Part shown: positions 1 through 64,000 of the stretch, piece by piece
Layout of the letters: every line of letters starts with the position of its first letter
Numbering within the stretch: position 1 is the stretch's first letter
From: Pelosinus fermentans JBW45
Lineage (GTDB): Bacteria; Bacillota; Negativicutes; DSM-13327
DNA: 64,000 nucleotides
Direction of reading: 5' to 3'
Assembly (NCBI RefSeq): GCF_000271665.2
Contig: NZ_CP010978.1
Span: 4,122,501 to 4,186,500 of the forward strand
Made by a program: the position numbers and the translations under genes
Notes under the pieces: model-generated
Databases searched by the model: none
The model's input: only the letters and a program-made list of their open reading frames with translations
Told to the model about the DNA's origin: nothing

Positions 1-322
1 GAACTACCACTTTCACCGGCAAAACAACATACTCACCGGAGGTGGTATCAAAAGTCTGTATTGCACCGCGGATATCGAGATGATGGGCTTTCTGCTGAAT
101 AAGGTGGACAGTGGATTTAGCCAGTGTCCTCCAGTTGAGTTTAAGGTTCATGCTGCCAAAATGCCCCATCACCGGGCTGTCAACCTCACCGGCAATGCCT
201 GCGCCTTTAACAACATCTGTTTTAGCGTCAATGGACGGCAGCTCGACATCAGCAATGCCGAGTAAATCTTTGCCATCTTCATATACTCTGAAATTAATCA
301 GTTTTTCAGGAATAAAATTCAT
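1..322 (-). CDS. Phage contractile-tail tube protein (partial)
   Basis: Reads leftward from an ATG at 322 and runs off the window edge; about 107 N-terminal residues are visible. A GGAGGTGGC ribosome site lies just upstream of the ATG. The start (MNFIPEKLINFRVY) and the later stretch GEVDSPVMGHFGSM resemble the major tail tube family of P2-like phages (gpFII). The protein stacks as hexamers to form the inner tube through which the contractile tail punctures its target. It follows the sheath gene by 18 bases, the usual sheath-tube order of myovirus tails and R-type tailocins. The family call rests on sequence likeness and position; the C-terminus cannot be judged. Confidence 0.8.
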   Translation of the reverse strand, partial: MNFIPEKLINFRVYEDGKDLLGIADVELPSIDAKTDVVKGAGIAGEVDSPVMGHFGSMNLKLNWRTLAKSTVHLIQQKAHHLDIRGAIQTFDTTSGEYVVLPVKVVV

Positions 323-340
323 TTAGGCCACCTCCGTTTT

Positions 341-1789
341 TCACTCAAATAAGGTCTGTAAGTATTTGGGGTCATATTCAATAATGTTGTCGATTTCCCG
401 CGCGGGGGCTGGCGGCGTAATATAGGTATGGAATTTGATAATACCACCCATCAAATCAGTCAGCGGGTTTTCATCTTTTTGGAATTCCACCCGGCCGCCC
501 AAAATAAACTCTCTTGCTGCCAACCCATTAAGACGGATGTTTTCACTATCGACAACCGTTTCAATCAGACGGCGATTAACAGGAGCGTCAACCTTTTGCC
601 AATAGGTAAGAATAAAGGTATTGGCCTGCCAATCAAACATCCGGCGCACAGCGATAAAGGCGTCTTTGGGATCGGTATTGGACGGGTAGACGGCTGTACG
701 GTTGCCCCAAAGCTTCCAGCCGCCGATAAAGTTAAGCGCAGTAACAACGCCCTCGCCATTCAGATAATTGGCTTGCTGGTTGTCCAAAAAGACTTCAGTT
801 CCGTCGGCCAGCACTGCACCATTAGCCTGCAGATTGTGGTTTGATGGCGAAACATACGGCACATCATCATTATCCGCATCGGTGCTGCACAAGACACCGG
901 CCGCCTGAGTCGACAAATGATAGATGTCATCACCCAATTTCACCTTGGGCCAGCAAGCTACCTGCCTGTTGCTCATATAATTATTCTGATTTTTCCAATT
1001 AGGAACGTCATTGTATTTCTTTACCACGTCTGTGGGAATATCTGTAAGCGCTAACGCCTTAAAATGGCCGTTGATATTATCCGCCTTGGCGGCCATAACA
1101 GCAGCTACTGTGGGGTCCTGAGACCAGCCCGGCGCAACGATCAGGCCGGGTACCAGGCGAAAGTAAGGAAAGACGGAGTTGACCAGCTCCAGGCCTTCCA
1201 GTTTTCCTGTTCTCCAATCAATGCCACCGACGATATTATCACTGTCAACCAGACTAGGGTCGACTTCGTTGTAGCTGACTGTAAGTGAGGCCGAGTCTTC
1301 TGTAATTCCGCCGCCGTTAATCCGGCTGATGACAACATAACCGTCCTCATTATAGGCAGCATGATAATCCATGCCCGCCTTGAGTACGGTATTGTCGCTC
1401 TTTTTCACGCCTAGCGACTTCATGATGACCTCACTGCTCTCAATGACGCCTTTACCGCCCTGCAAGGTTACGATCTTGTTCGCCACCGCTTTTTTGTGGG
1501 TCTCGGGATCAAGCACATTGACAAACACAACCGGTGCAACATTAAACAGTGCGAAATGGCTTTTGATAAATTCACATAGGGTGTATTTTCCCCAGTCCTT
1601 ATGATAGCCAAACTGCTTTACTGCTTCATTGTAGGTGTAGCAAAGGACTGGCTTGTTGGTCCCTACAGGTTCCAGGGCAAGATGCACAGGGGCTGTGCCG
1701 AACACAACCGGCAACCCTGCACTGGTACTTACCGGTGGAACAATGGAGGTAGGCACCTCCGAAACATAGACTCCATGTCTGTAACTCAT
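341..1789 (-). CDS. Phage tail sheath protein
   Basis: 482 residues, within the usual range for P2-type sheath proteins (gpFI). The N-terminus MSYRHGVYVSEVPTSI is the typical sheath opening, and the C-terminal part has the pattern VRRMFDWQANTFI followed by a LTDLMGGIIKFHTYITPP segment typical of the sheath core. The protein forms the contractile outer cylinder around the tail tube. An AAAGGAG site precedes the ATG. It begins one base after the preceding 90-residue gene and is followed by the tube gene, so all are one transcript. Whether it belongs to a full prophage or a tail-only particle cannot be told from this end alone. Confidence 0.9.
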   Translation of the reverse strand: MSYRHGVYVSEVPTSIVPPVSTSAGLPVVFGTAPVHLALEPVGTNKPVLCYTYNEAVKQFGYHKDWGKYTLCEFIKSHFALFNVAPVVFVNVLDPETHKKAVANKIVTLQGGKGVIESSEVIMKSLGVKKSDNTVLKAGMDYHAAYNEDGYVVISRINGGGITEDSASLTVSYNEVDPSLVDSDNIVGGIDWRTGKLEGLELVNSVFPYFRLVPGLIVAPGWSQDPTVAAVMAAKADNINGHFKALALTDIPTDVVKKYNDVPNWKNQNNYMSNRQVACWPKVKLGDDIYHLSTQAAGVLCSTDADNDDVPYVSPSNHNLQANGAVLADGTEVFLDNQQANYLNGEGVVTALNFIGGWKLWGNRTAVYPSNTDPKDAFIAVRRMFDWQANTFILTYWQKVDAPVNRRLIETVVDSENIRLNGLAAREFILGGRVEFQKDENPLTDLMGGIIKFHTYITPPAPAREIDNIIEYDPKYLQTLFE

Positions 1790-2062
1790 CTAAATTGCTC
1801 CTTTCTGGCTAAACGCTTGGACTACCTGATACAGGCGATAAAAAATGGTCCCCGGCTGCTTTATCTCCGCCTGGACCTTTGCTAACTCTTGCACAGGTAT
1901 GAATAACTCTTTAATTTCGGGACACTTGGCAAACAAGGAATTTAAGTGTTCCGGCAATTCCTGTTTATAAATTACATATCGCAGCAATCCTTTGCTGCCC
2001 AGGTTAGGGCCGCAGTAAATCACCGGCCCCGGACCAGCTGACGTGTTTTGGGTCTTGCCCAT
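1790..2062 (-). CDS. Small phage tail-cluster protein of unknown function
   Basis: 90 residues with no cysteine pair, membrane segment or domain I can name. The N-terminal third is rich in glycine and proline (PGPVIYCGPN), the rest looks helical. The start is supported by an AGGAGGTAAGCT ribosome site before the ATG. The gene overlaps the end of the upstream 167-residue gene by 59 bases and stops one base before the sheath ATG, so it is translationally packed into the tail operon. Position just before the sheath suggests a tail completion or assembly role; that is inference only. Confidence 0.6.
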   Translation of the reverse strand: MGKTQNTSAGPGPVIYCGPNLGSKGLLRYVIYKQELPEHLNSLFAKCPEIKELFIPVQELAKVQAEIKQPGTIFYRLYQVVQAFSQKGAI

Positions 2063-2507
2063 AGCTTACCTCCTCAATCGGACGCGCTACCGTCCAGTTT
2101 GTCGTCATCACCGCCAGGCATTTAGGAAAGGTATATTCTCTGGATATCTCCCACCTCATCGGCAATTCTATGCTAAATTTATTGGCGATAATGCGTTTTT
2201 TAAATAATGCCTGTCTGATATGTTCCAGTAGGTTCAGAGGCCCACGCCATAAAACGGCAGGGTCCTGTGAATAGATCCCTATCCAAATATTGACTTGCAC
2301 GGATGCCCTTTCACTGGTATCCCGCCCTTTTACTGCTCCAACAAGGACAAACGGGGCGGCCACTCCTCCAAAATTCTCCCCCGGCCTGAGATAACCGGGC
2401 AATACTTTTGGCGTCTGTTGCTTTCCGCACTGAACTTCCAATACATAGTCTTTAAGCAGCTCCTGTAAATACGCACATAAGTTGTCTACAAGGGATGCAG
2501 GTGTCAT
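2004..2507 (-). CDS. Putative phage tail completion/terminator-like protein
   Basis: 167 residues. Nothing in it gives a certain family match, but size, the beta-rich middle part (FVLVGAVKGRD, SVQVNIWIGIYS) and the place immediately before the sheath fit the tail-terminator or completion proteins that cap the tail of contractile phages. The ATG is preceded by GCGAGGTTAGAAT, a modest ribosome site. The first gene of the visible tail operon apart from a possible short upstream reading frame. Role is inferred from position. Confidence 0.5.
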   Translation of the reverse strand: MTPASLVDNLCAYLQELLKDYVLEVQCGKQQTPKVLPGYLRPGENFGGVAAPFVLVGAVKGRDTSERASVQVNIWIGIYSQDPAVLWRGPLNLLEHIRQALFKKRIIANKFSIELPMRWEISREYTFPKCLAVMTTNWTVARPIEEVSYGQDPKHVSWSGAGDLLRP

Positions 2508-2510
2508 ATT

Positions 2511-2594
2511 CTAACCTCGCAATAATTTAATTTTTCTCCATTTACCGCTAAGGCGGCTGATTAAAGATGTCCGGCTTTTGCTGCATGCTTTCAC
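2511..2594 (-). CDS. Possible 27-residue leader reading frame of the tail operon
   Basis: A very strong AAAGGAGGTG ribosome site sits at 2592-2600 with no long gene after it. Two short frames can follow: a GTG frame at 2594 coding for a basic 27-residue peptide that stops at 2511, three bases before the ATG of the next tail gene, and an ATG frame at 2586 coding for only 12 residues (MQQKPDIFNQPP). The tight stop-to-start spacing suggests a coupled leader or the remnant of an eroded phage gene. Coding is unproven. Confidence 0.25.
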   Translation of the reverse strand: MKACSKSRTSLISRLSGKWRKIKLLRG

Positions 2595-2617
2595 CTCCTT
2601 TAACGTTTTTAGCTGCA

Positions 2618-2694
2618 CCTAGTACATTGACCGATCAAAAAATTGCTAAAATCTTTGAATTTAACCGGAATTTTGATCTGGTCAAGGTACTAGG
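2618..2694. repeat. Imperfect 21-bp inverted repeat with a long loop
   Basis: Arms cctagtac / gtactagg, ttgacc / ggtcaa and atcaaaa / ttttgat face each other with single-base interruptions, around a loop of about 30 bases. It lies in the control region between the sigma-like regulator and the tail genes. It has no U-run, so it is not a normal terminator; an operator or a phage recombination or packaging relic are possibilities. The rest of the 2595-2961 stretch shows no gene I can support. Confidence 0.5.
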
Positions 2695-2961
2695 CCCTCA
2701 AGCCTATTAAACAAGCAATCATAATAACCAGTTTTCATTCGCCGGCCTGAAAGATCTTCTGTATTTGCACTGTTACACCAGGACGCAGCCTGTACATTAT
2801 CAGCCAGGATATTGACATCACTTTTTTTATAAATTACTTATAAAAGTCCTTCTACTTCATATCCGTACATGTTAGAGTCATTCTATGCAGATTATTTTTT
2901 ATGCTTTCTTTCTCAACTGGTTCAATTATTATTTTAGCGCGATCAGCTAAACAAGCCTCTT

Positions 2962-3333
2962 CTAATGTATTGATTTTGAACGCTGATTTAAATAATCAGT
3001 TAACCTTGTAAATGCCTGGCATGCGTGCGAGGCAGCCGTTGCGGAACTAATACCAAGTATTGCGCTAATTTCCTCATATTGATAGCCCTGCGTGAGAAGT
3101 ACAATTACTTTCTTCTGCCGGGGTGTCAGACATTTAATCCCCTGATCAATATCCACCAGAATGCATAGTAAATCTTCTTTGGCTGTTCTAGCCCCTGTTT
3201 TTCCTATTCGATCCAGCCTGGTGGTAATATATTCGAGTGAACTCCGTACTTGCTGATATTGTTTAATGGCATTTGCTATTTCTTCATACTGGTATTCATC
3301 AAATTTCGTTTCTCTCACTGTAATCATTGACAT
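2962..3333 (-). CDS. Sigma-70 region-4-like regulator of the phage tail cluster
   Basis: 123 residues from the ATG at 3333, chosen because GGGGGAGGC lies 3-4 bases upstream of it; an upstream ATG at 3351 has no such site. The C-terminal half (LTPRQKKVIVLLTQGYQYEEISAILGISSATAASH, read in parts) is a sigma region 4 / LuxR-like helix-turn-helix, while the N-terminal half is helical. Proteins of this build (Xpf of the B. subtilis PBSX element, ArpU and RinA-like late activators) switch on late phage or tailocin operons. It sits directly upstream of the tail genes on the same strand, which supports such a role. The function is inferred from fold and position. Confidence 0.65.
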   Translation of the reverse strand: MSMITVRETKFDEYQYEEIANAIKQYQQVRSSLEYITTRLDRIGKTGARTAKEDLLCILVDIDQGIKCLTPRQKKVIVLLTQGYQYEEISAILGISSATAASHACQAFTRLTDYLNQRSKSIH

Positions 3334-3432
3334 TTGCCTCCCCCAGTTCATCCCCTGTATTACACTTAATATCGTACATTTATGTCTATATTGACGCTAA
3401 TGGAATATTTTTAGAATGAATAGTTTACCGCT

Positions 3433-3663
3433 TTATTCAAATACTTTATTTGTTGTTCCATTTACTGTCATTTCTATTAAATAGTTTGAATATAAGTCAA
3501 TATTTCTCTGATAATAACGCTTGTTGCTTCTCCGCCAATGAACATCCAATGTATTCAATAATTTATGAATTCGCCTTGCCATGTTTTGTATTTTTTCCTC
3601 CGGCCAATTAGGCTGCTCACGACGATACATGTCTTGTAGCATAGCTATCGTATAATAAAACAT
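3433..3663 (-). CDS. Hypothetical small protein upstream of the sigma-like regulator
   Basis: 76 residues, strongly charged and tyrosine-rich, probably helical (QNMARRIHKLLNTLDVHWRR). No family recognised and no membrane segment. A TAGGGGGAGTATT ribosome site precedes the ATG, so translation is likely. It reads toward the sigma-like gene 99 bases further on and may belong to the same phage control unit. Confidence 0.5.
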   Translation of the reverse strand: MFYYTIAMLQDMYRREQPNWPEEKIQNMARRIHKLLNTLDVHWRRSNKRYYQRNIDLYSNYLIEMTVNGTTNKVFE

Positions 3664-4257
3664 AATACTCCCCCTATAAGATGATAAAGTTTCTGTTTAG
3701 TATTAAAAACCTACTCTAAGAACTTAATATTCATTGAGGCTGCTTGTAGTATAATGATCACCTCCTTTGAATTCTTGGGTAGAGATGGTTTTACTATTTT
3801 CATCCTAAAAATCACCAAATAAAGCCTATAAATCCTCTTACTATTTATCCGTACAAGCCAGGATCATTTCTTTCAGATTATTTGTAAGAAATGATAAAAT
3901 TTTACAAATAATCTCTTCTCCTATTTTATCCTTAAAAAGTTGCCTTGCGAAATGTATCTAACCAGAAAATCACATGCGTTCCTTCTTCTTATTACGATAC
4001 ACGTCAGAGAATTTTCATTCAGTAGAACTCTCAATTACCTTTATCTTGGCAAATAAATAGACTGATTGGTGCATCAACACCAATCAGTCTAGAATTACTA
4101 GAGAAATCTAACATTGTATTTTGTGAACATCAAAATTCATGTGAGCAAGTAATACAGTCTGCCTCCTTAGCTGGCCCTTCTTTCTTTTTATGTTATGCAG
4201 GAATACACAGTTATTTGTGGTAATAATAACTTTAATAATCAAATGAGGAGTGACACT
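3664..4257. other. Gene-poor stretch with two perfect stem-loops
   Basis: No gene is supported between the small phage-region gene and the rightward gene at 4258. Two perfect 13-bp inverted repeats stand out: 3875-3887 with 3902-3914 (agattatttgtaa arms, 14-base loop) and 4059-4071 with 4078-4090 (agactgattggtg arms, 6-base loop). Neither is followed by a clear T-run. This stretch may mark the edge between the phage-like cluster and host genes. Confidence 0.45.
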
Positions 4258-4830
4258 GTGGTTGACATATTCTTATTAACAGCCCTTGGGGCTATTGGAG
4301 CTTTGGCTTTTTCAATCTTGAAAAGCAATAAATTAAAAAAGAAAGTCCATGCTTTAGCTGTCCAGTCAGATACTATCGTCGCCCAGATTGATGGTTTTAG
4401 AGCTTCAAGTGCGTGTACAATTGTCAATGGTATCGATTTGTCGGGGTTTCTGTATGTTGACCTAGAGTCAAAAAGATTTTGTATCGTATCAACCAATATG
4501 TCATATAAACTATTTGATCCTAACGATATTCTAGATGTTTCAATCGTTGAAAATAATCCAGCAATTATTACCGAAACTCAAATTACTGATAAAATTCGTA
4601 AGGCTTTATTGGAAGGTCTAAAACCTATTGGCGGCTTGATTCGCAATAAGACAGACTCCAATGTAAATACTATACATGTTGTAATGCATGTAAAGGACTC
4701 CGACCATAACACGGTCATGATAAATTGCCTTCCCGTTAAGACGCAGCGAAATACTCCAGCATATGAAAATGCAATCCATATAGCTAATAGCTGGCAAGAA
4801 TTATTAAAAGTATTGATGCATTCCGCTTAA
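4258..4830 (+). CDS. Hypothetical protein with one N-terminal membrane helix
   Basis: 191 residues when started at the GTG at 4258, which has a GAGGAG site 7 bases upstream; the longer frame from 4195 has no ribosome site. Residues 1-19 form a membrane helix (VVDIFLLTALGAIGALAFSI), followed by a basic stretch and a cytoplasmic domain of mixed strands and helices without cysteines. No family recognised. It is monocistronic: followed by a terminator at 4885 and convergent with rsgA. Confidence 0.6.
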   Translation: MVDIFLLTALGAIGALAFSILKSNKLKKKVHALAVQSDTIVAQIDGFRASSACTIVNGIDLSGFLYVDLESKRFCIVSTNMSYKLFDPNDILDVSIVENNPAIITETQITDKIRKALLEGLKPIGGLIRNKTDSNVNTIHVVMHVKDSDHNTVMINCLPVKTQRNTPAYENAIHIANSWQELLKVLMHSA

Positions 4831-4884
4831 AAATTGCATATGACAGGAAGGAACATCATTTCTTGTTCCCTTACGATTACAAAC

Positions 4885-4927
4885 ACAAACGCCTGCCGAA
4901 TCTGCATAGATTCTGGCAGGCGTTTGT
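4885..4927. terminator. Bidirectional intrinsic terminator between convergent genes
   Basis: A 13-bp outer stem (acaaacgcctgcc, 4885-4897, with 4915-4927) continues into a 6-bp inner stem and a GCAT loop, with one bulged T. It lies between the rightward gene ending at 4830 and the leftward rsgA ending at 4965. Confidence 0.75.
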
Positions 4928-4964
4928 CCGTTGTTACTACTTGAAAAATTCTTTAGGGTATTCG

Positions 4965-6053
4965 TTAAAAGCCCTGTCTTATTTTATTCTTTTCTTTGAG
5001 AAACTTCCGTGCGTTTTTCATTCCGCCATCTTTTGCAAACATCACAGCAAGTTTTTCAGCTTCAATCTGCTTAGAATGCATGCCCTCATACTTGGCTTCT
5101 TTTTTTAGCTTTAAATAATTAGTTAGCCTATCTTCAGACAATAAGCCAGCGCTTATGGCCCTTCGTACTGCACAGTTTGGCTCACTGATATGAGTACAAT
5201 CATGAAATTTGCATTTTGTTGATAACTCATCAATGTCTGCAAAGGCTTTCGATAAGTCAGCACTCTCAATTCCAAGTTCTCTCATTCCCGGAGTATCAAT
5301 GACAACACCACCACTTGGTAAAACAATGAGTTCTCGCCTAGTAGTCGTATGCCTGCCTTTATCATCACTTCTGGTTTTTTGGGTTTCAAGGAGGTTCTCA
5401 CCAAGCAGTCTATTAATCAAGGTCGATTTCCCCACACCAGACGATCCAATAAATGCTATTGTTTTGCCACTGCTGCTATAATTTTTGACAGATACGTATC
5501 CATCCTCGCTCATACTTGAAGTAACAAGCACATCAACACCGCAGGCAACAGCATCAAGTTCCAGCATCTTTTGGGAAAGAGTATCGCATAAGTCAGCTTT
5601 GGTGAGTACGATCACCGGAATTGCTTGACTATCCCAAACAACCCCAAGGTAGCGCTCTAATCTACGAAGATTAAAATCATTCGTTAGTGACATACAGATA
5701 AAAACTGTATCAATGTTTGCAGCTACAATCTGTTCCTCATTTGATGTACCTGCTGCTTTTCTAATTAAGGCACTTTTTCTTGTCAAGACATGGTGAAGGA
5801 TCGCATTTCCACCGGTTTCTTCATTTCGATCAAGCATCACAAAATCCCCTACGGCAGGGTAATCTGATACTGTTTTTACATCAAAACGAAATTTCCCAGA
5901 AATTACTGCTGTTAACTCGCCATTTTCTGTCAGAACCTTGTATCGGTCTTTGTATTGGGAGATTACTCGACCTACATAAAGATTTGTATACGAAGTAGAC
6001 TCAATAATAAATCTTTGACTGAGTCCCAAATTTTCCATAGTTATTTTGTTCAT
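4965..6053 (-). CDS. rsgA: Ribosome small subunit-dependent GTPase A
   Basis: 362 residues from the ATG at 6053, chosen over a TTG at 6068 because the GGAGGA ribosome site (6061-6066) overlaps that TTG. RsgA (YjeQ) is a circularly permuted GTPase that checks maturation of the 30S subunit. Visible parts: N-terminal OB-fold, then permuted motifs in the order TKAD (G4), GSSGVGKST (G1) and DTPGMRELG (G3), and a C-terminal zinc-binding segment with the pattern C-x4-C / H / C (CKFHDCTHISEPNC). Length fits the family. Its ribosome site is folded into a hairpin (next entry). It is convergent with the gene at 4258. Confidence 0.95.
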   Translation of the reverse strand: MNKITMENLGLSQRFIIESTSYTNLYVGRVISQYKDRYKVLTENGELTAVISGKFRFDVKTVSDYPAVGDFVMLDRNEETGGNAILHHVLTRKSALIRKAAGTSNEEQIVAANIDTVFICMSLTNDFNLRRLERYLGVVWDSQAIPVIVLTKADLCDTLSQKMLELDAVACGVDVLVTSSMSEDGYVSVKNYSSSGKTIAFIGSSGVGKSTLINRLLGENLLETQKTRSDDKGRHTTTRRELIVLPSGGVVIDTPGMRELGIESADLSKAFADIDELSTKCKFHDCTHISEPNCAVRRAISAGLLSEDRLTNYLKLKKEAKYEGMHSKQIEAEKLAVMFAKDGGMKNARKFLKEKNKIRQGF

Positions 6054-6060
6054 TTGTTTA

Positions 6061-6093
6061 TCCTCCAAAAGTTTTATCGTAGCTTTTGGGAGG
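6061..6093 (-). promoter_or_regulatory. Hairpin that sequesters the rsgA ribosome-binding site
   Basis: On the minus strand, CCTCCCAAAAG (6083-6093) can pair with CTTTTGGAGG (6062-6071), with one bulged base. The second arm contains the GGAGG ribosome site of rsgA. Folding would block translation initiation; what would open it is not visible. Confidence 0.5.
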
Positions 6094-6106
6094 TTTATAC
6101 ATTACG

Positions 6107-6313
6107 TTATTGAGTACGCACCTCCCGCTTTATTACAATATCCACCGTACAATTATTAAACATAAAACAACAACTCCTTTCATTACTCATAGTAACCCAG
6201 ATTCCATGTAAAAAGCAACTTTCCATCGAATTATAATACGTTCCAGTAATAATTATATCATCTATTTTGGTAAGGTTGTAGATCGACTCGGTAAGGGTGT
6301 CTATATTTTTCAT
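6107..6313 (-). CDS. Doubtful small open frame
   Basis: 68 residues, no recognised family. It follows the glycosylase gene by 23 bases on the same strand, which suggests an operon, but no convincing ribosome site precedes the ATG. It may be real or chance. Confidence 0.25.
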   Translation of the reverse strand: MKNIDTLTESIYNLTKIDDIIITGTYYNSMESCFLHGIWVTMSNERSCCFMFNNCTVDIVIKREVRTQ

Positions 6314-6336
6314 TTATAAGGTGATTTCTTTGATAA

Positions 6337-6957
6337 TTATGATTCAAAGGATAATTTCCAGAGATAGATAGACGCTACGGAGCCGTAAGGAGAATATTGT
6401 TTCTTGTATTTTTCAAATTGTTCTTTTGTAATATCTGTGAGATTATAGAGGTTCATCATGCCCCGCCTTATGGCAATATCGCCCCAACTAACAATGTCAG
6501 GGCGTTCCATCGAATTAAGAAGCAGCATTTCTGCCGTCCAGACACCAATGCCATTCATTTTAGATAGGCGCTTGATAACCTCTTCATCTGACAGGTCATA
6601 TAGTTCCATAAGTTTCAAACTGCCGTACATCACTGCTTCACCAATATTCTTAATATAAATCGCTTTTCTTGTAGACATACCGCATTGTTGAATTTCCTCC
6701 ACTGTAGCCAAAGCAATATGTTGTGGAATCATCTCTTCAAAGTGGAGCTGCATTCTATGCCATACCGTATATGCTGCCTTAACAGAAATCTGTTGTCCAA
6801 CAATAGCATAGATAAGAGCTGTAAACAGGTCAGGAATAACCTCACGATCAATCTTTCCCAATCGCTTCATCGCAGCTCCGAGTATTTGGTCGACATTTTG
6901 CAAATACTCAATTTCTCTTTGACCGTATGAAAAAAACTTAGTCTTTACGTTTCCCAT
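6337..6957 (-). CDS. DNA-3-methyladenine glycosylase (AlkA-like, HhH-GPD)
   Basis: 206 residues, the size of a minimal AlkA without the N-terminal domain of the E. coli enzyme. It removes alkylated bases from DNA. The helix-hairpin-helix reads LSKMNGIGVWTAEML around residues 128-144, followed by the GPD segment (RPDIVSWGDIAIRRG) whose aspartate is the expected catalytic residue. No C-terminal iron-sulphur cysteines are present, unlike EndoIII. It lies 1 base downstream of ogt; both genes repair alkylation damage and probably share a transcript. Confidence 0.88.
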   Translation of the reverse strand: MGNVKTKFFSYGQREIEYLQNVDQILGAAMKRLGKIDREVIPDLFTALIYAIVGQQISVKAAYTVWHRMQLHFEEMIPQHIALATVEEIQQCGMSTRKAIYIKNIGEAVMYGSLKLMELYDLSDEEVIKRLSKMNGIGVWTAEMLLLNSMERPDIVSWGDIAIRRGMMNLYNLTDITKEQFEKYKKQYSPYGSVASIYLWKLSFES

Positions 6958-6958
6958 A

Positions 6959-7417
6959 CTATTTTTCCAACTTCAAAAGATATTGTTTAACCTGGAGCCC
7001 TGCAGCATAGCCAACCAATTTTCCATTTGCACCTACGACTCGATGACATGGAATGAAAATCAAAATCGGATTTTTGTTGTTAGCCATGCCAATTGCACGA
7101 GAAGCCTTCGGTTGACCAATACTCCTTGCGATATCTCCGTAGCTTCGTGTTTCACCACAGGGAATTTCTTGCAGCGCTTTCCAAACTATCTGCTGAAATT
7201 CTGTACCTTCTGGAGCAAGAGGAAGCTCAAAGCATTTACGCTTTCCTGCAATATAATCCATTAGCTGCTTACCTGCTTCTTTTAACACTACTGTTTCTTT
7301 TACAACAACCTCCTGGGGAATGCGTTCTCTTTTAATAAACAAATTTGTAATTGCATCTTTGTTTTCCACAATCCCAATTTCCCCAATATTGGTTTGATAG
7401 AAAAATATATTTTTCAT
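6959..7417 (-). CDS. ogt: Methylated-DNA-protein-cysteine methyltransferase
   Basis: 152 residues from the ATG at 7417, which has GGGAGAGG just upstream; a GTG at 7432 lies before that site. It transfers alkyl groups from O6-alkylguanine to its own cysteine. The active-site motif IPCHRV is present near residue 124, with the arginine-finger helix-turn-helix (GETRSYGDIARSIGQPKASRAIG, read in parts) before it. There is no Ada regulatory domain. It heads a probable two-gene alkylation-repair operon with the downstream glycosylase. Confidence 0.93.
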   Translation of the reverse strand: MKNIFFYQTNIGEIGIVENKDAITNLFIKRERIPQEVVVKETVVLKEAGKQLMDYIAGKRKCFELPLAPEGTEFQQIVWKALQEIPCGETRSYGDIARSIGQPKASRAIGMANNKNPILIFIPCHRVVGANGKLVGYAAGLQVKQYLLKLEK

Positions 7418-7514
7418 AGCCCTCTCCCGCACTTCTATAAATTACCCAATCCGTATCTTTATTGTACGTTATACAATCTTTAATTGTCTTGCGGAATATC
7501 ACTTTTCAATTCTC

Positions 7515-7625
7515 ATAAGAAAAACGCTTCGCGTCCTTTAAAACATAGAAAATAAACCGAACCGCAGAGGCGCAGAGAACACTGAGAAAAATAGATAAGG
7601 TTTAAAACCTCTGTGCTCTCTTCAA
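7515..7625. repeat. Dispersed intergenic repeat, copy 1
   Basis: Begins with a 24-base block (7515-7538) identical to 15759-15782, then shares the blocks ACCGAACC, CAGAGGC and CTCTGTGCTCTCT with the same second copy. The sequence has the cagag/ctctg inverted-repeat style common to short dispersed elements. It fills the space between ogt and the diguanylate cyclase gene. Confidence 0.7.
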
Positions 7626-7635
7626 TTCTTCTTTA

Positions 7636-9141
7636 TCATTTGCCAGCTGGATACTCTGTTACTTTATTTCTAGTTTCCTTACTCATATAAAGTGCTTTAT
7701 CAGCGAAAGCTAGCAATTCATCTATGGAATCACCATTTTTAGGATAGGCTGCAATGCCAATACTTACGGTACAGCCACTTAATTTCTTGGCACACTGCAG
7801 GCGTATTTCTTCCGCATAAGAAATAACCATTGCATCTGAGACATTCCGCAAAATAATCGCAAATTCGTCTCCACCAAACCGAAATAAGGATCGAAATCCA
7901 ACAACGGATTGTGCGATAACTGTAAATTCTTTTAAAATATCATCACCAGCTAAATGACCGGAAACATCATTTTGCTTCTTGAAATTATCCAGATCTAATA
8001 CCATAATGCCTAATGTCATAAGCGATCCAGATTGCAGCTCTCCTCTTAGTAATTCCAATATTTTATCAAAAGATCTGCGATTATAAGCTCCAGTCAATGC
8101 ATCAATATCTGCCGCTCCTTTTAAGGTACTATGAACTTCTTCTAATTTTCGAATCGTGTCATTATAGCTTTGAATCATTTCACTGAATTCAGTCGCATAA
8201 CCAGTTAAGGTAATCTTCTTATAGTTTCCTGTTCTGACAGAGCCAAAAGCTTCTATTAATGTCTCAAAAGGTTTCATATACCGTCGCACCGTATAAGTGC
8301 CAATGATGACAACTACGAAAATCGTAAATATTGACACTGCCAAGATCTGGTAGAGCATCATGCTACGATACTGTGTTAACTCGGCAGTAGGTGTACCCAC
8401 AATGACATACCAATCCAATTGAGGAACCTTGCTATACCCGATATAAGTTTCAATTTCAGAATAATTCTTCCTAATGGTTGAACCTGTCATCCCCTGTAAA
8501 CTTTCAATGATTCCCCCTTTCTTACCAATGCGTTCCTGATCCGAATGATACACTACAACCCCTCGCCGGTCAGTAATCGCAATATATCCGTTTCGGCCAA
8601 AGGATTTATTATCAAACATCATTGCCAATTTATTATCGTGCAGCCATACTGTCCCCACAACTACACCGACCACAGTACCATTATCAATAATCGGTGTGGA
8701 AATCGCAACAACTTCACGTCCTTGAGCACTTTTATAAACACCGCTGATGTATGTCTCTCCCTTTATACCATGTTGAAAATAATCTCTTTGTGATAGATTT
8801 ACTCCTGATGTCTTTTCAGGCTGACTTGAAACAGAAACATTCCCTTGTTTATCAATAATAAATATTGTATTTACTTCGGGAATCACTGCATTCATTTTAT
8901 CAAGAAGCTCTTTATCCTTTCTAAGAGTAGGGTCGGATGCAATGATGGCCATAGAAGCCTCAATATTTTTGAAATAGGCTAGTAATTGCTCACTAAGATT
9001 ATTTGCGGCTTTCTCGTTGGTAGCCAATAACAAAGAGCTGGTATTTGCAAGGAAAAATCGATCAAAGGCAATAAATTGAATAAAACTGCTAAAAATGACC
9101 AAAGAGCAGAGTAATAGTGTGAATTTATGCAAAAATCGCAA
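7636..9141 (-). CDS. Membrane diguanylate cyclase with Cache sensor
   Basis: 501 residues from a TTG at 9141 behind AAAGGAGGATC; an earlier TTG at 9162 precedes the ribosome site. Order of parts: membrane helix near residue 10-30, extracytoplasmic double-Cache domain (about 35-260, with LDWYVIVGTP at its end), second membrane helix (about 265-285), a HAMP-like linker, and a GGDEF domain with an intact GGDEF motif near residue 423-427. It makes c-di-GMP from GTP in response to an unknown external ligand. The five residues before GGDEF read RSLFRF, so the RxxD inhibitory site is absent. A c-di-GMP riboswitch lies 9 kb away at 18.7 kb. Confidence 0.92.
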   Translation of the reverse strand: MRFLHKFTLLLCSLVIFSSFIQFIAFDRFFLANTSSLLLATNEKAANNLSEQLLAYFKNIEASMAIIASDPTLRKDKELLDKMNAVIPEVNTIFIIDKQGNVSVSSQPEKTSGVNLSQRDYFQHGIKGETYISGVYKSAQGREVVAISTPIIDNGTVVGVVVGTVWLHDNKLAMMFDNKSFGRNGYIAITDRRGVVVYHSDQERIGKKGGIIESLQGMTGSTIRKNYSEIETYIGYSKVPQLDWYVIVGTPTAELTQYRSMMLYQILAVSIFTIFVVVIIGTYTVRRYMKPFETLIEAFGSVRTGNYKKITLTGYATEFSEMIQSYNDTIRKLEEVHSTLKGAADIDALTGAYNRRSFDKILELLRGELQSGSLMTLGIMVLDLDNFKKQNDVSGHLAGDDILKEFTVIAQSVVGFRSLFRFGGDEFAIILRNVSDAMVISYAEEIRLQCAKKLSGCTVSIGIAAYPKNGDSIDELLAFADKALYMSKETRNKVTEYPAGK

Positions 9142-9264
9142 TGAATCTGATCCTCCTTTCAAAAATCATATTATTTAAGACAACATTCTGCTTTTTTCAA
9201 CAAAAACCTGCTATTATCTAAGATCTGCTTCAATGGTAAAATCTAGGCATAAAGTATATCCTAT

Positions 9265-9304
9265 AAAAAAATGACGTCAGCAAAATTTGCGACGCCATTT
9301 TTTT
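9265..9304 (-). terminator. Intrinsic terminator of the HDCR-like operon
   Basis: On the minus strand ATGGCGTC GCAAA pairs with TTTGC GACGTCAT (one G-U pair, one bulge), followed by a run of six or more T. It lies just after the fdhF stop. Confidence 0.8.
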
Positions 9305-9309
9305 ATAGA

Positions 9310-11442
9310 TTAACAAAACATCTTTTTCTTCAGTTTACTGTATTCACTTTGCACATACCCTTCTGCCCAATCCTGGTCCTCAATATTTTCCACCTTCACA
9401 GCACAGTATTTATACTCTGGCGTAAAAGAGATCGGATCAAGATGATCAATGGTTAATTCATTACAAGCACCAATCCACCAATGATAGGTCATATACACAG
9501 CACCTGTATTTACTCGCTCAGTTGAAAGTACCCTTGCCATGACTTTCCCACGCCGTGATGATACCCACACCAGTTCCTGATCTTTAATATTCAATGCTGC
9601 AAGATCCTCAGGGCTCATTTGTATATAACCTGGCTCATCCGCCAGAACCTGCAAAGCAGCGCAATTTCCTGTCATTGTCCGAACCGAATAATGACCAATT
9701 TCTCTTACCGTACATAATACCAATGGATATTTCTTGTCAGGCATTTCTTTCGGTGAGCGATATTCCGATGCAAAGAGAAGTCCTTTTCCACTTGGAGTAT
9801 CAAATTTATTGCCTTCATAAAGATATTTTGTCCCCACGGAATCTTCACTGGTACAAGGCCATTGGATGCTCCCCAGCTCCTCCAGCCGCTTATAGGTAAC
9901 TCCAGCATAAATGGGGCACAGCGTTCTTAGCTCTTCCCAAATTTCTTCTGTCTTACTATATTTCATAGGATATCCCATAGCAGTTGACATTAAGGAAATA
10001 ATTTCCCAATCCGGTTTCACATCGCCTTTCGGCTCAATTGCCTTATTGAATTTCTGAAACCCCCTGTCTGCTGAAGAATAAACTCCCTCATGCTCTCCCC
10101 AAGAGGTAGCTGGAAAAATAACATCTGCATGCAATGCTGTTTTATTCATGAAAATATCCTGGACGATAACAAGTTCCATACTGGCCAATGCCTCTCTAAC
10201 GCCTGCTGCATCAGGATCGCTTTGCACAGGATCTTCGCCAAAAATATAATACGCTTTCACTTTGCCTTCTTTTGCTAGATGAGGAACTTCCGTCAGGCGG
10301 TAACCAGGCTTTGCCGGTAAGGATACACCCCAAGACTTTTCAAACTTACCCCGAATTGCGTCATCCTCCACTGATTGGTAACCTGGAAATAAGTTAGGCA
10401 GAGCCCCATGATCACAGGCCCCTTGTACATTATTCTGCCCCCGCACTGGACCTACGCCTACATTCGGACGTCCTAGATTTCCTGTCAACAAGGCCAGGGA
10501 TGACAAACCTTTTACAACATCTACGGCTTGACCAAATTGAGTAACTCCCATCCCCCAGAGAATGGTAGCACTAGGAGCCTTAGCATAAGTCCGTATGGCT
10601 TCTCGAATATCTTTCGCAGGTATTCCTGTAATACTTTCAGCATATTCCGGTGTATACTTTGCGACATTTTTTTTGTATTCTGCAAAACCTTCTGTAAAAT
10701 TTTCCACATACTTCTTGTTGTATAAGCCTTCTTGAATCAAGACATTTCCGAAAGCATTTACAAGAGCCATATTTGTACCATTCTTAATAGGCAGCCATAG
10801 ATCGGCAATTTTAGCCTGCTCCGTAAAGCGGGGATCGGTAACAATCACCTTTGCCCCTTTTTCCTTTGCTTTAACGATGCGGCGCGCAACAATCGGATGA
10901 GATTCTGCCGCATTATAGCCAAAAATAAAGACACATTTTGTATCTTCAATTTCAGGAATGGAATTGGACATTGCCCCATTTCCTAAGGTAGCTTGCAAAC
11001 CTGATACCGAAGATCCATGACAGACCCGAGCACAATGGTCAATATTATTCGTTCCTAGGGCTGCCCTGACAAATTTCTGCATAATATAATTGGCTTCATT
11101 TCCAGGACCGCGAGCCGATCCCGTAGCCATAATTGCATCAGGACCATACTTTTCTTTAATCGCCTGCAATCTGGTTGCTGCAAAATCAATTGCCTCTTCC
11201 CAGGATACTTCCTCAAATTCATCGGTACGATTGCGCCTTAATAACGGTTTCATTAACCGTGCAGTGAGGCGTTTCGAGTTCTTAAGAAAATCCCAGCCAT
11301 AATATCCCTTCAAACATAATTCACTTTCATTTGTACGGCCATTTCCGGGCTCAGCGCCTATAACTTCTCCATCTTTTACCGTTAAATAGATTTGACAGCC
11401 GCTGCCGCAATAAGGACATATCGTTAATACTTTATTAGCCAT
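9310..11442 (-). CDS. fdhF: Formate dehydrogenase H-type catalytic subunit (Cys form)
   Basis: 710 residues, nearly collinear with E. coli FdhF (715). It interconverts formate and CO2 on a molybdenum or tungsten bis-pterin guanine dinucleotide centre. The N-terminal [4Fe-4S] cysteines are in CPYCGSGC and ELCLKGYYGW. The active site reads CARVCHG with Cys141, where E. coli FdhF has selenocysteine, so no recoding is needed. GQNNVQGACDHGALP and the C-terminal cofactor domain (HYSVRTMTGNC) are intact. It is last in an operon with a [FeFe] hydrogenase and two HycB-like ferredoxin subunits, so formate oxidation or CO2 reduction is probably coupled directly to H2. Mo-cofactor genes lie divergently nearby. 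Confidence 0.93.
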   Translation of the reverse strand: MANKVLTICPYCGSGCQIYLTVKDGEVIGAEPGNGRTNESELCLKGYYGWDFLKNSKRLTARLMKPLLRRNRTDEFEEVSWEEAIDFAATRLQAIKEKYGPDAIMATGSARGPGNEANYIMQKFVRAALGTNNIDHCARVCHGSSVSGLQATLGNGAMSNSIPEIEDTKCVFIFGYNAAESHPIVARRIVKAKEKGAKVIVTDPRFTEQAKIADLWLPIKNGTNMALVNAFGNVLIQEGLYNKKYVENFTEGFAEYKKNVAKYTPEYAESITGIPAKDIREAIRTYAKAPSATILWGMGVTQFGQAVDVVKGLSSLALLTGNLGRPNVGVGPVRGQNNVQGACDHGALPNLFPGYQSVEDDAIRGKFEKSWGVSLPAKPGYRLTEVPHLAKEGKVKAYYIFGEDPVQSDPDAAGVREALASMELVIVQDIFMNKTALHADVIFPATSWGEHEGVYSSADRGFQKFNKAIEPKGDVKPDWEIISLMSTAMGYPMKYSKTEEIWEELRTLCPIYAGVTYKRLEELGSIQWPCTSEDSVGTKYLYEGNKFDTPSGKGLLFASEYRSPKEMPDKKYPLVLCTVREIGHYSVRTMTGNCAALQVLADEPGYIQMSPEDLAALNIKDQELVWVSSRRGKVMARVLSTERVNTGAVYMTYHWWIGACNELTIDHLDPISFTPEYKYCAVKVENIEDQDWAEGYVQSEYSKLKKKMFC

Positions 11443-11466
11443 TTAACACCCTCCATTCTCCTCATA

Positions 11467-11985
11467 TTATCTACTACTCATCACTCCAAGGGCCGCTCGT
11501 TTGCGTCTATTGTGCATCTGTTCCACCATTTTAGAACCACAGACCTCATAAAGAGCCTTTGTTGGGCAAACTTTAATACAGGAGGGTCCCCCATCTTGTT
11601 TGCGGCACAAGTCGCATTTTAGTGCCACCACTTTACTTTCACCTTGTGCAGGCGCCGCAGTGAGCACCAAATCCATCGCACCATAAGGACACGCCATCAA
11701 ACACGCCTTACAACCAATGCACCTCCCTTGAATCACTTGCACAGACCGATCTTGCTGCACGATCGCTTGAGCAGCGCAAGCCTTAGCACAGGGTGCATCT
11801 TCACATTGGTGGCATTGAATCGGCGTAGTCACTTTTGCAGTCTTTACAACCCTTAGTCTAGGTGAAAAATTTTCTACAGTCAGTTTTTCAAGAGATTGAT
11901 CCTTTTGATGCGCCATTACACAGGCAACTTCACACGTACGGCAGCCAATACATTTCCCAGGATCTGCTATTACAAAGTCATTCAT
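11467..11985 (-). CDS. HycB-like 4x[4Fe-4S] electron-transfer subunit
   Basis: 172 residues from the ATG at 11985 with TTAGGAGGTAG upstream; the longer frame from 12036 would overlap the hydrogenase gene and lacks a site. Four cysteine groups for four [4Fe-4S] clusters are visible: CIGCRTCEVAC, CHQCEDAPCAKAC, CIGCKACLMAC and CDLC...CIKVC. It carries electrons between the formate dehydrogenase and the hydrogenase. Similar to the HycB2/HycB3 subunits of the HDCR of Acetobacterium woodii and to HydN. Lies between hydA and fdhF in the operon. Confidence 0.88.
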   Translation of the reverse strand: MNDFVIADPGKCIGCRTCEVACVMAHQKDQSLEKLTVENFSPRLRVVKTAKVTTPIQCHQCEDAPCAKACAAQAIVQQDRSVQVIQGRCIGCKACLMACPYGAMDLVLTAAPAQGESKVVALKCDLCRKQDGGPSCIKVCPTKALYEVCGSKMVEQMHNRRKRAALGVMSSR

Positions 11986-12032
11986 ATTTCTACCTCCTAA
12001 GTCTTCTTTATGATAATATAAAGCCGTAAACC

Positions 12033-13415
12033 TCATCGACTAGGCTTATAGTGAGTATGCAAAAGTTTGTGGGATGTATGACCCAGAGGTTCTCCCAAAA
12101 ATTTTTTATAAATATCTTGTATTTCTGGATTTTCATGAGACTTTCGATAGCGCTGCTCTTCATCATGTTGATAGGTGCTAAACTTCCGATTTACATAGGC
12201 AATTCTTCCATCGACGGGCAAGAGCATTTTCGGTTGACCCCCACCGCTGATACAGCCTGCTGGACAGGTCATTACCTCCATAAAGTGAAAATCAGCCTTT
12301 CCTCTTTGTATATCTTCCAAAATGGGAATTACATTTTTCAATCCTGAAACTACAACGGTTTTAAGCTTCAATGTACCAGTATCCAATGTGACCTTCCTGA
12401 CACCTTGTTCACCTCTGACACTTGTTACATTCACATTTTCAATCGGCTCTTTGGTTATCAGTTCATAGGCAGTACGAATCGCTGCTTCCATAACACCGCC
12501 TGTTACCCCAAAAATAGTACCCGCTCCGGAGTACATGCCTAAAGGTTTATCAAAACTTTCTTCAGGCAAAGCATTAAAATCAATCGCCGCTTCCTTGATG
12601 AGATAAGCTAATTCCCTTGTGGTTAAGACAGCATCCACATCCTGATAGCCACTGGATTTCATCTCAGGTCGACTAGCCTCAAACTTTTTACAGGTACAGG
12701 GCATGATCGCGACACTATACACCTCTCGGGCATCGACCCCATCAACACTCGCACCATAGGTCTTAAACATGCTTCCCGCCATTTGCTGGGGTGATTTACA
12801 GCTTGATAAATGGTCAATCAGCTCAGGATATTCATTTTCCACAAACTTTACCCATGCTGGACAACAGGAGGTAAACATCGGCAGTGATCCGCCCTCTGTA
12901 ATTCTCTTAACCAATTCACTGCCTTCTTCCATGATGGTTAAGTCAGCAGCAAAGTTCGTATCATACACTCGCGTAAAACCCAAACGCTTTAAGGCTGCAA
13001 CCATTTTTCCTGGTACCAGGCTGCCAAGGGGCATTCCAAACTCTTCGGCAAGAGAGACTCTGACTGCCGGAGCGCATTGCACCATGGAAAATTGTTTTTT
13101 GTCTGCTAATCGCTTCTTTACTTTAAAAAAGTCACCATGATAATAAGCAGCAAATAGTGGTTCTTTCACAACAGGCATATTCCGTTCTTTCAGTCTTTGG
13201 CTGCGAGACGTGGCATACTGTTCAAAAGGAGAATCATAAGCACTGCATATTTGCACACATTGCCCACACATGACACACTTAGCCACATTAACAGACTGAG
13301 GCTTACCTTCTTCACCTTCAATCGCATCTACAGGGCAGACTTCCGAGCATCGGCCACATCCTGTACAAAGTTCTGCATCTATTTTAATATTTTCTTGTAT
13401 TTTTTTAGCCACCAC
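12033..13415 (-). CDS. [FeFe] hydrogenase catalytic subunit (HydA2-like)
   Basis: 460 residues; GTG start at 13415 behind GGGAGGGA. Two N-terminal [4Fe-4S] clusters (Cys17/20/23/27 and Cys47/50/53/57) precede the H-cluster domain, whose three signatures are intact: TSCCPAW (182-188), MPCTCKKFE (238-246) and EVMTCPAGCISGGGQP (about 380-395). The C-terminus ends in the small-subunit-like LLHTHY motif. It interconverts H2 with protons and electrons. There is no flavin or NAD domain, so partners must be the two ferredoxin-like subunits coded on either side. Size and gene order match the HydA2 subunit of HDCR rather than the bifurcating hydrogenases. Confidence 0.93.
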   Translation of the reverse strand: MVAKKIQENIKIDAELCTGCGRCSEVCPVDAIEGEEGKPQSVNVAKCVMCGQCVQICSAYDSPFEQYATSRSQRLKERNMPVVKEPLFAAYYHGDFFKVKKRLADKKQFSMVQCAPAVRVSLAEEFGMPLGSLVPGKMVAALKRLGFTRVYDTNFAADLTIMEEGSELVKRITEGGSLPMFTSCCPAWVKFVENEYPELIDHLSSCKSPQQMAGSMFKTYGASVDGVDAREVYSVAIMPCTCKKFEASRPEMKSSGYQDVDAVLTTRELAYLIKEAAIDFNALPEESFDKPLGMYSGAGTIFGVTGGVMEAAIRTAYELITKEPIENVNVTSVRGEQGVRKVTLDTGTLKLKTVVVSGLKNVIPILEDIQRGKADFHFMEVMTCPAGCISGGGQPKMLLPVDGRIAYVNRKFSTYQHDEEQRYRKSHENPEIQDIYKKFLGEPLGHTSHKLLHTHYKPSR

Positions 13416-13985
13416 TTATCCCTCCCTGACCATGAATTCGTTGTGGAATCCACTCATCTTATTGGCCGCCTCAATACGCCGCTGTGTTCGTTCTTTTACC
13501 ATATCAACATATTGAAGGGCTTCACGGGGACAAGCTTTTACACATGCGGGCGCTCCCCCACATAGATCACATTTACTAGCAACAACCTCTGGTTCATCCC
13601 GCAGACAGTCCTCTTCATCTCCTATACGTTCTTGGCGAGAAACAATCAGTTCAATGGCTCCAAAAGGACAAGCCATTATACAGCTTTTACAGCCAATACA
13701 GCCTGCTTCATCAATTACAATCCGATTGCTCTGCTCTTTAATCGCTGACACTGGACAGCTCTTTAAACAAGGAGCATCTTCGCAATGGCGACATTGAACA
13801 GGCATTGTGATCTCAGGAGTTTTGACGAGATACAACCGTGGATTCAGGGAAAAATTCATATTCCCTACAGTCTTAATTTCTGTATCCAAATGAGCAACAG
13901 CACAGGCTACTTCGCAGACGCGACAGCCAATGCATTTTTTAGAATCTGCCAAAACGAATGACTTCAAATTACGACTCAACTTCAA
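13416..13985 (-). CDS. HycB-like 4x[4Fe-4S] electron-transfer subunit (second paralogue)
   Basis: About 187-189 residues; the start is a TTG at 13985 or, better spaced from the GGAGGAG site, the TTG at 13979. Four cysteine groups are present (CIGCRVCEVAC, CRHCEDAPCLKSC, CIGCKSCIMAC, CDLCGGAPACVKAC). It is a paralogue of the 11467 gene and first in the operon, its stop codon touching the hydA start region. Two such subunits flanking one [FeFe] hydrogenase is the HDCR layout. The promoter region upstream contains an inverted repeat element at 14024. Confidence 0.87.
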   Translation of the reverse strand: MKLSRNLKSFVLADSKKCIGCRVCEVACAVAHLDTEIKTVGNMNFSLNPRLYLVKTPEITMPVQCRHCEDAPCLKSCPVSAIKEQSNRIVIDEAGCIGCKSCIMACPFGAIELIVSRQERIGDEEDCLRDEPEVVASKCDLCGGAPACVKACPREALQYVDMVKERTQRRIEAANKMSGFHNEFMVREG

Positions 13986-14023
13986 ACTCCTCCATTTCTT
14001 ACTTCACTTAAAAATAAAGATTT

Positions 14024-14075
14024 AAACACGAAGACACGAAGAGTTTGAAGAACACTGCTTATTCCCTTCGTGTTT
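14024..14075. repeat. Inverted repeat element in the HDCR-like promoter region
   Basis: Arms aaacacgaag (14024-14033) and cttcgtgttt (14066-14075) are perfect inverses, and acacgaag is repeated at 14033-14041. It resembles the style of the dispersed cagag/ctctg repeats elsewhere in the window but is a different sequence. Confidence 0.5.
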
Positions 14076-14242
14076 TCTCCTGCTCTTCGCACTTTTTAGT
14101 ATTTTTCGAACATAAATTATGATTTGACTATATAAGTCTTTCAGATTACAATTATATCAAAATTTATTCCATACTAATAATACTAATAACATTCGTCTTC
14201 CATACTTTTTAGGTATTCGTGCTTTATAGGAGAATGCTTTTT

Positions 14243-15145
14243 ATGATAAGTCTACGTGAAATACAATATTTTCTTGCCATTGCACAAGAAGGCAATATCA
14301 CAACAGCTGCTCAGCGCTTGCATATGGCTCAGCCTCCTCTTAGCCGACAAATGAAACAGCTAGAAGAAAATTTAGGTACAAAGCTTTTTGAACGTGGTCA
14401 TCGAAAAATTCAACTTACAGAAGCAGGGCGTTTGCTGCGCAATCGGGCGGAACAATTACTTAAGCTTATGGATACAACGGTAAAGGAAATCAAAGAAATC
14501 GATTCTGGCGCCTATGGAACACTGTCCATAGGTACAGCCTCCTCCTCTGGAGTTACCATTTTACCAAAAGTAGCGCGTATCTTTCGCAATCACTATCCGG
14601 ATTTAAAGTTTGAGCTATGGGAAGGGGAGTCAATTCGCATTATTGAACTCTTAAATGCAGGATTAATTGAAATTGGTTTAGTACGTTTCTCTTATGATAC
14701 GGATACCTATGAATCCATCGAGCTGCCTAAAGAACCTTTAGTGGCTGCTATTCATAAGGATAACACTAAACTTCTAGAAGAACAGGGCGATTCCATCCCT
14801 TTGCAAAAGCTCATGGATCAGCCATTAATGATTCATCGTAAGTATGAAATCATTATTACAGAACATTGCCAACAAGCTGGCTTCAATCCGTATTTACTTT
14901 GTAAGAGTGATGATATCATGCCGATTTTAGCCTGGGCTGACGCGAATGTCGGCATAGCAATTGTGCCACGAGCCGCAATTGGTCTTATCCCCAATACCAA
15001 CCTAGTATTTAAGACCATTAGTGATCCTTGTATCAATATTGCATCAGCCGTTATCTGGATGCGCAATCGTCACTTATCGGCTGCTGCCCGTCATTTTCTT
15101 ACTTTATTCACAACCATCACGCAAGACCCCTCTCCTCTATCCTAA
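14243..15145 (+). CDS. LysR-family transcriptional regulator
   Basis: 300 residues from the ATG at 14243, which has AGGAG about 10 bases upstream. The N-terminal winged helix-turn-helix (FLAIAQEGNITTAAQRLHMAQPPLSRQ, read in parts) is followed by the periplasmic-binding-like effector domain starting near residue 90 (GTLSIGTASSSG). It is transcribed away from the HDCR-like operon and toward the molybdenum-cofactor genes. LysR proteins usually control the divergent neighbour, so regulation of formate/H2 metabolism is likely but inferred. No specific ligand can be named. Confidence 0.88.
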   Translation: MISLREIQYFLAIAQEGNITTAAQRLHMAQPPLSRQMKQLEENLGTKLFERGHRKIQLTEAGRLLRNRAEQLLKLMDTTVKEIKEIDSGAYGTLSIGTASSSGVTILPKVARIFRNHYPDLKFELWEGESIRIIELLNAGLIEIGLVRFSYDTDTYESIELPKEPLVAAIHKDNTKLLEEQGDSIPLQKLMDQPLMIHRKYEIIITEHCQQAGFNPYLLCKSDDIMPILAWADANVGIAIVPRAAIGLIPNTNLVFKTISDPCINIASAVIWMRNRHLSAAARHFLTLFTTITQDPSPLS

Positions 15146-15169
15146 ACTTAAAAAGGAGATATTAAAACC

Positions 15170-15784
15170 TTGAATCAGCAGCAAATCAGTGCCATTATCT
15201 TAGCAGGCGGCAAAAGTACGCGAATGGGTCAAGACAAAGCCTCCCTACCTTGGGGTGATCATGATATTCTACACAGTATTATTGAATGTATGGAGAAGAT
15301 TTCACAAGACATTCTTGTCATAAGCAATCAGCCGCGCAGATTGCCTTCCTCTGTCCGAGTCTTGACCGATATCATTCCTCAATGTGGACCTTTAAGCGGA
15401 ATACATGCAGGGCTGCACTATGCTAAGTATGCTACTACTTTTGTTATTAGCTGTGACATGCCTTTTGTCATACCGGAAGCTGTGCAAACCATTTTAAACT
15501 ACGCAGCAGCTAACAAAGAGCGAGATGCGGTACTGCCTCTATATCACGGTAAAATACAGCCACTCTTTGCCTCTTATCAAAAAAGTTCCCTCCCAATCAT
15601 TGAGCAATCTTTGTGCGCAGGTCATTATAAAGTATCATCTCTTTGTAACTTGCTGCATAGCTTCTACCTATCAGAAGAATTGTGGCCATCCACCATCAAT
15701 TTAGAACTCTTATTTAAAAACTTGAATTCTTTCCCCGACTATCAACAAGCCTATATTTATAAGAAAAACGCTTCGCGTCCTTAA
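15170..15784 (+). CDS. mobA: Molybdenum cofactor guanylyltransferase
   Basis: 204 residues, TTG start behind AAGGAGAT. The nucleotide-binding motif LAGGKSTRMGQDKASL at residues 12-27 and the CDMPF motif near residue 100 are characteristic. MobA links GMP to molybdopterin to form the bis-MGD cofactor that FdhF needs, which fits the location. The last nine residues (IYKKNASRP) and the stop codon are written by an inserted copy of the dispersed repeat, so the natural C-terminus may have been replaced. Confidence 0.92.
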   Translation: MNQQQISAIILAGGKSTRMGQDKASLPWGDHDILHSIIECMEKISQDILVISNQPRRLPSSVRVLTDIIPQCGPLSGIHAGLHYAKYATTFVISCDMPFVIPEAVQTILNYAAANKERDAVLPLYHGKIQPLFASYQKSSLPIIEQSLCAGHYKVSSLCNLLHSFYLSEELWPSTINLELLFKNLNSFPDYQQAYIYKKNASRP

Positions 15785-15869
15785 AACATACAAAGCGTAC
15801 CGAACCACAGAGGCAGAGAGCACTACACACTCTCAGTGTCCTGGTGCGTACTCTGTGCTCTCTGTGGTT
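15759..15869. repeat. Dispersed intergenic repeat, copy 2, overlapping the mobA end
   Basis: The first 24 bases are identical to 7515-7538. The right part contains the perfect inverted arms aaccacagag (15803-15812) and ctctgtggtt (15860-15869). It starts inside mobA and fills the mobA-moeA gap. Confidence 0.75.
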
Positions 15870-15927
15870 AACATTCCCTTTAAAGCTTATAAACTCTATA
15901 CTATATAACAAAAGAAGGTGATTTTAA

Positions 15928-17139
15928 ATGATTGTACTAGAAGATGCCCTTACCCTTTTATTAAACCATGCACCACTGCATTGCAGTACCACGAGATTAC
16001 CTCTGGCAGAGTGTTTTGGCCGTATTTTAGCAGAAGATATTACTTCTACCATGGATTTTCCTCCTTTTAATCGTTCCCCTTTAGACGGGTATGCGGTACA
16101 ACTGAAAGATATTATCCATGCATCTCCAGAACATCCTGTCCTACTGGCGCAAATTGAATCCGTTCCTGCAGGATCAGTTCCTTGCAAAATTGTCAGTTCC
16201 GGACAAGCAACACGAATCATGACCGGTGCCAAAATTCCTGAAGGCGCTGATGCCGTCATTCGCCTAGAAGATACTCGCCTAATCAATGATCAGATCGAAA
16301 TACTGACTGCCGATAAAGCAGCAACCAATATTTGTTCTCAAGGTGAAGAAATCCGTGTGAATGAGAAAGTATTAAGTACAGGCACTCTCTTAGAAGAAGG
16401 TGCACTTGGACTCTTGTCTATGTTAGGACAGGCCAATCCACTGGTTTTCCATAAACCAAAGATTGGTATCCTTGCCACAGGCAGCGAACTTTTGTCTCCT
16501 TCTGATCCTATGAAACCTGGCAAAATTCGCGATTCTAATAGTTATATGCTATTGGCAAAAACCCATAAGGCTGGAGGAGAACCTGTTTTACTTGGATGTG
16601 TAGAAGACAATTTATCTTCTATCATTACAAAGCTTTCTGAGTCGCCTGATCTGCCTGTGTATATTACAACAGGCGGCGCTTCTGTTGGCGATTATGATTT
16701 AATGGAAAAACTATTTCAGGAACTACAAAGCCCTCTTCTCTTTAAAGGTGTAGCAATTAAGCCAGGCATGCCTGTTTTAGCTGGGGTTTGGAAAAACTCC
16801 TTACTCATTGCTCTATCTGGCAATCCCGCAGCTAGCAGTGTTTCCTTCGAGATCTTAATCAGCCCGCTGATTCGTAAAATTGCAGGATTACGTAATTGGA
16901 ATCACAAAAAGGCTATTGTAAAGCTTTGGGGTACCTTTACGAAAACCTCGCCAACTCGCCGTTTTGTTTGGGCACGCTGGTTTATGAGGCAAGGTATTAT
17001 TTTTGCAGAGCCATTATCACATCAAGGTAATGGAATGCTAAAATCTGCCTTAGAAGCCAACGCATTACTTGAAATCCCAGCCCATAATCCCCCTATAAAA
17101 GACAGAACAGAGCTAGAAGCAATCCTTTTACATCTATAA
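15928..17139 (+). CDS. moeA: Molybdopterin molybdenumtransferase
   Basis: 403 residues, the family's usual length. MoeA inserts molybdate into adenylated molybdopterin. The N-terminal MoeA domain shows FPPFNRSPLDGYAV and the RIMTGAKIPEGADAV segment; the MPT-binding domain shows TGSELL, GKIRDSNSYML and the TTGGASVGDYD motif; a C-terminal beta domain follows. An AGAAGGTGATTTTA site lies before the ATG. Lies after mobA and one base before the next frame, so probably one Mo-cofactor operon. Confidence 0.94.
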   Translation: MIVLEDALTLLLNHAPLHCSTTRLPLAECFGRILAEDITSTMDFPPFNRSPLDGYAVQLKDIIHASPEHPVLLAQIESVPAGSVPCKIVSSGQATRIMTGAKIPEGADAVIRLEDTRLINDQIEILTADKAATNICSQGEEIRVNEKVLSTGTLLEEGALGLLSMLGQANPLVFHKPKIGILATGSELLSPSDPMKPGKIRDSNSYMLLAKTHKAGGEPVLLGCVEDNLSSIITKLSESPDLPVYITTGGASVGDYDLMEKLFQELQSPLLFKGVAIKPGMPVLAGVWKNSLLIALSGNPAASSVSFEILISPLIRKIAGLRNWNHKKAIVKLWGTFTKTSPTRRFVWARWFMRQGIIFAEPLSHQGNGMLKSALEANALLEIPAHNPPIKDRTELEAILLHL

Positions 17140-17176
17140 AATGGGTACCATTCTTCTTAAAGGAGCGTTATTCGAA

Positions 17177-18193
17177 ATGAAAATCATACATGTAACCAAT
17201 GCTGTCGGCTTAGTTCTTGGTCAAGATCTAACGAGAGTTGTCCCTGGAGAGTTCAAAGGTGTAGCCTTTCACAAAGGACATATCATTTGTCCTGAAGATA
17301 TCCCTGTAATGATGAACATGGGCAAGGACCATGTCTATATTTTGGAACTTGGTCCCGGAGATGTTCACGAAAATGCGGCAGCTGAGCAGCTTTCACTGCT
17401 GTCAGCTGGCGCTAATATCATTCAGGAACATGCCAGTGAGGGCAAAGTAAAGATGCTGGCTCATACCTTTGGCTTACTAGATATTCAAATCGATAAGCTA
17501 TTACAAATTAATGAGATGGCTGGAGTCGCTCTATCGACTTTGCATTCTGGCACACTCGTTAAGAAAGATGAAGTGGTGGCCACTGCCAAAATCATTCCAT
17601 TAACATTACCGCAAGACACCCTGGATCATATTGAAAGAATCTGCGCTTCTGAAAAAATCATTTCCATTAGACCTATACCAGCAAAAAAATCTGGCTTAGT
17701 TGTTACTGGCAATGAAGTTTTTTATGGCCGTATCAAAGATCGATTTGAAGAAGTAATTCAGAAAAAAATATCAGATTTAGGTAGCTGCCTGTCAAAAACT
17801 ATTTTTGTACCGGATGATACCGAGAAAATTTCCTCTGCAATTAAAGAACTTTCTCTCGAAAATGATTTGGTCTTTGTCACAGGCGGCATGTCTGTGGATC
17901 CTGATGACATCACGCCCCTAGCTGTACGCCAAACTGGTGCAGAGGTTATTGTTTATGGCACACCCGTATTACCAGGTGCTATGTTCCTATTCGCCTATCT
18001 TAATGATACGCCCATTTTGGGTATTCCTGCTTGCGGTATGTTTAGCAAAATTACTGTTTTAGATGTTATCTTACCTAAAGTTCTTGTTGGAGATAAAATT
18101 ACATCCCGCTTCATTGCTTCCTTAGGTCATGGAGGTCTATGCCGCACCTGCAGCGAAGGATGTCATTATCCCAATTGCTCCTTTTGCAAATAA
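17177..18193 (+). CDS. Molybdopterin-binding protein, MoeA/MoaB-like, with Cys-rich tail
   Basis: 338 residues from the ATG at 17177, with AAAGGAGCG upstream. The C-terminal half carries a MoaB/MogA-type molybdopterin-binding domain (VVTGNEVFYGRIKD, VFVTGGMSVDPDD), whereas the N-terminal half does not look like standard MoeA. The protein ends in a cysteine cluster (CRTCSEGCHYPNCSFC), unusual for MoeA and able to hold a metal. Such proteins accompany molybdenum hydroxylases and formate dehydrogenases. A role in cofactor handling for FdhF is plausible but the exact reaction is unknown. Confidence 0.75.
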   Translation: MKIIHVTNAVGLVLGQDLTRVVPGEFKGVAFHKGHIICPEDIPVMMNMGKDHVYILELGPGDVHENAAAEQLSLLSAGANIIQEHASEGKVKMLAHTFGLLDIQIDKLLQINEMAGVALSTLHSGTLVKKDEVVATAKIIPLTLPQDTLDHIERICASEKIISIRPIPAKKSGLVVTGNEVFYGRIKDRFEEVIQKKISDLGSCLSKTIFVPDDTEKISSAIKELSLENDLVFVTGGMSVDPDDITPLAVRQTGAEVIVYGTPVLPGAMFLFAYLNDTPILGIPACGMFSKITVLDVILPKVLVGDKITSRFIASLGHGGLCRTCSEGCHYPNCSFCK

Positions 18194-18234
18194 TAAGATT
18201 TTTTTAAAGGCTCTATACAATGCATAAAAAATAA

Positions 18235-18268
18235 AACGGCTCCTCAGCACTCTAGGCTAGGGGCCGTT
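18235..18268 (-). terminator. Intrinsic terminator of the small membrane protein gene
   Basis: Arms aacggctcct and aggggccgtt pair with one wobble; on the minus strand the stem is followed by a U-rich run (the plus strand shows aaaaaataaaa before it). Confidence 0.6.
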
Positions 18269-18287
18269 CATCATCTATGTCCTACGG

Positions 18288-18518
18288 TTACATTTTTCTC
18301 CAATTCTTATTTGATTCTTTAATCATAGCTGGAACTACTCTGACTGGGTGAACAGTTACAAAAAGATATGCATCTTCTGAATGTGTTCTTTTTCTAAATG
18401 TAAATGGCAGGAAGACAAATAACACAATTGCACCTACAATATATATCTCGGGCAAACTTAATATGAATAGACTGCTAACCAAAAGAATAACCGTGATGAT
18501 ATACATACAAATGAACAT
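18288..18518 (-). CDS. Small membrane protein under a c-di-GMP riboswitch
   Basis: 76 residues from the ATG at 18518, which has GGAGGTG upstream; an upstream TTG at 18539 overlaps that site. Two closely spaced hydrophobic helices (about 1-25 and 30-45, LPEIYIVGAIVLFVFLPF) are followed by a short basic cytoplasmic tail. No family recognised. About 190 bases upstream on the same strand is a c-di-GMP-I riboswitch followed by a terminator-like hairpin, so its expression probably answers to c-di-GMP. Confidence 0.65.
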   Translation of the reverse strand: MFICMYIITVILLVSSLFILSLPEIYIVGAIVLFVFLPFTFRKRTHSEDAYLFVTVHPVRVVPAMIKESNKNWRKM

Positions 18519-18652
18519 TATAACTTTTTTCACCTCCAAAACTTTCTAAATGCCCTCTTCCTAAATTAGCATTATCTACACTTGCCATGGCACCTAATCA
18601 TCATACTCTGCTTTACTTCTTTCCATGATTCTCTACAGCTCCATATACGTAT

Positions 18653-18693
18653 AAAAGTAAACGATCAGAGATATACCCTGACCGTTTACTTTT
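18653..18693 (-). terminator. Hairpin serving as riboswitch expression platform
   Basis: A 16-bp stem (18653-18668 with 18678-18693, one G-U pair) lies between the riboswitch and the small membrane protein gene. The stem ends in TTTT on the minus strand. It can act as the terminator that ligand binding switches on or off. Confidence 0.65.
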
Positions 18694-18704
18694 AATTAAA
18701 CCCA

Positions 18705-18785
18705 AACGGCAACCTGGCAATCATAGACCTCCGTCCTTAGACCCATAGCTTTGCGTCCCCATCTTTCGACAGGTTTGCCAAATAT
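18705..18785 (-). ncRNA. Cyclic-di-GMP-I (GEMM) riboswitch
   Basis: Read on the minus strand, the conserved GEMM-I pieces appear in order: GGCAAACC, CGAAAG, GGGACGCAAAGC, the GG-TCTAAGG linker, GGAGGT, ATGATTGCCAGGTTGCC. The tetraloop (GAAA) and its partner, the invariant GACGCAAAGC strand, and the closing GGCAA / TTGCC arm are all intact. The RNA senses c-di-GMP. It precedes a terminator-like hairpin and a small membrane protein gene. No other member was seen in the window. Confidence 0.88.
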
Positions 18786-18983
18786 TTACTTACTTTCACC
18801 ATAATAATACTAAAAACTACATAAGTCAAGCTTTTTCGGGGACTTATACCCCACAATTCGAGATATAAGTCCTATTACTCATCTAGAAAAAGACCATCCA
18901 TCCCTCAACAAACAAGTCAAATCCTCTTAATCTGGTCCCTTTCGTTCCTATCCTGCAATACCAGCTTAGCATAGCACACGCAT

Positions 18984-19673
18984 TTAGGCCTTCTTATTTC
19001 CATGCGGGCAAACCGCAACACAAATTCCACAAACATGTCCATGGAATTGAGAGTAGTTGTTTATTTTCCATAAGTCACATTTTCTAACATCAATCAATTT
19101 TTCCCTTGTTAAACTTTCATCCCAGATATTGCCGACAATTGCGCCCGCAGGGCATGCACCGACGCATTTTTTACATGTACCACAATAATTTGTTCCAACT
19201 AAATCATTCGTCTGAAATGGTATATCCGTTAACACTGTAGAAATCCTAATCCTTGGACCATATTTCCTCGTTATTAAAAGAGAGCTTTTGCCAATCCAAC
19301 CTAACCCGCCCCTTACGGCTGCGGCTTTATGAGGGAATTCACCTGTAATATTGACAAAATCAGTTCTCTTGGAAGAGGGTATGGCATAAGCAAGATACCC
19401 CTTTTTATCGATTTCATTTTTTAACTGTTCCGTTATCAAATCAAGTTTATCATTTACGTTAAGATATTCGTCATAATACACTTGATTCGGTCCAGATATG
19501 ATTTCATCAATTATGGTTGGCGAAAGAGGCAGTCCAATTGTTATTGCGTATGGAGTATTCTTAAATTTACAGGAAGAAATATCACCTATATAAGCAAACC
19601 CATATAATAGATTATCAAATGTATCTAATGTTTTTATTATATCATTTTGTATTTCCAAAGCAGTTGTTTGCAA
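18984..19673 (-). CDS. QueG-like double-cluster [4Fe-4S] protein
   Basis: 229 residues; TTG start at 19673 with GGAGGGG six bases upstream. The middle reads AAVRGGLGWIGKSSLLI, the signature of epoxyqueuosine reductase-like proteins, and two [4Fe-4S] sites follow (CGTCKKCVGAC and CDLW...CGICVAVCP). It is much shorter than QueG (about 380) and lacks its HEAT-repeat part and the usual cobalamin-domain beginning, so it is a COG1600-like relative of unknown substrate rather than QueG itself. Confidence 0.78.
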   Translation of the reverse strand: MQTTALEIQNDIIKTLDTFDNLLYGFAYIGDISSCKFKNTPYAITIGLPLSPTIIDEIISGPNQVYYDEYLNVNDKLDLITEQLKNEIDKKGYLAYAIPSSKRTDFVNITGEFPHKAAAVRGGLGWIGKSSLLITRKYGPRIRISTVLTDIPFQTNDLVGTNYCGTCKKCVGACPAGAIVGNIWDESLTREKLIDVRKCDLWKINNYSQFHGHVCGICVAVCPHGNKKA

Positions 19674-19777
19674 CGTATTCCCCTCCCAGCTAATCTTACT
19701 CTTATTATACTGAAAAGCGACGTTTCTTTGAAATTGAAAAGGATTATGAATGATATAAAAAAATCCTATATCATAAA

Positions 19778-20638
19778 CTAATTTTCTTGAAGCCTTTTCA
19801 CCAGAGTGTGTACTGTGGTTGAAAGATTTTTATCTTTACGAGTAATCGCAAACAGCGTGATTTCCAATTGACTCAATTCGTTAAATATATGAAATGTATT
19901 AATTTCTTTATTGAGATTCTCTACCACACTTCGTGGGAGCAGCGCAATGCCCAATCCCTCCCTCATCGCATTTTTTACAGAATCAAAATCGCTATATTCA
20001 AAAGTCGAATTCAGTCCACGTTTTTGCAGCAATTCATCACACAAAATACGGAAGGTACACCCTTGTCGAAAATTAATCACTGGGTACTCATCAATTTGTG
20101 GACACTCCTTATCTTTCATCAGTTTTTTATGTCCAACCCAAACAAGTTCTTCCGAATGAATCCTAACTGTATTTAAATATTTCTCAGAAATAAAGTCATG
20201 GACAATACCGATATCATATTGATTATTATTAAGTCCATTGAGCACACTGCTTGAATGTAAGCAAATTTCTACGTTAATTTTTCCTGCATTACCACTTGTT
20301 TGTAGTTGTAATAATGCGGGAGAAAGCAACGAATTGATGTAGTTAGATGATATACCAATTCTCGTATACTGAACTTCTGAAAAGCAATTCATATTGGTAA
20401 CCGTTTCACCATAAATTTCGAGAATTTTTTCTGAAGGGTCAATTAGATACTTACCAGCCTCGGTAATATACAGTTTTTTACCAATCCTTTCAAATAATTG
20501 CACCCCAAAATGCTCTTCCAGCGTACGAATTTGGGCTGAAACAGTTGGCTGTGTAAATTTAAGCAGTTCTGCAGCTTGTGTAATGTTCTCGAGTTTAGCA
20601 ACTACACAAAAGGTTTTCAATAAGCGAATATCCACCAT
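19778..20638 (-). CDS. LysR-family transcriptional regulator
   Basis: 286 residues. An N-terminal helix-turn-helix (NITQAAELLKFTQPTVSAQIRTL, read in parts) and a C-terminal ligand-binding domain (REGLGIALLPRSVV near residue 225) identify the family. It lies downstream of the GH105 gene but is separated from it by a terminator. Its target is unclear; the nearby QueG-like gene on the same strand is one candidate. Confidence 0.85.
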   Translation of the reverse strand: MVDIRLLKTFCVVAKLENITQAAELLKFTQPTVSAQIRTLEEHFGVQLFERIGKKLYITEAGKYLIDPSEKILEIYGETVTNMNCFSEVQYTRIGISSNYINSLLSPALLQLQTSGNAGKINVEICLHSSSVLNGLNNNQYDIGIVHDFISEKYLNTVRIHSEELVWVGHKKLMKDKECPQIDEYPVINFRQGCTFRILCDELLQKRGLNSTFEYSDFDSVKNAMREGLGIALLPRSVVENLNKEINTFHIFNELSQLEITLFAITRKDKNLSTTVHTLVKRLQEN

Positions 20639-20712
20639 ACACCTCGAATACTAGTTTTATCGTCCTTAATTGCAAGTATACCACTATAACGCTAAAGTTT
20701 GGCGAAAATCAC

Positions 20713-20748
20713 AAAACCGGCAATCATTTTCATGATGATGCCGGTTTT
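20713..20748 (-). terminator. Intrinsic terminator after the GH105 gene
   Basis: Arms aaaaccggca (20713-20722) and tgccggtttt (20739-20748) with an inner atcat/atgat stem. The minus-strand copy ends in TTTT and continues U-rich. Confidence 0.8.
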
Positions 20749-20763
20749 TGCAATACCCTGCTT

Positions 20764-21855
20764 CTACCGCCGTTGCAGCTCTGCTTCCCCAGAAGCTAAG
20801 ATAAATGATCCTAACCCTTTTGGCTCATTGCTGACGATTGGCTCACTTATATAATAGGTAAACGTCCCATCGCGCTTGTCTTTTCCCCCTAGTCCTGCCA
20901 CATAGCAAACCTTATTTAAATTGATCAGCCCTTCCTTGGTCTCTAAAATAAATTCATCCACCAATCCCTGGTAAGCTTGTTCAGCATTTTCCTTCAAACT
21001 TGCTGGCAGGTATCCTTTTCTTACGCCTTTCAATAATGCATACACAATCATAGATGATCCTGAGGATTCTAAATAGTTGCCTTTTCCCTCTCCCCCATCT
21101 AAAACTTGATACCATACATGGCTTTTCTGGTCTTGTACCTGTAACAAGGCATGTATACAATCATTAAATATGACCACTAGCTTTTCCCTATTTTTATTGT
21201 CTTCTGGAAAAACTTCTAATGTATCAGCCAAAGCCATCACATACCATCCCATAGCCCGTACCCAAAAATGTGGTGATAAACCCGTTTTCTTATCTGCCCA
21301 GAATTGTTCTTTCGCTTCATCCCAAGCGTGATATAAAAGACCTGTTTTTTCATCCTTTAGATTTTTTTCTGTTATTATGAACTGATTTGCAACATCATCA
21401 AATTCTGCTGGATTGCCAAATTTCTTTATATATGCAGCATAAAAGGTTGCCCCCATATACAATCCATCCAGCCATATTTGATGGGGGTAGATTTGTTTAT
21501 GCCAAAAAACACCTTCACTAGTACGGGGATGAGTTTCTATTTGTTTTCTTAGTGACTGTAGTGCGAGCTTATACTTTTCATTACCAGTTGCTTTATACAA
21601 GGTTAGTAAGATTTTTCCATTATTTAAATGATCTATATTGTATTCCTTTAATCTGTATCCAGTGATCGTTCCATCTTCTTGTATAAAGTGATCCATAGTT
21701 TCTATGATGAAATCAAGATACTTGCTATCTCCTGTTTGCTGCCAAACCTTTGCGATACCATCTAAAGTTAAACCATATTCATATCCCCAGTGATCCGTCA
21801 AATTTATCTTTCTTGCGATTACTGAATCTGCCATCCATTGTGCATATTTTTTCAT
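20764..21855 (-). CDS. Unsaturated rhamnogalacturonyl/galacturonyl hydrolase, GH105
   Basis: 363 residues, the usual length for GH105 (YteR/YesR). No signal peptide, so cytoplasmic. It hydrolyses the unsaturated uronic acid from the non-reducing end of pectin fragments made by lyases. Recognisable parts: SVIARKINLTDHWGYEYG near the start, the IWLDGLYMGATFYA segment (catalytic Asp), the SPHFWVRAMGWYVMAL block and LESSGSSMIVYAL. AGGTGG precedes the ATG. It follows the LUD gene by 46 bases and both are behind promoter box A, placing it in the pectin regulon. Confidence 0.93.
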   Translation of the reverse strand: MKKYAQWMADSVIARKINLTDHWGYEYGLTLDGIAKVWQQTGDSKYLDFIIETMDHFIQEDGTITGYRLKEYNIDHLNNGKILLTLYKATGNEKYKLALQSLRKQIETHPRTSEGVFWHKQIYPHQIWLDGLYMGATFYAAYIKKFGNPAEFDDVANQFIITEKNLKDEKTGLLYHAWDEAKEQFWADKKTGLSPHFWVRAMGWYVMALADTLEVFPEDNKNREKLVVIFNDCIHALLQVQDQKSHVWYQVLDGGEGKGNYLESSGSSMIVYALLKGVRKGYLPASLKENAEQAYQGLVDEFILETKEGLINLNKVCYVAGLGGKDKRDGTFTYYISEPIVSNEPKGLGSFILASGEAELQRR

Positions 21856-21901
21856 TTTTCCACCTCTTATTTTCCGATTTTCCGGTTACATCATGTTCCT
21901 G

Positions 21902-22549
21902 TTAATATCCAATTTCCTCGGCTATAATTACGATTTTAATTCTGCCTTCAAACTTGATCCCATTATGAATAATTGTTGTAAAATTACATATTCTTTTTTT
22001 ACAATCACAGTCCACACAAAATCCAGTCTCTGTACAGGGTGTTTCATGTTTTATTCTTTTAGAGTTCATCGGTGCTATTTCCCGTATTCTCTGAAATGCA
22101 TCCTCTAAGCAATCTACTATTTTATTAACCCCTGCTACTATGATGACGTTCTTAGGACCAAAAATCATTGGAGCAACACGATTGCCAGTACAATCTGTGT
22201 TCACTAACTCACCTTTTTTAGTAATCGCATTAGTGCCTGTCAACAAAAAATCTGCTGTAAGAGACTTTCTATGAATATCCACTATGTCAGGATCAAAAGG
22301 AAGATCCTGATATCTGTCAAAAAATTTATAATTGCCATCTCTCAGAATCTCAACCAATCCCATCTCGCTTAAGGTTGTTGATCCACCAATGGCAACACTT
22401 GCACCTTCTTCCAGCATTCCAAGGACCTTTTTTTTGGCTTCCTCTAAATTTTCCACGTAGGTCGCCTGAAAGTGCTTTCTGTTTAATATCGCGACTATAT
22501 CTTTTGCTTTACAAAGGTTTTTCCAAGCTTTCATTTTATCGATGATCAT
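21902..22549 (-). CDS. LUD-domain (LutC/YkgG-like) protein
   Basis: 215 residues from the ATG at 22549; the AGAGGGAGGG before it is close, so a start at 22534 is also possible. The body matches the LUD superfamily: GASVAIGGSTTLSEMG, LLTGTNAIT, NTDCTGNRVAPMIFGPKNVIIVAG. Stand-alone LUD proteins are poorly understood; LutC is involved in lactate oxidation. A cysteine cluster (CTETGFCVDCDCKKRIC) near residue 180 could bind metal. It heads a two-gene operon with GH105 behind promoter box A, which links it to pectin use, although its reaction is unknown. Confidence 0.82.
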   Translation of the reverse strand: MIIDKMKAWKNLCKAKDIVAILNRKHFQATYVENLEEAKKKVLGMLEEGASVAIGGSTTLSEMGLVEILRDGNYKFFDRYQDLPFDPDIVDIHRKSLTADFLLTGTNAITKKGELVNTDCTGNRVAPMIFGPKNVIIVAGVNKIVDCLEDAFQRIREIAPMNSKRIKHETPCTETGFCVDCDCKKRICNFTTIIHNGIKFEGRIKIVIIAEEIGY

Positions 22550-22623
22550 CACCCTCCCTCTGCCAATCACATGTAACAAACGCTTATTTTCTTACGGTTT
22601 CTTTACCACAGAAGCTTTACTCC

Positions 22624-22687
22624 ATTATAAAATAAAATCATTTTTTCAAGAATTTGATATATTAAGATAATTATTTGCTATTTTAAT
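22624..22687 (-). promoter_or_regulatory. Promoter A with pectin-regulon direct-repeat box
   Basis: Minus strand. Half-site ATTAAAA (22681-22687) and half-site CTTAATA start 21 bases apart, followed by TTCTTG as -35, a 17-base spacer and TATAAT (22624-22629). Same layout as promoters B, C and D. It drives the LUD-GH105 operon. Confidence 0.7.
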
Positions 22688-22744
22688 AAGTTTTTGACAC
22701 TACTTCGCAGCAAATGAAAGGAAGCTAAGGAATAAAGCAATATA

Positions 22745-22792
22745 AAAAGTACACAAGGACTGCCGTGTTACTTTGCAATCATTGTGCACTTT
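22745..22792 (-). terminator. Intrinsic terminator of the ABC importer operon
   Basis: Arms aaagtacacaa and ttgtgcacttt pair with one wobble around a long loop; the minus strand ends in TTTTT. It closes the five-gene operon that starts at 28482. Confidence 0.65.
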
Positions 22793-22834
22793 CTTAATTT
22801 AAGAAGAGATATTTGGATATCGAGAGATCTCAAA

Positions 22835-23953
22835 CTACTTACAAAGCATTATATTTTGCTGGGTACTCTTATCAAAAAGATGAGCCTTCTCCATATCCAT
22901 GCTTAATGTAACCTTCTCTCCGCATTGCATCTTTATACTGCAATCGCTCCGCAAGGTGAGCATTGTATCAGCAACACCAGTGCAGTGCAAATATACTTCT
23001 GCCCCTGTATTTTCCTGCACTTCAATGCAAGTCTTATAGATATTTTCCTTCTGGGACTCAGTGGAGACACCCTCATTACGGATATCTTCCGGGCGTATTC
23101 CTATAATCACTTCTTTGCCAACATAGTTCAAATTCGATACTTTTTTTGCCTGGTCATTAGTGAGTTTCCATTCAACACCACAAGCAGTAAATATCACTTT
23201 ATTTCCTTGGGCTTGCAAATTGCCGTTAATAAAATTCATTGCTGGAGAACCAATAAATCCAGCGACAAACATATTCACAGGAGCATTATATATCTCATCA
23301 GGTGTTGCAATTTGCTGAATAATCCCATCTTTCATAACCACAAGCCGATCTCCCATTGTCATTGCTTCTGTTTGATCATGAGTTACATAAACGGTTGTAG
23401 TCTGCAGCCTCTTTTGTAATTTACTAATTTCCGTACGCATTTGCACACGAAGTTTAGCATCTAGATTAGATAGGGGCTCATCCATCAAAAATACTTGTGG
23501 TTCTCGAACAATTGCCCTTCCTAAAGCCACACGCTGCCGCTGACCGCCAGATAAATCCTTCGGTTTTCTCTTCAATAAAGATTCTAAATTTAAAATATTT
23601 GCAGCTTCATGTACGCGTTTATCAATTTCTGGTTTTGCAAATTTACGCATTTTCAAACCAAATGCCATATTTTCATATACATCCATATGAGGATATAAGG
23701 CGTAGTTTTGAAAAACCATGGCGATATCACGATCTTTAGGCGGCATATTATTCAGCCTTTTATCTCCAATATACATATCCCCATCAGAAATTTCTTCCAA
23801 CCCCGCAATCATACGCAGTGTTGTTGATTTACCGCAGCCAGAAGGTCCAACTAAGACGATGAATTCTTTATCCTTGATTTCCAAATTTACATCTTGAACA
23901 ACTGTTGTATCACCATATCTTTTATATATATTTTGCAGTTTCACACCCGCCAT
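22835..23953 (-). CDS. Sugar ABC transporter ATPase (MsmX/UgpC-like)
   Basis: 372 residues from the ATG at 23953, the size of MsmX or MalK; the open frame upstream (to 24037) is not family sequence. Walker A GPSGCGKST, Q-loop, signature LSGGQRQRVALGRA, Walker B VFLMDEPLSNLDAKLR and a C-terminal TOBE-type regulatory domain are present. It energises uptake of oligosaccharides by the two permeases coded upstream. Last gene of the importer operon, after oligogalacturonate lyase. ATPases of this kind often serve several importers, so it may not be restricted to pectin sugars. Confidence 0.93.
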   Translation of the reverse strand: MAGVKLQNIYKRYGDTTVVQDVNLEIKDKEFIVLVGPSGCGKSTTLRMIAGLEEISDGDMYIGDKRLNNMPPKDRDIAMVFQNYALYPHMDVYENMAFGLKMRKFAKPEIDKRVHEAANILNLESLLKRKPKDLSGGQRQRVALGRAIVREPQVFLMDEPLSNLDAKLRVQMRTEISKLQKRLQTTTVYVTHDQTEAMTMGDRLVVMKDGIIQQIATPDEIYNAPVNMFVAGFIGSPAMNFINGNLQAQGNKVIFTACGVEWKLTNDQAKKVSNLNYVGKEVIIGIRPEDIRNEGVSTESQKENIYKTCIEVQENTGAEVYLHCTGVADTMLTLRSDCSIKMQCGEKVTLSMDMEKAHLFDKSTQQNIMLCK

Positions 23954-24071
23954 TATTTCCACTCTACCTTTCCTGTAGTATTTATCCGATGAGCAAGTCA
24001 CTTTAAGACTCTTCTTTTCTCTTCTCTTGGTACTCATCAGTTAGTTCATCAATTAGCCTGCCATCTTGCTA

Positions 24072-25238
24072 TTACAGCCATTTTCCATTCTCCTGTTCAA
24101 CCATATACAGATTACACTTTCCACTTCGGTCAGAGGTAAACAAGATCTGTTGGTTATCCCAGCTAAAGGTCGGGTGACAATGTGACTGCTGCATATACCA
24201 TGATGTATGATGGGTACACAATGTCTTCAGTTGCGCCTTATCATCCTGCAGACTGATTAATACCAAATCATCCATTTGATCACCAATAAGCAGCATATTG
24301 TCATTAGTGGCATGATAGTGATTGCAGTAGTACGGCATAGGAATGCTCTTTATCACCTCACCATTTCTATCTGCCATTCCAATATACGGTATTTGTCCAA
24401 ACTCAGGATAATTAATAATTGCTTGTTTTTTATCTGACGTAATTGTCCCATCATGCCCCTTTCTTCGATTATCAAAGAAAATTTTTCCGTCATTTGTCCA
24501 AAATTCATGACCAACGCAATCATCCTCTGCCTGACGAAAACATGGAATAACAGTACGATTTATAATATCAAGCAGCCAAATTCTTTGATGTACAAGATTC
24601 CACGGACCTTCATGACAGAACATGGCTATTGAGCTATCATGAGGTGCAAATTGAAAGTGACCTAACCAATGAGTGTCTTCATATATATTTGCAGCTTTTG
24701 TACTATCCAAATCCACCAGAGTAATCCACCCGCGCTTTACAGCGTACATTTGCTCTTTAAAACCTTTGTAATTACCGCCTCTGTATAATCCAGGGTCTTC
24801 ATTCCGGGCAAGTCCAATAACTTTCTTGTTTGGGGAAATAGACGGATGTCCTAATTGAATACCAGTCTCCTCTTCGAAAATGTCAGTGGATTTCAGCGTT
24901 GTTGTATCTAACTTTTTAATTTTATTACCTGTTACGTAAATAACAAATTCACTATCCGGAGTCTTCGTATGACCACTTGGCATAATTCCTGCTTTTTCAT
25001 CTGTCAGCTGACAGATAGCTCCTGTTTCCAAGTCCATTCTAAAAAGATTATATACTTCTGGAATTCGCGAGGCACGATCCGACATAAAATAAATTTCACG
25101 CTTCTCCATAGTGAAGGAATTATCTGTAAAGTAAAAATGATAATTATTACTTTCTCCAGCTGTAAGCTGCCAAACGACTTTACCGGTTTTCTCATCAACT
25201 GTCATTTTCTTTTCTGCTGGATATTCTTTTCCGATCAT
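24072..25238 (-). CDS. ogl: Oligogalacturonate lyase (PL22)
   Basis: 388 residues, matching family length, with no signal peptide, so cytoplasmic. It splits unsaturated digalacturonate into 5-keto-4-deoxyuronate. A TolB-like beta-propeller is suggested by repeated strands such as KREIYFMSDRAS and QQILFTSDRSGKCNLY; the motifs DCVGHEFWTNDG, YYCNHYHA and SHCHPTFSWD supply the conserved histidines for metal binding and catalysis. AAGGAGGCG precedes the ATG. Encoded inside the importer operon, it processes the imported oligomers. Kdu enzymes for the next steps are not in this window. Confidence 0.93.
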   Translation of the reverse strand: MIGKEYPAEKKMTVDEKTGKVVWQLTAGESNNYHFYFTDNSFTMEKREIYFMSDRASRIPEVYNLFRMDLETGAICQLTDEKAGIMPSGHTKTPDSEFVIYVTGNKIKKLDTTTLKSTDIFEEETGIQLGHPSISPNKKVIGLARNEDPGLYRGGNYKGFKEQMYAVKRGWITLVDLDSTKAANIYEDTHWLGHFQFAPHDSSIAMFCHEGPWNLVHQRIWLLDIINRTVIPCFRQAEDDCVGHEFWTNDGKIFFDNRRKGHDGTITSDKKQAIINYPEFGQIPYIGMADRNGEVIKSIPMPYYCNHYHATNDNMLLIGDQMDDLVLISLQDDKAQLKTLCTHHTSWYMQQSHCHPTFSWDNQQILFTSDRSGKCNLYMVEQENGKWL

Positions 25239-25291
25239 TAAGGTTACGCCTCCTTAAAGCTCTTTACTACAACCAGCAACAACTATATCCC

Positions 25292-26623
25292 CTATTGTTT
25301 ACCAGCTACATATGCATCATATTTTTGTTTTGATTTTTCAAAAGCAGCTGCCCATTCATTCAGAAAATCTTCTGCTGATTTCTTTCCAGTCATTACAGCC
25401 TGAATACCAGGGTCGACTGTTTGATCCAGGATTGAACGATAGTCAGGTAATTGCATTGGTGGTTGATAGATTCTAAAGTTAGGATCAGAAAGCATTTGTA
25501 ACGCAAGCTGCATATGAGGTAATTCTTTTGCCCAAGGTTCTTTCAAAGATTCTGTATTGGTAGGAATCTGTCCAATGCTTTGGTTCCAATAGCTCTGGCT
25601 TTCTTGTGAACACAAGAAACTTACAAATTTCCATGCTTCTTCTGGATGCTTCGTTGTTTTGAAAATGCCGTAGCCATTGGTATTTCCGCCTTCTTGCATG
25701 AACAGTCCATTTGCCGTTTTAGGTAAACCTAATGGAGCATATTGTTCTGGCTTCATAGATTTCTTATGTTCTGAGTAGGATCCAATATTATGCTGCACCA
25801 TGGCAACAGCACCCGTATCAAAAGCAGCAATCATTTCTTTATAACCATTCGTCACATCGCTTTTCGGTGTAAAGGTCTTATAAAGCGCTAAGTATTTTTT
25901 AAGAAACTCAACATGTTTCGGATCATTAATGAGGCACTTACCATTTGCATCAAAATATTCAGTAAAACCAGAGTAAGCAAACATCATTCGCTGCAATTGA
26001 AAAGATGCACCATCACCGCCACGAATGGTAAAACCATAACGATTTTTGTCTTTATCTGTCATTTTTTCTACAGCAGTAAAAAATTGATCCCAATTTTCAG
26101 GAACTTGCACGCCAGCTTCTTTAAACCAGTCAGGTCTATACCATAAAATCTCCATATTCATCGTATTAGGCAATTGGTATAGTTTTTTATCCAATACCAT
26201 ATCACGATTTGACTGGATAATAGACGGGGAAATCTCGTCTTTCTCACTCCATTTATCAAACAACGGGTCCATTTCCAATAATACTTTTCGTGCCGTAAAA
26301 TCAGCGATCCAACTCGTTTGCACACCAGATACATCCGGAAGATCATTGGCAGCAATGGCAGTATCAATTTTTTGTTTTGCTGACTTCTTAGGAAGACCAA
26401 CATACTCAACATGGATATTGGGATTCTGTGCTTCAAATTTCTTAATTAATACTTCATAGTAGGGAGTACGATCTGGCCCTGCATTTTCATCCCAGAATAC
26501 AATATTGACCTTTTCTCCTGCAGGCTGCCCAGTAGCCGCCTGCTTCTGCCCACATCCGAATAGCAGCACCAGCGAACTCAATAAACAGGCGACCATTAAC
26601 ACCTTTGTTCCTTTTTTGAACAT
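25292..26623 (-). CDS. Sugar ABC transporter substrate-binding lipoprotein
   Basis: 443 residues from the ATG at 26623, about 12 bases after AGAAGGAG. A signal peptide ends in the lipobox LLFGCGQK near residue 25, so the protein is anchored as a lipoprotein on the inner membrane facing the periplasm. The rest is a family-1 extracellular solute-binding fold (VNIVFWDENAGPDRTPYYEVLIKKFE start, WKFVSFLCSQESQSYW near the end). It delivers oligosaccharides to the two permeases. Substrate is inferred from the neighbours: pectin fragments. Confidence 0.92.
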   Translation of the reverse strand: MFKKGTKVLMVACLLSSLVLLFGCGQKQAATGQPAGEKVNIVFWDENAGPDRTPYYEVLIKKFEAQNPNIHVEYVGLPKKSAKQKIDTAIAANDLPDVSGVQTSWIADFTARKVLLEMDPLFDKWSEKDEISPSIIQSNRDMVLDKKLYQLPNTMNMEILWYRPDWFKEAGVQVPENWDQFFTAVEKMTDKDKNRYGFTIRGGDGASFQLQRMMFAYSGFTEYFDANGKCLINDPKHVEFLKKYLALYKTFTPKSDVTNGYKEMIAAFDTGAVAMVQHNIGSYSEHKKSMKPEQYAPLGLPKTANGLFMQEGGNTNGYGIFKTTKHPEEAWKFVSFLCSQESQSYWNQSIGQIPTNTESLKEPWAKELPHMQLALQMLSDPNFRIYQPPMQLPDYRSILDQTVDPGIQAVMTGKKSAEDFLNEWAAAFEKSKQKYDAYVAGKQ

Positions 26624-26689
26624 AGCGAGTATCACTCCTTCTCGTTTTGTAGCTTATTGTCAACTGACTAAATTCTTTCACATCGAAAA

Positions 26690-27526
26690 TTATCCTTTTA
26701 CAGCACCTCCCAAACCATTAACTAGATACCTCTGTGCATAAGCAAACATGATAATTGCAGGGACTAATGCAATTACACTGCCAGCTGCAAGAGCACCATA
26801 ATTAATGTTGAATTCTCCCATCATGTAGCTTAGCCCAACCGAAAGTGTAAAATTTGCCGCCTTGTTCGTAAGCATAAAGGCGAATAAGAATTCATTCCAG
26901 GCATAGATAAAAGTAAATACGCCCGTCGCTACGATTCCTGGTAACAATAAGGGAAAGATAACATGGCGAATGGCCTGCAGACGGCTGCAGCCATCTACCA
27001 TTGCCGCCTCTTCAAGCTGCACTGGCACATTAGAGATAAACCCATTCATAAGTATAGAATTAAACGGTATTTGGAAAGTAGTATAAGCAATAATGAGGGA
27101 TAGTGGATTACTGATTAACCCTAAATTCTTGAAGATAATGAACAAGGGAATAATGAGCATCGCCCCAGGAACAAACTGAGTACACAACAACAGAAGCAAA
27201 AAGGCTTTTTTCCCTTTAAAACGATATCGACTTAAAGCATATCCTACCAAAGTAGCAAAAAAAACTACAGATATAACAGTACAACCAGCTAGAAACAAGC
27301 TATTCTTAAAAAACAATGCAAAACCAATATTATTCCAGGCATTTATGAAATTATCAAAGGTAATCTGGCTTGGAATATACTCCAATGGTGTTTTGACAAT
27401 ATCCCCCTCATTCTTGAGAGCTGTATTCACGGTCCAGTAAAAAGGAAACATGATGAATGTCATGGTAATCAATAATGGAAAATACAATGTAAAAAATCGT
27501 TCCTTTTGGAGGCTGATTTTCATCAT
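26690..27526 (-). CDS. Sugar ABC transporter permease (MalG-like)
   Basis: 278 residues with six membrane helices and the EAA loop (LEEAAMVDGCSRLQAIRHVIFPLLLPG) that contacts the ATPase. The start overlaps the upstream permease by 4 bases, the usual coupled arrangement. Pairs with it to form the membrane channel of the importer. Confidence 0.92.
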   Translation of the reverse strand: MMKISLQKERFFTLYFPLLITMTFIMFPFYWTVNTALKNEGDIVKTPLEYIPSQITFDNFINAWNNIGFALFFKNSLFLAGCTVISVVFFATLVGYALSRYRFKGKKAFLLLLLCTQFVPGAMLIIPLFIIFKNLGLISNPLSLIIAYTTFQIPFNSILMNGFISNVPVQLEEAAMVDGCSRLQAIRHVIFPLLLPGIVATGVFTFIYAWNEFLFAFMLTNKAANFTLSVGLSYMMGEFNINYGALAAGSVIALVPAIIMFAYAQRYLVNGLGGAVKG

Positions 27527-28482
27527 ACTTCGGCACCTCTTTCCATACGACTAATTTTCAAATAGGTAACTACAAATACGAGCAAAATAGCAAAGGATAT
27601 GACCGTTATCGCTGAACCATACCCAAAATTATTTTCGCGAATTGCCAATTCAGCAACATACATAGTCAACGTAGTTGTATGATGTGCTGGTCCCCCTCCT
27701 GTTAAGTTGAAAATTAAATCAACGTTATTATACTCCCAGACGCAGCGCAATAATGTTGTCAATATAAGCGTGTTCTTCAGTTGGGGTAAGGTCACATATA
27801 AAAATGTTTTTATGCGTCCTGCCCCGTCAACCTTGGCTGCCTCATAAAGTTCTTCGGGAATACTCTGCAAAGCAGATAGCAATGTGATGGCAAAAAAAGG
27901 AATGCCTCTCCAAAGTTCTGCAACGACAACTGCCGGGAAAACGGTAGCAAGATCTGCTACCCATGCCTGTCTCTGTTCAATAAATCCAACTTTTAATAAC
28001 AAATCATTAACAACACCCATGTGTTCATTGTACATTAATGACCACATAACAGAAGTCAGTACACCGGAAATAGCCCACGGTGTAAAAGCAGCTGCTCTGA
28101 AAAAAGTACGAAATTTAAACTTTTGATTTAACAGCAGTGCAATGCTCATTCCAAAGAATACCTGTAATGAAACTTGTGAAACTACCCATTTGAATGAAAT
28201 CCACAAGCTGGCATAAAACTGAGGATCTTGGGTCAAAATGCGTACAAAATTATCCAAACCTGCAAAGCCGTTATAGAACGGTGTATTGGCATTATAATTC
28301 TGCAAACTGTAATAAAAGACATTACCCAGTGGATAAAATAAGAATCCTGCAATAAACACCAACGCAGGCGAGATGAAAAGATAGGGAAGCCACTTTTCAT
28401 AATCAAACGTATTCTCTTGTTGCGAAGACTGCCTCCTTTTTACCTGATTTTTTAGTGCCTTAACTTTTTCTTGTAATTGCAT
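27523..28482 (-). CDS. Sugar ABC transporter permease (MalF/UgpA-like)
   Basis: 319 residues, six membrane helices after a charged cytoplasmic N-terminus, with the EAA loop (LYEAAKVDGAGRIKTFLYVTLPQL). First gene of the operon permease-permease-binding protein-oligogalacturonate lyase-ATPase, all behind promoter B. GAAGGTGAGC lies before the ATG. Confidence 0.92.
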   Translation of the reverse strand: MQLQEKVKALKNQVKRRQSSQQENTFDYEKWLPYLFISPALVFIAGFLFYPLGNVFYYSLQNYNANTPFYNGFAGLDNFVRILTQDPQFYASLWISFKWVVSQVSLQVFFGMSIALLLNQKFKFRTFFRAAAFTPWAISGVLTSVMWSLMYNEHMGVVNDLLLKVGFIEQRQAWVADLATVFPAVVVAELWRGIPFFAITLLSALQSIPEELYEAAKVDGAGRIKTFLYVTLPQLKNTLILTTLLRCVWEYNNVDLIFNLTGGGPAHHTTTLTMYVAELAIRENNFGYGSAITVISFAILLVFVVTYLKISRMERGAEV

Positions 28483-28523
28483 AGTTATTTGCTCACCTTC
28501 ATTCTTTTAGCTTCATTTCCTTC

Positions 28524-28587
28524 ATTATAGAATAAAAACAATTTTCCAAGAATTTGATATATTAAGATAACTATTAACTATTTTAAT
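28524..28587 (-). promoter_or_regulatory. Promoter B with pectin-regulon direct-repeat box
   Basis: Minus strand. ATTAAAA (28581-28587) and CTTAATA start 21 bases apart; TTCTTG, 17-base spacer and TATAAT (28524-28529) follow. Nearly identical to promoter A. It lies 42 bases upstream of the importer operon. Confidence 0.7.
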
Positions 28588-28607
28588 ATATTTATTGCAG
28601 CTTATAA

Positions 28608-28640
28608 TAAGAGTGCAAACCAGTGTGGCTTGCACTCTTA
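28608..28640 (-). terminator. Intrinsic terminator after the cytoplasmic GH28 gene
   Basis: An 11-bp perfect stem, taagagtgcaa with ttgcactctta, extendable by gcttat/ataagc on the outside. It separates the GH28 gene from promoter B. Confidence 0.7.
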
Positions 28641-28652
28641 TCATAAGCTATT

Positions 28653-30014
28653 TTATACGTCATCATAATATTTCCCATTAATACTGACATTTTTAAATAC
28701 TAATCCTTCAACATTTTTCAAGACAAAAGGGGTTTCTACATTGTGCAATATGCAATTCGTGAATTGTACATTGCTAATGGGGGTGCGATCATATGCACTC
28801 ATCAAAATTCCGGTTTTTCCGCCGTAACTCTCTAAGTTTTCAACAAAGATATTGCGCACAATAGGTGTATATTCCCCAGCATCTCCTTCTTCATAATCCA
28901 TATCGACTATGAAAATTTCTTCGCCAATACTTTTTACAGTCGTATTTTTAAAGTAAATATTTTCGATGATGCCGCCACGTACAGAATTAGTTTTAAATCG
29001 TAATGCACGATCTAAATTGGGACTATCCATCACATTATGATCAGCAAAAACGTTGCGAACACTTCCCGATATTTCACTGCCGATGGTTATGCCACCGTGT
29101 CCGTCCTTCATATAATTATTCTGGATCACAATGTTTTCACAGGGAATGTTGATTCGCCTGCCATCACCATTTCTGCCTGATTTAATGGCAATACAATCAT
29201 CTCCATTATTAAAATAGCAATTTTTAATCAAGATATTCTTACAAGAGTCTGGATTAAAACCGTCAGTATTAGGACCATGTCCCACGATTTTCACCTTATC
29301 GATCGTAATGTTTTCACAAAGCACGGGAGAAATCTGCCACATGGGAGAGTCCTTTACTGTAATACCTTCAATTAAGATATTTTTACTATTATAAAACTGT
29401 ATAAAGCTTGGACGCAAATAGTGTCCACTGCCAAATTTTCTTTCTTCTACAGGTACATTCTGCTCTGCCATAGCAAACAGCACATCACGATCCTCAGCCT
29501 GATGCGCCTGCCCTTCTTGCCAACCATACTGGGTTAACCCCTTCCATGGCCACCAATGCTCATTATCACCGTTACCATCAAGTATCCCCTCCCCAGTAAT
29601 GGCAATATTTACGGCACCATAGGAATAGATTAAAGGAGAATAATTGTACAGTTCCACTCCCTCAAACCGATTCAGCACCATGGGCAAATATTTTTCTAGA
29701 TCTTGGCTGAATTTAACGGTAGCCTCTTTAGACACATACAAATTGACATTGCTCTTAAAATGGATAGGCCCCGTAAGGTAAATCCCCGCAGGAACCACCA
29801 CCCGCCCTCCACCAGCCGTATTAGCTGCCATCATTACTCTGCGAAAAGCATCTGTACAATCCATTATTCCGTCCCCGACTGCACCAAAATCTGTTACTAC
29901 AAAATCACGACGAGGAAAAGTGGGAGGAATAATTTGACCTAGGATGCGCTGAATTTGCCCCCACCCTTGCTCTGTTTCTGCTTCATGACCCGGAATTTGC
30001 TGTCCATAATTCAT
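28653..30014 (-). CDS. Cytoplasmic polygalacturonase, GH28
   Basis: 453 residues from the ATG at 30014, with TTGGAGGTAGC upstream. The parallel beta-helix fold shows the GH28 catalytic set in order: NTDGFNP, NNGDDCIAIKSG, GHGGITIGSE and ALRFKT. The start VTDFGAVGDGIMDCTDAF is typical. There is no signal peptide, so it acts on galacturonides already imported, probably as an exo-hydrolase. It is a single gene between two terminators, and its own promoter region lacks the shared box (a TATAAA lies near 30043). Confidence 0.92.
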   Translation of the reverse strand: MNYGQQIPGHEAETEQGWGQIQRILGQIIPPTFPRRDFVVTDFGAVGDGIMDCTDAFRRVMMAANTAGGGRVVVPAGIYLTGPIHFKSNVNLYVSKEATVKFSQDLEKYLPMVLNRFEGVELYNYSPLIYSYGAVNIAITGEGILDGNGDNEHWWPWKGLTQYGWQEGQAHQAEDRDVLFAMAEQNVPVEERKFGSGHYLRPSFIQFYNSKNILIEGITVKDSPMWQISPVLCENITIDKVKIVGHGPNTDGFNPDSCKNILIKNCYFNNGDDCIAIKSGRNGDGRRINIPCENIVIQNNYMKDGHGGITIGSEISGSVRNVFADHNVMDSPNLDRALRFKTNSVRGGIIENIYFKNTTVKSIGEEIFIVDMDYEEGDAGEYTPIVRNIFVENLESYGGKTGILMSAYDRTPISNVQFTNCILHNVETPFVLKNVEGLVFKNVSINGKYYDDV

Positions 30015-30105
30015 AATAGCTACCTCCAAGATTGGATTATTTTTTATACCTTAAACTGATGCATTGTTATTTGTAATTCTTATTTACTCTTCCACTACAC
30101 TAATG

Positions 30106-30151
30106 AAAAACCGTCCTGAACCCTTGAACTTTCAATGGTCCAGGACGGTTT
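30106..30151 (-). terminator. Intrinsic terminator after the secreted Fn3-GH28 gene
   Basis: Stem aaaccgtcctg with caggacggttt, followed by a T-run on the minus strand. Confidence 0.8.
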
Positions 30152-30180
30152 GTTATTATTACTGACTCATCTTTAACTTA

Positions 30181-32907
30181 CTACTTTTTCGTAGTTACAC
30201 GTATACTTGGACCAGTTCCAGTCCATTTTCCTGCAGTATCACCAGCTTCCACTTTAAAGGTGTAAGTGGTATTGGGTGCGAGCCCTATCACAGTGAACGT
30301 GTTGCCCTCAACGGTATACGCCGTATTTATTAGAGTAAACTCTGTATCGTTTTTTATCGGTTTTCCATCTTGAAATATTCTATAACCAACAATTTGTTTA
30401 TCATCTACAGCCATGGGCCAATTAAGGGTCACACTTATATTCGTTACGTTACTACTGGTTATTTTACTATTTGCCAGCCACTTTGGTGCCCCAGTGTCAT
30501 ACCCCGGTTTCGTAGTCACGTCTAACCTTAAGCCATATACAATTTCATTCCCAGAAGCGTCTACTGCCTTCACATTGAAAAGATACTTTGTTCCAGGCAC
30601 GAGCCCTGTAACATTATAAGCACTTGTATTGCCAGCAACAACAGCTACCAGCTTGTCTTTTTCATAGATGGCATACTGTTTTATACCATACAAATCTGTC
30701 GCAGGTTTCCATGCGATATTCACCCATGTCGTACCTACTTTAACGGATTTTACAATTTCTTTTCCTTCAGGCATTACAGGGGGCACATTGTCCTTCACAC
30801 CTTTTGTTACTACTTTCAAGCTTGGTCCGCTGACTGTCCAATTTCCTGTTGCATCGGCCGCCTCTACCTTAAAATCATAGGATAGAGCTGGTGCCAGGCC
30901 TGTAACCTTATGGATTGATGCATTCCCTGGAACTGTAGCTACGATGGAATTTTCATTCCATATCCGATATTGAGCCACCGCCACATTATCTTTTGCTCCA
31001 GTCCACTTCAGCGTTACATTGTTTTCCTCAATAGCATCAGCCAATAATGTACTCTTATCTGACCAGACTGGGCCAATCGACGCGTCAGCTGTTACTGGCG
31101 TTGCTGTAGTATCCTTATCAAATGAAAGTCCTATCGAATTGGTAATAACCCATGGATTGGACGTCTTATTGTCAAATGTGACTTTGCTAAAAGAGCTATT
31201 CTTCATATAGTCAATTTTAGTAGGTTTTACATTATAGAATTTCACATTTTCAAAATTAATATTTTCATGAAACCCGTTACTTACTCCTGCTACTTCAATG
31301 GCAGGAGCACCAGTGGTGTCTACCGTGCAATTTTGAATAGTCATATCCTTGAACCGCCCTGGTGCGGAAGCAGGTTCAAATTCGACTACTGCATTTGGAT
31401 CAGAATAAGCTGACGTAAAGATGAATGCTTGCAGTTTAATATCTTTCAGCGCATTATCCCTGAACAAGATGTTTCTGGCACCACCGCCAGTAGCGTTATT
31501 GGTTTTGCTGCGAAGACCTGTATCAGTATGATTAATAACATTATCTTCTGCCAATATATTCTCTGTCCATGCAGCTGTATGACTTCCTGTTACAATAGCT
31601 CCATGTCCTTGTCTAAAATAATTGTTAAAAATCCAAGCATTTTTAGTCGATTCTTCCTTTTGACCAGCAGCCCCTTGCCCCGCTGCAAAATTCATGCAGT
31701 CATCACCTGTATCAAAGAAAGTATTAAATACAGTCAAACCATTTCCATGAGCAAATTCAATTCCATCGCCATTATTAGCATCATAAGTCTTCATAATTAC
31801 ACCATTTACTGTTACATTATTGCAATTTAAGTTGATCAAAGTGTGGTTGGCAGGATTGACTGCGGTAAAACCACCATAGTACACATTCGTAACACCTCTT
31901 AGCGTAATCATACTTGGTCTTCTAGGATAAACGGCTTTAAAGTTCATCTTATTCATTGCCATTGCTTTTTCAATACTGGTTTTTGCCAGTATACCGATAT
32001 TAAGAGCATGATTAGGATCAAGAACGTTATCTTTGCTGCTATTTTTAGCTGGAAGATATACGGGTAATGAAGAGTCTTCTTTGTCAAAGCCGTCTTGTAT
32101 CCAGCCATTGCCATCAATTGTGCCTTCGCCCACAATTCGAATATTCTTGATACTGCCATAGTCATAGGTATGGGCATTGATCAGTGAGTAAAAACGCTCG
32201 TCTGTAGAATAATCATATAACAAATAGTGATAAGGATACTCATCAGCGTTTTCTGTAGCCAAGAGAGTTGAATCTTTACCAATTTCAAACGTCATATCAC
32301 CTTTGAGCCAAATAGCTCCTGTCTTAAATATTCCAGCAGGTATCAACACTTTTCCGCCTGGAGTACAGGCGTCAATTGCTGCTTGAATGGCCTTTGTATT
32401 TGATGTAACGCCATCCCCAACTGCTCCATAGTCAACGATATTAAATATTTTAGGAATCGCTGTTGTGGATTGCTTCACGCGAATACTGTCGGGTGATTCT
32501 TTTCCATCTTTATCAACTGCCCTGACTGTAAAAGTATAGACTGTATTCGCCTTAAGATTAGTAGCAGTGTAATTATGCATTGTTATTTTTTGTGCAGCGC
32601 TATTACTAGCATCTCTATAGAAGTTATCAATGTTTGTTTTTGCCAGGGAATGATTGCTTTCATTCGCATTGCCTACCAACTTACCGTTCATATAAACATT
32701 GTAGTTTACAATGTTCGAGTAATTCTCGGGCTTTTCCCATACTAACACAATGCTTTTCTCATCATATGCTAGGGCAGGAACTCTCAAGTTTTGCGGTGGC
32801 AGTACAGTGGCTGCAGATGCTTTTGCCATATCCCCTCCCAAACCGTACACTTGACAGATCACTAGCAAAACTATCAATACCAACGATAACCGATTTGCTC
32901 TCTTCAT
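30181..32907 (-). CDS. Secreted multidomain exo-polygalacturonase, Fn3-GH28-Fn3(3)
   Basis: 908 residues from the ATG at 32907 with TAGGAGGTAG upstream (the longer frame has none). A signal peptide (about 1-30, ending near AKASA) is followed by one fibronectin-III domain (about 35-130), a GH28 beta-helix (about 140-620; start IVDYGAVGDGVTSNTKAIQ, catalytic NGDGIEF, TGDDCMNF, GHGAIVTGS, LRSKTN) and three more Fn3 repeats to the end (each closing with a YxFKVEA-type strand). An N-terminal Fn3 joined to GH28 is known from PehX-type exo-galacturonosidases; the three C-terminal Fn3 repeats are extra. It probably attacks pectin outside the cell. Driven by promoter D. Confidence 0.9.
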   Translation of the reverse strand: MKRANRLSLVLIVLLVICQVYGLGGDMAKASAATVLPPQNLRVPALAYDEKSIVLVWEKPENYSNIVNYNVYMNGKLVGNANESNHSLAKTNIDNFYRDASNSAAQKITMHNYTATNLKANTVYTFTVRAVDKDGKESPDSIRVKQSTTAIPKIFNIVDYGAVGDGVTSNTKAIQAAIDACTPGGKVLIPAGIFKTGAIWLKGDMTFEIGKDSTLLATENADEYPYHYLLYDYSTDERFYSLINAHTYDYGSIKNIRIVGEGTIDGNGWIQDGFDKEDSSLPVYLPAKNSSKDNVLDPNHALNIGILAKTSIEKAMAMNKMNFKAVYPRRPSMITLRGVTNVYYGGFTAVNPANHTLINLNCNNVTVNGVIMKTYDANNGDGIEFAHGNGLTVFNTFFDTGDDCMNFAAGQGAAGQKEESTKNAWIFNNYFRQGHGAIVTGSHTAAWTENILAEDNVINHTDTGLRSKTNNATGGGARNILFRDNALKDIKLQAFIFTSAYSDPNAVVEFEPASAPGRFKDMTIQNCTVDTTGAPAIEVAGVSNGFHENINFENVKFYNVKPTKIDYMKNSSFSKVTFDNKTSNPWVITNSIGLSFDKDTTATPVTADASIGPVWSDKSTLLADAIEENNVTLKWTGAKDNVAVAQYRIWNENSIVATVPGNASIHKVTGLAPALSYDFKVEAADATGNWTVSGPSLKVVTKGVKDNVPPVMPEGKEIVKSVKVGTTWVNIAWKPATDLYGIKQYAIYEKDKLVAVVAGNTSAYNVTGLVPGTKYLFNVKAVDASGNEIVYGLRLDVTTKPGYDTGAPKWLANSKITSSNVTNISVTLNWPMAVDDKQIVGYRIFQDGKPIKNDTEFTLINTAYTVEGNTFTVIGLAPNTTYTFKVEAGDTAGKWTGTGPSIRVTTKK

Positions 32908-33078
32908 GTAGTAACTACCTCCTAATATGCTTCTCCTCACTTGACTACTTGGCATTTTCAAAACGGTCCAACGCTTCTAATAGCTAATGATAACTATCAT
33001 TCACTAAGTTTTTATTGGTCATCGATTTTGTTTCATAACAAATCCTCTCCTTTTAAATATTCAGGCTTGACTTATTGC

Positions 33079-33142
33079 AGTATAAACAACAATCAATTTT
33101 CTGTAAATTTAATTTCTTCAGATAATTATTTAAAATCTTAAG
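33079..33142 (-). promoter_or_regulatory. Promoter D with pectin-regulon direct-repeat box
   Basis: Minus strand. CTTAAGA (33136-33142) and CTGAAGA start 21 bases apart, followed by TTTACA, a 17-base spacer and TATACT (33079-33084). Drives the Fn3-GH28 gene through a leader of about 165 bases. Confidence 0.68.
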
Positions 33143-33169
33143 CAATATTTCTTCTACAGCTACTTTTGT

Positions 33170-33208
33170 CATATAAAAAAAGGAATCACCAGTCATGGCT
33201 GGTGATTC
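33170..33208 (-). terminator. Orphan minus-strand terminator between divergent promoters
   Basis: Arms gaatcaccag (33183-33192) and ctggtgattc (33199-33208); the minus strand continues with seven T. No minus-strand gene ends here: it stands upstream of promoter D, so it may block antisense transcription or be a relic. Apart from this and the promoters, the 32908-33611 stretch contains no supported gene. Confidence 0.6.
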
Positions 33209-33328
33209 TGTTATTCTAGGCAGCCTCTGGCACCTCACTACCAATTTACCAGATGGAAAAATAGCTTTACAAGATGCGCCTGCTTCCTAACTCTATGTCA
33301 TTTATATTAAAAATGGGACGCTATTAAA

Positions 33329-33392
33329 CTTAAGAAAGTGAAGAATAATCTTAATATATTAAATTGTCAAAATCTTCTTATTTGTTTAAAGT
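33329..33392 (+). promoter_or_regulatory. Promoter C with pectin-regulon direct-repeat box
   Basis: Plus strand. CTTAAGA (33329-33335) and CTTAATA start 21 bases apart, followed by TTGTCA, a 17-base spacer and TAAAGT (33387-33392). Directed toward the SLH porin gene with a leader of about 215 bases. Confidence 0.68.
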
Positions 33393-33537
33393 AAAAGTAG
33401 ACATTTTTTGAAATAAAATACAAAAATTTACTTATTCAGGGTCTTTGACCATCGGGACTGTCGGCATTGGAGGTGCATACTGGATTTTGCCAGACCGTTC
33501 TAATGATGGTAATAGATATAGGGATAGGATAGAACCG

Positions 33538-33566
33538 TTGAGGGAACATGTGCAACTCAATATACT
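33538..33566 (+). promoter_or_regulatory. Second, box-free porin promoter
   Basis: TTGAGG, 17-base spacer, TATACT. It would start transcription about 40 bases before the porin ATG and could supply basal expression. Confidence 0.5.
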
Positions 33567-33611
33567 CTATTTGATTCCCCTACTATATAAAAAAACTAGG
33601 AGGAGAAAAAC

Positions 33612-35066
33612 ATGAAAAAAAGTTTAACTCTGGCACTTGCTGTAATGTTTGGCTGTAGTGTTGCAGGTACAGCATTTGCGGCAACCGGAACGGAAAATCC
33701 GTTTACAACAGTCCCGTCCAATCATTGGGCATATCCTGCCGTGACACAACTAGTAAAAGCAGGCCTTATTGATGGCTATAACGATGGCGATTTCCGCGGT
33801 GATCGCGCTATCACTCGTTATGAAATGGCTTCATTGGTTGCCAAAGCAATGACCCATGTCGACAAAGCAGATGCTGCTGATAAAGCTGCGATTGACAAAC
33901 TTTCTGCAGAATATGCTAACGAACTCAACAATTTGGGGGTTCGTGTAAAAACTTTAGAAAAGAAAGTTAACGCTCTTGGCAAAATTACAATTGGTGGTGA
34001 ATTACGCATCCGCTACGATTATGCTGGTGATGGCGTTTCAGGTTTTAGCGATGCTAATTCTGACAAACGGAAAAATGGCCAAGAGCGGTTCCGCTTGAAT
34101 ATGAGCGCTCCTTTGGATGATAACTGGAAAGTATCTGCCCGCTATGAATCGCAAGCCGCTAAATATGGTGGCAGCGGCAGTGACAACCTGAATGTCCTGG
34201 CCCGTGCTTATGTAGAAGGCGACGTTGCCGGAATGCATGTATTGGCAGGCCGCGGCAATTTTAAAACCTTCAATGCCTATACCGGCTGGGATAAAGATAA
34301 CTGGGACGGCGCAGGCGTTACTATCGGCAATAAATTAACTTTAGACATGTATGCTATGAAACATGGCGGTACTAATAGTACTACTACTTATACTACTACT
34401 GCTGTTGTTGATTCAAGTGGCAATCCTGTTCTTGATAAAAATGGCAATCCTACTTATACTACTAAATCAACTTCTGCCTTCAAGCAGGTTAATACCTGGT
34501 ACAAATTGTCTCAGTTGAAATACTCTTTCTCTCCCGACTTCACTATGGCTGCTCAATGGTTAAAGAATCCTGTCGAAGATAGGGGCATAACAGGTGGTAG
34601 CTATGACACAATAGGTATCGGCTTTAAATATAGCGGAATTAAAAACATAACATTAAGCGCTGAATACGCTAAAAACAGAGCTACTAAAATTATGGGAACT
34701 GACGCTGCTGGTACTCTTAGCAGTAAGGTGGCTACTACAAACGATAAGCCTGTAGGCTATGAAATTAAACTAGATTACGGCAAAGCGGATAAAAGCAAAG
34801 TTGGCACCTGGGGTTCTTGGGTCGGCTACAGATATGCCGAAGATGGCTTTGACCGCAGTGACGTGACCACTGGTTTCCGTCATGATAATGCTAAAGCAGC
34901 TCGTATGAACAATATTAAAGGTGTGGAAGTTGGATTAGATTATACCTTCATTAAAAATACTAAATTTCAAGCTTTCTACATTGCCGGTAAAGCTGTAAAT
35001 GGGAATGATATTGCCGGTACGGACAATAAACATATGACATATGCTCAAATGGAATTATTCTTCTAA
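33612..35066 (+). CDS. SLH-domain outer-membrane porin (OmpM-like)
   Basis: 484 residues; TAGGAGGAG precedes the ATG. A signal peptide ends at AFA near residue 23. One SLH domain follows (about 33-85: VPSNHWAYPAVTQLVKAGLIDGY, read in parts, then the ITRYEMA motif), then a helical coiled-coil linker (about 88-120) and a long beta-barrel with alternating strands, ending in an aromatic residue (MELFF) as outer-membrane barrels do. In Negativicutes such proteins tether the outer membrane to the wall and act as diffusion channels. The pectin box in front of it suggests it lets pectin oligomers through; that is inference. Confidence 0.9.
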   Translation: MKKSLTLALAVMFGCSVAGTAFAATGTENPFTTVPSNHWAYPAVTQLVKAGLIDGYNDGDFRGDRAITRYEMASLVAKAMTHVDKADAADKAAIDKLSAEYANELNNLGVRVKTLEKKVNALGKITIGGELRIRYDYAGDGVSGFSDANSDKRKNGQERFRLNMSAPLDDNWKVSARYESQAAKYGGSGSDNLNVLARAYVEGDVAGMHVLAGRGNFKTFNAYTGWDKDNWDGAGVTIGNKLTLDMYAMKHGGTNSTTTYTTTAVVDSSGNPVLDKNGNPTYTTKSTSAFKQVNTWYKLSQLKYSFSPDFTMAAQWLKNPVEDRGITGGSYDTIGIGFKYSGIKNITLSAEYAKNRATKIMGTDAAGTLSSKVATTNDKPVGYEIKLDYGKADKSKVGTWGSWVGYRYAEDGFDRSDVTTGFRHDNAKAARMNNIKGVEVGLDYTFIKNTKFQAFYIAGKAVNGNDIAGTDNKHMTYAQMELFF

Positions 35067-35095
35067 TCCGAATAATTTGATAAAAAATCGTAGAC

Positions 35096-35131
35096 AAAAA
35101 GGCACTTTACGCAAATCGTAAGGTGCCTTTT
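35096..35131. terminator. Bidirectional terminator between porin and response regulator genes
   Basis: aaaaggcactttacg pairs with cgtaaggtgcctttt (one wobble) around a 5-base loop, with A- and T-runs on both sides. It serves the convergent genes ending at 35066 and 35141. Confidence 0.85.
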
Positions 35132-35140
35132 GCCTTAAAT

Positions 35141-36754
35141 TTATAACTTATTTTTAAATTCAATAGGTGGAACGCCCGTATATTTTTTAAAACAGACACT
35201 AAAATACTCCGGGCTGCTATATCCCACTACATCTGCTACTTCATAGGTTTTCATGTTATTGCTTCTCAAAAGTTCCATCGCTTTTTTCATTCTTAGCTGT
35301 AATAAAAAATCTGAAAAGGTAATGTTTCTTTCCTGCTTAAACAGTGTGCTCAAATAAACCGGGTTCATGTGCACATGCTTAGCTACTTCCTGTAATGATA
35401 ATCCCTGCTTTTCGTAATGTTCTTCAATATACTTTGCGGCTTCTCCTATTACCCCACTCCTGTGACTCTCACGCTGCGTTGTCATAAATTGAGCAAGATC
35501 ACATGCCACAAACTTGATCAAGTTCGTAATTTCCTGAATGGTTTGCATTTCATTAATTCGACTGTAGTAAATAGATACATTTCCCTGCTGCGTTTTTTCC
35601 CATTCTTGTGCCCACTCAGCCGCACCTCGAAATAGAGATATAATTAACTGTACTGCAAGGAGGCGAACATAATACAGTGATATATGACTTTGCTGCATCA
35701 TCTTACTTTCCAAATCATCGACAAAATGCAAAGCATCTTGCACCAAACCAAGCTTTACTTTATCTACAAGTTCAATTTCTTGCCCACTGATCTTTACACT
35801 CTTATCATAACTTGACGATCTTCCACCAACATCCAACATGGAGAAAACTCTATTTTTACCAATAAAGTGGCGATAACTAAATACAGACCGTGCCTCCCCA
35901 TAAGATGATTCAATATTAGAGATTCCATGATACGCTCCCCCAAGAGCAATCGTCACTGTTGTTTCTAAATATTCTTCTACCGTATTTTTAATCTGCTCTG
36001 CTAAAGCCCTTGCATTTTCTTCTGCTTTTTCGCAGGTTTCATTGCTAGAATAAATTAGAATCAGTTCATCCTTTTCTAATTCAACGACGCCTCCTTTTCC
36101 CTCAGCAAATAGTAACTCTTCACAAATATTGAAAATACAGTACCTTAAGGCTTCTCTTTTTTCAATAGGCTGCTCTACTGTCCCCACTAGTTCCTTATAA
36201 TACTCATCAATCTTGACTAAAAAAACAATAAAAGTTTGACCTGTTAATTCAATACCTAATGACCTTGCTTCCTGTATTAACTCTTCTTTATTATTTTCTT
36301 TACATTCCGTCAAATTTTTTAAAAATGCTTTTCTAAAAAAAGGCTTTGCTTCACTTATTTTTTGTTGTGCCCTATTCTCGACATCCCATTCTCCAGCTGC
36401 TTTTCTTACTTTTTCTAGTAGTATTTCCTTATCTACCGGCTTAAGCAAATAATCAAAAGCTCTTATTTGTATCGCTTGTTGTGCATATATAAAGTCATTA
36501 TATCCTGTAAGAAGAATTAACTTAATCATCGGATATCGTTCCTTAACAATACGTGCCATATCCAGACCATCCATAAATGGCATCCTAATATCAGATATTA
36601 CAATATGAGGATGAAATTCTTCAATTAGTTTGAGCCCCTGTTCCCCATCAGCCGCCTCTCCTCCAAGCTGAAACCCATACTCCTCCCAAGGTATTGTCTT
36701 AGCCAGCCCCTTGCGAATAATTCGGTCGTCATCAATAATTAAAATTCTATGCAT
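35141..36754 (-). CDS. Response regulator with AraC-type DNA-binding domain (YesN-like)
   Basis: 537 residues. REC domain at 1-120 with the acidic pocket IIDDD, phospho-acceptor Asp55 in ISDIRMPFMDG, Thr at LLTGYND and Lys at LLKPVDKE. A long middle region follows, then two AraC helix-turn-helix motifs at about 435-535 (LSLQEVAKHVHMNPVYLSTLFKQ and TYEVADVVGYSSPEYFSVCFKK, read in parts). YesN-type regulators control uptake and breakdown of plant polysaccharides. It overlaps the kinase gene by 8 bases. AraC proteins bind direct repeats about two helical turns apart, which is what promoters A-D show, so it is the natural candidate activator. Confidence 0.93.
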   Translation of the reverse strand: MHRILIIDDDRIIRKGLAKTIPWEEYGFQLGGEAADGEQGLKLIEEFHPHIVISDIRMPFMDGLDMARIVKERYPMIKLILLTGYNDFIYAQQAIQIRAFDYLLKPVDKEILLEKVRKAAGEWDVENRAQQKISEAKPFFRKAFLKNLTECKENNKEELIQEARSLGIELTGQTFIVFLVKIDEYYKELVGTVEQPIEKREALRYCIFNICEELLFAEGKGGVVELEKDELILIYSSNETCEKAEENARALAEQIKNTVEEYLETTVTIALGGAYHGISNIESSYGEARSVFSYRHFIGKNRVFSMLDVGGRSSSYDKSVKISGQEIELVDKVKLGLVQDALHFVDDLESKMMQQSHISLYYVRLLAVQLIISLFRGAAEWAQEWEKTQQGNVSIYYSRINEMQTIQEITNLIKFVACDLAQFMTTQRESHRSGVIGEAAKYIEEHYEKQGLSLQEVAKHVHMNPVYLSTLFKQERNITFSDFLLQLRMKKAMELLRSNNMKTYEVADVVGYSSPEYFSVCFKKYTGVPPIEFKNKL

Positions 36755-38576
36755 TTCGCCTGTCCTCCAATTGTTTCATCGGAATGATAACTTTTATTAC
36801 CGTTCCTTCATGCAACTCACTTGCAATCTGCAATCCAGCTTCCTTTCCATAATGAAGTTGGAGTCGTTCATGAACACTACGCACACCCAGACCAAGCTTC
36901 TCAAGCCCTTGGTCTCTATTATCCAGGCTGCTCCGGACTTCTTGCAGCCTCTCCCGGCTCATTCCAAGTCCGTTATCCTGCACTTCAAAACATAAGACCC
37001 CATCCCGTTCATAGCCGCTTACCTTAATCCAGCCAATTCCCCTCTTTTGCTTTACGCCATGATAAATTGCATTTTCCACCAGTGGCTGCAGTGTTAATTT
37101 CACAATACTATAGGATAAAATCTCAGGTTTCACATTAATTTCATAAGAAAAGGCATCACCATAGCGCATCTCTTGAATAAATAAATAATTACGTATATGA
37201 GAAAACTCCTCTTCAACACTGATAATTTCCTTGCCACAGCTAATACTTATGCGGAAAAAATTTGCTAAAGCTGTAATCATCGCACTGGCGTCTTCATTCA
37301 ATCCCATATCACATAATCCCTTAATGGAATACAATGTGTTATACAAAAAGTGTGGATGAATTTGTGTCTGTATTACCGAAAATTCCAACTGCCTCTTTGT
37401 TTCCTGATCGATGTTAATCTGCTCCAGCAAATCTTTTACTCGCTCTACCAAATCTTTTACTCCCTGATTTAAAACTCCCATCTCATTCAATGGATGAGTA
37501 TCAGTAACAAAATTTATATTCTCCCCCTGTATGCGCTTCATACTATCCGTCAGAACTGAAATCGGTTTTGTGATATAAATAGCCAACACATTTGTCAAAA
37601 ATACAGCAACAATAATTAATAAAACAATCAGCGACAACGTAATATATTTTATATACTTAACTCGATCCAAAATTTCTTCCTGTGTAAATACAGCCGCAAG
37701 CTTCCATTGATTGGTCTGCAGAGTATCATAGATAACAACCATTGTCTTGCCTTTAGGGGTTTTAAATTCAAGCCTTCCTTCTTTCTCCTTGATTTCCTGT
37801 AATTTTTTTATTACCTCGTTATTCATCTGATATTTTTCGTCAATTTTTTTAAAAGTCATTGCATCTTCCTGATTCACTAATATTAAATATCCACTTTTAC
37901 TAAGTAATGATTTGCTGAAAACTCTCTCAAAAAAATCATACCGCAAATTAAATAAAATAATTCCATTAATCTTTGCATTTTCCCGTCCAAAAAGTTTGAA
38001 CATACTGATAACTCTACTCGGATTTTCTCCACGTTGTATGTCTTCCGAGCGGGAATTCTGCCAATATATATCATACGGATTGTCTGTATATCTCTTACGA
38101 TATTGCTTATAAATAAATTTGAGCATGGAACTGGAATCATCACCTCTAAAAAAAACAAACTTGCCATTATGGAAATTGATGTAAATCGAGTCAATCAGAG
38201 TTCCATTAACCGATCGAATCCCATTAACATGAGATTGTACCTTCAAATAATCTTCAGGACTAATATCCTCAGGTTCTTTATTCATAACAGTAAGAAGATC
38301 AGGTTCATTCGACACTGCATTCAATTGCTGCAGCGCATCAGCAAACCGATTATCAAGATAATTTCCTGTTTGAAAAACAATGGTTTTAATATTATGGTAC
38401 GCATTTTCCTCAATCTGCGATGCAGCCAATAAATATGATGTCATCCCTGTAATAAAGATAAAGAAGATAATGATCGGTATATAAAAACTGAGAATAGTAG
38501 ATTTAAACGAATACAGAAATTTTCGTGCAAACTTATCTTTCAACCATTTAATCAGCATTTCTATCTTTTTTTTCAA
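36747..38576 (-). CDS. Sensor histidine kinase (YesM-like)
   Basis: 609 residues; TTG start at 38576 behind AAAGGGGGGG. Membrane helices near 29-52 and 312-335 flank an extracytoplasmic Cache-like sensor; then HAMP, a His_kinase dimerisation region with QIHPHFLYN (His409) and a HATPase_c domain (NAIYHGV, QDNGLGM, GLGVRSVHERL). It senses an external signal, probably pectin-derived, directly or through the binding protein, and phosphorylates the overlapping YesN-like regulator. No other kinase gene is near the pectin genes. Confidence 0.93.
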   Translation of the reverse strand: MKKKIEMLIKWLKDKFARKFLYSFKSTILSFYIPIIIFFIFITGMTSYLLAASQIEENAYHNIKTIVFQTGNYLDNRFADALQQLNAVSNEPDLLTVMNKEPEDISPEDYLKVQSHVNGIRSVNGTLIDSIYINFHNGKFVFFRGDDSSSMLKFIYKQYRKRYTDNPYDIYWQNSRSEDIQRGENPSRVISMFKLFGRENAKINGIILFNLRYDFFERVFSKSLLSKSGYLILVNQEDAMTFKKIDEKYQMNNEVIKKLQEIKEKEGRLEFKTPKGKTMVVIYDTLQTNQWKLAAVFTQEEILDRVKYIKYITLSLIVLLIIVAVFLTNVLAIYITKPISVLTDSMKRIQGENINFVTDTHPLNEMGVLNQGVKDLVERVKDLLEQINIDQETKRQLEFSVIQTQIHPHFLYNTLYSIKGLCDMGLNEDASAMITALANFFRISISCGKEIISVEEEFSHIRNYLFIQEMRYGDAFSYEINVKPEILSYSIVKLTLQPLVENAIYHGVKQKRGIGWIKVSGYERDGVLCFEVQDNGLGMSRERLQEVRSSLDNRDQGLEKLGLGVRSVHERLQLHYGKEAGLQIASELHEGTVIKVIIPMKQLEDRRNA

Positions 38577-38785
38577 GACGCCCCCCCTTTCTACTGTCGC
38601 AAGATTCGCACTATTTAAGCATGATTACACCATATACTTAATTCCCCCCTTACTCAAAAGATGTCTGTATCTACTTTTGTCACCTAAATTCTCCATTTAT
38701 TTCTATTTATTCGATAATAGTTAATTAACCCCTTTAAAAAAGTAATATAAACTTAATTTTTACCTCATTTCTGATTGCAAAAATA

Positions 38786-38819
38786 AACATCAGCAAAGAT
38801 TTTCTGCTTTGCTGATGTT
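38786..38819 (-). terminator. Orphan terminator upstream of the kinase gene
   Basis: Perfect 13-bp stem aacatcagcaaag / ctttgctgatgtt; the minus strand continues TTTATTTTT. It lies between divergent genes, so it would act in the kinase leader or stop an unseen minus-strand RNA. The remaining 38577-38990 sequence holds no supported gene. Confidence 0.55.
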
Positions 38820-38990
38820 ACTAATCAAGTCTGGCCCTAATTCTCCATTCTGCTCCCGTAGTGAGTCATTTATCAGCATTTTTCAGGAAGGAAGCCGTGA
38901 TTCTCCGAAATTTTGTGCCTCTCCAATATTTGACATTCCTTTTTAAAAGGAAGAAAATGAAAAGAAAGCTAAATGGTTGGTGATTTTCTT

Positions 38991-40193
38991 ATGAAGCTTA
39001 AAGGAACATCGCTTTTGGAAAAACAAATTCTAAATACCATCTTTGAAAAAATTGATCACGGCAGCCTTGGTGTCCGCTACTGGGATGGCGAAGAAATTGC
39101 CTATGGTCAGTCAAGAGGGAAAACCAAGCTCATTTTTAAAACGGTGCCACCATTCAATTTCGCCAATGACCCTGTCCTTGCTATGGGTGAAGCCTATATG
39201 AGCGGAGATCTTGATTATGAGGGGAAACTGGAAGATTTCCTCCGGCTACTCGATGCCAATCCCCAGGTTTTCGCAAAAAACAGTGTCTTAACAAAGACTG
39301 TTCAAGCAATGAGTGGGCTAACCAGTCGATTTCAAGCCAAACAGAATATTCAACATCATTATGATCTTGGTAATGATTTCTTCTCTTTATGGCTTGATAA
39401 AACGATGAGCTATTCCTGCGCCTACTTCAAACATCCACACGATACCCTGGAACAAGCTCAGTTGCAAAAAATCGACTATATCTTGAAGAAGTTGAATCTA
39501 AAACCGGGCGAAACCTTACTCGACATAGGCTGCGGCTGGGGCTGGCTCATCATTAAAGCCGTGCAAACCTATGGTGTCAAAGCTGTAGGTATAACCTTGA
39601 GCGAAGAACAATTCCAAAAAAGCCAGCAGCGTATTGCCAGTTTAAACCTAACCGATCAAATAACCGTAAAACTGTTAAATTATCTTGACCTGGACGAGAA
39701 AACGTACTGTTTCGATAAAATCGTCAGCGTCGGCATGTTTGAACATGTAGGTAAAAAGAACATCCCTAACTATCTTGAGAAAGTATCCAGCCTGCTGACG
39801 CCAGGAGGTTTGTCGCTGCTTCACACAATCACCGATACCACTGAGAACAAACCGGAAAATTCATGGATCAAGAAATTCATATTCCCCGGCGGCTATGTCC
39901 CTTCCTTGCGTGAAGTCATATGGCAGCTGCCGGAATACGATTTCCATCTTCTCCATGGGGAAAGTCTCCGCATGCATTATGCCAAGACTCTTGACTGCTG
40001 GTATCATAATTTTTCCGACCACATCGATACCGTCAAAGAGAAATTTGACGACCAGTTTGTCCGAATGTGGAGTCTTTATCTCCAAGGCTGCGCTGCTGCG
40101 TTCCGGACGACAGGGCTGGATATTCATCAGCTTCTTTTTTCAAAAGGCTTAAATAATAATCTGCCCCTAACGTACGATCATTTACATAACTAA
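38991..40193 (+). CDS. cfa: Cyclopropane-fatty-acyl-phospholipid synthase
   Basis: About 400 residues from ATG 38991; ATG 38973, six codons earlier, is equally possible because ribosome sites are weak. It adds a methylene from S-adenosylmethionine across double bonds of membrane lipids. The N-terminal lipid-binding region is followed by YDLGNDFFSLWLDKTMSYSCAYF, the SAM-binding motif LLDIGCGWGWL and GMFEHVG, all family signatures. Stand-alone gene with its own upstream region; followed by a repeated hairpin at 40239. Confidence 0.93.
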   Translation: MKLKGTSLLEKQILNTIFEKIDHGSLGVRYWDGEEIAYGQSRGKTKLIFKTVPPFNFANDPVLAMGEAYMSGDLDYEGKLEDFLRLLDANPQVFAKNSVLTKTVQAMSGLTSRFQAKQNIQHHYDLGNDFFSLWLDKTMSYSCAYFKHPHDTLEQAQLQKIDYILKKLNLKPGETLLDIGCGWGWLIIKAVQTYGVKAVGITLSEEQFQKSQQRIASLNLTDQITVKLLNYLDLDEKTYCFDKIVSVGMFEHVGKKNIPNYLEKVSSLLTPGGLSLLHTITDTTENKPENSWIKKFIFPGGYVPSLREVIWQLPEYDFHLLHGESLRMHYAKTLDCWYHNFSDHIDTVKEKFDDQFVRMWSLYLQGCAAAFRTTGLDIHQLLFSKGLNNNLPLTYDHLHN

Positions 40194-40238
40194 CGCCTTT
40201 CTTCACCTAAGACCCCGCCCCACCTTAAATCCTAACTA

Positions 40239-40288
40239 ATAGGGAAAGCCACTATTTATCTGTAAAAGTAAATAGTGACTTTCCCTAT
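40239..40288. terminator. Repeated terminator-like hairpin, copy 1
   Basis: 20-bp stem with one mismatch (atagggaaagccactattta with its inverse at 40269-40288) and a 10-base loop. Sequence family shared with 42065-42112 and 46618-46668. It lies after cfa. Confidence 0.7.
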
Positions 40289-40425
40289 ATCCTATGTTAT
40301 GACACAATTAATAGGAAGACCAACTAATAAAGCCAATCATTTTAAATGTGATTACATCGTCCCCATCGTCCTTTTGAAAAAATATAATTTTTGAAATAAG
40401 AACTCATTTTTCACTTTACTTTTAC

Positions 40426-40453
40426 TTGCAATCCCTAAGAAATGTAATATAAT
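40426..40453 (+). promoter_or_regulatory. Promoter of a candidate non-coding RNA
   Basis: TTGCAA (40426-40431), 16-base spacer, TATAAT (40448-40453). No gene follows for more than 400 bases. Confidence 0.55.
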
Positions 40454-40459
40454 TAGGAA

Positions 40460-40719
40460 TAGGTGGAAATTAAAAAAGTCGCCGTGTCCTGAGAGTGGTG
40501 GTACACTCCCAGGCACGAGCAGGTGTTCTGGCACCTACACGTAACAGCTAGCTGTCTACGACGACAATTTATTATACCGTGATTTTCCCTTGAAAACAAG
40601 GGAGATAGTACGTTGGGTATAGTAGCATTGTAGTTTTTGGCAGAAGCTTAGCGTCTGCATGCAATCAAAACGAAGCAAAGCGCATGTGTAGGTTGAAAAG
40701 ACCTCGCATGCGTTTTTTT
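40460..40719 (+). ncRNA. Candidate structured non-coding RNA of about 260 nt
   Basis: Lies between the promoter above and an intrinsic terminator, and contains no open frame. Folding by eye gives a GTCG/CGAC-closed multibranch with three hairpins (long arm cgtgtcctg...caggcacg, arm aggtg/cacct, arm acagc/gctgt), then a second domain closed by tattatacc/ggtatagta with inner hairpin cccttg-aaaa-caaggg, then the terminator. GC content is above the surroundings. I do not recognise the class; a small regulatory RNA or a leader of the 91-residue gene downstream are both possible. Confidence 0.55.
40681..40719 (+). terminator. Intrinsic terminator of the candidate RNA
   Basis: cgcatg/catgcg outer stem, aggt/acct inner stem, then seven T (40713-40719). 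Confidence 0.75.
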
Positions 40720-40746
40720 AATTTCCCCTGAAACAAACTGTATGCT

Positions 40747-40782
40747 GGTTTCTTCTATCCGCATCAGCGGATAGAAGAAACC
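40747..40782 (+). repeat. Perfect 16-bp hairpin upstream of the 91-residue gene
   Basis: ggtttcttctatccgc pairs perfectly with its inverse at 40767-40782 around the loop ATCA. No T-run follows, so a leader structure or RNA stabiliser is more likely than a terminator. Confidence 0.55.
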
Positions 40783-40878
40783 TCCTACAGAATGAAGATG
40801 GGGGGATATAAATTGGTATCAGTTCGTTCCATTTACGACGGGCAAGACTCGAATTTCTGCAAGGAGAGGACAATGTAA

Positions 40879-41154
40879 ATGTATAGAACCTACAGAACAA
40901 CGAAAGACACAATTTGGGGTGAGGAAACGGAGAACATTGATATTACACTTAAATTGATCACGGATATGGATGGGAAACAATATGTGATGATCAAGAACCA
41001 AAAGGAAGATGCTATATATAATCTTTCCCTGGTAGGTCATATCACTGAAATAGTTAGCGAAGTTTCATTCGAAGAGTATAGAAACATTACCTATGCAAGA
41101 TTAGATAAGGAATTGTTAGAGCAAGGGATCAAACCCAGGAGACGGCTTCCCTAA
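40879..41154 (+). CDS. Hypothetical 91-residue protein
   Basis: A small soluble, charged protein with predicted beta strands (QYVMIKNQKEDAIYNLSLVGH). No family recognised. AAGGAGAGG lies upstream, and an ATG-TAA minimal frame immediately precedes the ATG. It is separated from the candidate RNA by 160 bases and a hairpin, so it might share its regulation. Confidence 0.6.
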   Translation: MYRTYRTTKDTIWGEETENIDITLKLITDMDGKQYVMIKNQKEDAIYNLSLVGHITEIVSEVSFEEYRNITYARLDKELLEQGIKPRRRLP

Positions 41155-41195
41155 AGCTCCACATCGGAAGTCTCTCGCGAAAAAGTGAAATTTAA

Positions 41196-41948
41196 TTAAT
41201 ACCTCTTCTTATGGGCAGAATATCTATCGTTCGGACATTTTACTTGATTTTTTGAGTTTAAATTATAATGACAGAACCACCAATCAAAACAACTTATTTC
41301 GCCATATTCATCTTCTTCTAACCTTTCTTTGGCGATTTTTTCTGTATTTGCTGGAGGTATAATAACATTACTGCCGATCAAATTATTCTGAGGCCAATTC
41401 GCTGGAGTCGCCACTTGATAGTTACTCGTTACCTGGAGTGCATGTATCAATCTCAAGATTTCGCTTATATTTCGTCCAACTTCTTGAGGATAATACAAAA
41501 TGGCTCTAATGATTCCTTTATTGTCTATAATGAATACAGCTCTAACAGTATTTGTTCCCTTATTAGGATGAATCATACCCAATCGCTTGGCAACATTCCC
41601 CTGATCATCAGCGATAATTGGAAATTGAATTTCAACTTGTAAATTATCATATATCCACTCAATCCATTTTAAATGCGCAAACACTTGATCGATGGATAAT
41701 CCCATTAGCTCCGTATTTAACTTACAGAAATCTTCCCGTCTTGTTTCAAATGCTACAAATTCAGTGGTGCAAACGGGTGTAAAATCACCAGGATGACTAA
41801 AGAGCATTAGCCATTTTCCTGAATAATCTCCAGGTAGTTTAATGTCTCCCTGGGTAGTCTTTACTATCATTTTAGGAAATGTATCTCCTATCAAAGGCAT
41901 TCTTTCGTAAGCCATACCATCCACCTTCTTATCCTCCTCAACCGCCAT
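41196..41948 (-). CDS. Peroxiredoxin (Prx6/archaeal TPx type)
   Basis: Up to 250 residues; the family-like start is the ATG at 41915 ([11 protein letters not shown]), 11 codons into the frame. The peroxidatic cysteine is in DFTPVCTTE (Cys60 of the long form), with the conserved arginine at VRAVFIID. A long C-terminal extension carries three more cysteines ([16 protein letters not shown]), one of which probably resolves the disulphide as in archaeal thioredoxin peroxidases. It reduces hydrogen peroxide and organic peroxides. Single gene. Confidence 0.92.
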
Positions 41949-42064
41949 AGCTTTATATTTATGTATAATATGAAGCCCTCAAGTGAAACGTTCAACTAAC
42001 GAAATAACTTCACTCCTAGCAATTTTTTGACTATAACCTATGCAATGTTTACGGTGGAGGAATA

Positions 42065-42112
42065 TAGAAAAAGCCACTATTTACTTTTATAGATAAATAG
42101 TGGCTTTCTCTA
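42065..42112. terminator. Repeated terminator-like hairpin, copy 2
   Basis: 19-bp stem with one mismatch (tagaaaaagccactattta with the inverse at 42094-42112). It lies between the end of the ABC-F gene and the start of the peroxiredoxin gene, both leftward, and so can terminate the ABC-F transcript. Confidence 0.7.
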
Positions 42113-42185
42113 CATTCCTACTGATATTGGTAAGCACAATTAAGCTGCATTATAATTGCTTACTTTCTAGCAATCAGGATCATGG

Positions 42186-43811
42186 CTATTTCATTTTTAA
42201 GAGTAACTCACGATACTCCTTGTCTAAATGATCTATGGTGTTTCTGTCTTTAGCAACAGATAATTTACTAAGCACTTCGGCCAAACGATGCTCTAATAAA
42301 AGTCGTCCCTCTTTAGCTGAATCCACCTTCTGCTCTTGTTTATATTGCAAATATTCTTCATAATTCCCAGAAAAAAGCCGAAGCTTTCCAGAATCAAATA
42401 GCATGAGATGGGTAGCGACGGAATTAATAAATTTTCGGTCATGAGAGGCCAGCAGTATTGTCCCTTTATACTCTGCCAACACAGCTTCAAGTGCTGCCAA
42501 AGATGGTAAATCCAAGTAATTTGTTGGTTCATCCAACAGTAGAACATTTGCTTTGCTCACCATAATTTGGGCTAGAGCGACACGTGTTCTCTCGCCTCCG
42601 CTCAATACAGCAACTTTTTTATACACATCATCCCGGCGAAATAGCAACTGTGCCAGCAGGCTTCTCACGAAGTTCTCATCATAGATACTATCTGTCATCA
42701 CATTTACCAGTATCGACTTATCTAGATCAAGCCCCTCTATCGCCTGGCTGAAATATCCAAAGCGTACCTTGGGTGCAACATAGATCCCTTCAGCGTATGA
42801 CAGAATCATATTCATTAACGTTGTTTTTCCGCAGCCGTTATCGCCAATCAGAGCTACCTTATAACCGTTAAAAATGCTAAATTCAGCCTGATCATACAAT
42901 CTGCGATTGTCAAAGAATTTGCTTATCCCTTCTGCCCGCAGCACCATTTTGCTGTATAGATCATCGGTATTCTCCAAATCAAATATCACCTTAGGATTAC
43001 CTTTGGGTTTATCCTTGACCTCTAGCTGACTCATTCGTGTTTCCATGGCTTTTACGGCTTTATCCAAGTTCGCTTTTGCTTTTTGATTCCCCATTTTGTG
43101 CAGTCGTGCTTCCGAATTTCCCATCCGGCTTGGAGTTTTTCTCATAGTCACTGCCTGCTGCCTGCGGTCGGCTGCCCCCGCCTCTAGTTTTTTCTTCTCT
43201 GCAAGATAAATTTCATATTCGCGGGCTTGCTGTGCTTTCTTCACTTCTTTTTCGGCAAGGTACTTTCGATAATTACCTGTATAAACCTTGATTTCTCCCT
43301 CTTGTATCTCCCAGATACTAGTACAAACCATGTCAAGCAATTCCCGATCGTGGGAAACAATGACAAAGGCACCTTGAAACTCTCGCAGCTTTTGCTGGAC
43401 AAGTTCAGTTCCCTTAATATCCAGATTTGCTGTTGGCTCATCAGCCAGCAAGAAAGCAGTGTCTTTACTAAATGCTAAAGCAAGTCGGTAGCGAGTCTTT
43501 TCTCCCCCGCTCATTGTCTTCTCATACTGCATCCCAATTTGGAATTGATGAGCAAGACCTGGATTCATGCCATTTTCCTGCTCATAACTGCCATCTAGCT
43601 GAGCTATATAAGAAGGGGAACGATACTGAACAACCTTCCCTTCATCAGGCTGCATTAAACCTGCCATGATTTTTAGCAGAGTAGTTTTCCCTACTCCATT
43701 GGGGCCGACAATGCCGATACGGTCTTTTGAATACACCTTCAAATCGTCAATTTTAAATAAACAGCGATCTCCAACCGACGTCACAATATTTCTTAATTCT
43801 AATACTAACAA
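42186..43811 (-). CDS. ABC-F family ATPase (antibiotic-resistance/ribosome-protection type)
   Basis: 541 residues from the TTG at 43811, 5-7 bases after AAGGAGAGG; the longer frame to 43844 runs through a terminator hairpin and is not family sequence. Two ABC domains: GPNGVGKTT / MSGGEKTR / LLADEPTANLD and GDNGCGKTT / LSGGERTR / LLLDEPTNYLD, joined by a long charged helical linker (about 190-300), no membrane segments. ABC-F proteins enter the ribosomal E site; this short first domain and long linker resemble the Vml/Vga/Lsa resistance group. The attenuator-like leader supports induction by a ribosome-targeting drug. Confidence 0.88.
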   Translation of the reverse strand: MLVLELRNIVTSVGDRCLFKIDDLKVYSKDRIGIVGPNGVGKTTLLKIMAGLMQPDEGKVVQYRSPSYIAQLDGSYEQENGMNPGLAHQFQIGMQYEKTMSGGEKTRYRLALAFSKDTAFLLADEPTANLDIKGTELVQQKLREFQGAFVIVSHDRELLDMVCTSIWEIQEGEIKVYTGNYRKYLAEKEVKKAQQAREYEIYLAEKKKLEAGAADRRQQAVTMRKTPSRMGNSEARLHKMGNQKAKANLDKAVKAMETRMSQLEVKDKPKGNPKVIFDLENTDDLYSKMVLRAEGISKFFDNRRLYDQAEFSIFNGYKVALIGDNGCGKTTLMNMILSYAEGIYVAPKVRFGYFSQAIEGLDLDKSILVNVMTDSIYDENFVRSLLAQLLFRRDDVYKKVAVLSGGERTRVALAQIMVSKANVLLLDEPTNYLDLPSLAALEAVLAEYKGTILLASHDRKFINSVATHLMLFDSGKLRLFSGNYEEYLQYKQEQKVDSAKEGRLLLEHRLAEVLSKLSVAKDRNTIDHLDKEYRELLLKMK

Positions 43812-43884
43812 AAAAACCTCTCCTTTTTGGCAAAGAGAGGACATACGTACAGAAAAAAGAGCGCAGCAACACGCACCTATACAT
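43753..43884 (-). CDS. Putative leader peptide of the ABC-F gene
   Basis: A 43-codon frame with ATG at 43884 directly behind AGAGAGGATT. It runs through both alternative hairpin arms and overlaps the first 59 bases of the ABC-F gene in another frame. The first residues are MYRCVLLRSFFC. Ribosome stalling on it would change the fold of the leader. Two smaller frames upstream (17 and 6 codons) are also possible. Confidence 0.45.
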   Translation of the reverse strand: MYRCVLLRSFFCTYVLSLPKRRGFFVSIRIKKYCDVGWRSLFI

Positions 43885-43894
43885 AATCCTCTCT
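43810..43894 (-). promoter_or_regulatory. Terminator/antiterminator attenuator before the ABC-F gene
   Basis: Minus strand. Arm 1 AGAGAGGA (43887-43894) can pair with arm 2 TCCTCTCT (43834-43841); arm 2 can instead pair with arm 3 GAGAGG (43817-43822), forming a stem followed by seven T (43816-43810), an intrinsic terminator. Arm 3 is also the ribosome site of the ABC-F gene. Confidence 0.72.
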
Positions 43895-44140
43895 AGAATT
43901 CAAATGAGCACATGAACAGAATCCTGCGTACTAATACAGGAATGCTCTCTCATTTGATTTACTAAAAAAGATTAATTGCGCATGTTCGTAATACCCTTTT
44001 CCTTCCGTTATATTTTGTGGTTCTAAACGTATTTTATCCAATACATCAGCAAATAGCAATAGAATACTCTTCCAATTATATATTGTGAACAATTAACTAC
44101 TTTGATTAAGACTATGAAAAAAATGATAAAGAATTAGAGA
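43895..44140. other. ABC-F leader and promoter region
   Basis: No gene supported. On the minus strand an AAATGAG/CTCATTT stem with an inner CCTG/CAGG stem lies at 43900-43960, upstream of the attenuator. Confidence 0.4.
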
Positions 44141-44181
44141 ATTAAAGCCGAATCCCTTATAGTCAGGGATTCGGCTTTAAT
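44141..44181 (-). terminator. Intrinsic terminator of the iorAB operon
   Basis: 17-bp perfect stem attaaagccgaatccct / agggattcggctttaat with a 7-base loop, U-rich on the minus strand. Confidence 0.85.
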
Positions 44182-44191
44182 GTTGTTGCGT

Positions 44192-44782
44192 TTATTTTGG
44201 GGACGAGAAACCTGTCCCTGTAAGTCCTGCATGAAAGGCTTCAAGGTTGATATCAACTGTTTTAGCTTTAACATGGTTCCTAATGGCCTGCTCCCAATCA
44301 ATATTCTCCAAACTCATAGCTTTTACTAAAGCACCAAATAATACGATATTCATAGTCTTGGCATTGCCAAGTTGTACTGCAATTTCAGCAGCTTTCAGCA
44401 CTGTTGTCTTCACTTTTTGCTGAATCACCTCCAGTATACCATCTGGGTAATCAATTTGCCCCATAAGAATAAGAGCGAAAGGAATCTGATAGTCATTAAC
44501 AATCGCAGTTCCCCTAGGATTGATATATTCTAACCAGCGCAATGCTTCCATAGTCTCAAAAGCAACTAATATATCCGCTTGCCCCTTGCCAATTATCGGG
44601 GAATAGACCTTCTTGCCATATCTAACTTGAGTACTGACACTACCACCGCGTTGTGCCATGCCATGAACTTCAGACATTTTCACATCATATCCTGCGGTAA
44701 TCAAACCATCCGACAATATTTTACTTGCAAGAATGGTCCCTTGCCCTCCTACACCTACTAAAAGTATATTTTTAACATCCAT
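44192..44782 (-). CDS. iorB: Indolepyruvate:ferredoxin oxidoreductase, beta subunit
   Basis: 196 residues from the ATG at 44782, one base after the iorA stop and with GGGGGAA upstream; the longer frame overlaps iorA. The body reads NILLVGVGGQGTILASKIL near the start and SEVHGMAQRGGSVSTQVRYG, both signatures of the gamma-type domain of 2-oxoacid:ferredoxin oxidoreductases. With IorA it converts arylpyruvates from aromatic amino acid breakdown to acyl-CoA and reduced ferredoxin. Confidence 0.93.
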   Translation of the reverse strand: MDVKNILLVGVGGQGTILASKILSDGLITAGYDVKMSEVHGMAQRGGSVSTQVRYGKKVYSPIIGKGQADILVAFETMEALRWLEYINPRGTAIVNDYQIPFALILMGQIDYPDGILEVIQQKVKTTVLKAAEIAVQLGNAKTMNIVLFGALVKAMSLENIDWEQAIRNHVKAKTVDINLEAFHAGLTGTGFSSPK

Positions 44783-44783
44783 T

Positions 44784-46562
44784 TTATTCCCCCACCCTTG
44801 AAATTGCTTTTTGGGGGCATACTTGAACACATACCTGGCATGCAACACATTGAACCGGATCTATTTTTGCTTTCCTAGCGCCTTTATCAAATCTTAAAGC
44901 CGGGCAGCCCGTCCAAATGCACAACTTACAACCAATACATTTTTCCTCTTTTACTTCACAAGTCGACATGTAATTCCCAAATTCATCCTTATCGATCTGA
45001 GATTGTTTTTTTAGAACACACGGCCATCGCGTAATAATAACCGATGGTTCATCAAGACTAAGCGCCCACTCTAACGCTGATTTCACTCTAGAAAGTATCA
45101 GTGGGTTGATTACTCGCACATGATCAATCCCCACTGCTTTCACCACAGCAGCAATATCTAGAGCCTTTGTCGGCATTCCCTGAAGAGTAAAACCAGTACC
45201 AGGATGATCTTGGTGACCGGTCATCCCGGTAATTCGATTATCTAGAATACAAGTAATTGTATTGCTGTTGTTATACGCAGTATCCATGATACTGTTTATT
45301 CCCGTATGAAAGAAGGTCGAGTCTCCAATTGTAGCAATTACTCGCATGTTTTCGTTAAACTTGTTGAAAATCTTTTGTGCTCCATGTGCTATACTCGGAG
45401 CTCCTCCCATGCAAATAGCGCTATCTTTGGCACTAAGAGGAGCAGATCCTCCTAATGCATAGCAACCGATATCACCAGAAACCATAACATTTCTAATCTT
45501 AGACAACTCATAAAAAAAACCACGATGTGGGCAACCAGCACAAAGGACTGGCGGCCTAGAAGCAATAGAAGCAGAATCGTACTGAACTCTCTGTCTTTCT
45601 GTACCAATCAAACTTTTGGCTATAATATCTGGATTTAATTCATACATATTGGGAATTTTTTCTTTACCGATACAAGCAATACCGGCTTGCTTAATTTGTT
45701 CTTCTAAGTAAGGTTCCAACTCTTCCACAATATAGAGTGTTTCCATATTCGTAGCAAATTCCCTTATTTTCATCAGTGGCAACGGATAGGTGAAACCAAG
45801 TTTTAAATAAGAAACGGTATCTTCAAATACTTCTTTAGTATGTTGGTAAGCAATCCCCGAAGTGATAATCCCAATTTTACTTTCGTTCCATTCAAAATAA
45901 TTGAGGCTTGTCTCGTTAGAATATTGCTCTAATTCTTTAAGTCTTCCGTCCAATTGAGCCCGTAAATTTCGCGAAACTGCAGGCACTAAATTATATTTAG
46001 CAAGGTTCTTCACATATGGCTTTTTGCCTACTTCTTGACGCTCGCCGATTTCCACTATACTTTTACTGTGACAAACCCGTGTCGTCATTCTCATTAATAC
46101 AGGTGTATCAAACTTTTCACTAATTTCCATAGCCACTTTGATCATATCTTTCGATTCTTGACTGTCACTTGGTTCAATCATTGGGATCTTAGCAAATTTG
46201 GCATAGTATCTGTTGTCTTGTTCATTCTGTGACGAATGTAGACCAGGATCATCAGCAGTGATCAGCAGCATTCCCCCATTAACTCCCGTATAGGCAAAGC
46301 TAAAAAGAGGATCTGCAGCAACATTTACCCCAACCATTTTCATTGCTGCTAATGACCTTGCCCCTGCAATAGAGGCACCAATGGCACTTTCCAAAGCTAC
46401 CTTTTCATTAGGTGCCCATTCAGCAATAATATCCTTTTTAAATTCTGCAATATTCTCCAATATTTCCGTGCTGGGAGTACCAGGGTAAGCAGCAGCAAAA
46501 GTAACTCCTGCTTCGTATGCACCTTGAGCCACAGCTTCATTACCTGTTAGTAACTTTCTCAT
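44784..46562 (-). CDS. iorA: Indolepyruvate:ferredoxin oxidoreductase, alpha subunit
   Basis: 592 residues, usual length. N-terminal pyrimidine-binding domain (GNEAVAQGAYEAGVTFAAAYPGTPSTEI, read in parts), a central TPP-binding domain (CAGCPHRG, GDIGCYALG, IATIGDSTFFHTG) and C-terminal 2[4Fe-4S] domain (CIGCKLCIWTGCPAL and CVACQVCVQVCP). AAGGAG precedes the ATG. Forms a complex with IorB; the reverse direction can make aromatic amino acids from aryl acids in anaerobes. Confidence 0.95.
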   Translation of the reverse strand: MRKLLTGNEAVAQGAYEAGVTFAAAYPGTPSTEILENIAEFKKDIIAEWAPNEKVALESAIGASIAGARSLAAMKMVGVNVAADPLFSFAYTGVNGGMLLITADDPGLHSSQNEQDNRYYAKFAKIPMIEPSDSQESKDMIKVAMEISEKFDTPVLMRMTTRVCHSKSIVEIGERQEVGKKPYVKNLAKYNLVPAVSRNLRAQLDGRLKELEQYSNETSLNYFEWNESKIGIITSGIAYQHTKEVFEDTVSYLKLGFTYPLPLMKIREFATNMETLYIVEELEPYLEEQIKQAGIACIGKEKIPNMYELNPDIIAKSLIGTERQRVQYDSASIASRPPVLCAGCPHRGFFYELSKIRNVMVSGDIGCYALGGSAPLSAKDSAICMGGAPSIAHGAQKIFNKFNENMRVIATIGDSTFFHTGINSIMDTAYNNSNTITCILDNRITGMTGHQDHPGTGFTLQGMPTKALDIAAVVKAVGIDHVRVINPLILSRVKSALEWALSLDEPSVIITRWPCVLKKQSQIDKDEFGNYMSTCEVKEEKCIGCKLCIWTGCPALRFDKGARKAKIDPVQCVACQVCVQVCPQKAISRVGE

Positions 46563-46617
46563 CTAAATTTCTCCTTCCCCATTGTCCTTCGCAACTTTGA
46601 CAGCTCTGAATCCTGAT

Positions 46618-46668
46618 TAGAAAAACACCATTATTTATCTTTTACTGATAAATAATGGTATTTTTCTA
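46618..46668. terminator. Repeated terminator-like hairpin, copy 3
   Basis: 20-bp stem with one mismatch (tagaaaaacaccattattta with the inverse at 46649-46668). It lies between the acetyltransferase end and the iorA start. Confidence 0.7.
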
Positions 46669-46775
46669 TCCTCCTATTCTAATTATAGGTTATTTAAATT
46701 GTTTGAGCGACCCGGCTAAGAATCCCCTCATACACTTTTACTTGATGTTGTTGAATTTTTTCTCAAGAAGACAGA

Positions 46776-47840
46776 TTAACAAATTCTTTCTTTTTTTATA
46801 TAAGAAAGAATTTCTTTGGCATTGTTATTGATTAATAAAATTTTATTATAATCAATTGCAATATTATTCAAATATTGTAAAACCAAAGCATCTTTACAAG
46901 CAGTTCCCGGCATTATTCCGGCAAAAAAGAATCCCATCTTTTCAAATTCAGGTGTCAGATAATAGGTCAAAGGATCGTTTAGGCTTAAGTACAAATGAAT
47001 TACAACAAATTTCTCAGAACAAAATTTACTTAACATTGCACTAATTTCCGGAATTATCTTCTTTCCATATCGTACGATCTTTACGATTGCCTGTCTTAAT
47101 TTCTTGTCAGCTTTAATTCTAAAATCTGACTGGCTATTTACATCGTTTTCTGATTTTTTTTCTGGTATTCGGCACTGAACACGAGCTACGCCAATATTTT
47201 TAAATAAGTTCTTAACCATGTTTTTATGTTTCTGTGGAGGATAGATAATCAGTGTTTTAGGCTTTACAATGTACATATAAGTTAACACTAATGTTAAACG
47301 CTGTGATTGTTCAGTGCTAATTTCCATAAACTCAACATTAGGGGCATACCCCAGCCAAATCCCGCAATCCTTGAAGCCATGGAAATATACTTGTTTTTGG
47401 GAAAATAGATGTTTGGTAACAGGTAAAATATAAATCCCCATGACTCCTTTAAATAAATTTGGCTTTCTATTTATATATAGATATTCAGCCAATTTAGTCA
47501 GTACCCCTCCATTGCGGAAAGCAGGCTTTACCACAGCTATTATCGGTTCAACAATTTGTGGGTCATCTACCGTTCGCAAAAGGGCCATATGACCGATAAT
47601 ATCCCCCTCATCTGTAACCGCTACAATTGATGTCAAATAACCGCTTTCATTTGCCTTGACAATTGCCGCTGGAGTATAATACTCCTTGTAACAATATGAA
47701 TTACCATAACAATCTTGTATAATGCCGACAACATCAACAGCTTCGGCTGGTTTCATGACCCTGACGGTAACATTAAATTTAGGAAAAGTACTATCATATA
47801 GAAGATAATCCCTTAATAGTTGATTTTTCACTATTTTCAT
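46776..47840 (-). CDS. GNAT-family acetyltransferase-like protein
   Basis: 354 residues from the ATG at 47840, behind CAGGGGTGA. The N-terminal 160 residues look like a GNAT domain (TVRVMKPAEAVDVVGIIQDCYGNSY, read in parts; the acetyl-CoA loop region VVKPAFRNGGVLTKLAEYLY). The C-terminal 190 residues are not recognised. It follows the membrane histidine kinase gene by about 30 bases in the same direction, so the two likely share a transcript; no response regulator accompanies them. The substrate is unknown. Confidence 0.75.
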   Translation of the reverse strand: MKIVKNQLLRDYLLYDSTFPKFNVTVRVMKPAEAVDVVGIIQDCYGNSYCYKEYYTPAAIVKANESGYLTSIVAVTDEGDIIGHMALLRTVDDPQIVEPIIAVVKPAFRNGGVLTKLAEYLYINRKPNLFKGVMGIYILPVTKHLFSQKQVYFHGFKDCGIWLGYAPNVEFMEISTEQSQRLTLVLTYMYIVKPKTLIIYPPQKHKNMVKNLFKNIGVARVQCRIPEKKSENDVNSQSDFRIKADKKLRQAIVKIVRYGKKIIPEISAMLSKFCSEKFVVIHLYLSLNDPLTYYLTPEFEKMGFFFAGIMPGTACKDALVLQYLNNIAIDYNKILLINNNAKEILSYIKKERIC

Positions 47841-47871
47841 TGCAGAATCACCCCTGAGTATCAAAATTGTT

Positions 47872-49581
47872 TTATCCCATCATTCTCGTTGCGACATTAT
47901 TGTCAGCTATCACCTCTGAGCTTTCTATCGATATTTTGAATTTTACCAAAAAGGTTGTTCCCTTTGAACTGCTTTCTATCGCTATAACTGCTCTATGTCG
48001 TTCCGCTATACTATAACAAATAGCAAGCCCTAAGCCAGTTCCAGTATCTTTCGTTGAAAAAAACGGAGTTCCTATCTTTTTCAGCATCTCAGCATTCATG
48101 CCTTTCCCCCGATCCTGGACGCTTAAAACCACTTCCCCCTTATCAACATAGGTACTAATTTTTAAAATTCCGTAATCCTCCATTGATTCAATTCCGTTTT
48201 TTGCTAGATTCAAAATTAGTTGCATCATCTCCTTTTTATCCATAAGTAGATCAGGAATATCCCCTAAATCCACATCAACATCTTTATTAATAGCTGCTTC
48301 ATCTGTCTTTATTAAAGGTAATAGCGCAGAGATCAATGCATTGAGATTAGTCCGTTCAAAATTTACAGACTTTGTTCTAGCTAATAGAATCAGCTCACTC
48401 ATAATCGAATTGATTTGATCTAGCTCTTGAATCGTTAAGTCGAAGTACTCTTTACAATGGCTCAAATCCTTCTTTGCACTTAAAAACTGCATAAAACCGC
48501 GAATGGTGGTCAATGGGTTCCGAATCTCATGGGCAATCCCTGTGGACATATGACCGGCCAGATTAAGCCGCTCTAGTCGCAATACTTCATTTTCTAATTT
48601 TTTCATCTCACCAATATCAATAAAAACGCTTAGTGTATGCGGCTTTCCCCCAATGTCAATTAACTCACAAAAGAGCAGACTGATTTGTAGTTTTCCTGTT
48701 TTAGTATAAATATGTGTTTCAAAATTGCTGATTGACTTTCCTTTACGCAATAACTGAACGATTTCGTCATAATCATCAATCAAGATATGTAAGTTTCTCA
48801 ATGTTTTCCCAATTATTTCCTCCCTTGTATACTCAAAAGTTCGTAAAAAACTTTCGTTAACAGTGATATATCGTCCATCTTCTATTGACCTAATTGACAT
48901 TGGACTAGGATTAAAATTAAAGGCTGTTGCAAAGCGTTCCTCACTTTTCTGTAACTCTCTTTGTGCACTATCTTTTTCAGCTTGATTTCTTCGCGCATGA
49001 ATTACATTTTTTGTAACAAAAACAAAGATTGCAGCACCAACTGTATGAGCAACAGTCATTGGTATAGCAAATCTTTTAACAATATCTATTACCCCATCAC
49101 TCCATTGTCCCATCATTAGTGTCAGTATCATATGGAATATTTCAAAACTAGCAGCAAATACTGCTGCTTCACATACCCCTGGCAGCTGTCCTTTTTTCCA
49201 TCGGTGTACAAATCCACCTGCCAATCCAGCAAGCAGCGTTATCAACACTGCGGAATTAGTAACTTCTGCCGCTCCATATCGTAAGTCATATAAGCGGTAC
49301 CCGCCACTAAACAAACCAGCACCAACACCAATAATGGGACCACCTAATAACCCAGCAAGCATCGGTCCAAGAACTCTGACATTAGCTATACCGCCTGCAA
49401 TAGCGCCGTAAAGAGAAAAGATTCCAAACGTCAATGTAAATAAAACTTCGTTTTTAGTATTACGTTTTCCCTCAACTATTTCCCAATAATATTTTCTATG
49501 GCTTAATACATAAGCCATAACGATAATTACACACACATTGTTAATGGGAGATATAATAACATTAATTAAATCTTCATTCAA
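47872..49581 (-). CDS. Membrane sensor histidine kinase with LytS-like 5TM domain and PAS
   Basis: 569 residues. Five to six membrane helices within 1-190 form a 5TM-LYT domain (GGIANVRVLGPMLAGLLGGPIIG, read in parts), followed by a PAS domain (about 215-330), HisKA with phospho-acceptor His351 in GIAHEIRNPLTTIRGF and HATPase_c (LAKNGIES, DRGKGM, GTGLGLAI). The build resembles KinB/SpoIIJ-type kinases. No partner response regulator lies next to it; the acetyltransferase-like gene is downstream. What it senses cannot be told. Confidence 0.9.
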   Translation of the reverse strand: MNEDLINVIISPINNVCVIIVMAYVLSHRKYYWEIVEGKRNTKNEVLFTLTFGIFSLYGAIAGGIANVRVLGPMLAGLLGGPIIGVGAGLFSGGYRLYDLRYGAAEVTNSAVLITLLAGLAGGFVHRWKKGQLPGVCEAAVFAASFEIFHMILTLMMGQWSDGVIDIVKRFAIPMTVAHTVGAAIFVFVTKNVIHARRNQAEKDSAQRELQKSEERFATAFNFNPSPMSIRSIEDGRYITVNESFLRTFEYTREEIIGKTLRNLHILIDDYDEIVQLLRKGKSISNFETHIYTKTGKLQISLLFCELIDIGGKPHTLSVFIDIGEMKKLENEVLRLERLNLAGHMSTGIAHEIRNPLTTIRGFMQFLSAKKDLSHCKEYFDLTIQELDQINSIMSELILLARTKSVNFERTNLNALISALLPLIKTDEAAINKDVDVDLGDIPDLLMDKKEMMQLILNLAKNGIESMEDYGILKISTYVDKGEVVLSVQDRGKGMNAEMLKKIGTPFFSTKDTGTGLGLAICYSIAERHRAVIAIESSSKGTTFLVKFKISIESSEVIADNNVATRMMG

Positions 49582-49742
49582 AAAACATCACCTCTACAGC
49601 GAAAATATAACATAAAGCACGAAAAATGTAAATATATGTTATAATTGGTAATTCATCATTTTAACTATTTCGCTCCATATCTAACAATGCCATCCAAAAG
49701 CTCCCTTGATGTTTCGCTAATAGGGATACAGGGCAAAAATAT

Positions 49743-49777
49743 AAAAACTTCAGACTAATTTGACTCTCGAAGTTTTT
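49743..49777. terminator. Probable terminator at the end of the transporter pseudogene
   Basis: aaaaacttc pairs with gaagttttt, with A- and T-runs on both sides. Apart from it the 49582-49929 stretch shows only the kinase promoter area. Confidence 0.45.
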
Positions 49778-49929
49778 TATTGATTTGCTTGATAGCTTAT
49801 ACTCACTGCTTCTCTTTCATTATTTTATACGTTAATAAAGCTATCAACATGATTGAGAGAGAGGCAAACTATTTTCTTATGGTAAATCCCTCCGCACTGC
49901 CTTGCCGCATAAGGCGATAATTGCCCCCA

Positions 49930-50323
49930 TTAGTCCGGGACACAAACCGTGTTACGGCGAAAAGCATGTATCGTTTTTATCGTTACCATAGCAACAATCA
50001 GTGTAGTCACCGTCAATAACAGAGTCGCCAGCCACGCAAACAGTATAAGCCCTGTAAACTTAAAAGCCAGGGTGGTGGCAATCGTTACGGCGCACATGGG
50101 GAATGTGTATACCCACCAGGATACAAAAAAGTTTATCCTGGTAAAATTCCGCGCCATCGAGAATAACAAAAATTTGTAAACCTAAGACTTGCTCAAACCG
50201 CTGGTAGGCAATCGACAAACCGCATAGCCCCATCACGCTGGTAAATAGTCCAATAGGAAAATAGGATACCCCACTTACCAAAATCAATCCCCCCTTATAA
50301 GTATTGCTGTTTGTAAGAATCAT
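49930..50323 (-). pseudogene. Collapsed TDT/SLAC1-family transporter gene
   Basis: Two pieces of a tellurite-resistance/dicarboxylate (TehA/SLAC1) transporter read leftward in different frames. The N-terminal piece (VSYFPIGLFTSVMGLCGLSIAYQR) covers the first membrane helix; the C-terminal piece (FFVSWWVYTFPMCAVTIATT, then LLTVTTLIVAMVTIKTIHAFRR) covers the last helices. Roughly 200 internal residues are missing and the joint is frame-shifted. A full protein would be about 320 residues. Confidence 0.75.
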
Positions 50324-50479
50324 CCCCCAAGCATCTGCCCTGCCACCACGGCATCCTGGCACATGCTACAATAGTATTGTATAATGGTAAAACAAAATCA
50401 CGGAAGATTACGCTCCTGCTTTGTCTGACCTTATTGGTGTTAGGCTTGAAAATGATACTAAGTAAATAACAATATAACC

Positions 50480-50531
50480 TTGACAAGGAACCTACCAAAA
50501 TTATATATTAGTTATGAAATATATTCCACAA
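50480..50531 (+). promoter_or_regulatory. Promoter and DUF134 operator, copy 1
   Basis: TTGACA (50480-50485), 18-base spacer, TATATT, then the near-palindrome TTATGAAATATATTCCACAA (50512-50531) two bases after the -10. Same layout as copy 2. Confidence 0.6.
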
Positions 50532-50623
50532 CTATTTTTTAGAGTCATAAGGTACAGTGCTGTATCACCTAATTGGTTTTTCGCAATCCAAGATAGCGGA
50601 TACATATAAGCCCTCTTCCTTTC

Positions 50624-50674
50624 TTGACATTTTCCTTTGGATATTATATATTGATTATGAAATATATTTCACAA
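50624..50674 (+). promoter_or_regulatory. Promoter and DUF134 operator, copy 2
   Basis: TTGACA (50624-50629), 17-base spacer, TATATT (50647-50652), then TTATGAAATATATTTCACAA (50655-50674). An operator just after the -10 fits repression or autoregulation of the DUF134 gene 15 bases downstream. Confidence 0.68.
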
Positions 50675-50689
50675 TTAGAAAGGAGTACT

Positions 50690-51124
50690 ATGGGTCGTCC
50701 ACATAAAGAACGCCGAGTTGAACAACTGCCTCCTACCACTCACTATAAACCTGTAGGGATTCCCCTGCGCGACATTGAGGAAGTCATATTAACCATTGAA
50801 GAAATGGAGGCTATCCGTCTAGCAGATATCGAACAACTAGATCAAGCATCAGCCGCTGACCGCATGGAAGTATCACGGCCCACTTTTCACCGCATTGTCA
50901 ATAGTGCTCATCAAAAAATAGCTGCTGCCTTATGGCAAGGACATGCGTTACGGGTAGATGGTGGTAACTTTCGCATTGCTCACCGATTTCAAGCAGATCT
51001 GCGTCATTGTATTTGCCATACTTGTGGTCACAAATGGTCCTTACCCCACGGTACCGGACAACGTTGCCATGATTTATCCTGCCCTCAATGTCAAGCTTCC
51101 ACTGTTAGTCGTGACGATAGCTAA
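50690..51124 (+). CDS. DUF134 (UPF0251) DNA-binding regulator
   Basis: 145 residues from the ATG at 50690 with AAAGGAG upstream. The start MGRPHKERRVEQLP and the segment LTIEEMEAIRLADIEQLDQASAADRM, read in parts, are DUF134 hallmarks, followed by a sigma-region-4-like helix-turn-helix (VSRPTFHRIVNSAHQKIA). A C-terminal extension has four cysteines in pairs (CICHTCGHKW and CHDLSCPQC) that could bind a metal or cluster, so it may be a metal- or Fe-S-sensing regulator. It heads the Fe-S/ORP-like operon and has palindromic operators in front of it. Confidence 0.85.
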   Translation: MGRPHKERRVEQLPPTTHYKPVGIPLRDIEEVILTIEEMEAIRLADIEQLDQASAADRMEVSRPTFHRIVNSAHQKIAAALWQGHALRVDGGNFRIAHRFQADLRHCICHTCGHKWSLPHGTGQRCHDLSCPQCQASTVSRDDS

Positions 51125-51154
51125 GCATATTTCACGTAATGATGAAATATGCTT
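51123..51154 (+). terminator. Hairpin between the DUF134 and NifU-like genes
   Basis: 12-bp stem aagcatatttca / tgaaatatgctt, 8-base loop. No strong T-run; partial attenuation of the operon is possible. Confidence 0.45.
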
Positions 51155-51185
51155 CAAGTAAGTAATTATAATAAGGGGGTATTCA

Positions 51186-51560
51186 ATGTATTCCGATACA
51201 GTGATTGATCATTTTATGTCACCCCGCAACGCATGGCAAATGCCAGATGCTGATGGAATCGGAACCATAGGTGAACCAGACTGCGGCGACCATTGCATGA
51301 TGTTTATTAAGATTCGGAAAGAAATCATTCACGAGATCAGTTTTCTTATTTTCGGTTGTGGCGCCGCAGTTGCCTCTGGCAGCATGACAACAGTGCTGGC
51401 AAAAGGAAAAAGTATTAAAGAAGCTCTAGAGCTTACGGAACAAGACATCATTAATGGCCTGGACGGCTTACCCGAAGGGAAACAACACTGTTCTAATTTG
51501 GGCGTGGCTGCTTTACAAGCGGCCATCAAAGATTATCTAGCAAAACAGGGAGAAAGTTAG
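51186..51560 (+). CDS. NifU/IscU-like iron-sulphur scaffold protein
   Basis: 124 residues. The start MYSDTVIDHFMSPRN, the metal ligands in GEPDCGDHC and FGCGAAVASGS, and a third conserved cysteine (KQHCSNLGV) make up the NifU N-terminal (IscU) scaffold fold. It builds [Fe-S] clusters for delivery. It lies between the DUF134 gene and two MinD-ferredoxin ATPases, so it probably supplies clusters to this complex. AAGGGGGTATTCA is the ribosome site. Confidence 0.9.
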   Translation: MYSDTVIDHFMSPRNAWQMPDADGIGTIGEPDCGDHCMMFIKIRKEIIHEISFLIFGCGAAVASGSMTTVLAKGKSIKEALELTEQDIINGLDGLPEGKQHCSNLGVAALQAAIKDYLAKQGES

Positions 51561-51584
51561 GTTAAAAAACTTTTTTTAGCCTAG

Positions 51585-51604
51585 TTATGAAATATATTTC
51601 ATAA
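51585..51604. promoter_or_regulatory. DUF134 operator, copy 3 (perfect palindrome)
   Basis: TTATGAAATATATTTCATAA, a perfect 20-bp palindrome in the gap before the DUF5320 gene. It is the best match to the operators at 50512 and 50655. Confidence 0.65.
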
Positions 51605-51626
51605 TTTTCAAAAGGAGGTGAATACT

Positions 51627-51848
51627 ATGCCAAGAAGAGATGGAACTGGTCCGTTGGGTAATGGACCAATGGGCCGCGGTCGTGGCAATTGCCAAGGTAC
51701 ATTTTTAGGATGCAATATGCGAAGATTTTTTGGTTTTGGCAGTAATAATACTATGAACCAAAAATCTTTAGAAGTTCAGGCAGCTCACCTAGAAGAACAA
51801 GCTGCTAGCCTACGGAACATAGCCAAACAGAACCGTAAAGCCGAGTAA
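51627..51848 (+). CDS. DUF5320-family small protein
   Basis: 73 residues from the ATG at 51627, with AAAGGAGGTG upstream. The glycine-rich start MPRRDGTGPLGNGPMGRGRG is the family signature, followed by a short helix of glutamates and glutamines. Such proteins often stand beside Mrp/NifX-type genes in anaerobes; the function is unknown. Confidence 0.8.
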   Translation: MPRRDGTGPLGNGPMGRGRGNCQGTFLGCNMRRFFGFGSNNTMNQKSLEVQAAHLEEQAASLRNIAKQNRKAE

Positions 51849-51929
51849 TTCTAATCACCACATCTGCAAATTTGCCTGTTTCCCAGGCAAGAGTAATCTC
51901 AATTTAGCTATACCAAAGGAGGAGTCCAT

Positions 51930-52781
51930 GTGCTTATCAGTATTGCCAGTGGCAAGGGTGGAACAGGTAAAACTACGCTAGCCCTACTACTCGCCTCCAT
52001 TCATTCAGATATCACCCTGATTGACTGCGACGTGGAAGAACCAAACTGTCATTTGTTTCTCAAACCAGAATGGCAAGACCAAGGGCAAGAAGTTGCGGTC
52101 ATGATACCACAGATTAATATAGAATTGTGTAATGGATGCGAAACTTGTTCAACTGTCTGCCTATTTAATGCCATTGCAATTTCTGGCGGAGCAGCCCTAT
52201 TATTTAACGAATTATGTCATAGTTGCGGAGGTTGCATTCTAGCTTGTCAACAAGGTGCCATTACAGAAGCTAAGAAACTTATTGGCACCATCACGACTGG
52301 AACTTCACCAATCTTTCCTACTATTCAATTCCTAAGTGGCTCATTAGATATCGGCACCCCCAGTGCTGTGCCTCTTATCAAAGCCATAAAAGAAAAAGTC
52401 TCTCATCTTGCGGGTGATATCCTACTTGATTGTCCGCCTGGTACCTCCTGCTCTATGGTTACTGCCGTCAAAGATAGTGACTTTTGCATTCTGGTCACTG
52501 AGCCCACCCCCTTTGGCAAGCACGATCTGGAATTGGCAATGAATATTACCCATCTGCTCAACATACCTACAGGTGTAGTTATTAATAAAAGTGACGAAAA
52601 TATCGGCGATGAAAGTATTGAATCCTTGTGCCACATTCGCCAAATTCCAGTATTGGCAAAAATACCCCATAGTTTCTCCTTTGCTAAAGAATATGCTGCC
52701 GGCTTCATACCTGATGAATTTCAAGCTGTCGCTGCTACTATCTGGAGCCAACTAAATGCCAAAGGGAGTGAGGGAATATGA
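51930..52781 (+). CDS. MinD-like P-loop ATPase with inserted ferredoxin domain (first)
   Basis: 283 residues; GTG start behind AAAGGAGGAG. A deviant Walker A (SGKGGTGKTT) opens the protein, and a 2[4Fe-4S] ferredoxin insertion follows at about 65-110 (CNGCETCSTVC and CHSCGGCILAC), then the Walker B-like region LLDCPPGTSC and a MinD-type C-terminus. The pair formed with the next gene resembles the DVU2103/DVU2104 proteins of the Desulfovibrio orange-protein (ORP) complex. They probably drive ATP-dependent metal or cluster assembly. Overlaps the next gene by 4 bases. Confidence 0.87.
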   Translation: MLISIASGKGGTGKTTLALLLASIHSDITLIDCDVEEPNCHLFLKPEWQDQGQEVAVMIPQINIELCNGCETCSTVCLFNAIAISGGAALLFNELCHSCGGCILACQQGAITEAKKLIGTITTGTSPIFPTIQFLSGSLDIGTPSAVPLIKAIKEKVSHLAGDILLDCPPGTSCSMVTAVKDSDFCILVTEPTPFGKHDLELAMNITHLLNIPTGVVINKSDENIGDESIESLCHIRQIPVLAKIPHSFSFAKEYAAGFIPDEFQAVAATIWSQLNAKGSEGI

Positions 52782-53695
52782 AAGAATTAGTCATTGTCAG
52801 CGGCAAAGGCGGTACTGGCAAAACTAGCATCAGTGCTGCCCTCGCCTTTCTGTCGTCACAAAAAGTGCTAATAGATTGTGATGTAGACGCTGCTAACCTT
52901 CACTTAGTCAGCGGTGCCATCATCCGTGAAACCCATGAATTTAAAGCTGGTTTTGAACCAAATGTTGATGAAAACAAATGCACCTCTTGCGGCCAATGTA
53001 CTGACTTATGTCGTTTTGGGGCCATCACTGCGGGTGTCATCACTACACCCCTTAATTGTGAGGGATGCGGCGTATGTGCCTTCAATTGCCCTGAACATGC
53101 TATTTCCATGCTGGAAAAACAAGCTGGTCATTGGTTTTTAGCTGATACTCATTTGGGTCAGTTAATCTATGCTGAACTAGGTTTATCGGTGGAAAACTCA
53201 GGAAAACTGGTTAGTAAAGTACGACAAGAAGGCAAAAAAATTGCAAAAGCTAAGAAATTCCCTCTCATGATCACGGATGGTCCTCCAGGTATCGGCTGCC
53301 CAGCTATCGCCGCCTTATCGGGTGCCAGTTTAGCACTGGCTGTGGTAGAACCCTCCTTATCCAGCATACATGATTTAAAGCGCTTAGTCGATTTAGTTGC
53401 CCATTTCAAAATCCCCTTAGCAGTGTGCATCAATAAGAGTACACTCCATCGGGAAAATACCCGAGAAATTATCGCCTGGTGCCACAGTAAAGCCATTCCT
53501 ATCATGGGCCAACTTCCCTATAGTGATGCATTTCGCATCGCTGTCCAGTCCGGTAAAACCGTGCTAGAAATGGAGGATGCCGCTGTCATAGAAGAGATGA
53601 CAAAACTATGGCATAACCTTGCAAAACGTTTAGAGGTTTCCATAACTGAAAGTAATATTGGCTTTTTTCGGAAAAAACTCAATATTTTTCAGTAA
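52778..53695 (+). CDS. MinD-like P-loop ATPase with inserted ferredoxin domain (second)
   Basis: 305 residues, a paralogue of the preceding gene, with Walker A SGKGGTGKTS, ferredoxin cysteines CTSCGQCTDLC and CEGCGVCAFNC, and ITDGPPGIGCPA. The two subunits are coded with a 4-base overlap, so a heterodimer is likely. Similar pairs occur in ORP clusters of Deltaproteobacteria. AGTGAGGGAAT precedes the ATG. Confidence 0.87.
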   Translation: MKELVIVSGKGGTGKTSISAALAFLSSQKVLIDCDVDAANLHLVSGAIIRETHEFKAGFEPNVDENKCTSCGQCTDLCRFGAITAGVITTPLNCEGCGVCAFNCPEHAISMLEKQAGHWFLADTHLGQLIYAELGLSVENSGKLVSKVRQEGKKIAKAKKFPLMITDGPPGIGCPAIAALSGASLALAVVEPSLSSIHDLKRLVDLVAHFKIPLAVCINKSTLHRENTREIIAWCHSKAIPIMGQLPYSDAFRIAVQSGKTVLEMEDAAVIEEMTKLWHNLAKRLEVSITESNIGFFRKKLNIFQ

Positions 53696-53744
53696 AAGCC
53701 TCTTTATAGAATGAAGGAAACAAAAGCATCTGGAGGTACTCTAT

Positions 53745-54713
53745 TTGATATTAAACACCGGCATTGAATCTATGACTGAATCGGAAAAAGTACTACTACA
53801 AAGCCAGCAACTACAAAAGCTAGTCGAGCGAGCTTACGAAAAAACAAGTTTTTATCAAGAACGTATGCAAGCTATAGGTTTGACACCTAATGAAATTCAA
53901 ACTATCAATGATATCAGCAAATTGCCCCTCATGACTTCAAAAGATTTAACCAACAACTATCCTTTTGGGCTGTTAACCATTCCCGTAAGTGGTATTGCTC
54001 GATTTCAGCAAAGAAGCGACTTCAATACCGCAGTGGGATTTACCCAACAAGATATTTCTCACCAAGTCGAAATGCTCTGCCGCACTTTAGTTGCCTGTCA
54101 TATAATCACTAGTTCAGTGATTATGATTGCGCCCCAATCCTTAGACACTGACAGTATTGTAGCATTACAACAAGCTGCAGAAAGTATTGGAATTACAGTC
54201 ATATCCAGTCCATTACCTAATGTAACCTCCCAAATTAAAACCCTATTGGATTTTGGTGTTACGACTATCTTTTCTACTCCTGACATTCTTTTTCAATTAG
54301 CAGATTTCTTGAAAAATGCAGGTTTTTCTACCCGCGACCTACCTCTCATGAACATTCTTTGCGAAGCCCACCACTGCTCTGCTACAGTACGCAAAAGCCT
54401 GGAAGAACAATTTCAAATTCCCGTTTATACAATCTATGGGCTGGCAGAGTTAATGAATCTAGGAATCGCTGGTGAATGCCATAAGCAAAATTGGTTACAC
54501 ATCCACGAAGATCATTTTTATCCAGAAATCATTGACCCTCACACTGGTTCTATTATTTCTAATAACCAACCCGGTGAATTAGTGCTCACCACCCTTTCTA
54601 GAGAAGCCATGCCCCTTATTCGTTATCGCACTGGCGACATGGCTCTATTGGAACATAAACCATGTACCTGCGGCAGAACATCGGCACGGTTAAAACTAGT
54701 TACTGATAAATAA
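53745..54713 (+). CDS. Truncated PaaK-like adenylate-forming protein
   Basis: 322 residues, about 110 shorter than phenylacetate-CoA ligases (about 430). TTG start behind TGGAGG. The N-terminus (LVERAYEKTSFYQERM) and the late motifs (YTIYGLAEL, GELVLTTLSREAMPLIRYRTGD, CTCGRTSARL) match PaaK. The phosphate loop SSGTTGKP, expected near residue 86-98, is replaced by RFQQRSDFNTAVGF, and the C-terminal domain with the catalytic lysine is absent. A normal acyl-CoA ligase reaction is therefore unlikely. It lies inside the ORP-like operon, between the ATPases and the NifX-like gene. Confidence 0.8.
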   Translation: MILNTGIESMTESEKVLLQSQQLQKLVERAYEKTSFYQERMQAIGLTPNEIQTINDISKLPLMTSKDLTNNYPFGLLTIPVSGIARFQQRSDFNTAVGFTQQDISHQVEMLCRTLVACHIITSSVIMIAPQSLDTDSIVALQQAAESIGITVISSPLPNVTSQIKTLLDFGVTTIFSTPDILFQLADFLKNAGFSTRDLPLMNILCEAHHCSATVRKSLEEQFQIPVYTIYGLAELMNLGIAGECHKQNWLHIHEDHFYPEIIDPHTGSIISNNQPGELVLTTLSREAMPLIRYRTGDMALLEHKPCTCGRTSARLKLVTDK

Positions 54714-54766
54714 GCTGCTTGATTTAGCAAATGATCTATAAGAAACGAAAGTGAGGAAAACAGATT

Positions 54767-55135
54767 ATGAAAATTGCCATTACATCTTACGGTGAGGACT
54801 GCCACGCAGCAATCGACTCTCGATTTGGTCGAGCTGATTATTTTTTGATTTACGACCAGGATAAAGAAGCTTGGGAGAGTCTGCCAAATACACAAAACCT
54901 AGAAGCTGCCCATGGAGCTGGTATCCAAGCCGGTCAAGCCATAGCCAAAACTGGAGCTAGCGTACTCATCACGGGGCATGTCGGCCCTAAAGCTTTCAAA
55001 GTGCTAGAAGCAGGGAAAATCGCCATGTATTCCATAGGAGATATGAGTGGTAGCGTAGAGGATGCGCTAGCAGCTTTCCTTGAAGGAAAACTTGCAGTGA
55101 TCGACGTGCCAGGTGCTATGAATCACGGTAAATAA
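54767..55135 (+). CDS. NifX/ORP-like dinitrogenase iron-molybdenum cofactor-binding protein
   Basis: 122 residues. MKIAITSYGEDCHAAIDSRFGRADYF is the family start, then AAHGAGIQAGQAIAKTGASVLITGHVGPKAF (both read in parts), the DiNase Fe-Mo-co fold. Members include NifX, the MTH1175 protein and the Desulfovibrio orange protein, which binds a Mo-Cu sulphide cluster. The gene sits directly before a Mrp-NifX fusion in the same operon, matching the ORP layout. Metal type unknown. Confidence 0.87.
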   Translation: MKIAITSYGEDCHAAIDSRFGRADYFLIYDQDKEAWESLPNTQNLEAAHGAGIQAGQAIAKTGASVLITGHVGPKAFKVLEAGKIAMYSIGDMSGSVEDALAAFLEGKLAVIDVPGAMNHGK

Positions 55136-55178
55136 TATACTCATTTTTACAGCAAAATCAAAGGAGATGGATGTTAGA

Positions 55179-56387
55179 ATGTCTTGTAACTCAACTACCA
55201 CAGATCATGATTTTGAAGCACAAAGCCAAAAAATCAATAATTTCTTGCAGAATGTCGACCACAAGATCGTTGTCATGAGTGGTAAAGGCGGCGTCGGGAA
55301 AAGTACGATTGCCACTAACTTAGCCGTATTTCTTAGCAGCCAGGGCTATAAAGTCGGCCTATTGGACGTGGATGTACACGGTCCAAGTGTTGCTGGTCTT
55401 TTAGGACTTACTGACCTAAAACTAAATATTATTAACAATCGAATACAACCTTATTCTTATACCGATAATTTAAAGGTAATCTCTATCCAAGGATTATTAA
55501 ATCACCCAGATGAACCGCTCATCTGGCGAGGTCCAATGAAAATTGGCATTATCCGCCAATTTCTAGGCGATGCAGATTGGGGTTCCTTAGATTTCCTCAT
55601 TATCGACAGTCCACCCGGAACTGGCGATGAACCTTTGACAGTGGCTCAAACAGTAACTGACTGCCAGGCTGTTATCGTAACAACTCCTCAAGAAATTTCG
55701 CTGGCAGATGTACGCAAGTCTATTCAGTTCTGTCAAAAGGTAAATATGCCAATTTTAGGTCTAATTGAAAATATGAGTGGATTCGTATGTCCCTCTTGCA
55801 ATAGCCTGCATGCCATCTTCAAAAGCGGTGGTGGCGAAAAATTGGCAACGGCTGTAAATATTCCATTCTTAGGTCGCCTACCCATTGATCCTAGCGTGGT
55901 CACTGCTGGTGATGCTGGTCAATCCATTGATAGTTTGAACAATCCTAGCAAAGAAAAACTGCAAGGGATTGTCGATCAAATTATTAACCAACTTCCCAAT
56001 AAAAAGAAAGGTGCTGATTCAACTATGAAAATTGCGATTCCATTAGCTGGAGGTAAACTTGCTACCCATTTTGGTCATTGCCAAGAATTCGCCATTATGA
56101 CTATCGATAATGGTAACGTTACCAAACATGAAACTTTGACCCCACCTCCTCATGCTCCTGGTGTCATTCCTAACTGGGTGGCTGATCTAGGATGTACTGA
56201 CATTTTAGTCGGCGGCATGGGTGAAGCGGCCCAGGTCATTTTAAAAGAACGTGGCGTAAAAGTCTCGTGTGGTGCCCCATCGGATACTCCTGAAAACTTG
56301 GTTGCCCTCTATCTGCGCGGCGAACTTGTCGACTCTGGCAACGCCTGCGACCATGATGCTCACGGTCATGACTGCGGCAGTCATTAA
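55179..56387 (+). CDS. Mrp/NBP35 Fe-S ATPase fused to a NifX-like domain
   Basis: 402 residues; ATG at 55179 with AAAGGAG about 12 bases upstream (ATG 55167 is too close). The first 275 residues are a Mrp P-loop ATPase (SGKGGVGKST, DVDVHGPS, IDSPPGTGDEPL) with the cluster-binding CPSC motif. A second domain (about 285-400) starts again with MKIAIPLAGGKLATHFGHC, a NifX-like fold ending in a His/Asp/Cys tail (CDHDAHGHDCGSH) that could bind metal. Mrp-NifX fusions occur in ORP clusters. It closes the operon, followed by a hairpin at 56402. Confidence 0.9.
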   Translation: MSCNSTTTDHDFEAQSQKINNFLQNVDHKIVVMSGKGGVGKSTIATNLAVFLSSQGYKVGLLDVDVHGPSVAGLLGLTDLKLNIINNRIQPYSYTDNLKVISIQGLLNHPDEPLIWRGPMKIGIIRQFLGDADWGSLDFLIIDSPPGTGDEPLTVAQTVTDCQAVIVTTPQEISLADVRKSIQFCQKVNMPILGLIENMSGFVCPSCNSLHAIFKSGGGEKLATAVNIPFLGRLPIDPSVVTAGDAGQSIDSLNNPSKEKLQGIVDQIINQLPNKKKGADSTMKIAIPLAGGKLATHFGHCQEFAIMTIDNGNVTKHETLTPPPHAPGVIPNWVADLGCTDILVGGMGEAAQVILKERGVKVSCGAPSDTPENLVALYLRGELVDSGNACDHDAHGHDCGSH

Positions 56388-56401
56388 ATAAGTCTTTCAG
56401 A

Positions 56402-56436
56402 CGCATCTAGAACGATATTCCATCATTCTAGATGCG
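56402..56436 (+). terminator. Probable terminator of the ORP-like operon
   Basis: cgcatctagaa pairs with ttctagatgcg over 11 bp; a short T-rich stretch follows. Confidence 0.6.
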
Positions 56437-56520
56437 CCTTTATCTATGAAAACGTAACTCTTCATCATTATATTTTATAATCTATATGATATAACCTAAT
56501 GAAAGGCAGGAGAAATTGTT

Positions 56521-57297
56521 ATGAAATCCTTATTAGAACGTACTCGTAAAATCAATAAATTGTTACAAAAATCTGAAAAAGTAGAGTATGCTGAGATGTC
56601 TACTTTGCTGAGTACGGTAATGGGTGCTAATATATATATTATTAGTAAAGATGGTAAACTACTTGGCTATGCTTGTTTGGATAACTTTGAATGTGATTTG
56701 ATGCGTGATAAAGTGCTGTTACCAGGAATCTTTCCAGCGTACTATGTGGAGTGGTTGCTGAGAGTTAATGAGACTTCACCAAACTTAACTCTTAAAGATG
56801 GACTGTGTGCATTTAGTAAGGGAGAGCCATGTCTCTTCAACGATAAGTTTACGACTATTGTACCTATTCATGGTGTAGGTCAACGCATTGGTACTCTAAT
56901 TGTAGCTAAGTTCCATACGGAGTTTAATGATGATGATCTTATCTTAGCTGAATATGGAGCTACCGTTGTAGGGATGGAATTTCTAAGGGACCGAAGTGGG
57001 AAAATTGAAGAAGAAGCTCGTAAAAAAGCAATAGTCCAAGTCGCTATTGGCACCCTTTCTTATTCAGAACTTGAAGCTGTGACACACATCTTAAATGAGT
57101 TGGATGGCAATGAAGGATTATTGGTAGCGAGCAAAATTGCTGATCATGTAGGTATTACCCGTTCAGTAATTGTAAATGCGTTACGCAAATTTGAAAGTGC
57201 TGGAGTTATTGAATCTCAATCGTTAGGTATGAAGGGAACTTTTATAAAAGTACTGAATGATCGCTTATTTGAAGAATTAAAGAATCTTAAAAACTAA
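56521..57297 (+). CDS. codY: GTP-sensing transcriptional regulator CodY
   Basis: 258 residues, the normal CodY length (259). The N-terminal GAF domain is followed by the highly conserved C-terminal winged helix ([37 protein letters not shown], read in parts). CodY binds branched-chain amino acids and GTP and represses many stationary-phase genes. AGGCAGGAG precedes the ATG. Not the normal neighbourhood of the B. subtilis gene (clpQY-codY); here it stands alone. Confidence 0.95.
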
Positions 57298-57377
57298 TAG
57301 AATTTCTTTAATAAAGATATAGGAATAAGTGCCATTTATTATTGCACTCGTTGCTCACCAAAAGGAGGTCTTACTTT

Positions 57378-58205
57378 ATGCGACTTACTATCCTCGTTGA
57401 TAATACAGCCAATATGCGAGACCTGAAAGCTGAATCTGGTTTTTCCCTCTACATTGAAGATCAATCAACTAAAATTTTATTTGACACTGGCTGTTCTGCT
57501 CTATTTATGGAGAATGCCCATAAACTTGGCATTAATTTACGGGAAGCAGATTACATCATATTATCCCATGGTCATTATGACCATACTTGGGGCCTCAAAC
57601 ACCTACTCCATTTGTACCTCACTGCCGACACGCCTCATAGCTCTAACCCTATATTATTAACCCATCCGTTGTCCTTTAGTCACCGGACAAAGGACGGCAA
57701 AAACATGGGTTGCAATGTATCAGAAGAAGAACTGATGAGCTCCTTTACTATCCACAAGAGTAAGACTCCATTGTGGATTAGCAAGCAACTTGTTTTCTTA
57801 GGTGAAATAGAACGTAAATTCCCACATGAAGGAAATCAAACGATTGGCCAGATTATCAAAAACGGCATTGCTGTCATTGACTCCATGGAAGACGATACTG
57901 CGCTCGCCTACAAATCAAGTCAAGGGCTTGTCATTATCACCGGTTGCTCCCATTCAGGCATATGCAATATCGTGGAGCAGGCTAAAGAAATTTGTCAAGA
58001 TGATCGAGTGCTATCCATCATCGGCGGACTGCACCTACGAAAACCATCAATCGAACAACTTAATGGTACCATTACCTATCTACGCCAAACGAATGTCAGA
58101 AAGCTGTATGCCTGCCACTGCACAGATCAGCCTTCACGCATTGCTTTGGCACAACTAGGTAACCTTTGTGAAACAACCGTCGGACTAACTCTGGAATATC
58201 CATAA
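57378..58205 (+). CDS. MBL-fold metallo-hydrolase
   Basis: 275 residues from the ATG at 57378 behind AAAAGGAGG; the longer frame has no such site. The metal motif reads SHGHYDHTWG (HxHxDH-type), with FDTGCS upstream and the histidines GCSHSGICNI and IGGLHL following. It resembles the MTH1267/Tiki-like archaeal-type 7,8-dihydropterin-synthase-related MBL proteins. Physiological substrate unknown. The protein faces the cytoplasm. Confidence 0.85.
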   Translation: MRLTILVDNTANMRDLKAESGFSLYIEDQSTKILFDTGCSALFMENAHKLGINLREADYIILSHGHYDHTWGLKHLLHLYLTADTPHSSNPILLTHPLSFSHRTKDGKNMGCNVSEEELMSSFTIHKSKTPLWISKQLVFLGEIERKFPHEGNQTIGQIIKNGIAVIDSMEDDTALAYKSSQGLVIITGCSHSGICNIVEQAKEICQDDRVLSIIGGLHLRKPSIEQLNGTITYLRQTNVRKLYACHCTDQPSRIALAQLGNLCETTVGLTLEYP

Positions 58206-58268
58206 TATCTTTGATAGAAAATCCGGTGTAAAATGAATCATTTATAAAAGAAATATAATGCATTCAAT

Positions 58269-58330
58269 AAAAAGATGGCAGGCGCATGTTTGACAACTAT
58301 AAGTATCAAACATGCGCCTGCCATCTTTTT
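58269..58330. terminator. Bidirectional terminator with a perfect 25-bp stem
   Basis: 58269-58293 is the exact inverse of 58306-58330, with A5 and T5 ends. It serves the convergent MBL gene and the CoA-disulphide reductase gene. Confidence 0.9.
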
Positions 58331-58348
58331 ATTATTCTACATCAACAA

Positions 58349-60037
58349 TCATTTATTTTTATCACAGACAAAGGGCCAAGATACAATGCCACCTTCCAAT
58401 ACCTTGACGTTCTCAAAGCCCACGCCTTCCAAAATACCTTCTGCTTCATAGCCTCGTAAACTTATTTTGCAAAAAGCTATAATTTCATCATTTTTATTCA
58501 GTTCAACTAATCGGCTACGCAGTTGTCCTAATGGAATATATGTAATATTTTCGTAATCAGCCAAACGTATCTGCTTGCATTCTTCTGGACTACGTACATC
58601 AAGAAAGACCGTATCACCAGACGTCATTTTTTCTTTGGCTTCCAGAGATGAGATACCCTTGAACTTGCCTGCCAGTTTATTCATAAGGGTATTGGCAGCC
58701 ACTACTACGTTATCAATAGGAGAATTATAAGGTGGAGCATACGATAGATCAATATCAAACAAATCCTCAATACTTCCACCTAGCGTTAGCACTGTTGCCA
58801 CAACGTCTATCCGTTTAGATACGTCGCCTTCACCGACTGCTTGCATTCCCAGCACTTTACTAGTGTTAGCATCAACGATCAATTTTACAGTAATTAGTTT
58901 TGCCCCTGGCATATAATGAGGTTTGTCATGCCCCGCCACCATGGTGGTGATGTAGTCATATCTAAGCTGTTTGGCATCCCGCTCCGTCAGACCCGTTTTG
59001 CCAACGCTAAGGCTATGTATTTGAGCCACCGCAGTAGTAAGGACACCTTTAAATTTAAGATGCCCACCGCACAAGTTTTCACCAATAATCCGGCCGTGCT
59101 TATTAGCCGTCGAACCCATAGGCGCAAATACTTTTTTCCCAGACATTACATTTACATTCTCCACGCAATCACCGCCAGCATAGATATCGGGATCACTGGT
59201 GCGCATTTCTTCGTCTACGACGATGGCCCCTGTTGAACCTATGACCAGCCCAGCTGCTTTGGCTAATTCTATATTGGGACGTGCGCCGATTGCCAATATC
59301 ACTAAGTCAGCAGGAATACTACGCTTGTCAGTCTCCACCGCTGCTACAGAGGTATCACCAGTAAAGCGTACAACTTTTTCATCCAGCAACAGGGTAATAC
59401 CTTTATCCTGTACATATTTACCCACAATCCCGCCTATTTCAGTATCCAAAAAAGCAGGAAATACTTGGTTTTTCATCTCTACAACGGTAACTGGGATTTT
59501 CCATTTAGTCAATGCTTCAGCCATTTCCATACCAATCAGCCCTGCACCAATAATAACAGCACTCTTGAACTGATTGCCTTCTAAGCCTTGTCGTACAGCT
59601 TTTGCATCATCTGGATGCCAAAGTTGATAGATATTAGAGAGTTCCACTCCAGCCAGCGGTGGTTTGATAGCTGATGCTCCAGTGGCAATGACCAGTTTGT
59701 CATAAGGAATTACCTCTTCTTCCCCTGATACTCGCTTCTGAACCTTTACCGTCTTGGCCTCCCTGTCAATAGCAGTAGCCTCTGTTTTCGTCAGCACCGT
59801 AATATCCTTAACGTTTTTAAAAAATGTCGAGTTACGCATTGCCCCCACCGGGGTTTTCATCAAATCATCAATGTCCTTTACGTCACCGCCTACATAATAG
59901 GGCATGCCACAGGCACCGTAGGAAATAAGTTCTCCTCTTTCCAGCACTATAATGCTGGCTTTTGGATCACAGCGTCTGGCTTTAGCAGCCGCCTTCAGCC
60001 CAGCAGCAACACCGCCAATGATTACAATTTTTTTCAT
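58349..60037 (-). CDS. CoA-disulphide reductase-like flavoprotein with rhodanese domain
   Basis: 562 residues from the ATG at 60037, behind GGGAGGGAAGAGT. The N-terminal FAD site (IIGGVAAGLKAAAKARR), active-site Cys43 in SYGACGMPYY, NAD site (IIGAGLIGMEMAEAL), and FAD second motif (DIYAGGDCVE) match the CoADR/NADH oxidase family. The C-terminal rhodanese domain (about 470-560) carries its active cysteine in CKISLRG. Such fusions (CoADR-RHD, Npsr) reduce CoA-persulphides or disulphides. It ends the operon starting at 61612, next to a CsoR-family regulator. Confidence 0.92.
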   Translation of the reverse strand: MKKIVIIGGVAAGLKAAAKARRCDPKASIIVLERGELISYGACGMPYYVGGDVKDIDDLMKTPVGAMRNSTFFKNVKDITVLTKTEATAIDREAKTVKVQKRVSGEEEVIPYDKLVIATGASAIKPPLAGVELSNIYQLWHPDDAKAVRQGLEGNQFKSAVIIGAGLIGMEMAEALTKWKIPVTVVEMKNQVFPAFLDTEIGGIVGKYVQDKGITLLLDEKVVRFTGDTSVAAVETDKRSIPADLVILAIGARPNIELAKAAGLVIGSTGAIVVDEEMRTSDPDIYAGGDCVENVNVMSGKKVFAPMGSTANKHGRIIGENLCGGHLKFKGVLTTAVAQIHSLSVGKTGLTERDAKQLRYDYITTMVAGHDKPHYMPGAKLITVKLIVDANTSKVLGMQAVGEGDVSKRIDVVATVLTLGGSIEDLFDIDLSYAPPYNSPIDNVVVAANTLMNKLAGKFKGISSLEAKEKMTSGDTVFLDVRSPEECKQIRLADYENITYIPLGQLRSRLVELNKNDEIIAFCKISLRGYEAEGILEGVGFENVKVLEGGIVSWPFVCDKNK

Positions 60038-60060
60038 ACTCTTCCCTCCCATTTTATTAT

Positions 60061-60309
60061 CTATGATTTGTTATTCTGTAGTTCTTCCAGGGCCCTTGCC
60101 AATTGATCAGTGCAAGAAGTTTGATTACGACAAAGATTTCCTTTGAATTTTTGAATCACCTCATCCACCGGCATTCCCTCAATCAATTTGCTGATAGCAT
60201 TGAGATTTCCCATACAGCCACCATCAAATTTCACATTTTTTATCCTGCCATTTTCCACTTCAAATTCAATTTTCTTCGAACAGACTCCCTTGGGAATGAA
60301 TGTAATCAT
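60061..60309 (-). CDS. TSCPD domain protein (TIGR03905-like)
   Basis: 82 residues. The motifs FDGGCMGNLNAISKLIEGM and CRNQTSCTDQLARAL with the TSC(P)D-like end are recognised. A small cysteine-containing protein often found near redox enzymes; TSCPD domains occur at the end of ribonucleotide reductases. Function unknown; it lies 23 bases before the CoADR-RHD gene. Confidence 0.85.
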   Translation of the reverse strand: MITFIPKGVCSKKIEFEVENGRIKNVKFDGGCMGNLNAISKLIEGMPVDEVIQKFKGNLCRNQTSCTDQLARALEELQNNKS

Positions 60310-60357
60310 TGTGCTACCTCCTCCTACTATATTTTAGAATACTATATAACAACTGTT

Positions 60358-60939
60358 TTATTCCCTCTGTTTTTTCCCTATGATTCCATAAAACTCGTCA
60401 CCAAGATCTATTTTACTGATATCTTGAAACTCCATATGTTTTAGTGTTTCAATAAGTTCCGCTTCCGCAATTCTATGGCTAATGGGAGGACCCATATGAC
60501 TCTCCTGTTTCTTCCATTCTATAATTGCCACTTTGCCATCCCATGCTAAGATCCTTTTTACTTCCTGCAAAAAGCTGCTTAAATCATTGGTCTCATGAAG
60601 TACATTGCAAATAAACGCATAGGTAACACTTTCATCATCAACTATTAAGCTATTTTCAACAGTTTTAACTATTTCAATATTGCCTACATTATTCTCCGTT
60701 GCTCTTACATGTACTTCACTCAGCATCTCAGTGGAAATATCCATTGCATAGATTTTTCCTATTTCGCCAACGATAAGAGCGGCAGGAATACTAAAATATC
60801 CGATTCCACAGCCCACATCTGCTACAATATCTCCCTTGTACAAGTGTAGTTTTTCTAACGTAGCTTCTGGAGGCAATAGTTTTCTTCTTTCAGGATTATC
60901 CAATTTATTTTTATCTTTTACTGAAAATTTATGAGACAT
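60358..60939 (-). CDS. SAM-dependent class I methyltransferase
   Basis: 193 residues from the ATG at 60939, behind AGAAGGGATGG; the longer frame overlaps the polyferredoxin gene. The SAM-binding motif VADVGCGIGYFS near residue 40 and the YAMDISTEML follow-up are typical. Substrate unknown. Between the polyferredoxin gene and the TSCPD gene in one transcript. Confidence 0.85.
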   Translation of the reverse strand: MSHKFSVKDKNKLDNPERRKLLPPEATLEKLHLYKGDIVADVGCGIGYFSIPAALIVGEIGKIYAMDISTEMLSEVHVRATENNVGNIEIVKTVENSLIVDDESVTYAFICNVLHETNDLSSFLQEVKRILAWDGKVAIIEWKKQESHMGPPISHRIAEAELIETLKHMEFQDISKIDLGDEFYGIIGKKQRE

Positions 60940-60970
60940 GTGTATACCATCCCTTCTAAGTAAGAATTTT

Positions 60971-61612
60971 TTAACGACTAAAATTCTTTTCAAATGACAG
61001 AGATTTCTTAGGACAAACATGAATGCATTCTTCACATTTGATGCAATCTGAATCGATAAACTGTGATCCTTTTGCTTTATAGGGTTCAAGCTGCATAGGA
61101 CATGCTTTCGCGCATAACTTACAACTTACGCAGGTATTCGCCACTGACATGGGCTTTTTACCGACTGAGACCCAGGATGCTAAGGTTCCCATCGGGCAAA
61201 AATTACACCAGGTACGTGAGCTATATAGTAACGCAAGAGCCCCTCCAAAAAGAGTGGTGATTAAAATAATTCTGAGGAACACTAAACCAATGGCATCTAA
61301 GTTTGGCCATGCATAGTACATCTGACCCCCAAAGACGATAAAAATAACCAATAACATGAAGCTTCGAAACCAAGTTGATTTAGCCCATTGCGGGACGTGC
61401 TTACGAGAATTTATTTTAGTGAAAACGCTATCCCACAGACTTCCTCTAGGACAATAAGATCCACACCATTCCCTGTCCCTATATAATGCTACAACTACAG
61501 GTGCTAACATACAGATTAGCGCAACCACTCCGAGAGCTGGCCAGACGAAAAAGCCCACAGAAAGATATAGTAATAGAATGCTGAACCCATACTTTTTCCA
61601 AATCATTTGCAC
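60971..61612 (-). CDS. Membrane polyferredoxin (NapH/NosR/CcoG-like)
   Basis: 213 residues with four membrane helices (about 10-30, 32-45, 86-105, 112-132), two CxxxCP motifs at the membrane edge (CGSYCPRG, CNFCPMG) and a C-terminal 2[4Fe-4S] domain (CVSCKLCAKAC, CIKCEECIHVC). It shuttles electrons across or along the membrane; the acceptor is unknown. First gene of the operon with methyltransferase, TSCPD protein and CoADR-RHD. GGAGGAAGG precedes the ATG. Confidence 0.88.
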   Translation of the reverse strand: MQMIWKKYGFSILLLYLSVGFFVWPALGVVALICMLAPVVVALYRDREWCGSYCPRGSLWDSVFTKINSRKHVPQWAKSTWFRSFMLLVIFIVFGGQMYYAWPNLDAIGLVFLRIILITTLFGGALALLYSSRTWCNFCPMGTLASWVSVGKKPMSVANTCVSCKLCAKACPMQLEPYKAKGSQFIDSDCIKCEECIHVCPKKSLSFEKNFSR

Positions 61613-61628
61613 TAATCCCTTCCTCCTC

Positions 61629-61665
61629 CATACCCCCCCGGGGTGGAGGGTATGATAGTATTATA
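61629..61665 (-). promoter_or_regulatory. CsoR/CstR-type operator and -10 of the polyferredoxin operon
   Basis: The G/C-rich near-palindrome 61629-61654 (cataccc ... gggtatg, with CCCCCCCGGGG in the middle) resembles the TACCCC-GGGGTA operators of CsoR-family repressors. It overlaps the expected transcription start after TATAAT (minus strand, 61660-61665). Confidence 0.65.
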
Positions 61666-61794
61666 TCTTTTTCTATTTAATTTGTATACCCAACTTTATA
61701 AAATTTATAAAATAATTTTATTAATGCTCTTTTGGCAATTTATTTACCTTATTTCGTGACATAATGTACCCTGCATTCATTTTACTCCATCCCC

Positions 61795-61851
61795 TTGACA
61801 TAACTTGCCGTTTCATGCAAAATAAATTTACTACCCCCTCCCATAGGGGCA
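61795..61851 (+). promoter_or_regulatory. Promoter and operator of the CsoR-family gene
   Basis: TTGACA (61795-61800), 17-base spacer, CAAAAT, then the operator TACCCCCTCCCATAGGGGCA (61832-61851). Second copy of the C/G-tract operator, 17 bases before the csoR-like ATG. The remaining sequence between the two operators (61666-61794) shows no gene. Confidence 0.68.
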
Positions 61852-61867
61852 CTACGGAGGTGATATC

Positions 61868-62137
61868 ATGCCAAATACTAGCACCCAAAAAGAAGTGCTG
61901 AACCGATTACGTAATATTAAAGGCCATGTTGCTGGAATTGAGCGTATGGTTGGTGAAAATGCTCCTTGTAAGGATGTTCTTCTCCAGCTATTGGCTATAC
62001 GTTCTTCAATAGAAAAGACAGGAATATTTATTTTAGAAAATAATGCTGCCGAATGTCTCCTCTCCGATAGCATACCAGCAGAGGAAAAAGTAAAAGTAAA
62101 TCAATTAGTCAAAGACATCGTTGCTTTCTTAAAGTGA
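61868..62137 (+). CDS. CsoR-family repressor with CstR-like residues
   Basis: 89 residues of three helices (NRLRNIKGHVAGIERMV is the family start). Copper-sensing CsoR uses Cys-x-His-xxx-Cys; here Cys34 and Cys63 are kept but the histidine four residues before Cys63 is Asn59. That pattern is that of CstR, which senses persulphides through two cysteines. ACGGAGGTG precedes the ATG. It is divergent from the polyferredoxin/CoADR-RHD operon and both have C/G-tract operators, so it probably controls that operon and itself. Confidence 0.85.
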   Translation: MPNTSTQKEVLNRLRNIKGHVAGIERMVGENAPCKDVLLQLLAIRSSIEKTGIFILENNAAECLLSDSIPAEEKVKVNQLVKDIVAFLK

Positions 62138-62192
62138 TTTTCTTGGTTTATGATAGGGATGATAAGTGCCAATCAATACTTATTAAAGAATG

Positions 62193-62227
62193 AAAAAGTG
62201 GCGAGAAAATATTCTCAGCCACTTTTT
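62193..62227 (+). terminator. Intrinsic terminator after the CsoR-family gene
   Basis: aaaaagtggc pairs with gccacttttt, with an inner gagaa/ttctc stem. T-run at the end of the stem. Confidence 0.75.
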
Positions 62228-62343
62228 CTGCAAGAACAAGGCACCCAAATTTACATCTACCATATTGACATTTATCCATCTTCATCATATCATTATATCG
62301 TAATATATAAATATATAGATAATATAGCGAGGTGAACCATTTC

Positions 62344-62667
62344 ATGGAGCTAAATTTGCAAAAATATACAGAGCTGGCCGAGATACTCAAAGCCCTGGCC
62401 CATCCAACCCGCCTCTGCATCGTAAAAGGCTTGATTGAAAAAGGGGAGTGCAACGTTACCCATATGCAAGCTTGCCTAGATATGCCCCAGTCTACTGTAT
62501 CTCAGCATTTGCAGAAGTTAAAATCCGCCAACATCATCATAGGCATACGCAGTGGTCTGGAAGTAAACTACAGAATCTGCGACCAGCGGGTCGCCAAGTT
62601 AGTTAATATCCTATTTGAAGAAAACATTAATAACGAATTAGAAAAAAAAGATTATCAGAGGCTATAA
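62344..62667 (+). CDS. ArsR-family transcriptional regulator
   Basis: 107 residues from the ATG at 62344; the earlier GTG at 62332 lies inside the GAGGTGAA ribosome site. Helix-turn-helix: ACLDMPQSTVSQHLQKLKSANII, read in parts. Cysteines at positions 25, 36, 44 and 79 could form a thiol or metal sensor as in BigR/SqrR-like members, but the usual arsenic CVC motif is absent. Precedes a CoA-disulphide reductase-like gene, which it probably controls. An AT-rich imperfect palindrome upstream (about 62292-62325) is a candidate operator. Confidence 0.87.
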   Translation: MELNLQKYTELAEILKALAHPTRLCIVKGLIEKGECNVTHMQACLDMPQSTVSQHLQKLKSANIIIGIRSGLEVNYRICDQRVAKLVNILFEENINNELEKKDYQRL

Positions 62668-62701
62668 TTCCCAGTGTATTTAAAAGAAGGAGGTTATTAC
62701 T

Positions 62702-64000
62702 ATGAGTAAAAAAGTACTAATTATTGGCGGCGTAGCTGGTGGAGCTTCTGCGGCAGCGCGTCTGAGACGTCTGGATGAACATGCACAAATCATACTGTTA
62801 GAACGGGATGAGCACATATCCTTTGCCAATTGCGGTCTGCCCTATTACATTGGGGAAACCATACAGGATCGAGAAAAGTTGCTGGTTCAAACGCCGAAAG
62901 GCATGCAGGATCGTTTCAATATCGATGTCCGCGTCAACAGCGAGGTGACGGCACTCCATCCAGAGCGTAAGACTGTCACCATTCATAGCACAACCAAGGG
63001 GATCTATGAAGAATCCTATGATGCATTAATCCTCTCACCCGGGGCCAAACCTATCAAACCACCCATCCCTGGAATTGACAGCAAGAAGATCTTCACTCTG
63101 CGCAACATTCCTGATACTGACCGTATCAAGAAGCAAGTGGACCTTGAGGACATTCAGCGAGCGGTGGTCATTGGCGGTGGTTATATCGGCGTAGAAATGG
63201 CGGAAAACTTAAAGGAACGCGGGATGGAAGTCACCTTAGTTGAGGCTGCTCCTCACATCCTGGCACCCTTTGATTCTGATATGGTGGCCATGATGGAAAA
63301 AGAATTGGAAGAGAACGGCGTCCGGCTGCTCCTCAATGATGGCGTAAAAGCCTTCCAGGAAAAGAGTACTGGATTAGATGTGGTATTGAGCAGCGGTACC
63401 ACCCTTACTGCCGACCTAGTCATCCTAGCCATCGGCGTTGCTCCGGACACGAGTTTCGTTAAAGAAAGCGGCATCCAATTGGGAGCTCGTGGACATATTC
63501 TGGTCAACGACCATATGGAAACCTCCATTCCCGATATCTATGCTGTGGGAGACGCTATCGAAGTGAAAGATTTCGTCAATGAGCAGGGTGCTGCCATTCC
63601 TCTAGCCGGACCGGCTAATAAGCAAGGACGCATTGTTGCCGATAATATTGCCGGCATCTCCTCCACTTTCAAAGGTACACAAGGAACCTCCATTATTAAG
63701 GTCTTTTCTCTGACTGGGGCCACCACTGGCAACAACGAAAGGAATTTAAAGCGTCTGGGTCTCCCTTATCAGGTAGTCTATGTCCATCCTTTCTCCCATG
63801 CCACATACTACCCTGGCGCTTTACAACTTTCCTTGAAACTCCTGTTCAACGGGGAAGGTCGCATCCTTGGCGCCCAAGGAATCGGTATAGAAGGCATAGA
63901 CAAGAGTATTGATGTCATTGCTACCACCATGCGCCTGAGTGGAACGATATATGATCTTACGGAGCTGGAACTCGCTTACGCTCCCCCCTATTCTTCTGCT
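62702..64000 (+). CDS. CoA-disulphide reductase / NADH oxidase-like flavoprotein (partial)
   Basis: ATG at 62702 behind AAGGAGG; open to the window end, so the last part is missing (433 residues visible). FAD motif IIGGVAGGASAAARLRR, active-site Cys44 in SFANCGLPYY, NAD motif VIGGGYIGVEMAENL and IYAVGDAIEVKDFV are intact. Paralogue of the 58349 gene but with a different N-terminus (no K in the YGACG context) and under another regulator. A C-terminal rhodanese domain may follow outside the window. It reduces CoA-disulphide, persulphide or O2. Confidence 0.92.
   Translation, partial: MSKKVLIIGGVAGGASAAARLRRLDEHAQIILLERDEHISFANCGLPYYIGETIQDREKLLVQTPKGMQDRFNIDVRVNSEVTALHPERKTVTIHSTTKGIYEESYDALILSPGAKPIKPPIPGIDSKKIFTLRNIPDTDRIKKQVDLEDIQRAVVIGGGYIGVEMAENLKERGMEVTLVEAAPHILAPFDSDMVAMMEKELEENGVRLLLNDGVKAFQEKSTGLDVVLSSGTTLTADLVILAIGVAPDTSFVKESGIQLGARGHILVNDHMETSIPDIYAVGDAIEVKDFVNEQGAAIPLAGPANKQGRIVADNIAGISSTFKGTQGTSIIKVFSLTGATTGNNERNLKRLGLPYQVVYVHPFSHATYYPGALQLSLKLLFNGEGRILGAQGIGIEGIDKSIDVIATTMRLSGTIYDLTELELAYAPPYSSA

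Follow-up and report, generated by a model that had tools for sequence, protein, structure and literature searches.

To our knowledge, YesN-type response regulators are common and their sites have seldom been defined. The systems closest to the one analyzed here are summarized from the accessible parts of four reports. In Caldicellulosiruptor bescii, three of the five AraC-type two-component regulators were associated with large-spacer tandem repeats upstream of candidate promoters and were inferred to be activators, and the AraC-type two-component regulators of this species were called local regulators of nearby transporter genes (PMC8579813). In Clostridium cellulolyticum, the REC-AraC regulator of XydS/R is encoded beside polysaccharide genes and binds upstream regions in vitro, and XydS/R is required for the expression of these genes, which are straw-induced (PMC3572039). 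The PmtlE promoter of Pseudomonas fluorescens carries, upstream of its -35, two similar 15-bp blocks (-72 to -58 and -50 to -36) that take part in activation by the AraC/XylS-type regulator MtlR (PMC4514859). Finally, carbohydrate metabolism is among the functions listed for YesN of Streptococcus pneumoniae (PMC11034029).

The present analysis concerns a box shared by four promoters of a pectin locus in Pelosinus fermentans JBW45. Given its AraC-activation layout and the precedents of MtlR and of two-component AraC-type regulators, we read this box as the class II operator of a local pectin regulon, probably recognized by phosphorylated YesN; we infer the binding by YesN, the activation and the inducer. 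While the regulator class and the site layout were already known, the box itself appears undescribed: no description was found in the partly accessible literature on YesN/AraC operators or on the pectin regulons of the group, most of it outside subscription journals.

The pectin locus and its four promoters

The window, i.e., the whole stretch of 64 kb that was analyzed, corresponds to positions 4122501-4186500 of the single-contig genome of this strain (G000; 5,380,816 bases), which belongs to the Negativicutes, as does Propionispira. According to Pfam domain content, its pectin locus spans 20.7-38.6 kb and encodes a GH88/GH105-type hydrolase, a LUD protein, an ABC importer with an oligogalacturonate lyase, two GH28 proteins, an SLH porin and a YesM/YesN-like pair. 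Four promoters of this locus align without gaps across 64 bp, with half-site 1 at positions 1-15, half-site 2 at 22-36, the -35 at 36-41 and the -10 at 59-64. Each half-site is about 15 bp long and close to CTTAATATATYAAAT, and the two copies stand in direct repeat, 21 bp apart (about two helical turns) in all four cases. As in class II operators, the downstream half-site overlaps a sigma-70-type -35, since its last base, position 36, is also the first of this hexamer, after which 17 bp lead to the -10. The coordinates, the strands, the 21-bp spacing, the start of the -35 14 bases after that of half-site 2 and the 17-bp spacer given in the preliminary description were exact at all four promoters.

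All four boxes lie upstream of genes of pectin depolymerization or uptake. Box 1 (22624-22687, minus strand; half-site 1 22673-22687, half-site 2 22652-22666, -35 TTCTTG at 22647-22652, -10 TATAAT at 22624-22629) precedes the LUD-GH105 operon, in which the gene of the LUD-domain protein (21902-22579, minus strand, PF02589) comes first, followed by that of the GH88/GH105-type hydrolase (20764-21855, minus strand, Glyco_hydro_88, PF07470). Box 2 (28524-28587, minus strand; half-site 1 28573-28587, half-site 2 28552-28566, -35 TTCTTG at 28547-28552, -10 TATAAT at 28524-28529) precedes the importer-lyase operon (22835-28482, minus strand), which according to Pfam encodes two permeases (27523-28482 and 26690-27526), a solute-binding protein (25292-26635), the oligogalacturonate lyase (24072-25238, PF14583) and a MalK-type ATPase (22835-24037). 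Box 3 (33079-33142, minus strand; half-site 1 33128-33142, half-site 2 33107-33121, -35 TTTACA at 33102-33107, -10 TATACT at 33079-33084) serves the fn3-GH28 gene (30181-32961, minus strand, Pfam), and box 4 (33329-33392, plus strand; half-site 1 33329-33343, half-site 2 33350-33364, -35 TTGTCA at 33364-33369, -10 TAAAGT at 33387-33392) serves the SLH-domain outer-membrane porin gene (33612-35066, plus strand, Pfam SLH and Porin_5). Scans of the window found no box above background upstream of the second GH28 gene (28653-30029, minus strand, Pfam), which could be transcribed by read-through from box 3 and whose orthologue in a relative (G001) has its own box.

Leave-one-out matrices (35-bp box, both strands of the 64-kb window) ranked every held-out site directly after the three training sites, with scores of 27-39. 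The best non-site match of each run (19.5-23.3) was at 28561 on the plus strand, where it partly coincides with a genuine box of the other strand, and the best unrelated match scored 13.6. Boxes 1 and 2 are 88% identical over 73 bp and are therefore mutually non-independent; a matrix built from these two recovers boxes 3 and 4, and the converse is also true. The -35 matches TTGACA at only two of six positions in boxes 1 and 2 and at five of six in boxes 3 and 4. The poor match in two of the four suggests that this element is fixed partly by its position rather than by its sequence.

Sites in relatives and across genomes

YesN has orthologues at 73-79% identity in three congeneric genomes and at 65% identity in Propionispira raffinosivorans. 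The search of their loci with a matrix made from positions 1-38 only of the four window sites identified 19 further sites, with scores from 24.0 to 51.5 (the best seven per locus being listed). Below 24.0, the next two matches listed (17.6 and 16.2) share bases with sites already accepted, and the one after them scores 11.5. In these 19 sites, the -10 register is conserved (T59 and T64 in all, A60 in 18), although the search did not use these positions. When all 23 sites are averaged, the hexamer starting at position 59 matches TATAAT at 5.2 of six bases, and none of 17 other start positions, five of which run off the end of the stretch, exceeds 3.2. The -35 is weak overall (mean 3.5 of six), as expected of activator-dependent promoters. 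Positions 1-15 and 22-36 agree at 10.6 of 15 bases on average, compared to 3.7-7.1 at other offsets from 8 to 44 and to a mean of 5.6 after shuffling (maximum 6.7; none of 2000 shuffles reached the observed value). Hence, the direct repeat at 21 bp proposed in the preliminary description stands, whereas its 7-bp unit has to be replaced by one of about 15 bp.

The targets of these sites vary among genomes. The seven best sites listed in G006 lie upstream of genes encoding a PF09492 pectic lyase, an fn3-GH28 protein, a porin, a PF05426 lyase, a chemoreceptor, an importer permease and the LUD-GH105 pair. Seven sites, confirmed by a separate scan, occur in the same order in G005; there, the pectic lyase was checked by Pfam, the importer site is upstream of the solute-binding protein, and the PF05426 lyase and the chemoreceptor are putative targets, as suggested by size, order and near-identical boxes. 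The four sites of G001 precede an Abhydrolase_7 gene, a ShlB-type secretion gene (followed by a 1007-codon ORF with a TPS secretion domain), the GH28b gene and the LUD-GH105 genes; the single site of Propionispira is upstream of a porin gene. When the 23 sites of the window and these relatives are taken together with those of four other genomes of the class (one each in G020 and G200, two each in G114 and G338), 29 sites are listed, 27 of which are located 31-364 nt upstream of the start of an ORF on the same strand. One exception is the G020 site, which is 792 nt from the next ORF of at least 200 codons, with a 168-codon ORF nearer; the other, in G338, lies inside an over-long permease ORF call. 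By eye, the 168-codon ORF suggested a porin remnant, an assignment to which neither Pfam nor tblastn gave support.

Model R1, built from the 19 sites of the relatives and none from the window, was used to search the 5.38-Mb genome (150 of 6817 first-look candidates scored). Among 15 matches at E <= 10, the top four were boxes 1 to 4 (E = 8.6e-10, 1.3e-11, 1.6e-8 and 2.3e-7, respectively); the fifth (E = 0.0058) is partial and covers positions 11-45 only. Full-length rescoring with the 23-site matrix, which includes the four boxes, gave at most 3.3 bits to the eleven weaker places and at least 58.6 to the four; these still scored at least 51.3 with the 19-site matrix. The scan thus recovered just the four sites, without random scatter, and at the sensitivity used, the regulon of G000 is one locus. 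No box at E <= 0.001 was found outside the YesMN-pectin loci in whole-genome searches of G000, G001, G005 and G006; it should be emphasized that the 19 sites of the relatives lie in such loci by way of their discovery.

Regarding the other pectin genes that had been expected to carry the box, this expectation held for relatives (pectic lyase and others) and failed for the two KduI/IolB-family genes elsewhere in G000 (1.68 and 1.29 Mb), at which the genome-wide R1 search found no box. The description as a pectin regulon box of AraC-type layout is itself supported by the genome-wide specificity, the footprints at the pectin genes of relatives and the fixed promoter register. Overall, the operator and its promoter register are well supported.

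Across the class, 380 genomes were searched under stricter filters, with 13 candidates scored in each, and nine of them carry a box at E <= 0.001. In the loci of distant YesN proteins that were scanned (L007-L013, L031 and L032, with L014-L018 left out), the best score was 8.4, whereas the lowest-scoring accepted site reaches 24.0. Among 398 genomes sampled from the phylum, a set that contains G000 and several members of the class, one further genome (G669) gave a partial match (E = 3e-4). No YesN relative was confirmed on viral contigs, and the porin gave only partial matches on plasmids, at its SLH end.

YesN as probable reader and alternative explanations

The YesN-like response regulator (35141-36754, minus strand) combines a REC domain (Response_reg), a GGDEF-like domain (GGDEF_2) and a C-terminal AraC-type HTH (HTH_18/HTH_AraC), an assignment also based on its orthologues and on the comparison of DNA-binding domains. 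The adjacent gene (36747-38576, minus strand) encodes a YesM-like histidine kinase with an extracellular domain, His_kinase (PF06580) and HATPase_c (PF02518) domains and a PHFLYN motif that presumably holds the phospho-acceptor; its dCache_1 match (E = 8.5e-11) is just under the Pfam cut-off. Scans of the 64-kb window detected no box above background upstream of yesMN or yesM.

Seven of the 380 class genomes (three candidates scored per genome) encode a YesN that reaches at least 52% identity across most of its length. All seven carry the box, compared to two of the 373 others, and in all seven the close YesN and the boxes are on the same contig, within about 25 kb. The hypergeometric figure for this overlap (1.7e-13) ignores kinship, and shared ancestry inflates the co-occurrence. 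Furthermore, four of the eight genomes of the genus (G002, G003, G004 and G007) lack the box, a close YesN and a GH105 match (E <= 1e-60) alike; thus, the box co-occurs with the locus as a whole rather than specifically with YesN. Where YesN is only 42-47% identical, the class search found no box (eight genomes, one of them with YesN in two pieces), nor did local scans in seven of these eight genomes (G324 left out) or scans around the GH105 orthologues of three. The segments NPVYLSTLFKQE and SSPEYFSVCFKKY, which we take to be the recognition helices of YesN, are closely alike among box carriers, with near variants, somewhat different in the 42-47% clade and more so elsewhere. Gene neighborhood, the association of REC with an AraC HTH, co-occurrence and the lack of boxes at 42-47% identity all point to YesN as the probable reader.

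Two AraC-type activator monomers would fit the two half-sites of about 15 bp, which are offset by 21 bp (two helical turns) and end at the -35, each monomer setting its two helix-turn-helix motifs in successive major grooves. The downstream monomer would contact sigma-bound RNA polymerase at the weak -35, as in class II activation. The activator would most probably be the YesN-like regulator, phosphorylated by the YesM-like kinase once the extracellular domain of the latter senses pectin fragments, either directly or via a binding protein; this putative inducer is suggested by the neighboring genes. Expression of the fn3-GH28 gene, the SLH porin gene, the importer and oligogalacturonate lyase genes and the LUD-GH105 operon would then rise together, and the pectic lyase, the chemoreceptor and other genes would join this output in relatives.

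The same operator could also be real and be read, alone or together with YesN, by another AraC/XylS-family protein or response regulator, which we consider unlikely. This would account for the boxes kept without a close YesN: G114 has two, upstream of an importer 70-84% identical to that of the window, with a best full-length YesN at 27%, and G020 has a strong one in a hexuronate gene cluster, upstream of the 168-codon ORF, with no full-length YesN above 30%. In G200, the YesN match spans residues 1-485 and contains an in-frame TGA, and the remaining HTH is in another frame, so this YesN may be broken beside an intact box or may reflect an assembly error. Exhaustive scoring of YesN candidates (G000, G002, G020, G114 and G338) identified possible readers: contig 4 of G114 encodes a shorter REC-AraC regulator with an HTH that shares 50% identity across the part aligned, and G000 has two more full-length YesN paralogues (25% and 28%) besides shorter REC-AraC proteins. 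In G338, a second AraC-type gene adjoins YesMN. However, one of these paralogues, at 3671379 of G000, has a near-identical HTH counterpart in G002, which has no box, and both the proximity of close YesN genes to boxes in seven of seven genomes and the absence of boxes at 42-47% identity argue against another reader.

That the similarity merely reflects promoter duplication, with no regulator in common, as could be suspected from the likeness of boxes 1 and 2, is very improbable: at a cut of 80% identity, 11 of the 23 sites remain distinct and keep the repeat (10.5 of 15 at offset 21), the half-sites and the -10 contain the invariant columns, and the targets differ among genomes. Control by the LysR-type regulator encoded next to GH105 (19778-20638), near the LUD-GH105 operon, is scarcely credible, as the LysR query gave no match exceeding 26% identity in the box-bearing stretches retrieved from four relatives and a 21-bp direct repeat is unlike the usual LysR site, an interrupted dyad.

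Significance and comparison with known systems

With YesN as its probable reader, the box provides a letter-level operator for a YesN-type regulator, with a model tested genome-wide and a prediction of targets. For Negativicutes, it also connects pectin use with the SLH porin and, as seen in relatives, with a chemoreceptor, which suggests substrates for both. With such a common switch, the cell could induce the cutting, uptake and digestion of pectin jointly. It is conceivable, although doubtful, that in diderm Firmicutes one two-component system and one operator control the whole outside-in route, from secreted polygalacturonase and lyase through SLH-anchored porin and importer to cytoplasmic lyases, with a chemoreceptor steering cells of relatives to pectin, and that, at least in G114, the operator outlived or outran its regulator, another AraC-type regulator taking over.

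MtlR is mannitol-responsive and has no two-component receiver domain. Assuming a transcription start 7 bases after the -10, the Pelosinus half-sites would span roughly -70 to -56 and -49 to -35, like the blocks of PmtlE, and their spacing is 21 bp compared to 22 bp in the accessible part of the PmtlE report (PMC4514859). The pneumococcal YesN is of the same regulator type by name, but its authors, in the part of the paper that is accessible, report no clear repeat motif (PMC11034029), in contrast to the 21-bp repeat found here. XydS/R shares a REC-AraC regulator adjoining polysaccharide genes; its operator is described, in the available text, through mixed features only (inverted repeats, direct repeats and others), whereas that of Pelosinus is defined at the letter level (PMC3572039). 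The likeness to C. bescii includes tandem repeats upstream of promoters, an AraC-type two-component regulator and local targets (PMC8579813). According to the accessible part of that report, the two-component systems of C. bescii concern xylan, arabinose, cellulose, mannose and monosaccharide genes, whereas the Pelosinus box concerns pectin genes; the pectin regulators of C. bescii (PecR, PecR2 and HemR) belong to the AraC family and are compared here by description and not by motif letters (PMC8579813).

RNA elements and the porin leader

The predicted mRNA leader of the SLH-domain porin spans about 210 nt (window 33393-33611), and in two relatives of the same genus, G006 and G005, its counterpart of about 250 nt is well conserved. 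This leader is probably non-coding, since the gaps in the aligned sequences break the reading frame, and it may be a regulatory leader; it had no match in Rfam at gathering scores. Elsewhere in the window, Rfam model RF01051 identified a c-di-GMP-I riboswitch aptamer at 18705-18789 on the minus strand, with a score of 76 bits.

Boxes and their gene neighborhoods in relatives

Across loci L025-L028 of G006 and G005, G005 retains the box and the solute-binding protein of the importer, and its fetched stretch gave no match for the importer permeases, the lyase and the ATPase. In the fetched stretch of G006, the oligogalacturonate lyase was the only importer gene without a match. In G001, also of the same genus, the ShlB promoter (L029, about 6604-6688, minus strand) carries an apparent third half-site 21 bp farther upstream, so that the half-sites appear to form three direct repeats in phase.

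Among other genomes of the class, G114 carries two boxes upstream of an importer orthologue (L099, 10847-10910 and 11092-11155, plus strand), but no close YesN was found in this genome. A strong box of G020 (L097, 18441-18504, plus strand) sits within a cluster of TRAP-transporter, KduI, mannitol-dehydrogenase-type and altronate-dehydratase genes; the 168-codon ORF downstream of it belongs to no Pfam family.

Regulators and a possible co-sensor at yesMN loci

The YesN orthologue of G200 (L101, 5166-6614) contains an in-frame TGA, and an intact box lies behind it at 6881. In G338, a one-component AraC-type regulator (AraC_binding and HTH domains; L102, 11159-12145, minus strand) adjoins YesMN. 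In the clade whose YesN proteins show 42-47% identity (L104 and L106-L111), yesMN has a neighboring gene whose product shares about 50-60% identity with the solute-binding protein. This product may act as a co-sensor, and the gene arrangement resembles that of three-component sensing systems.
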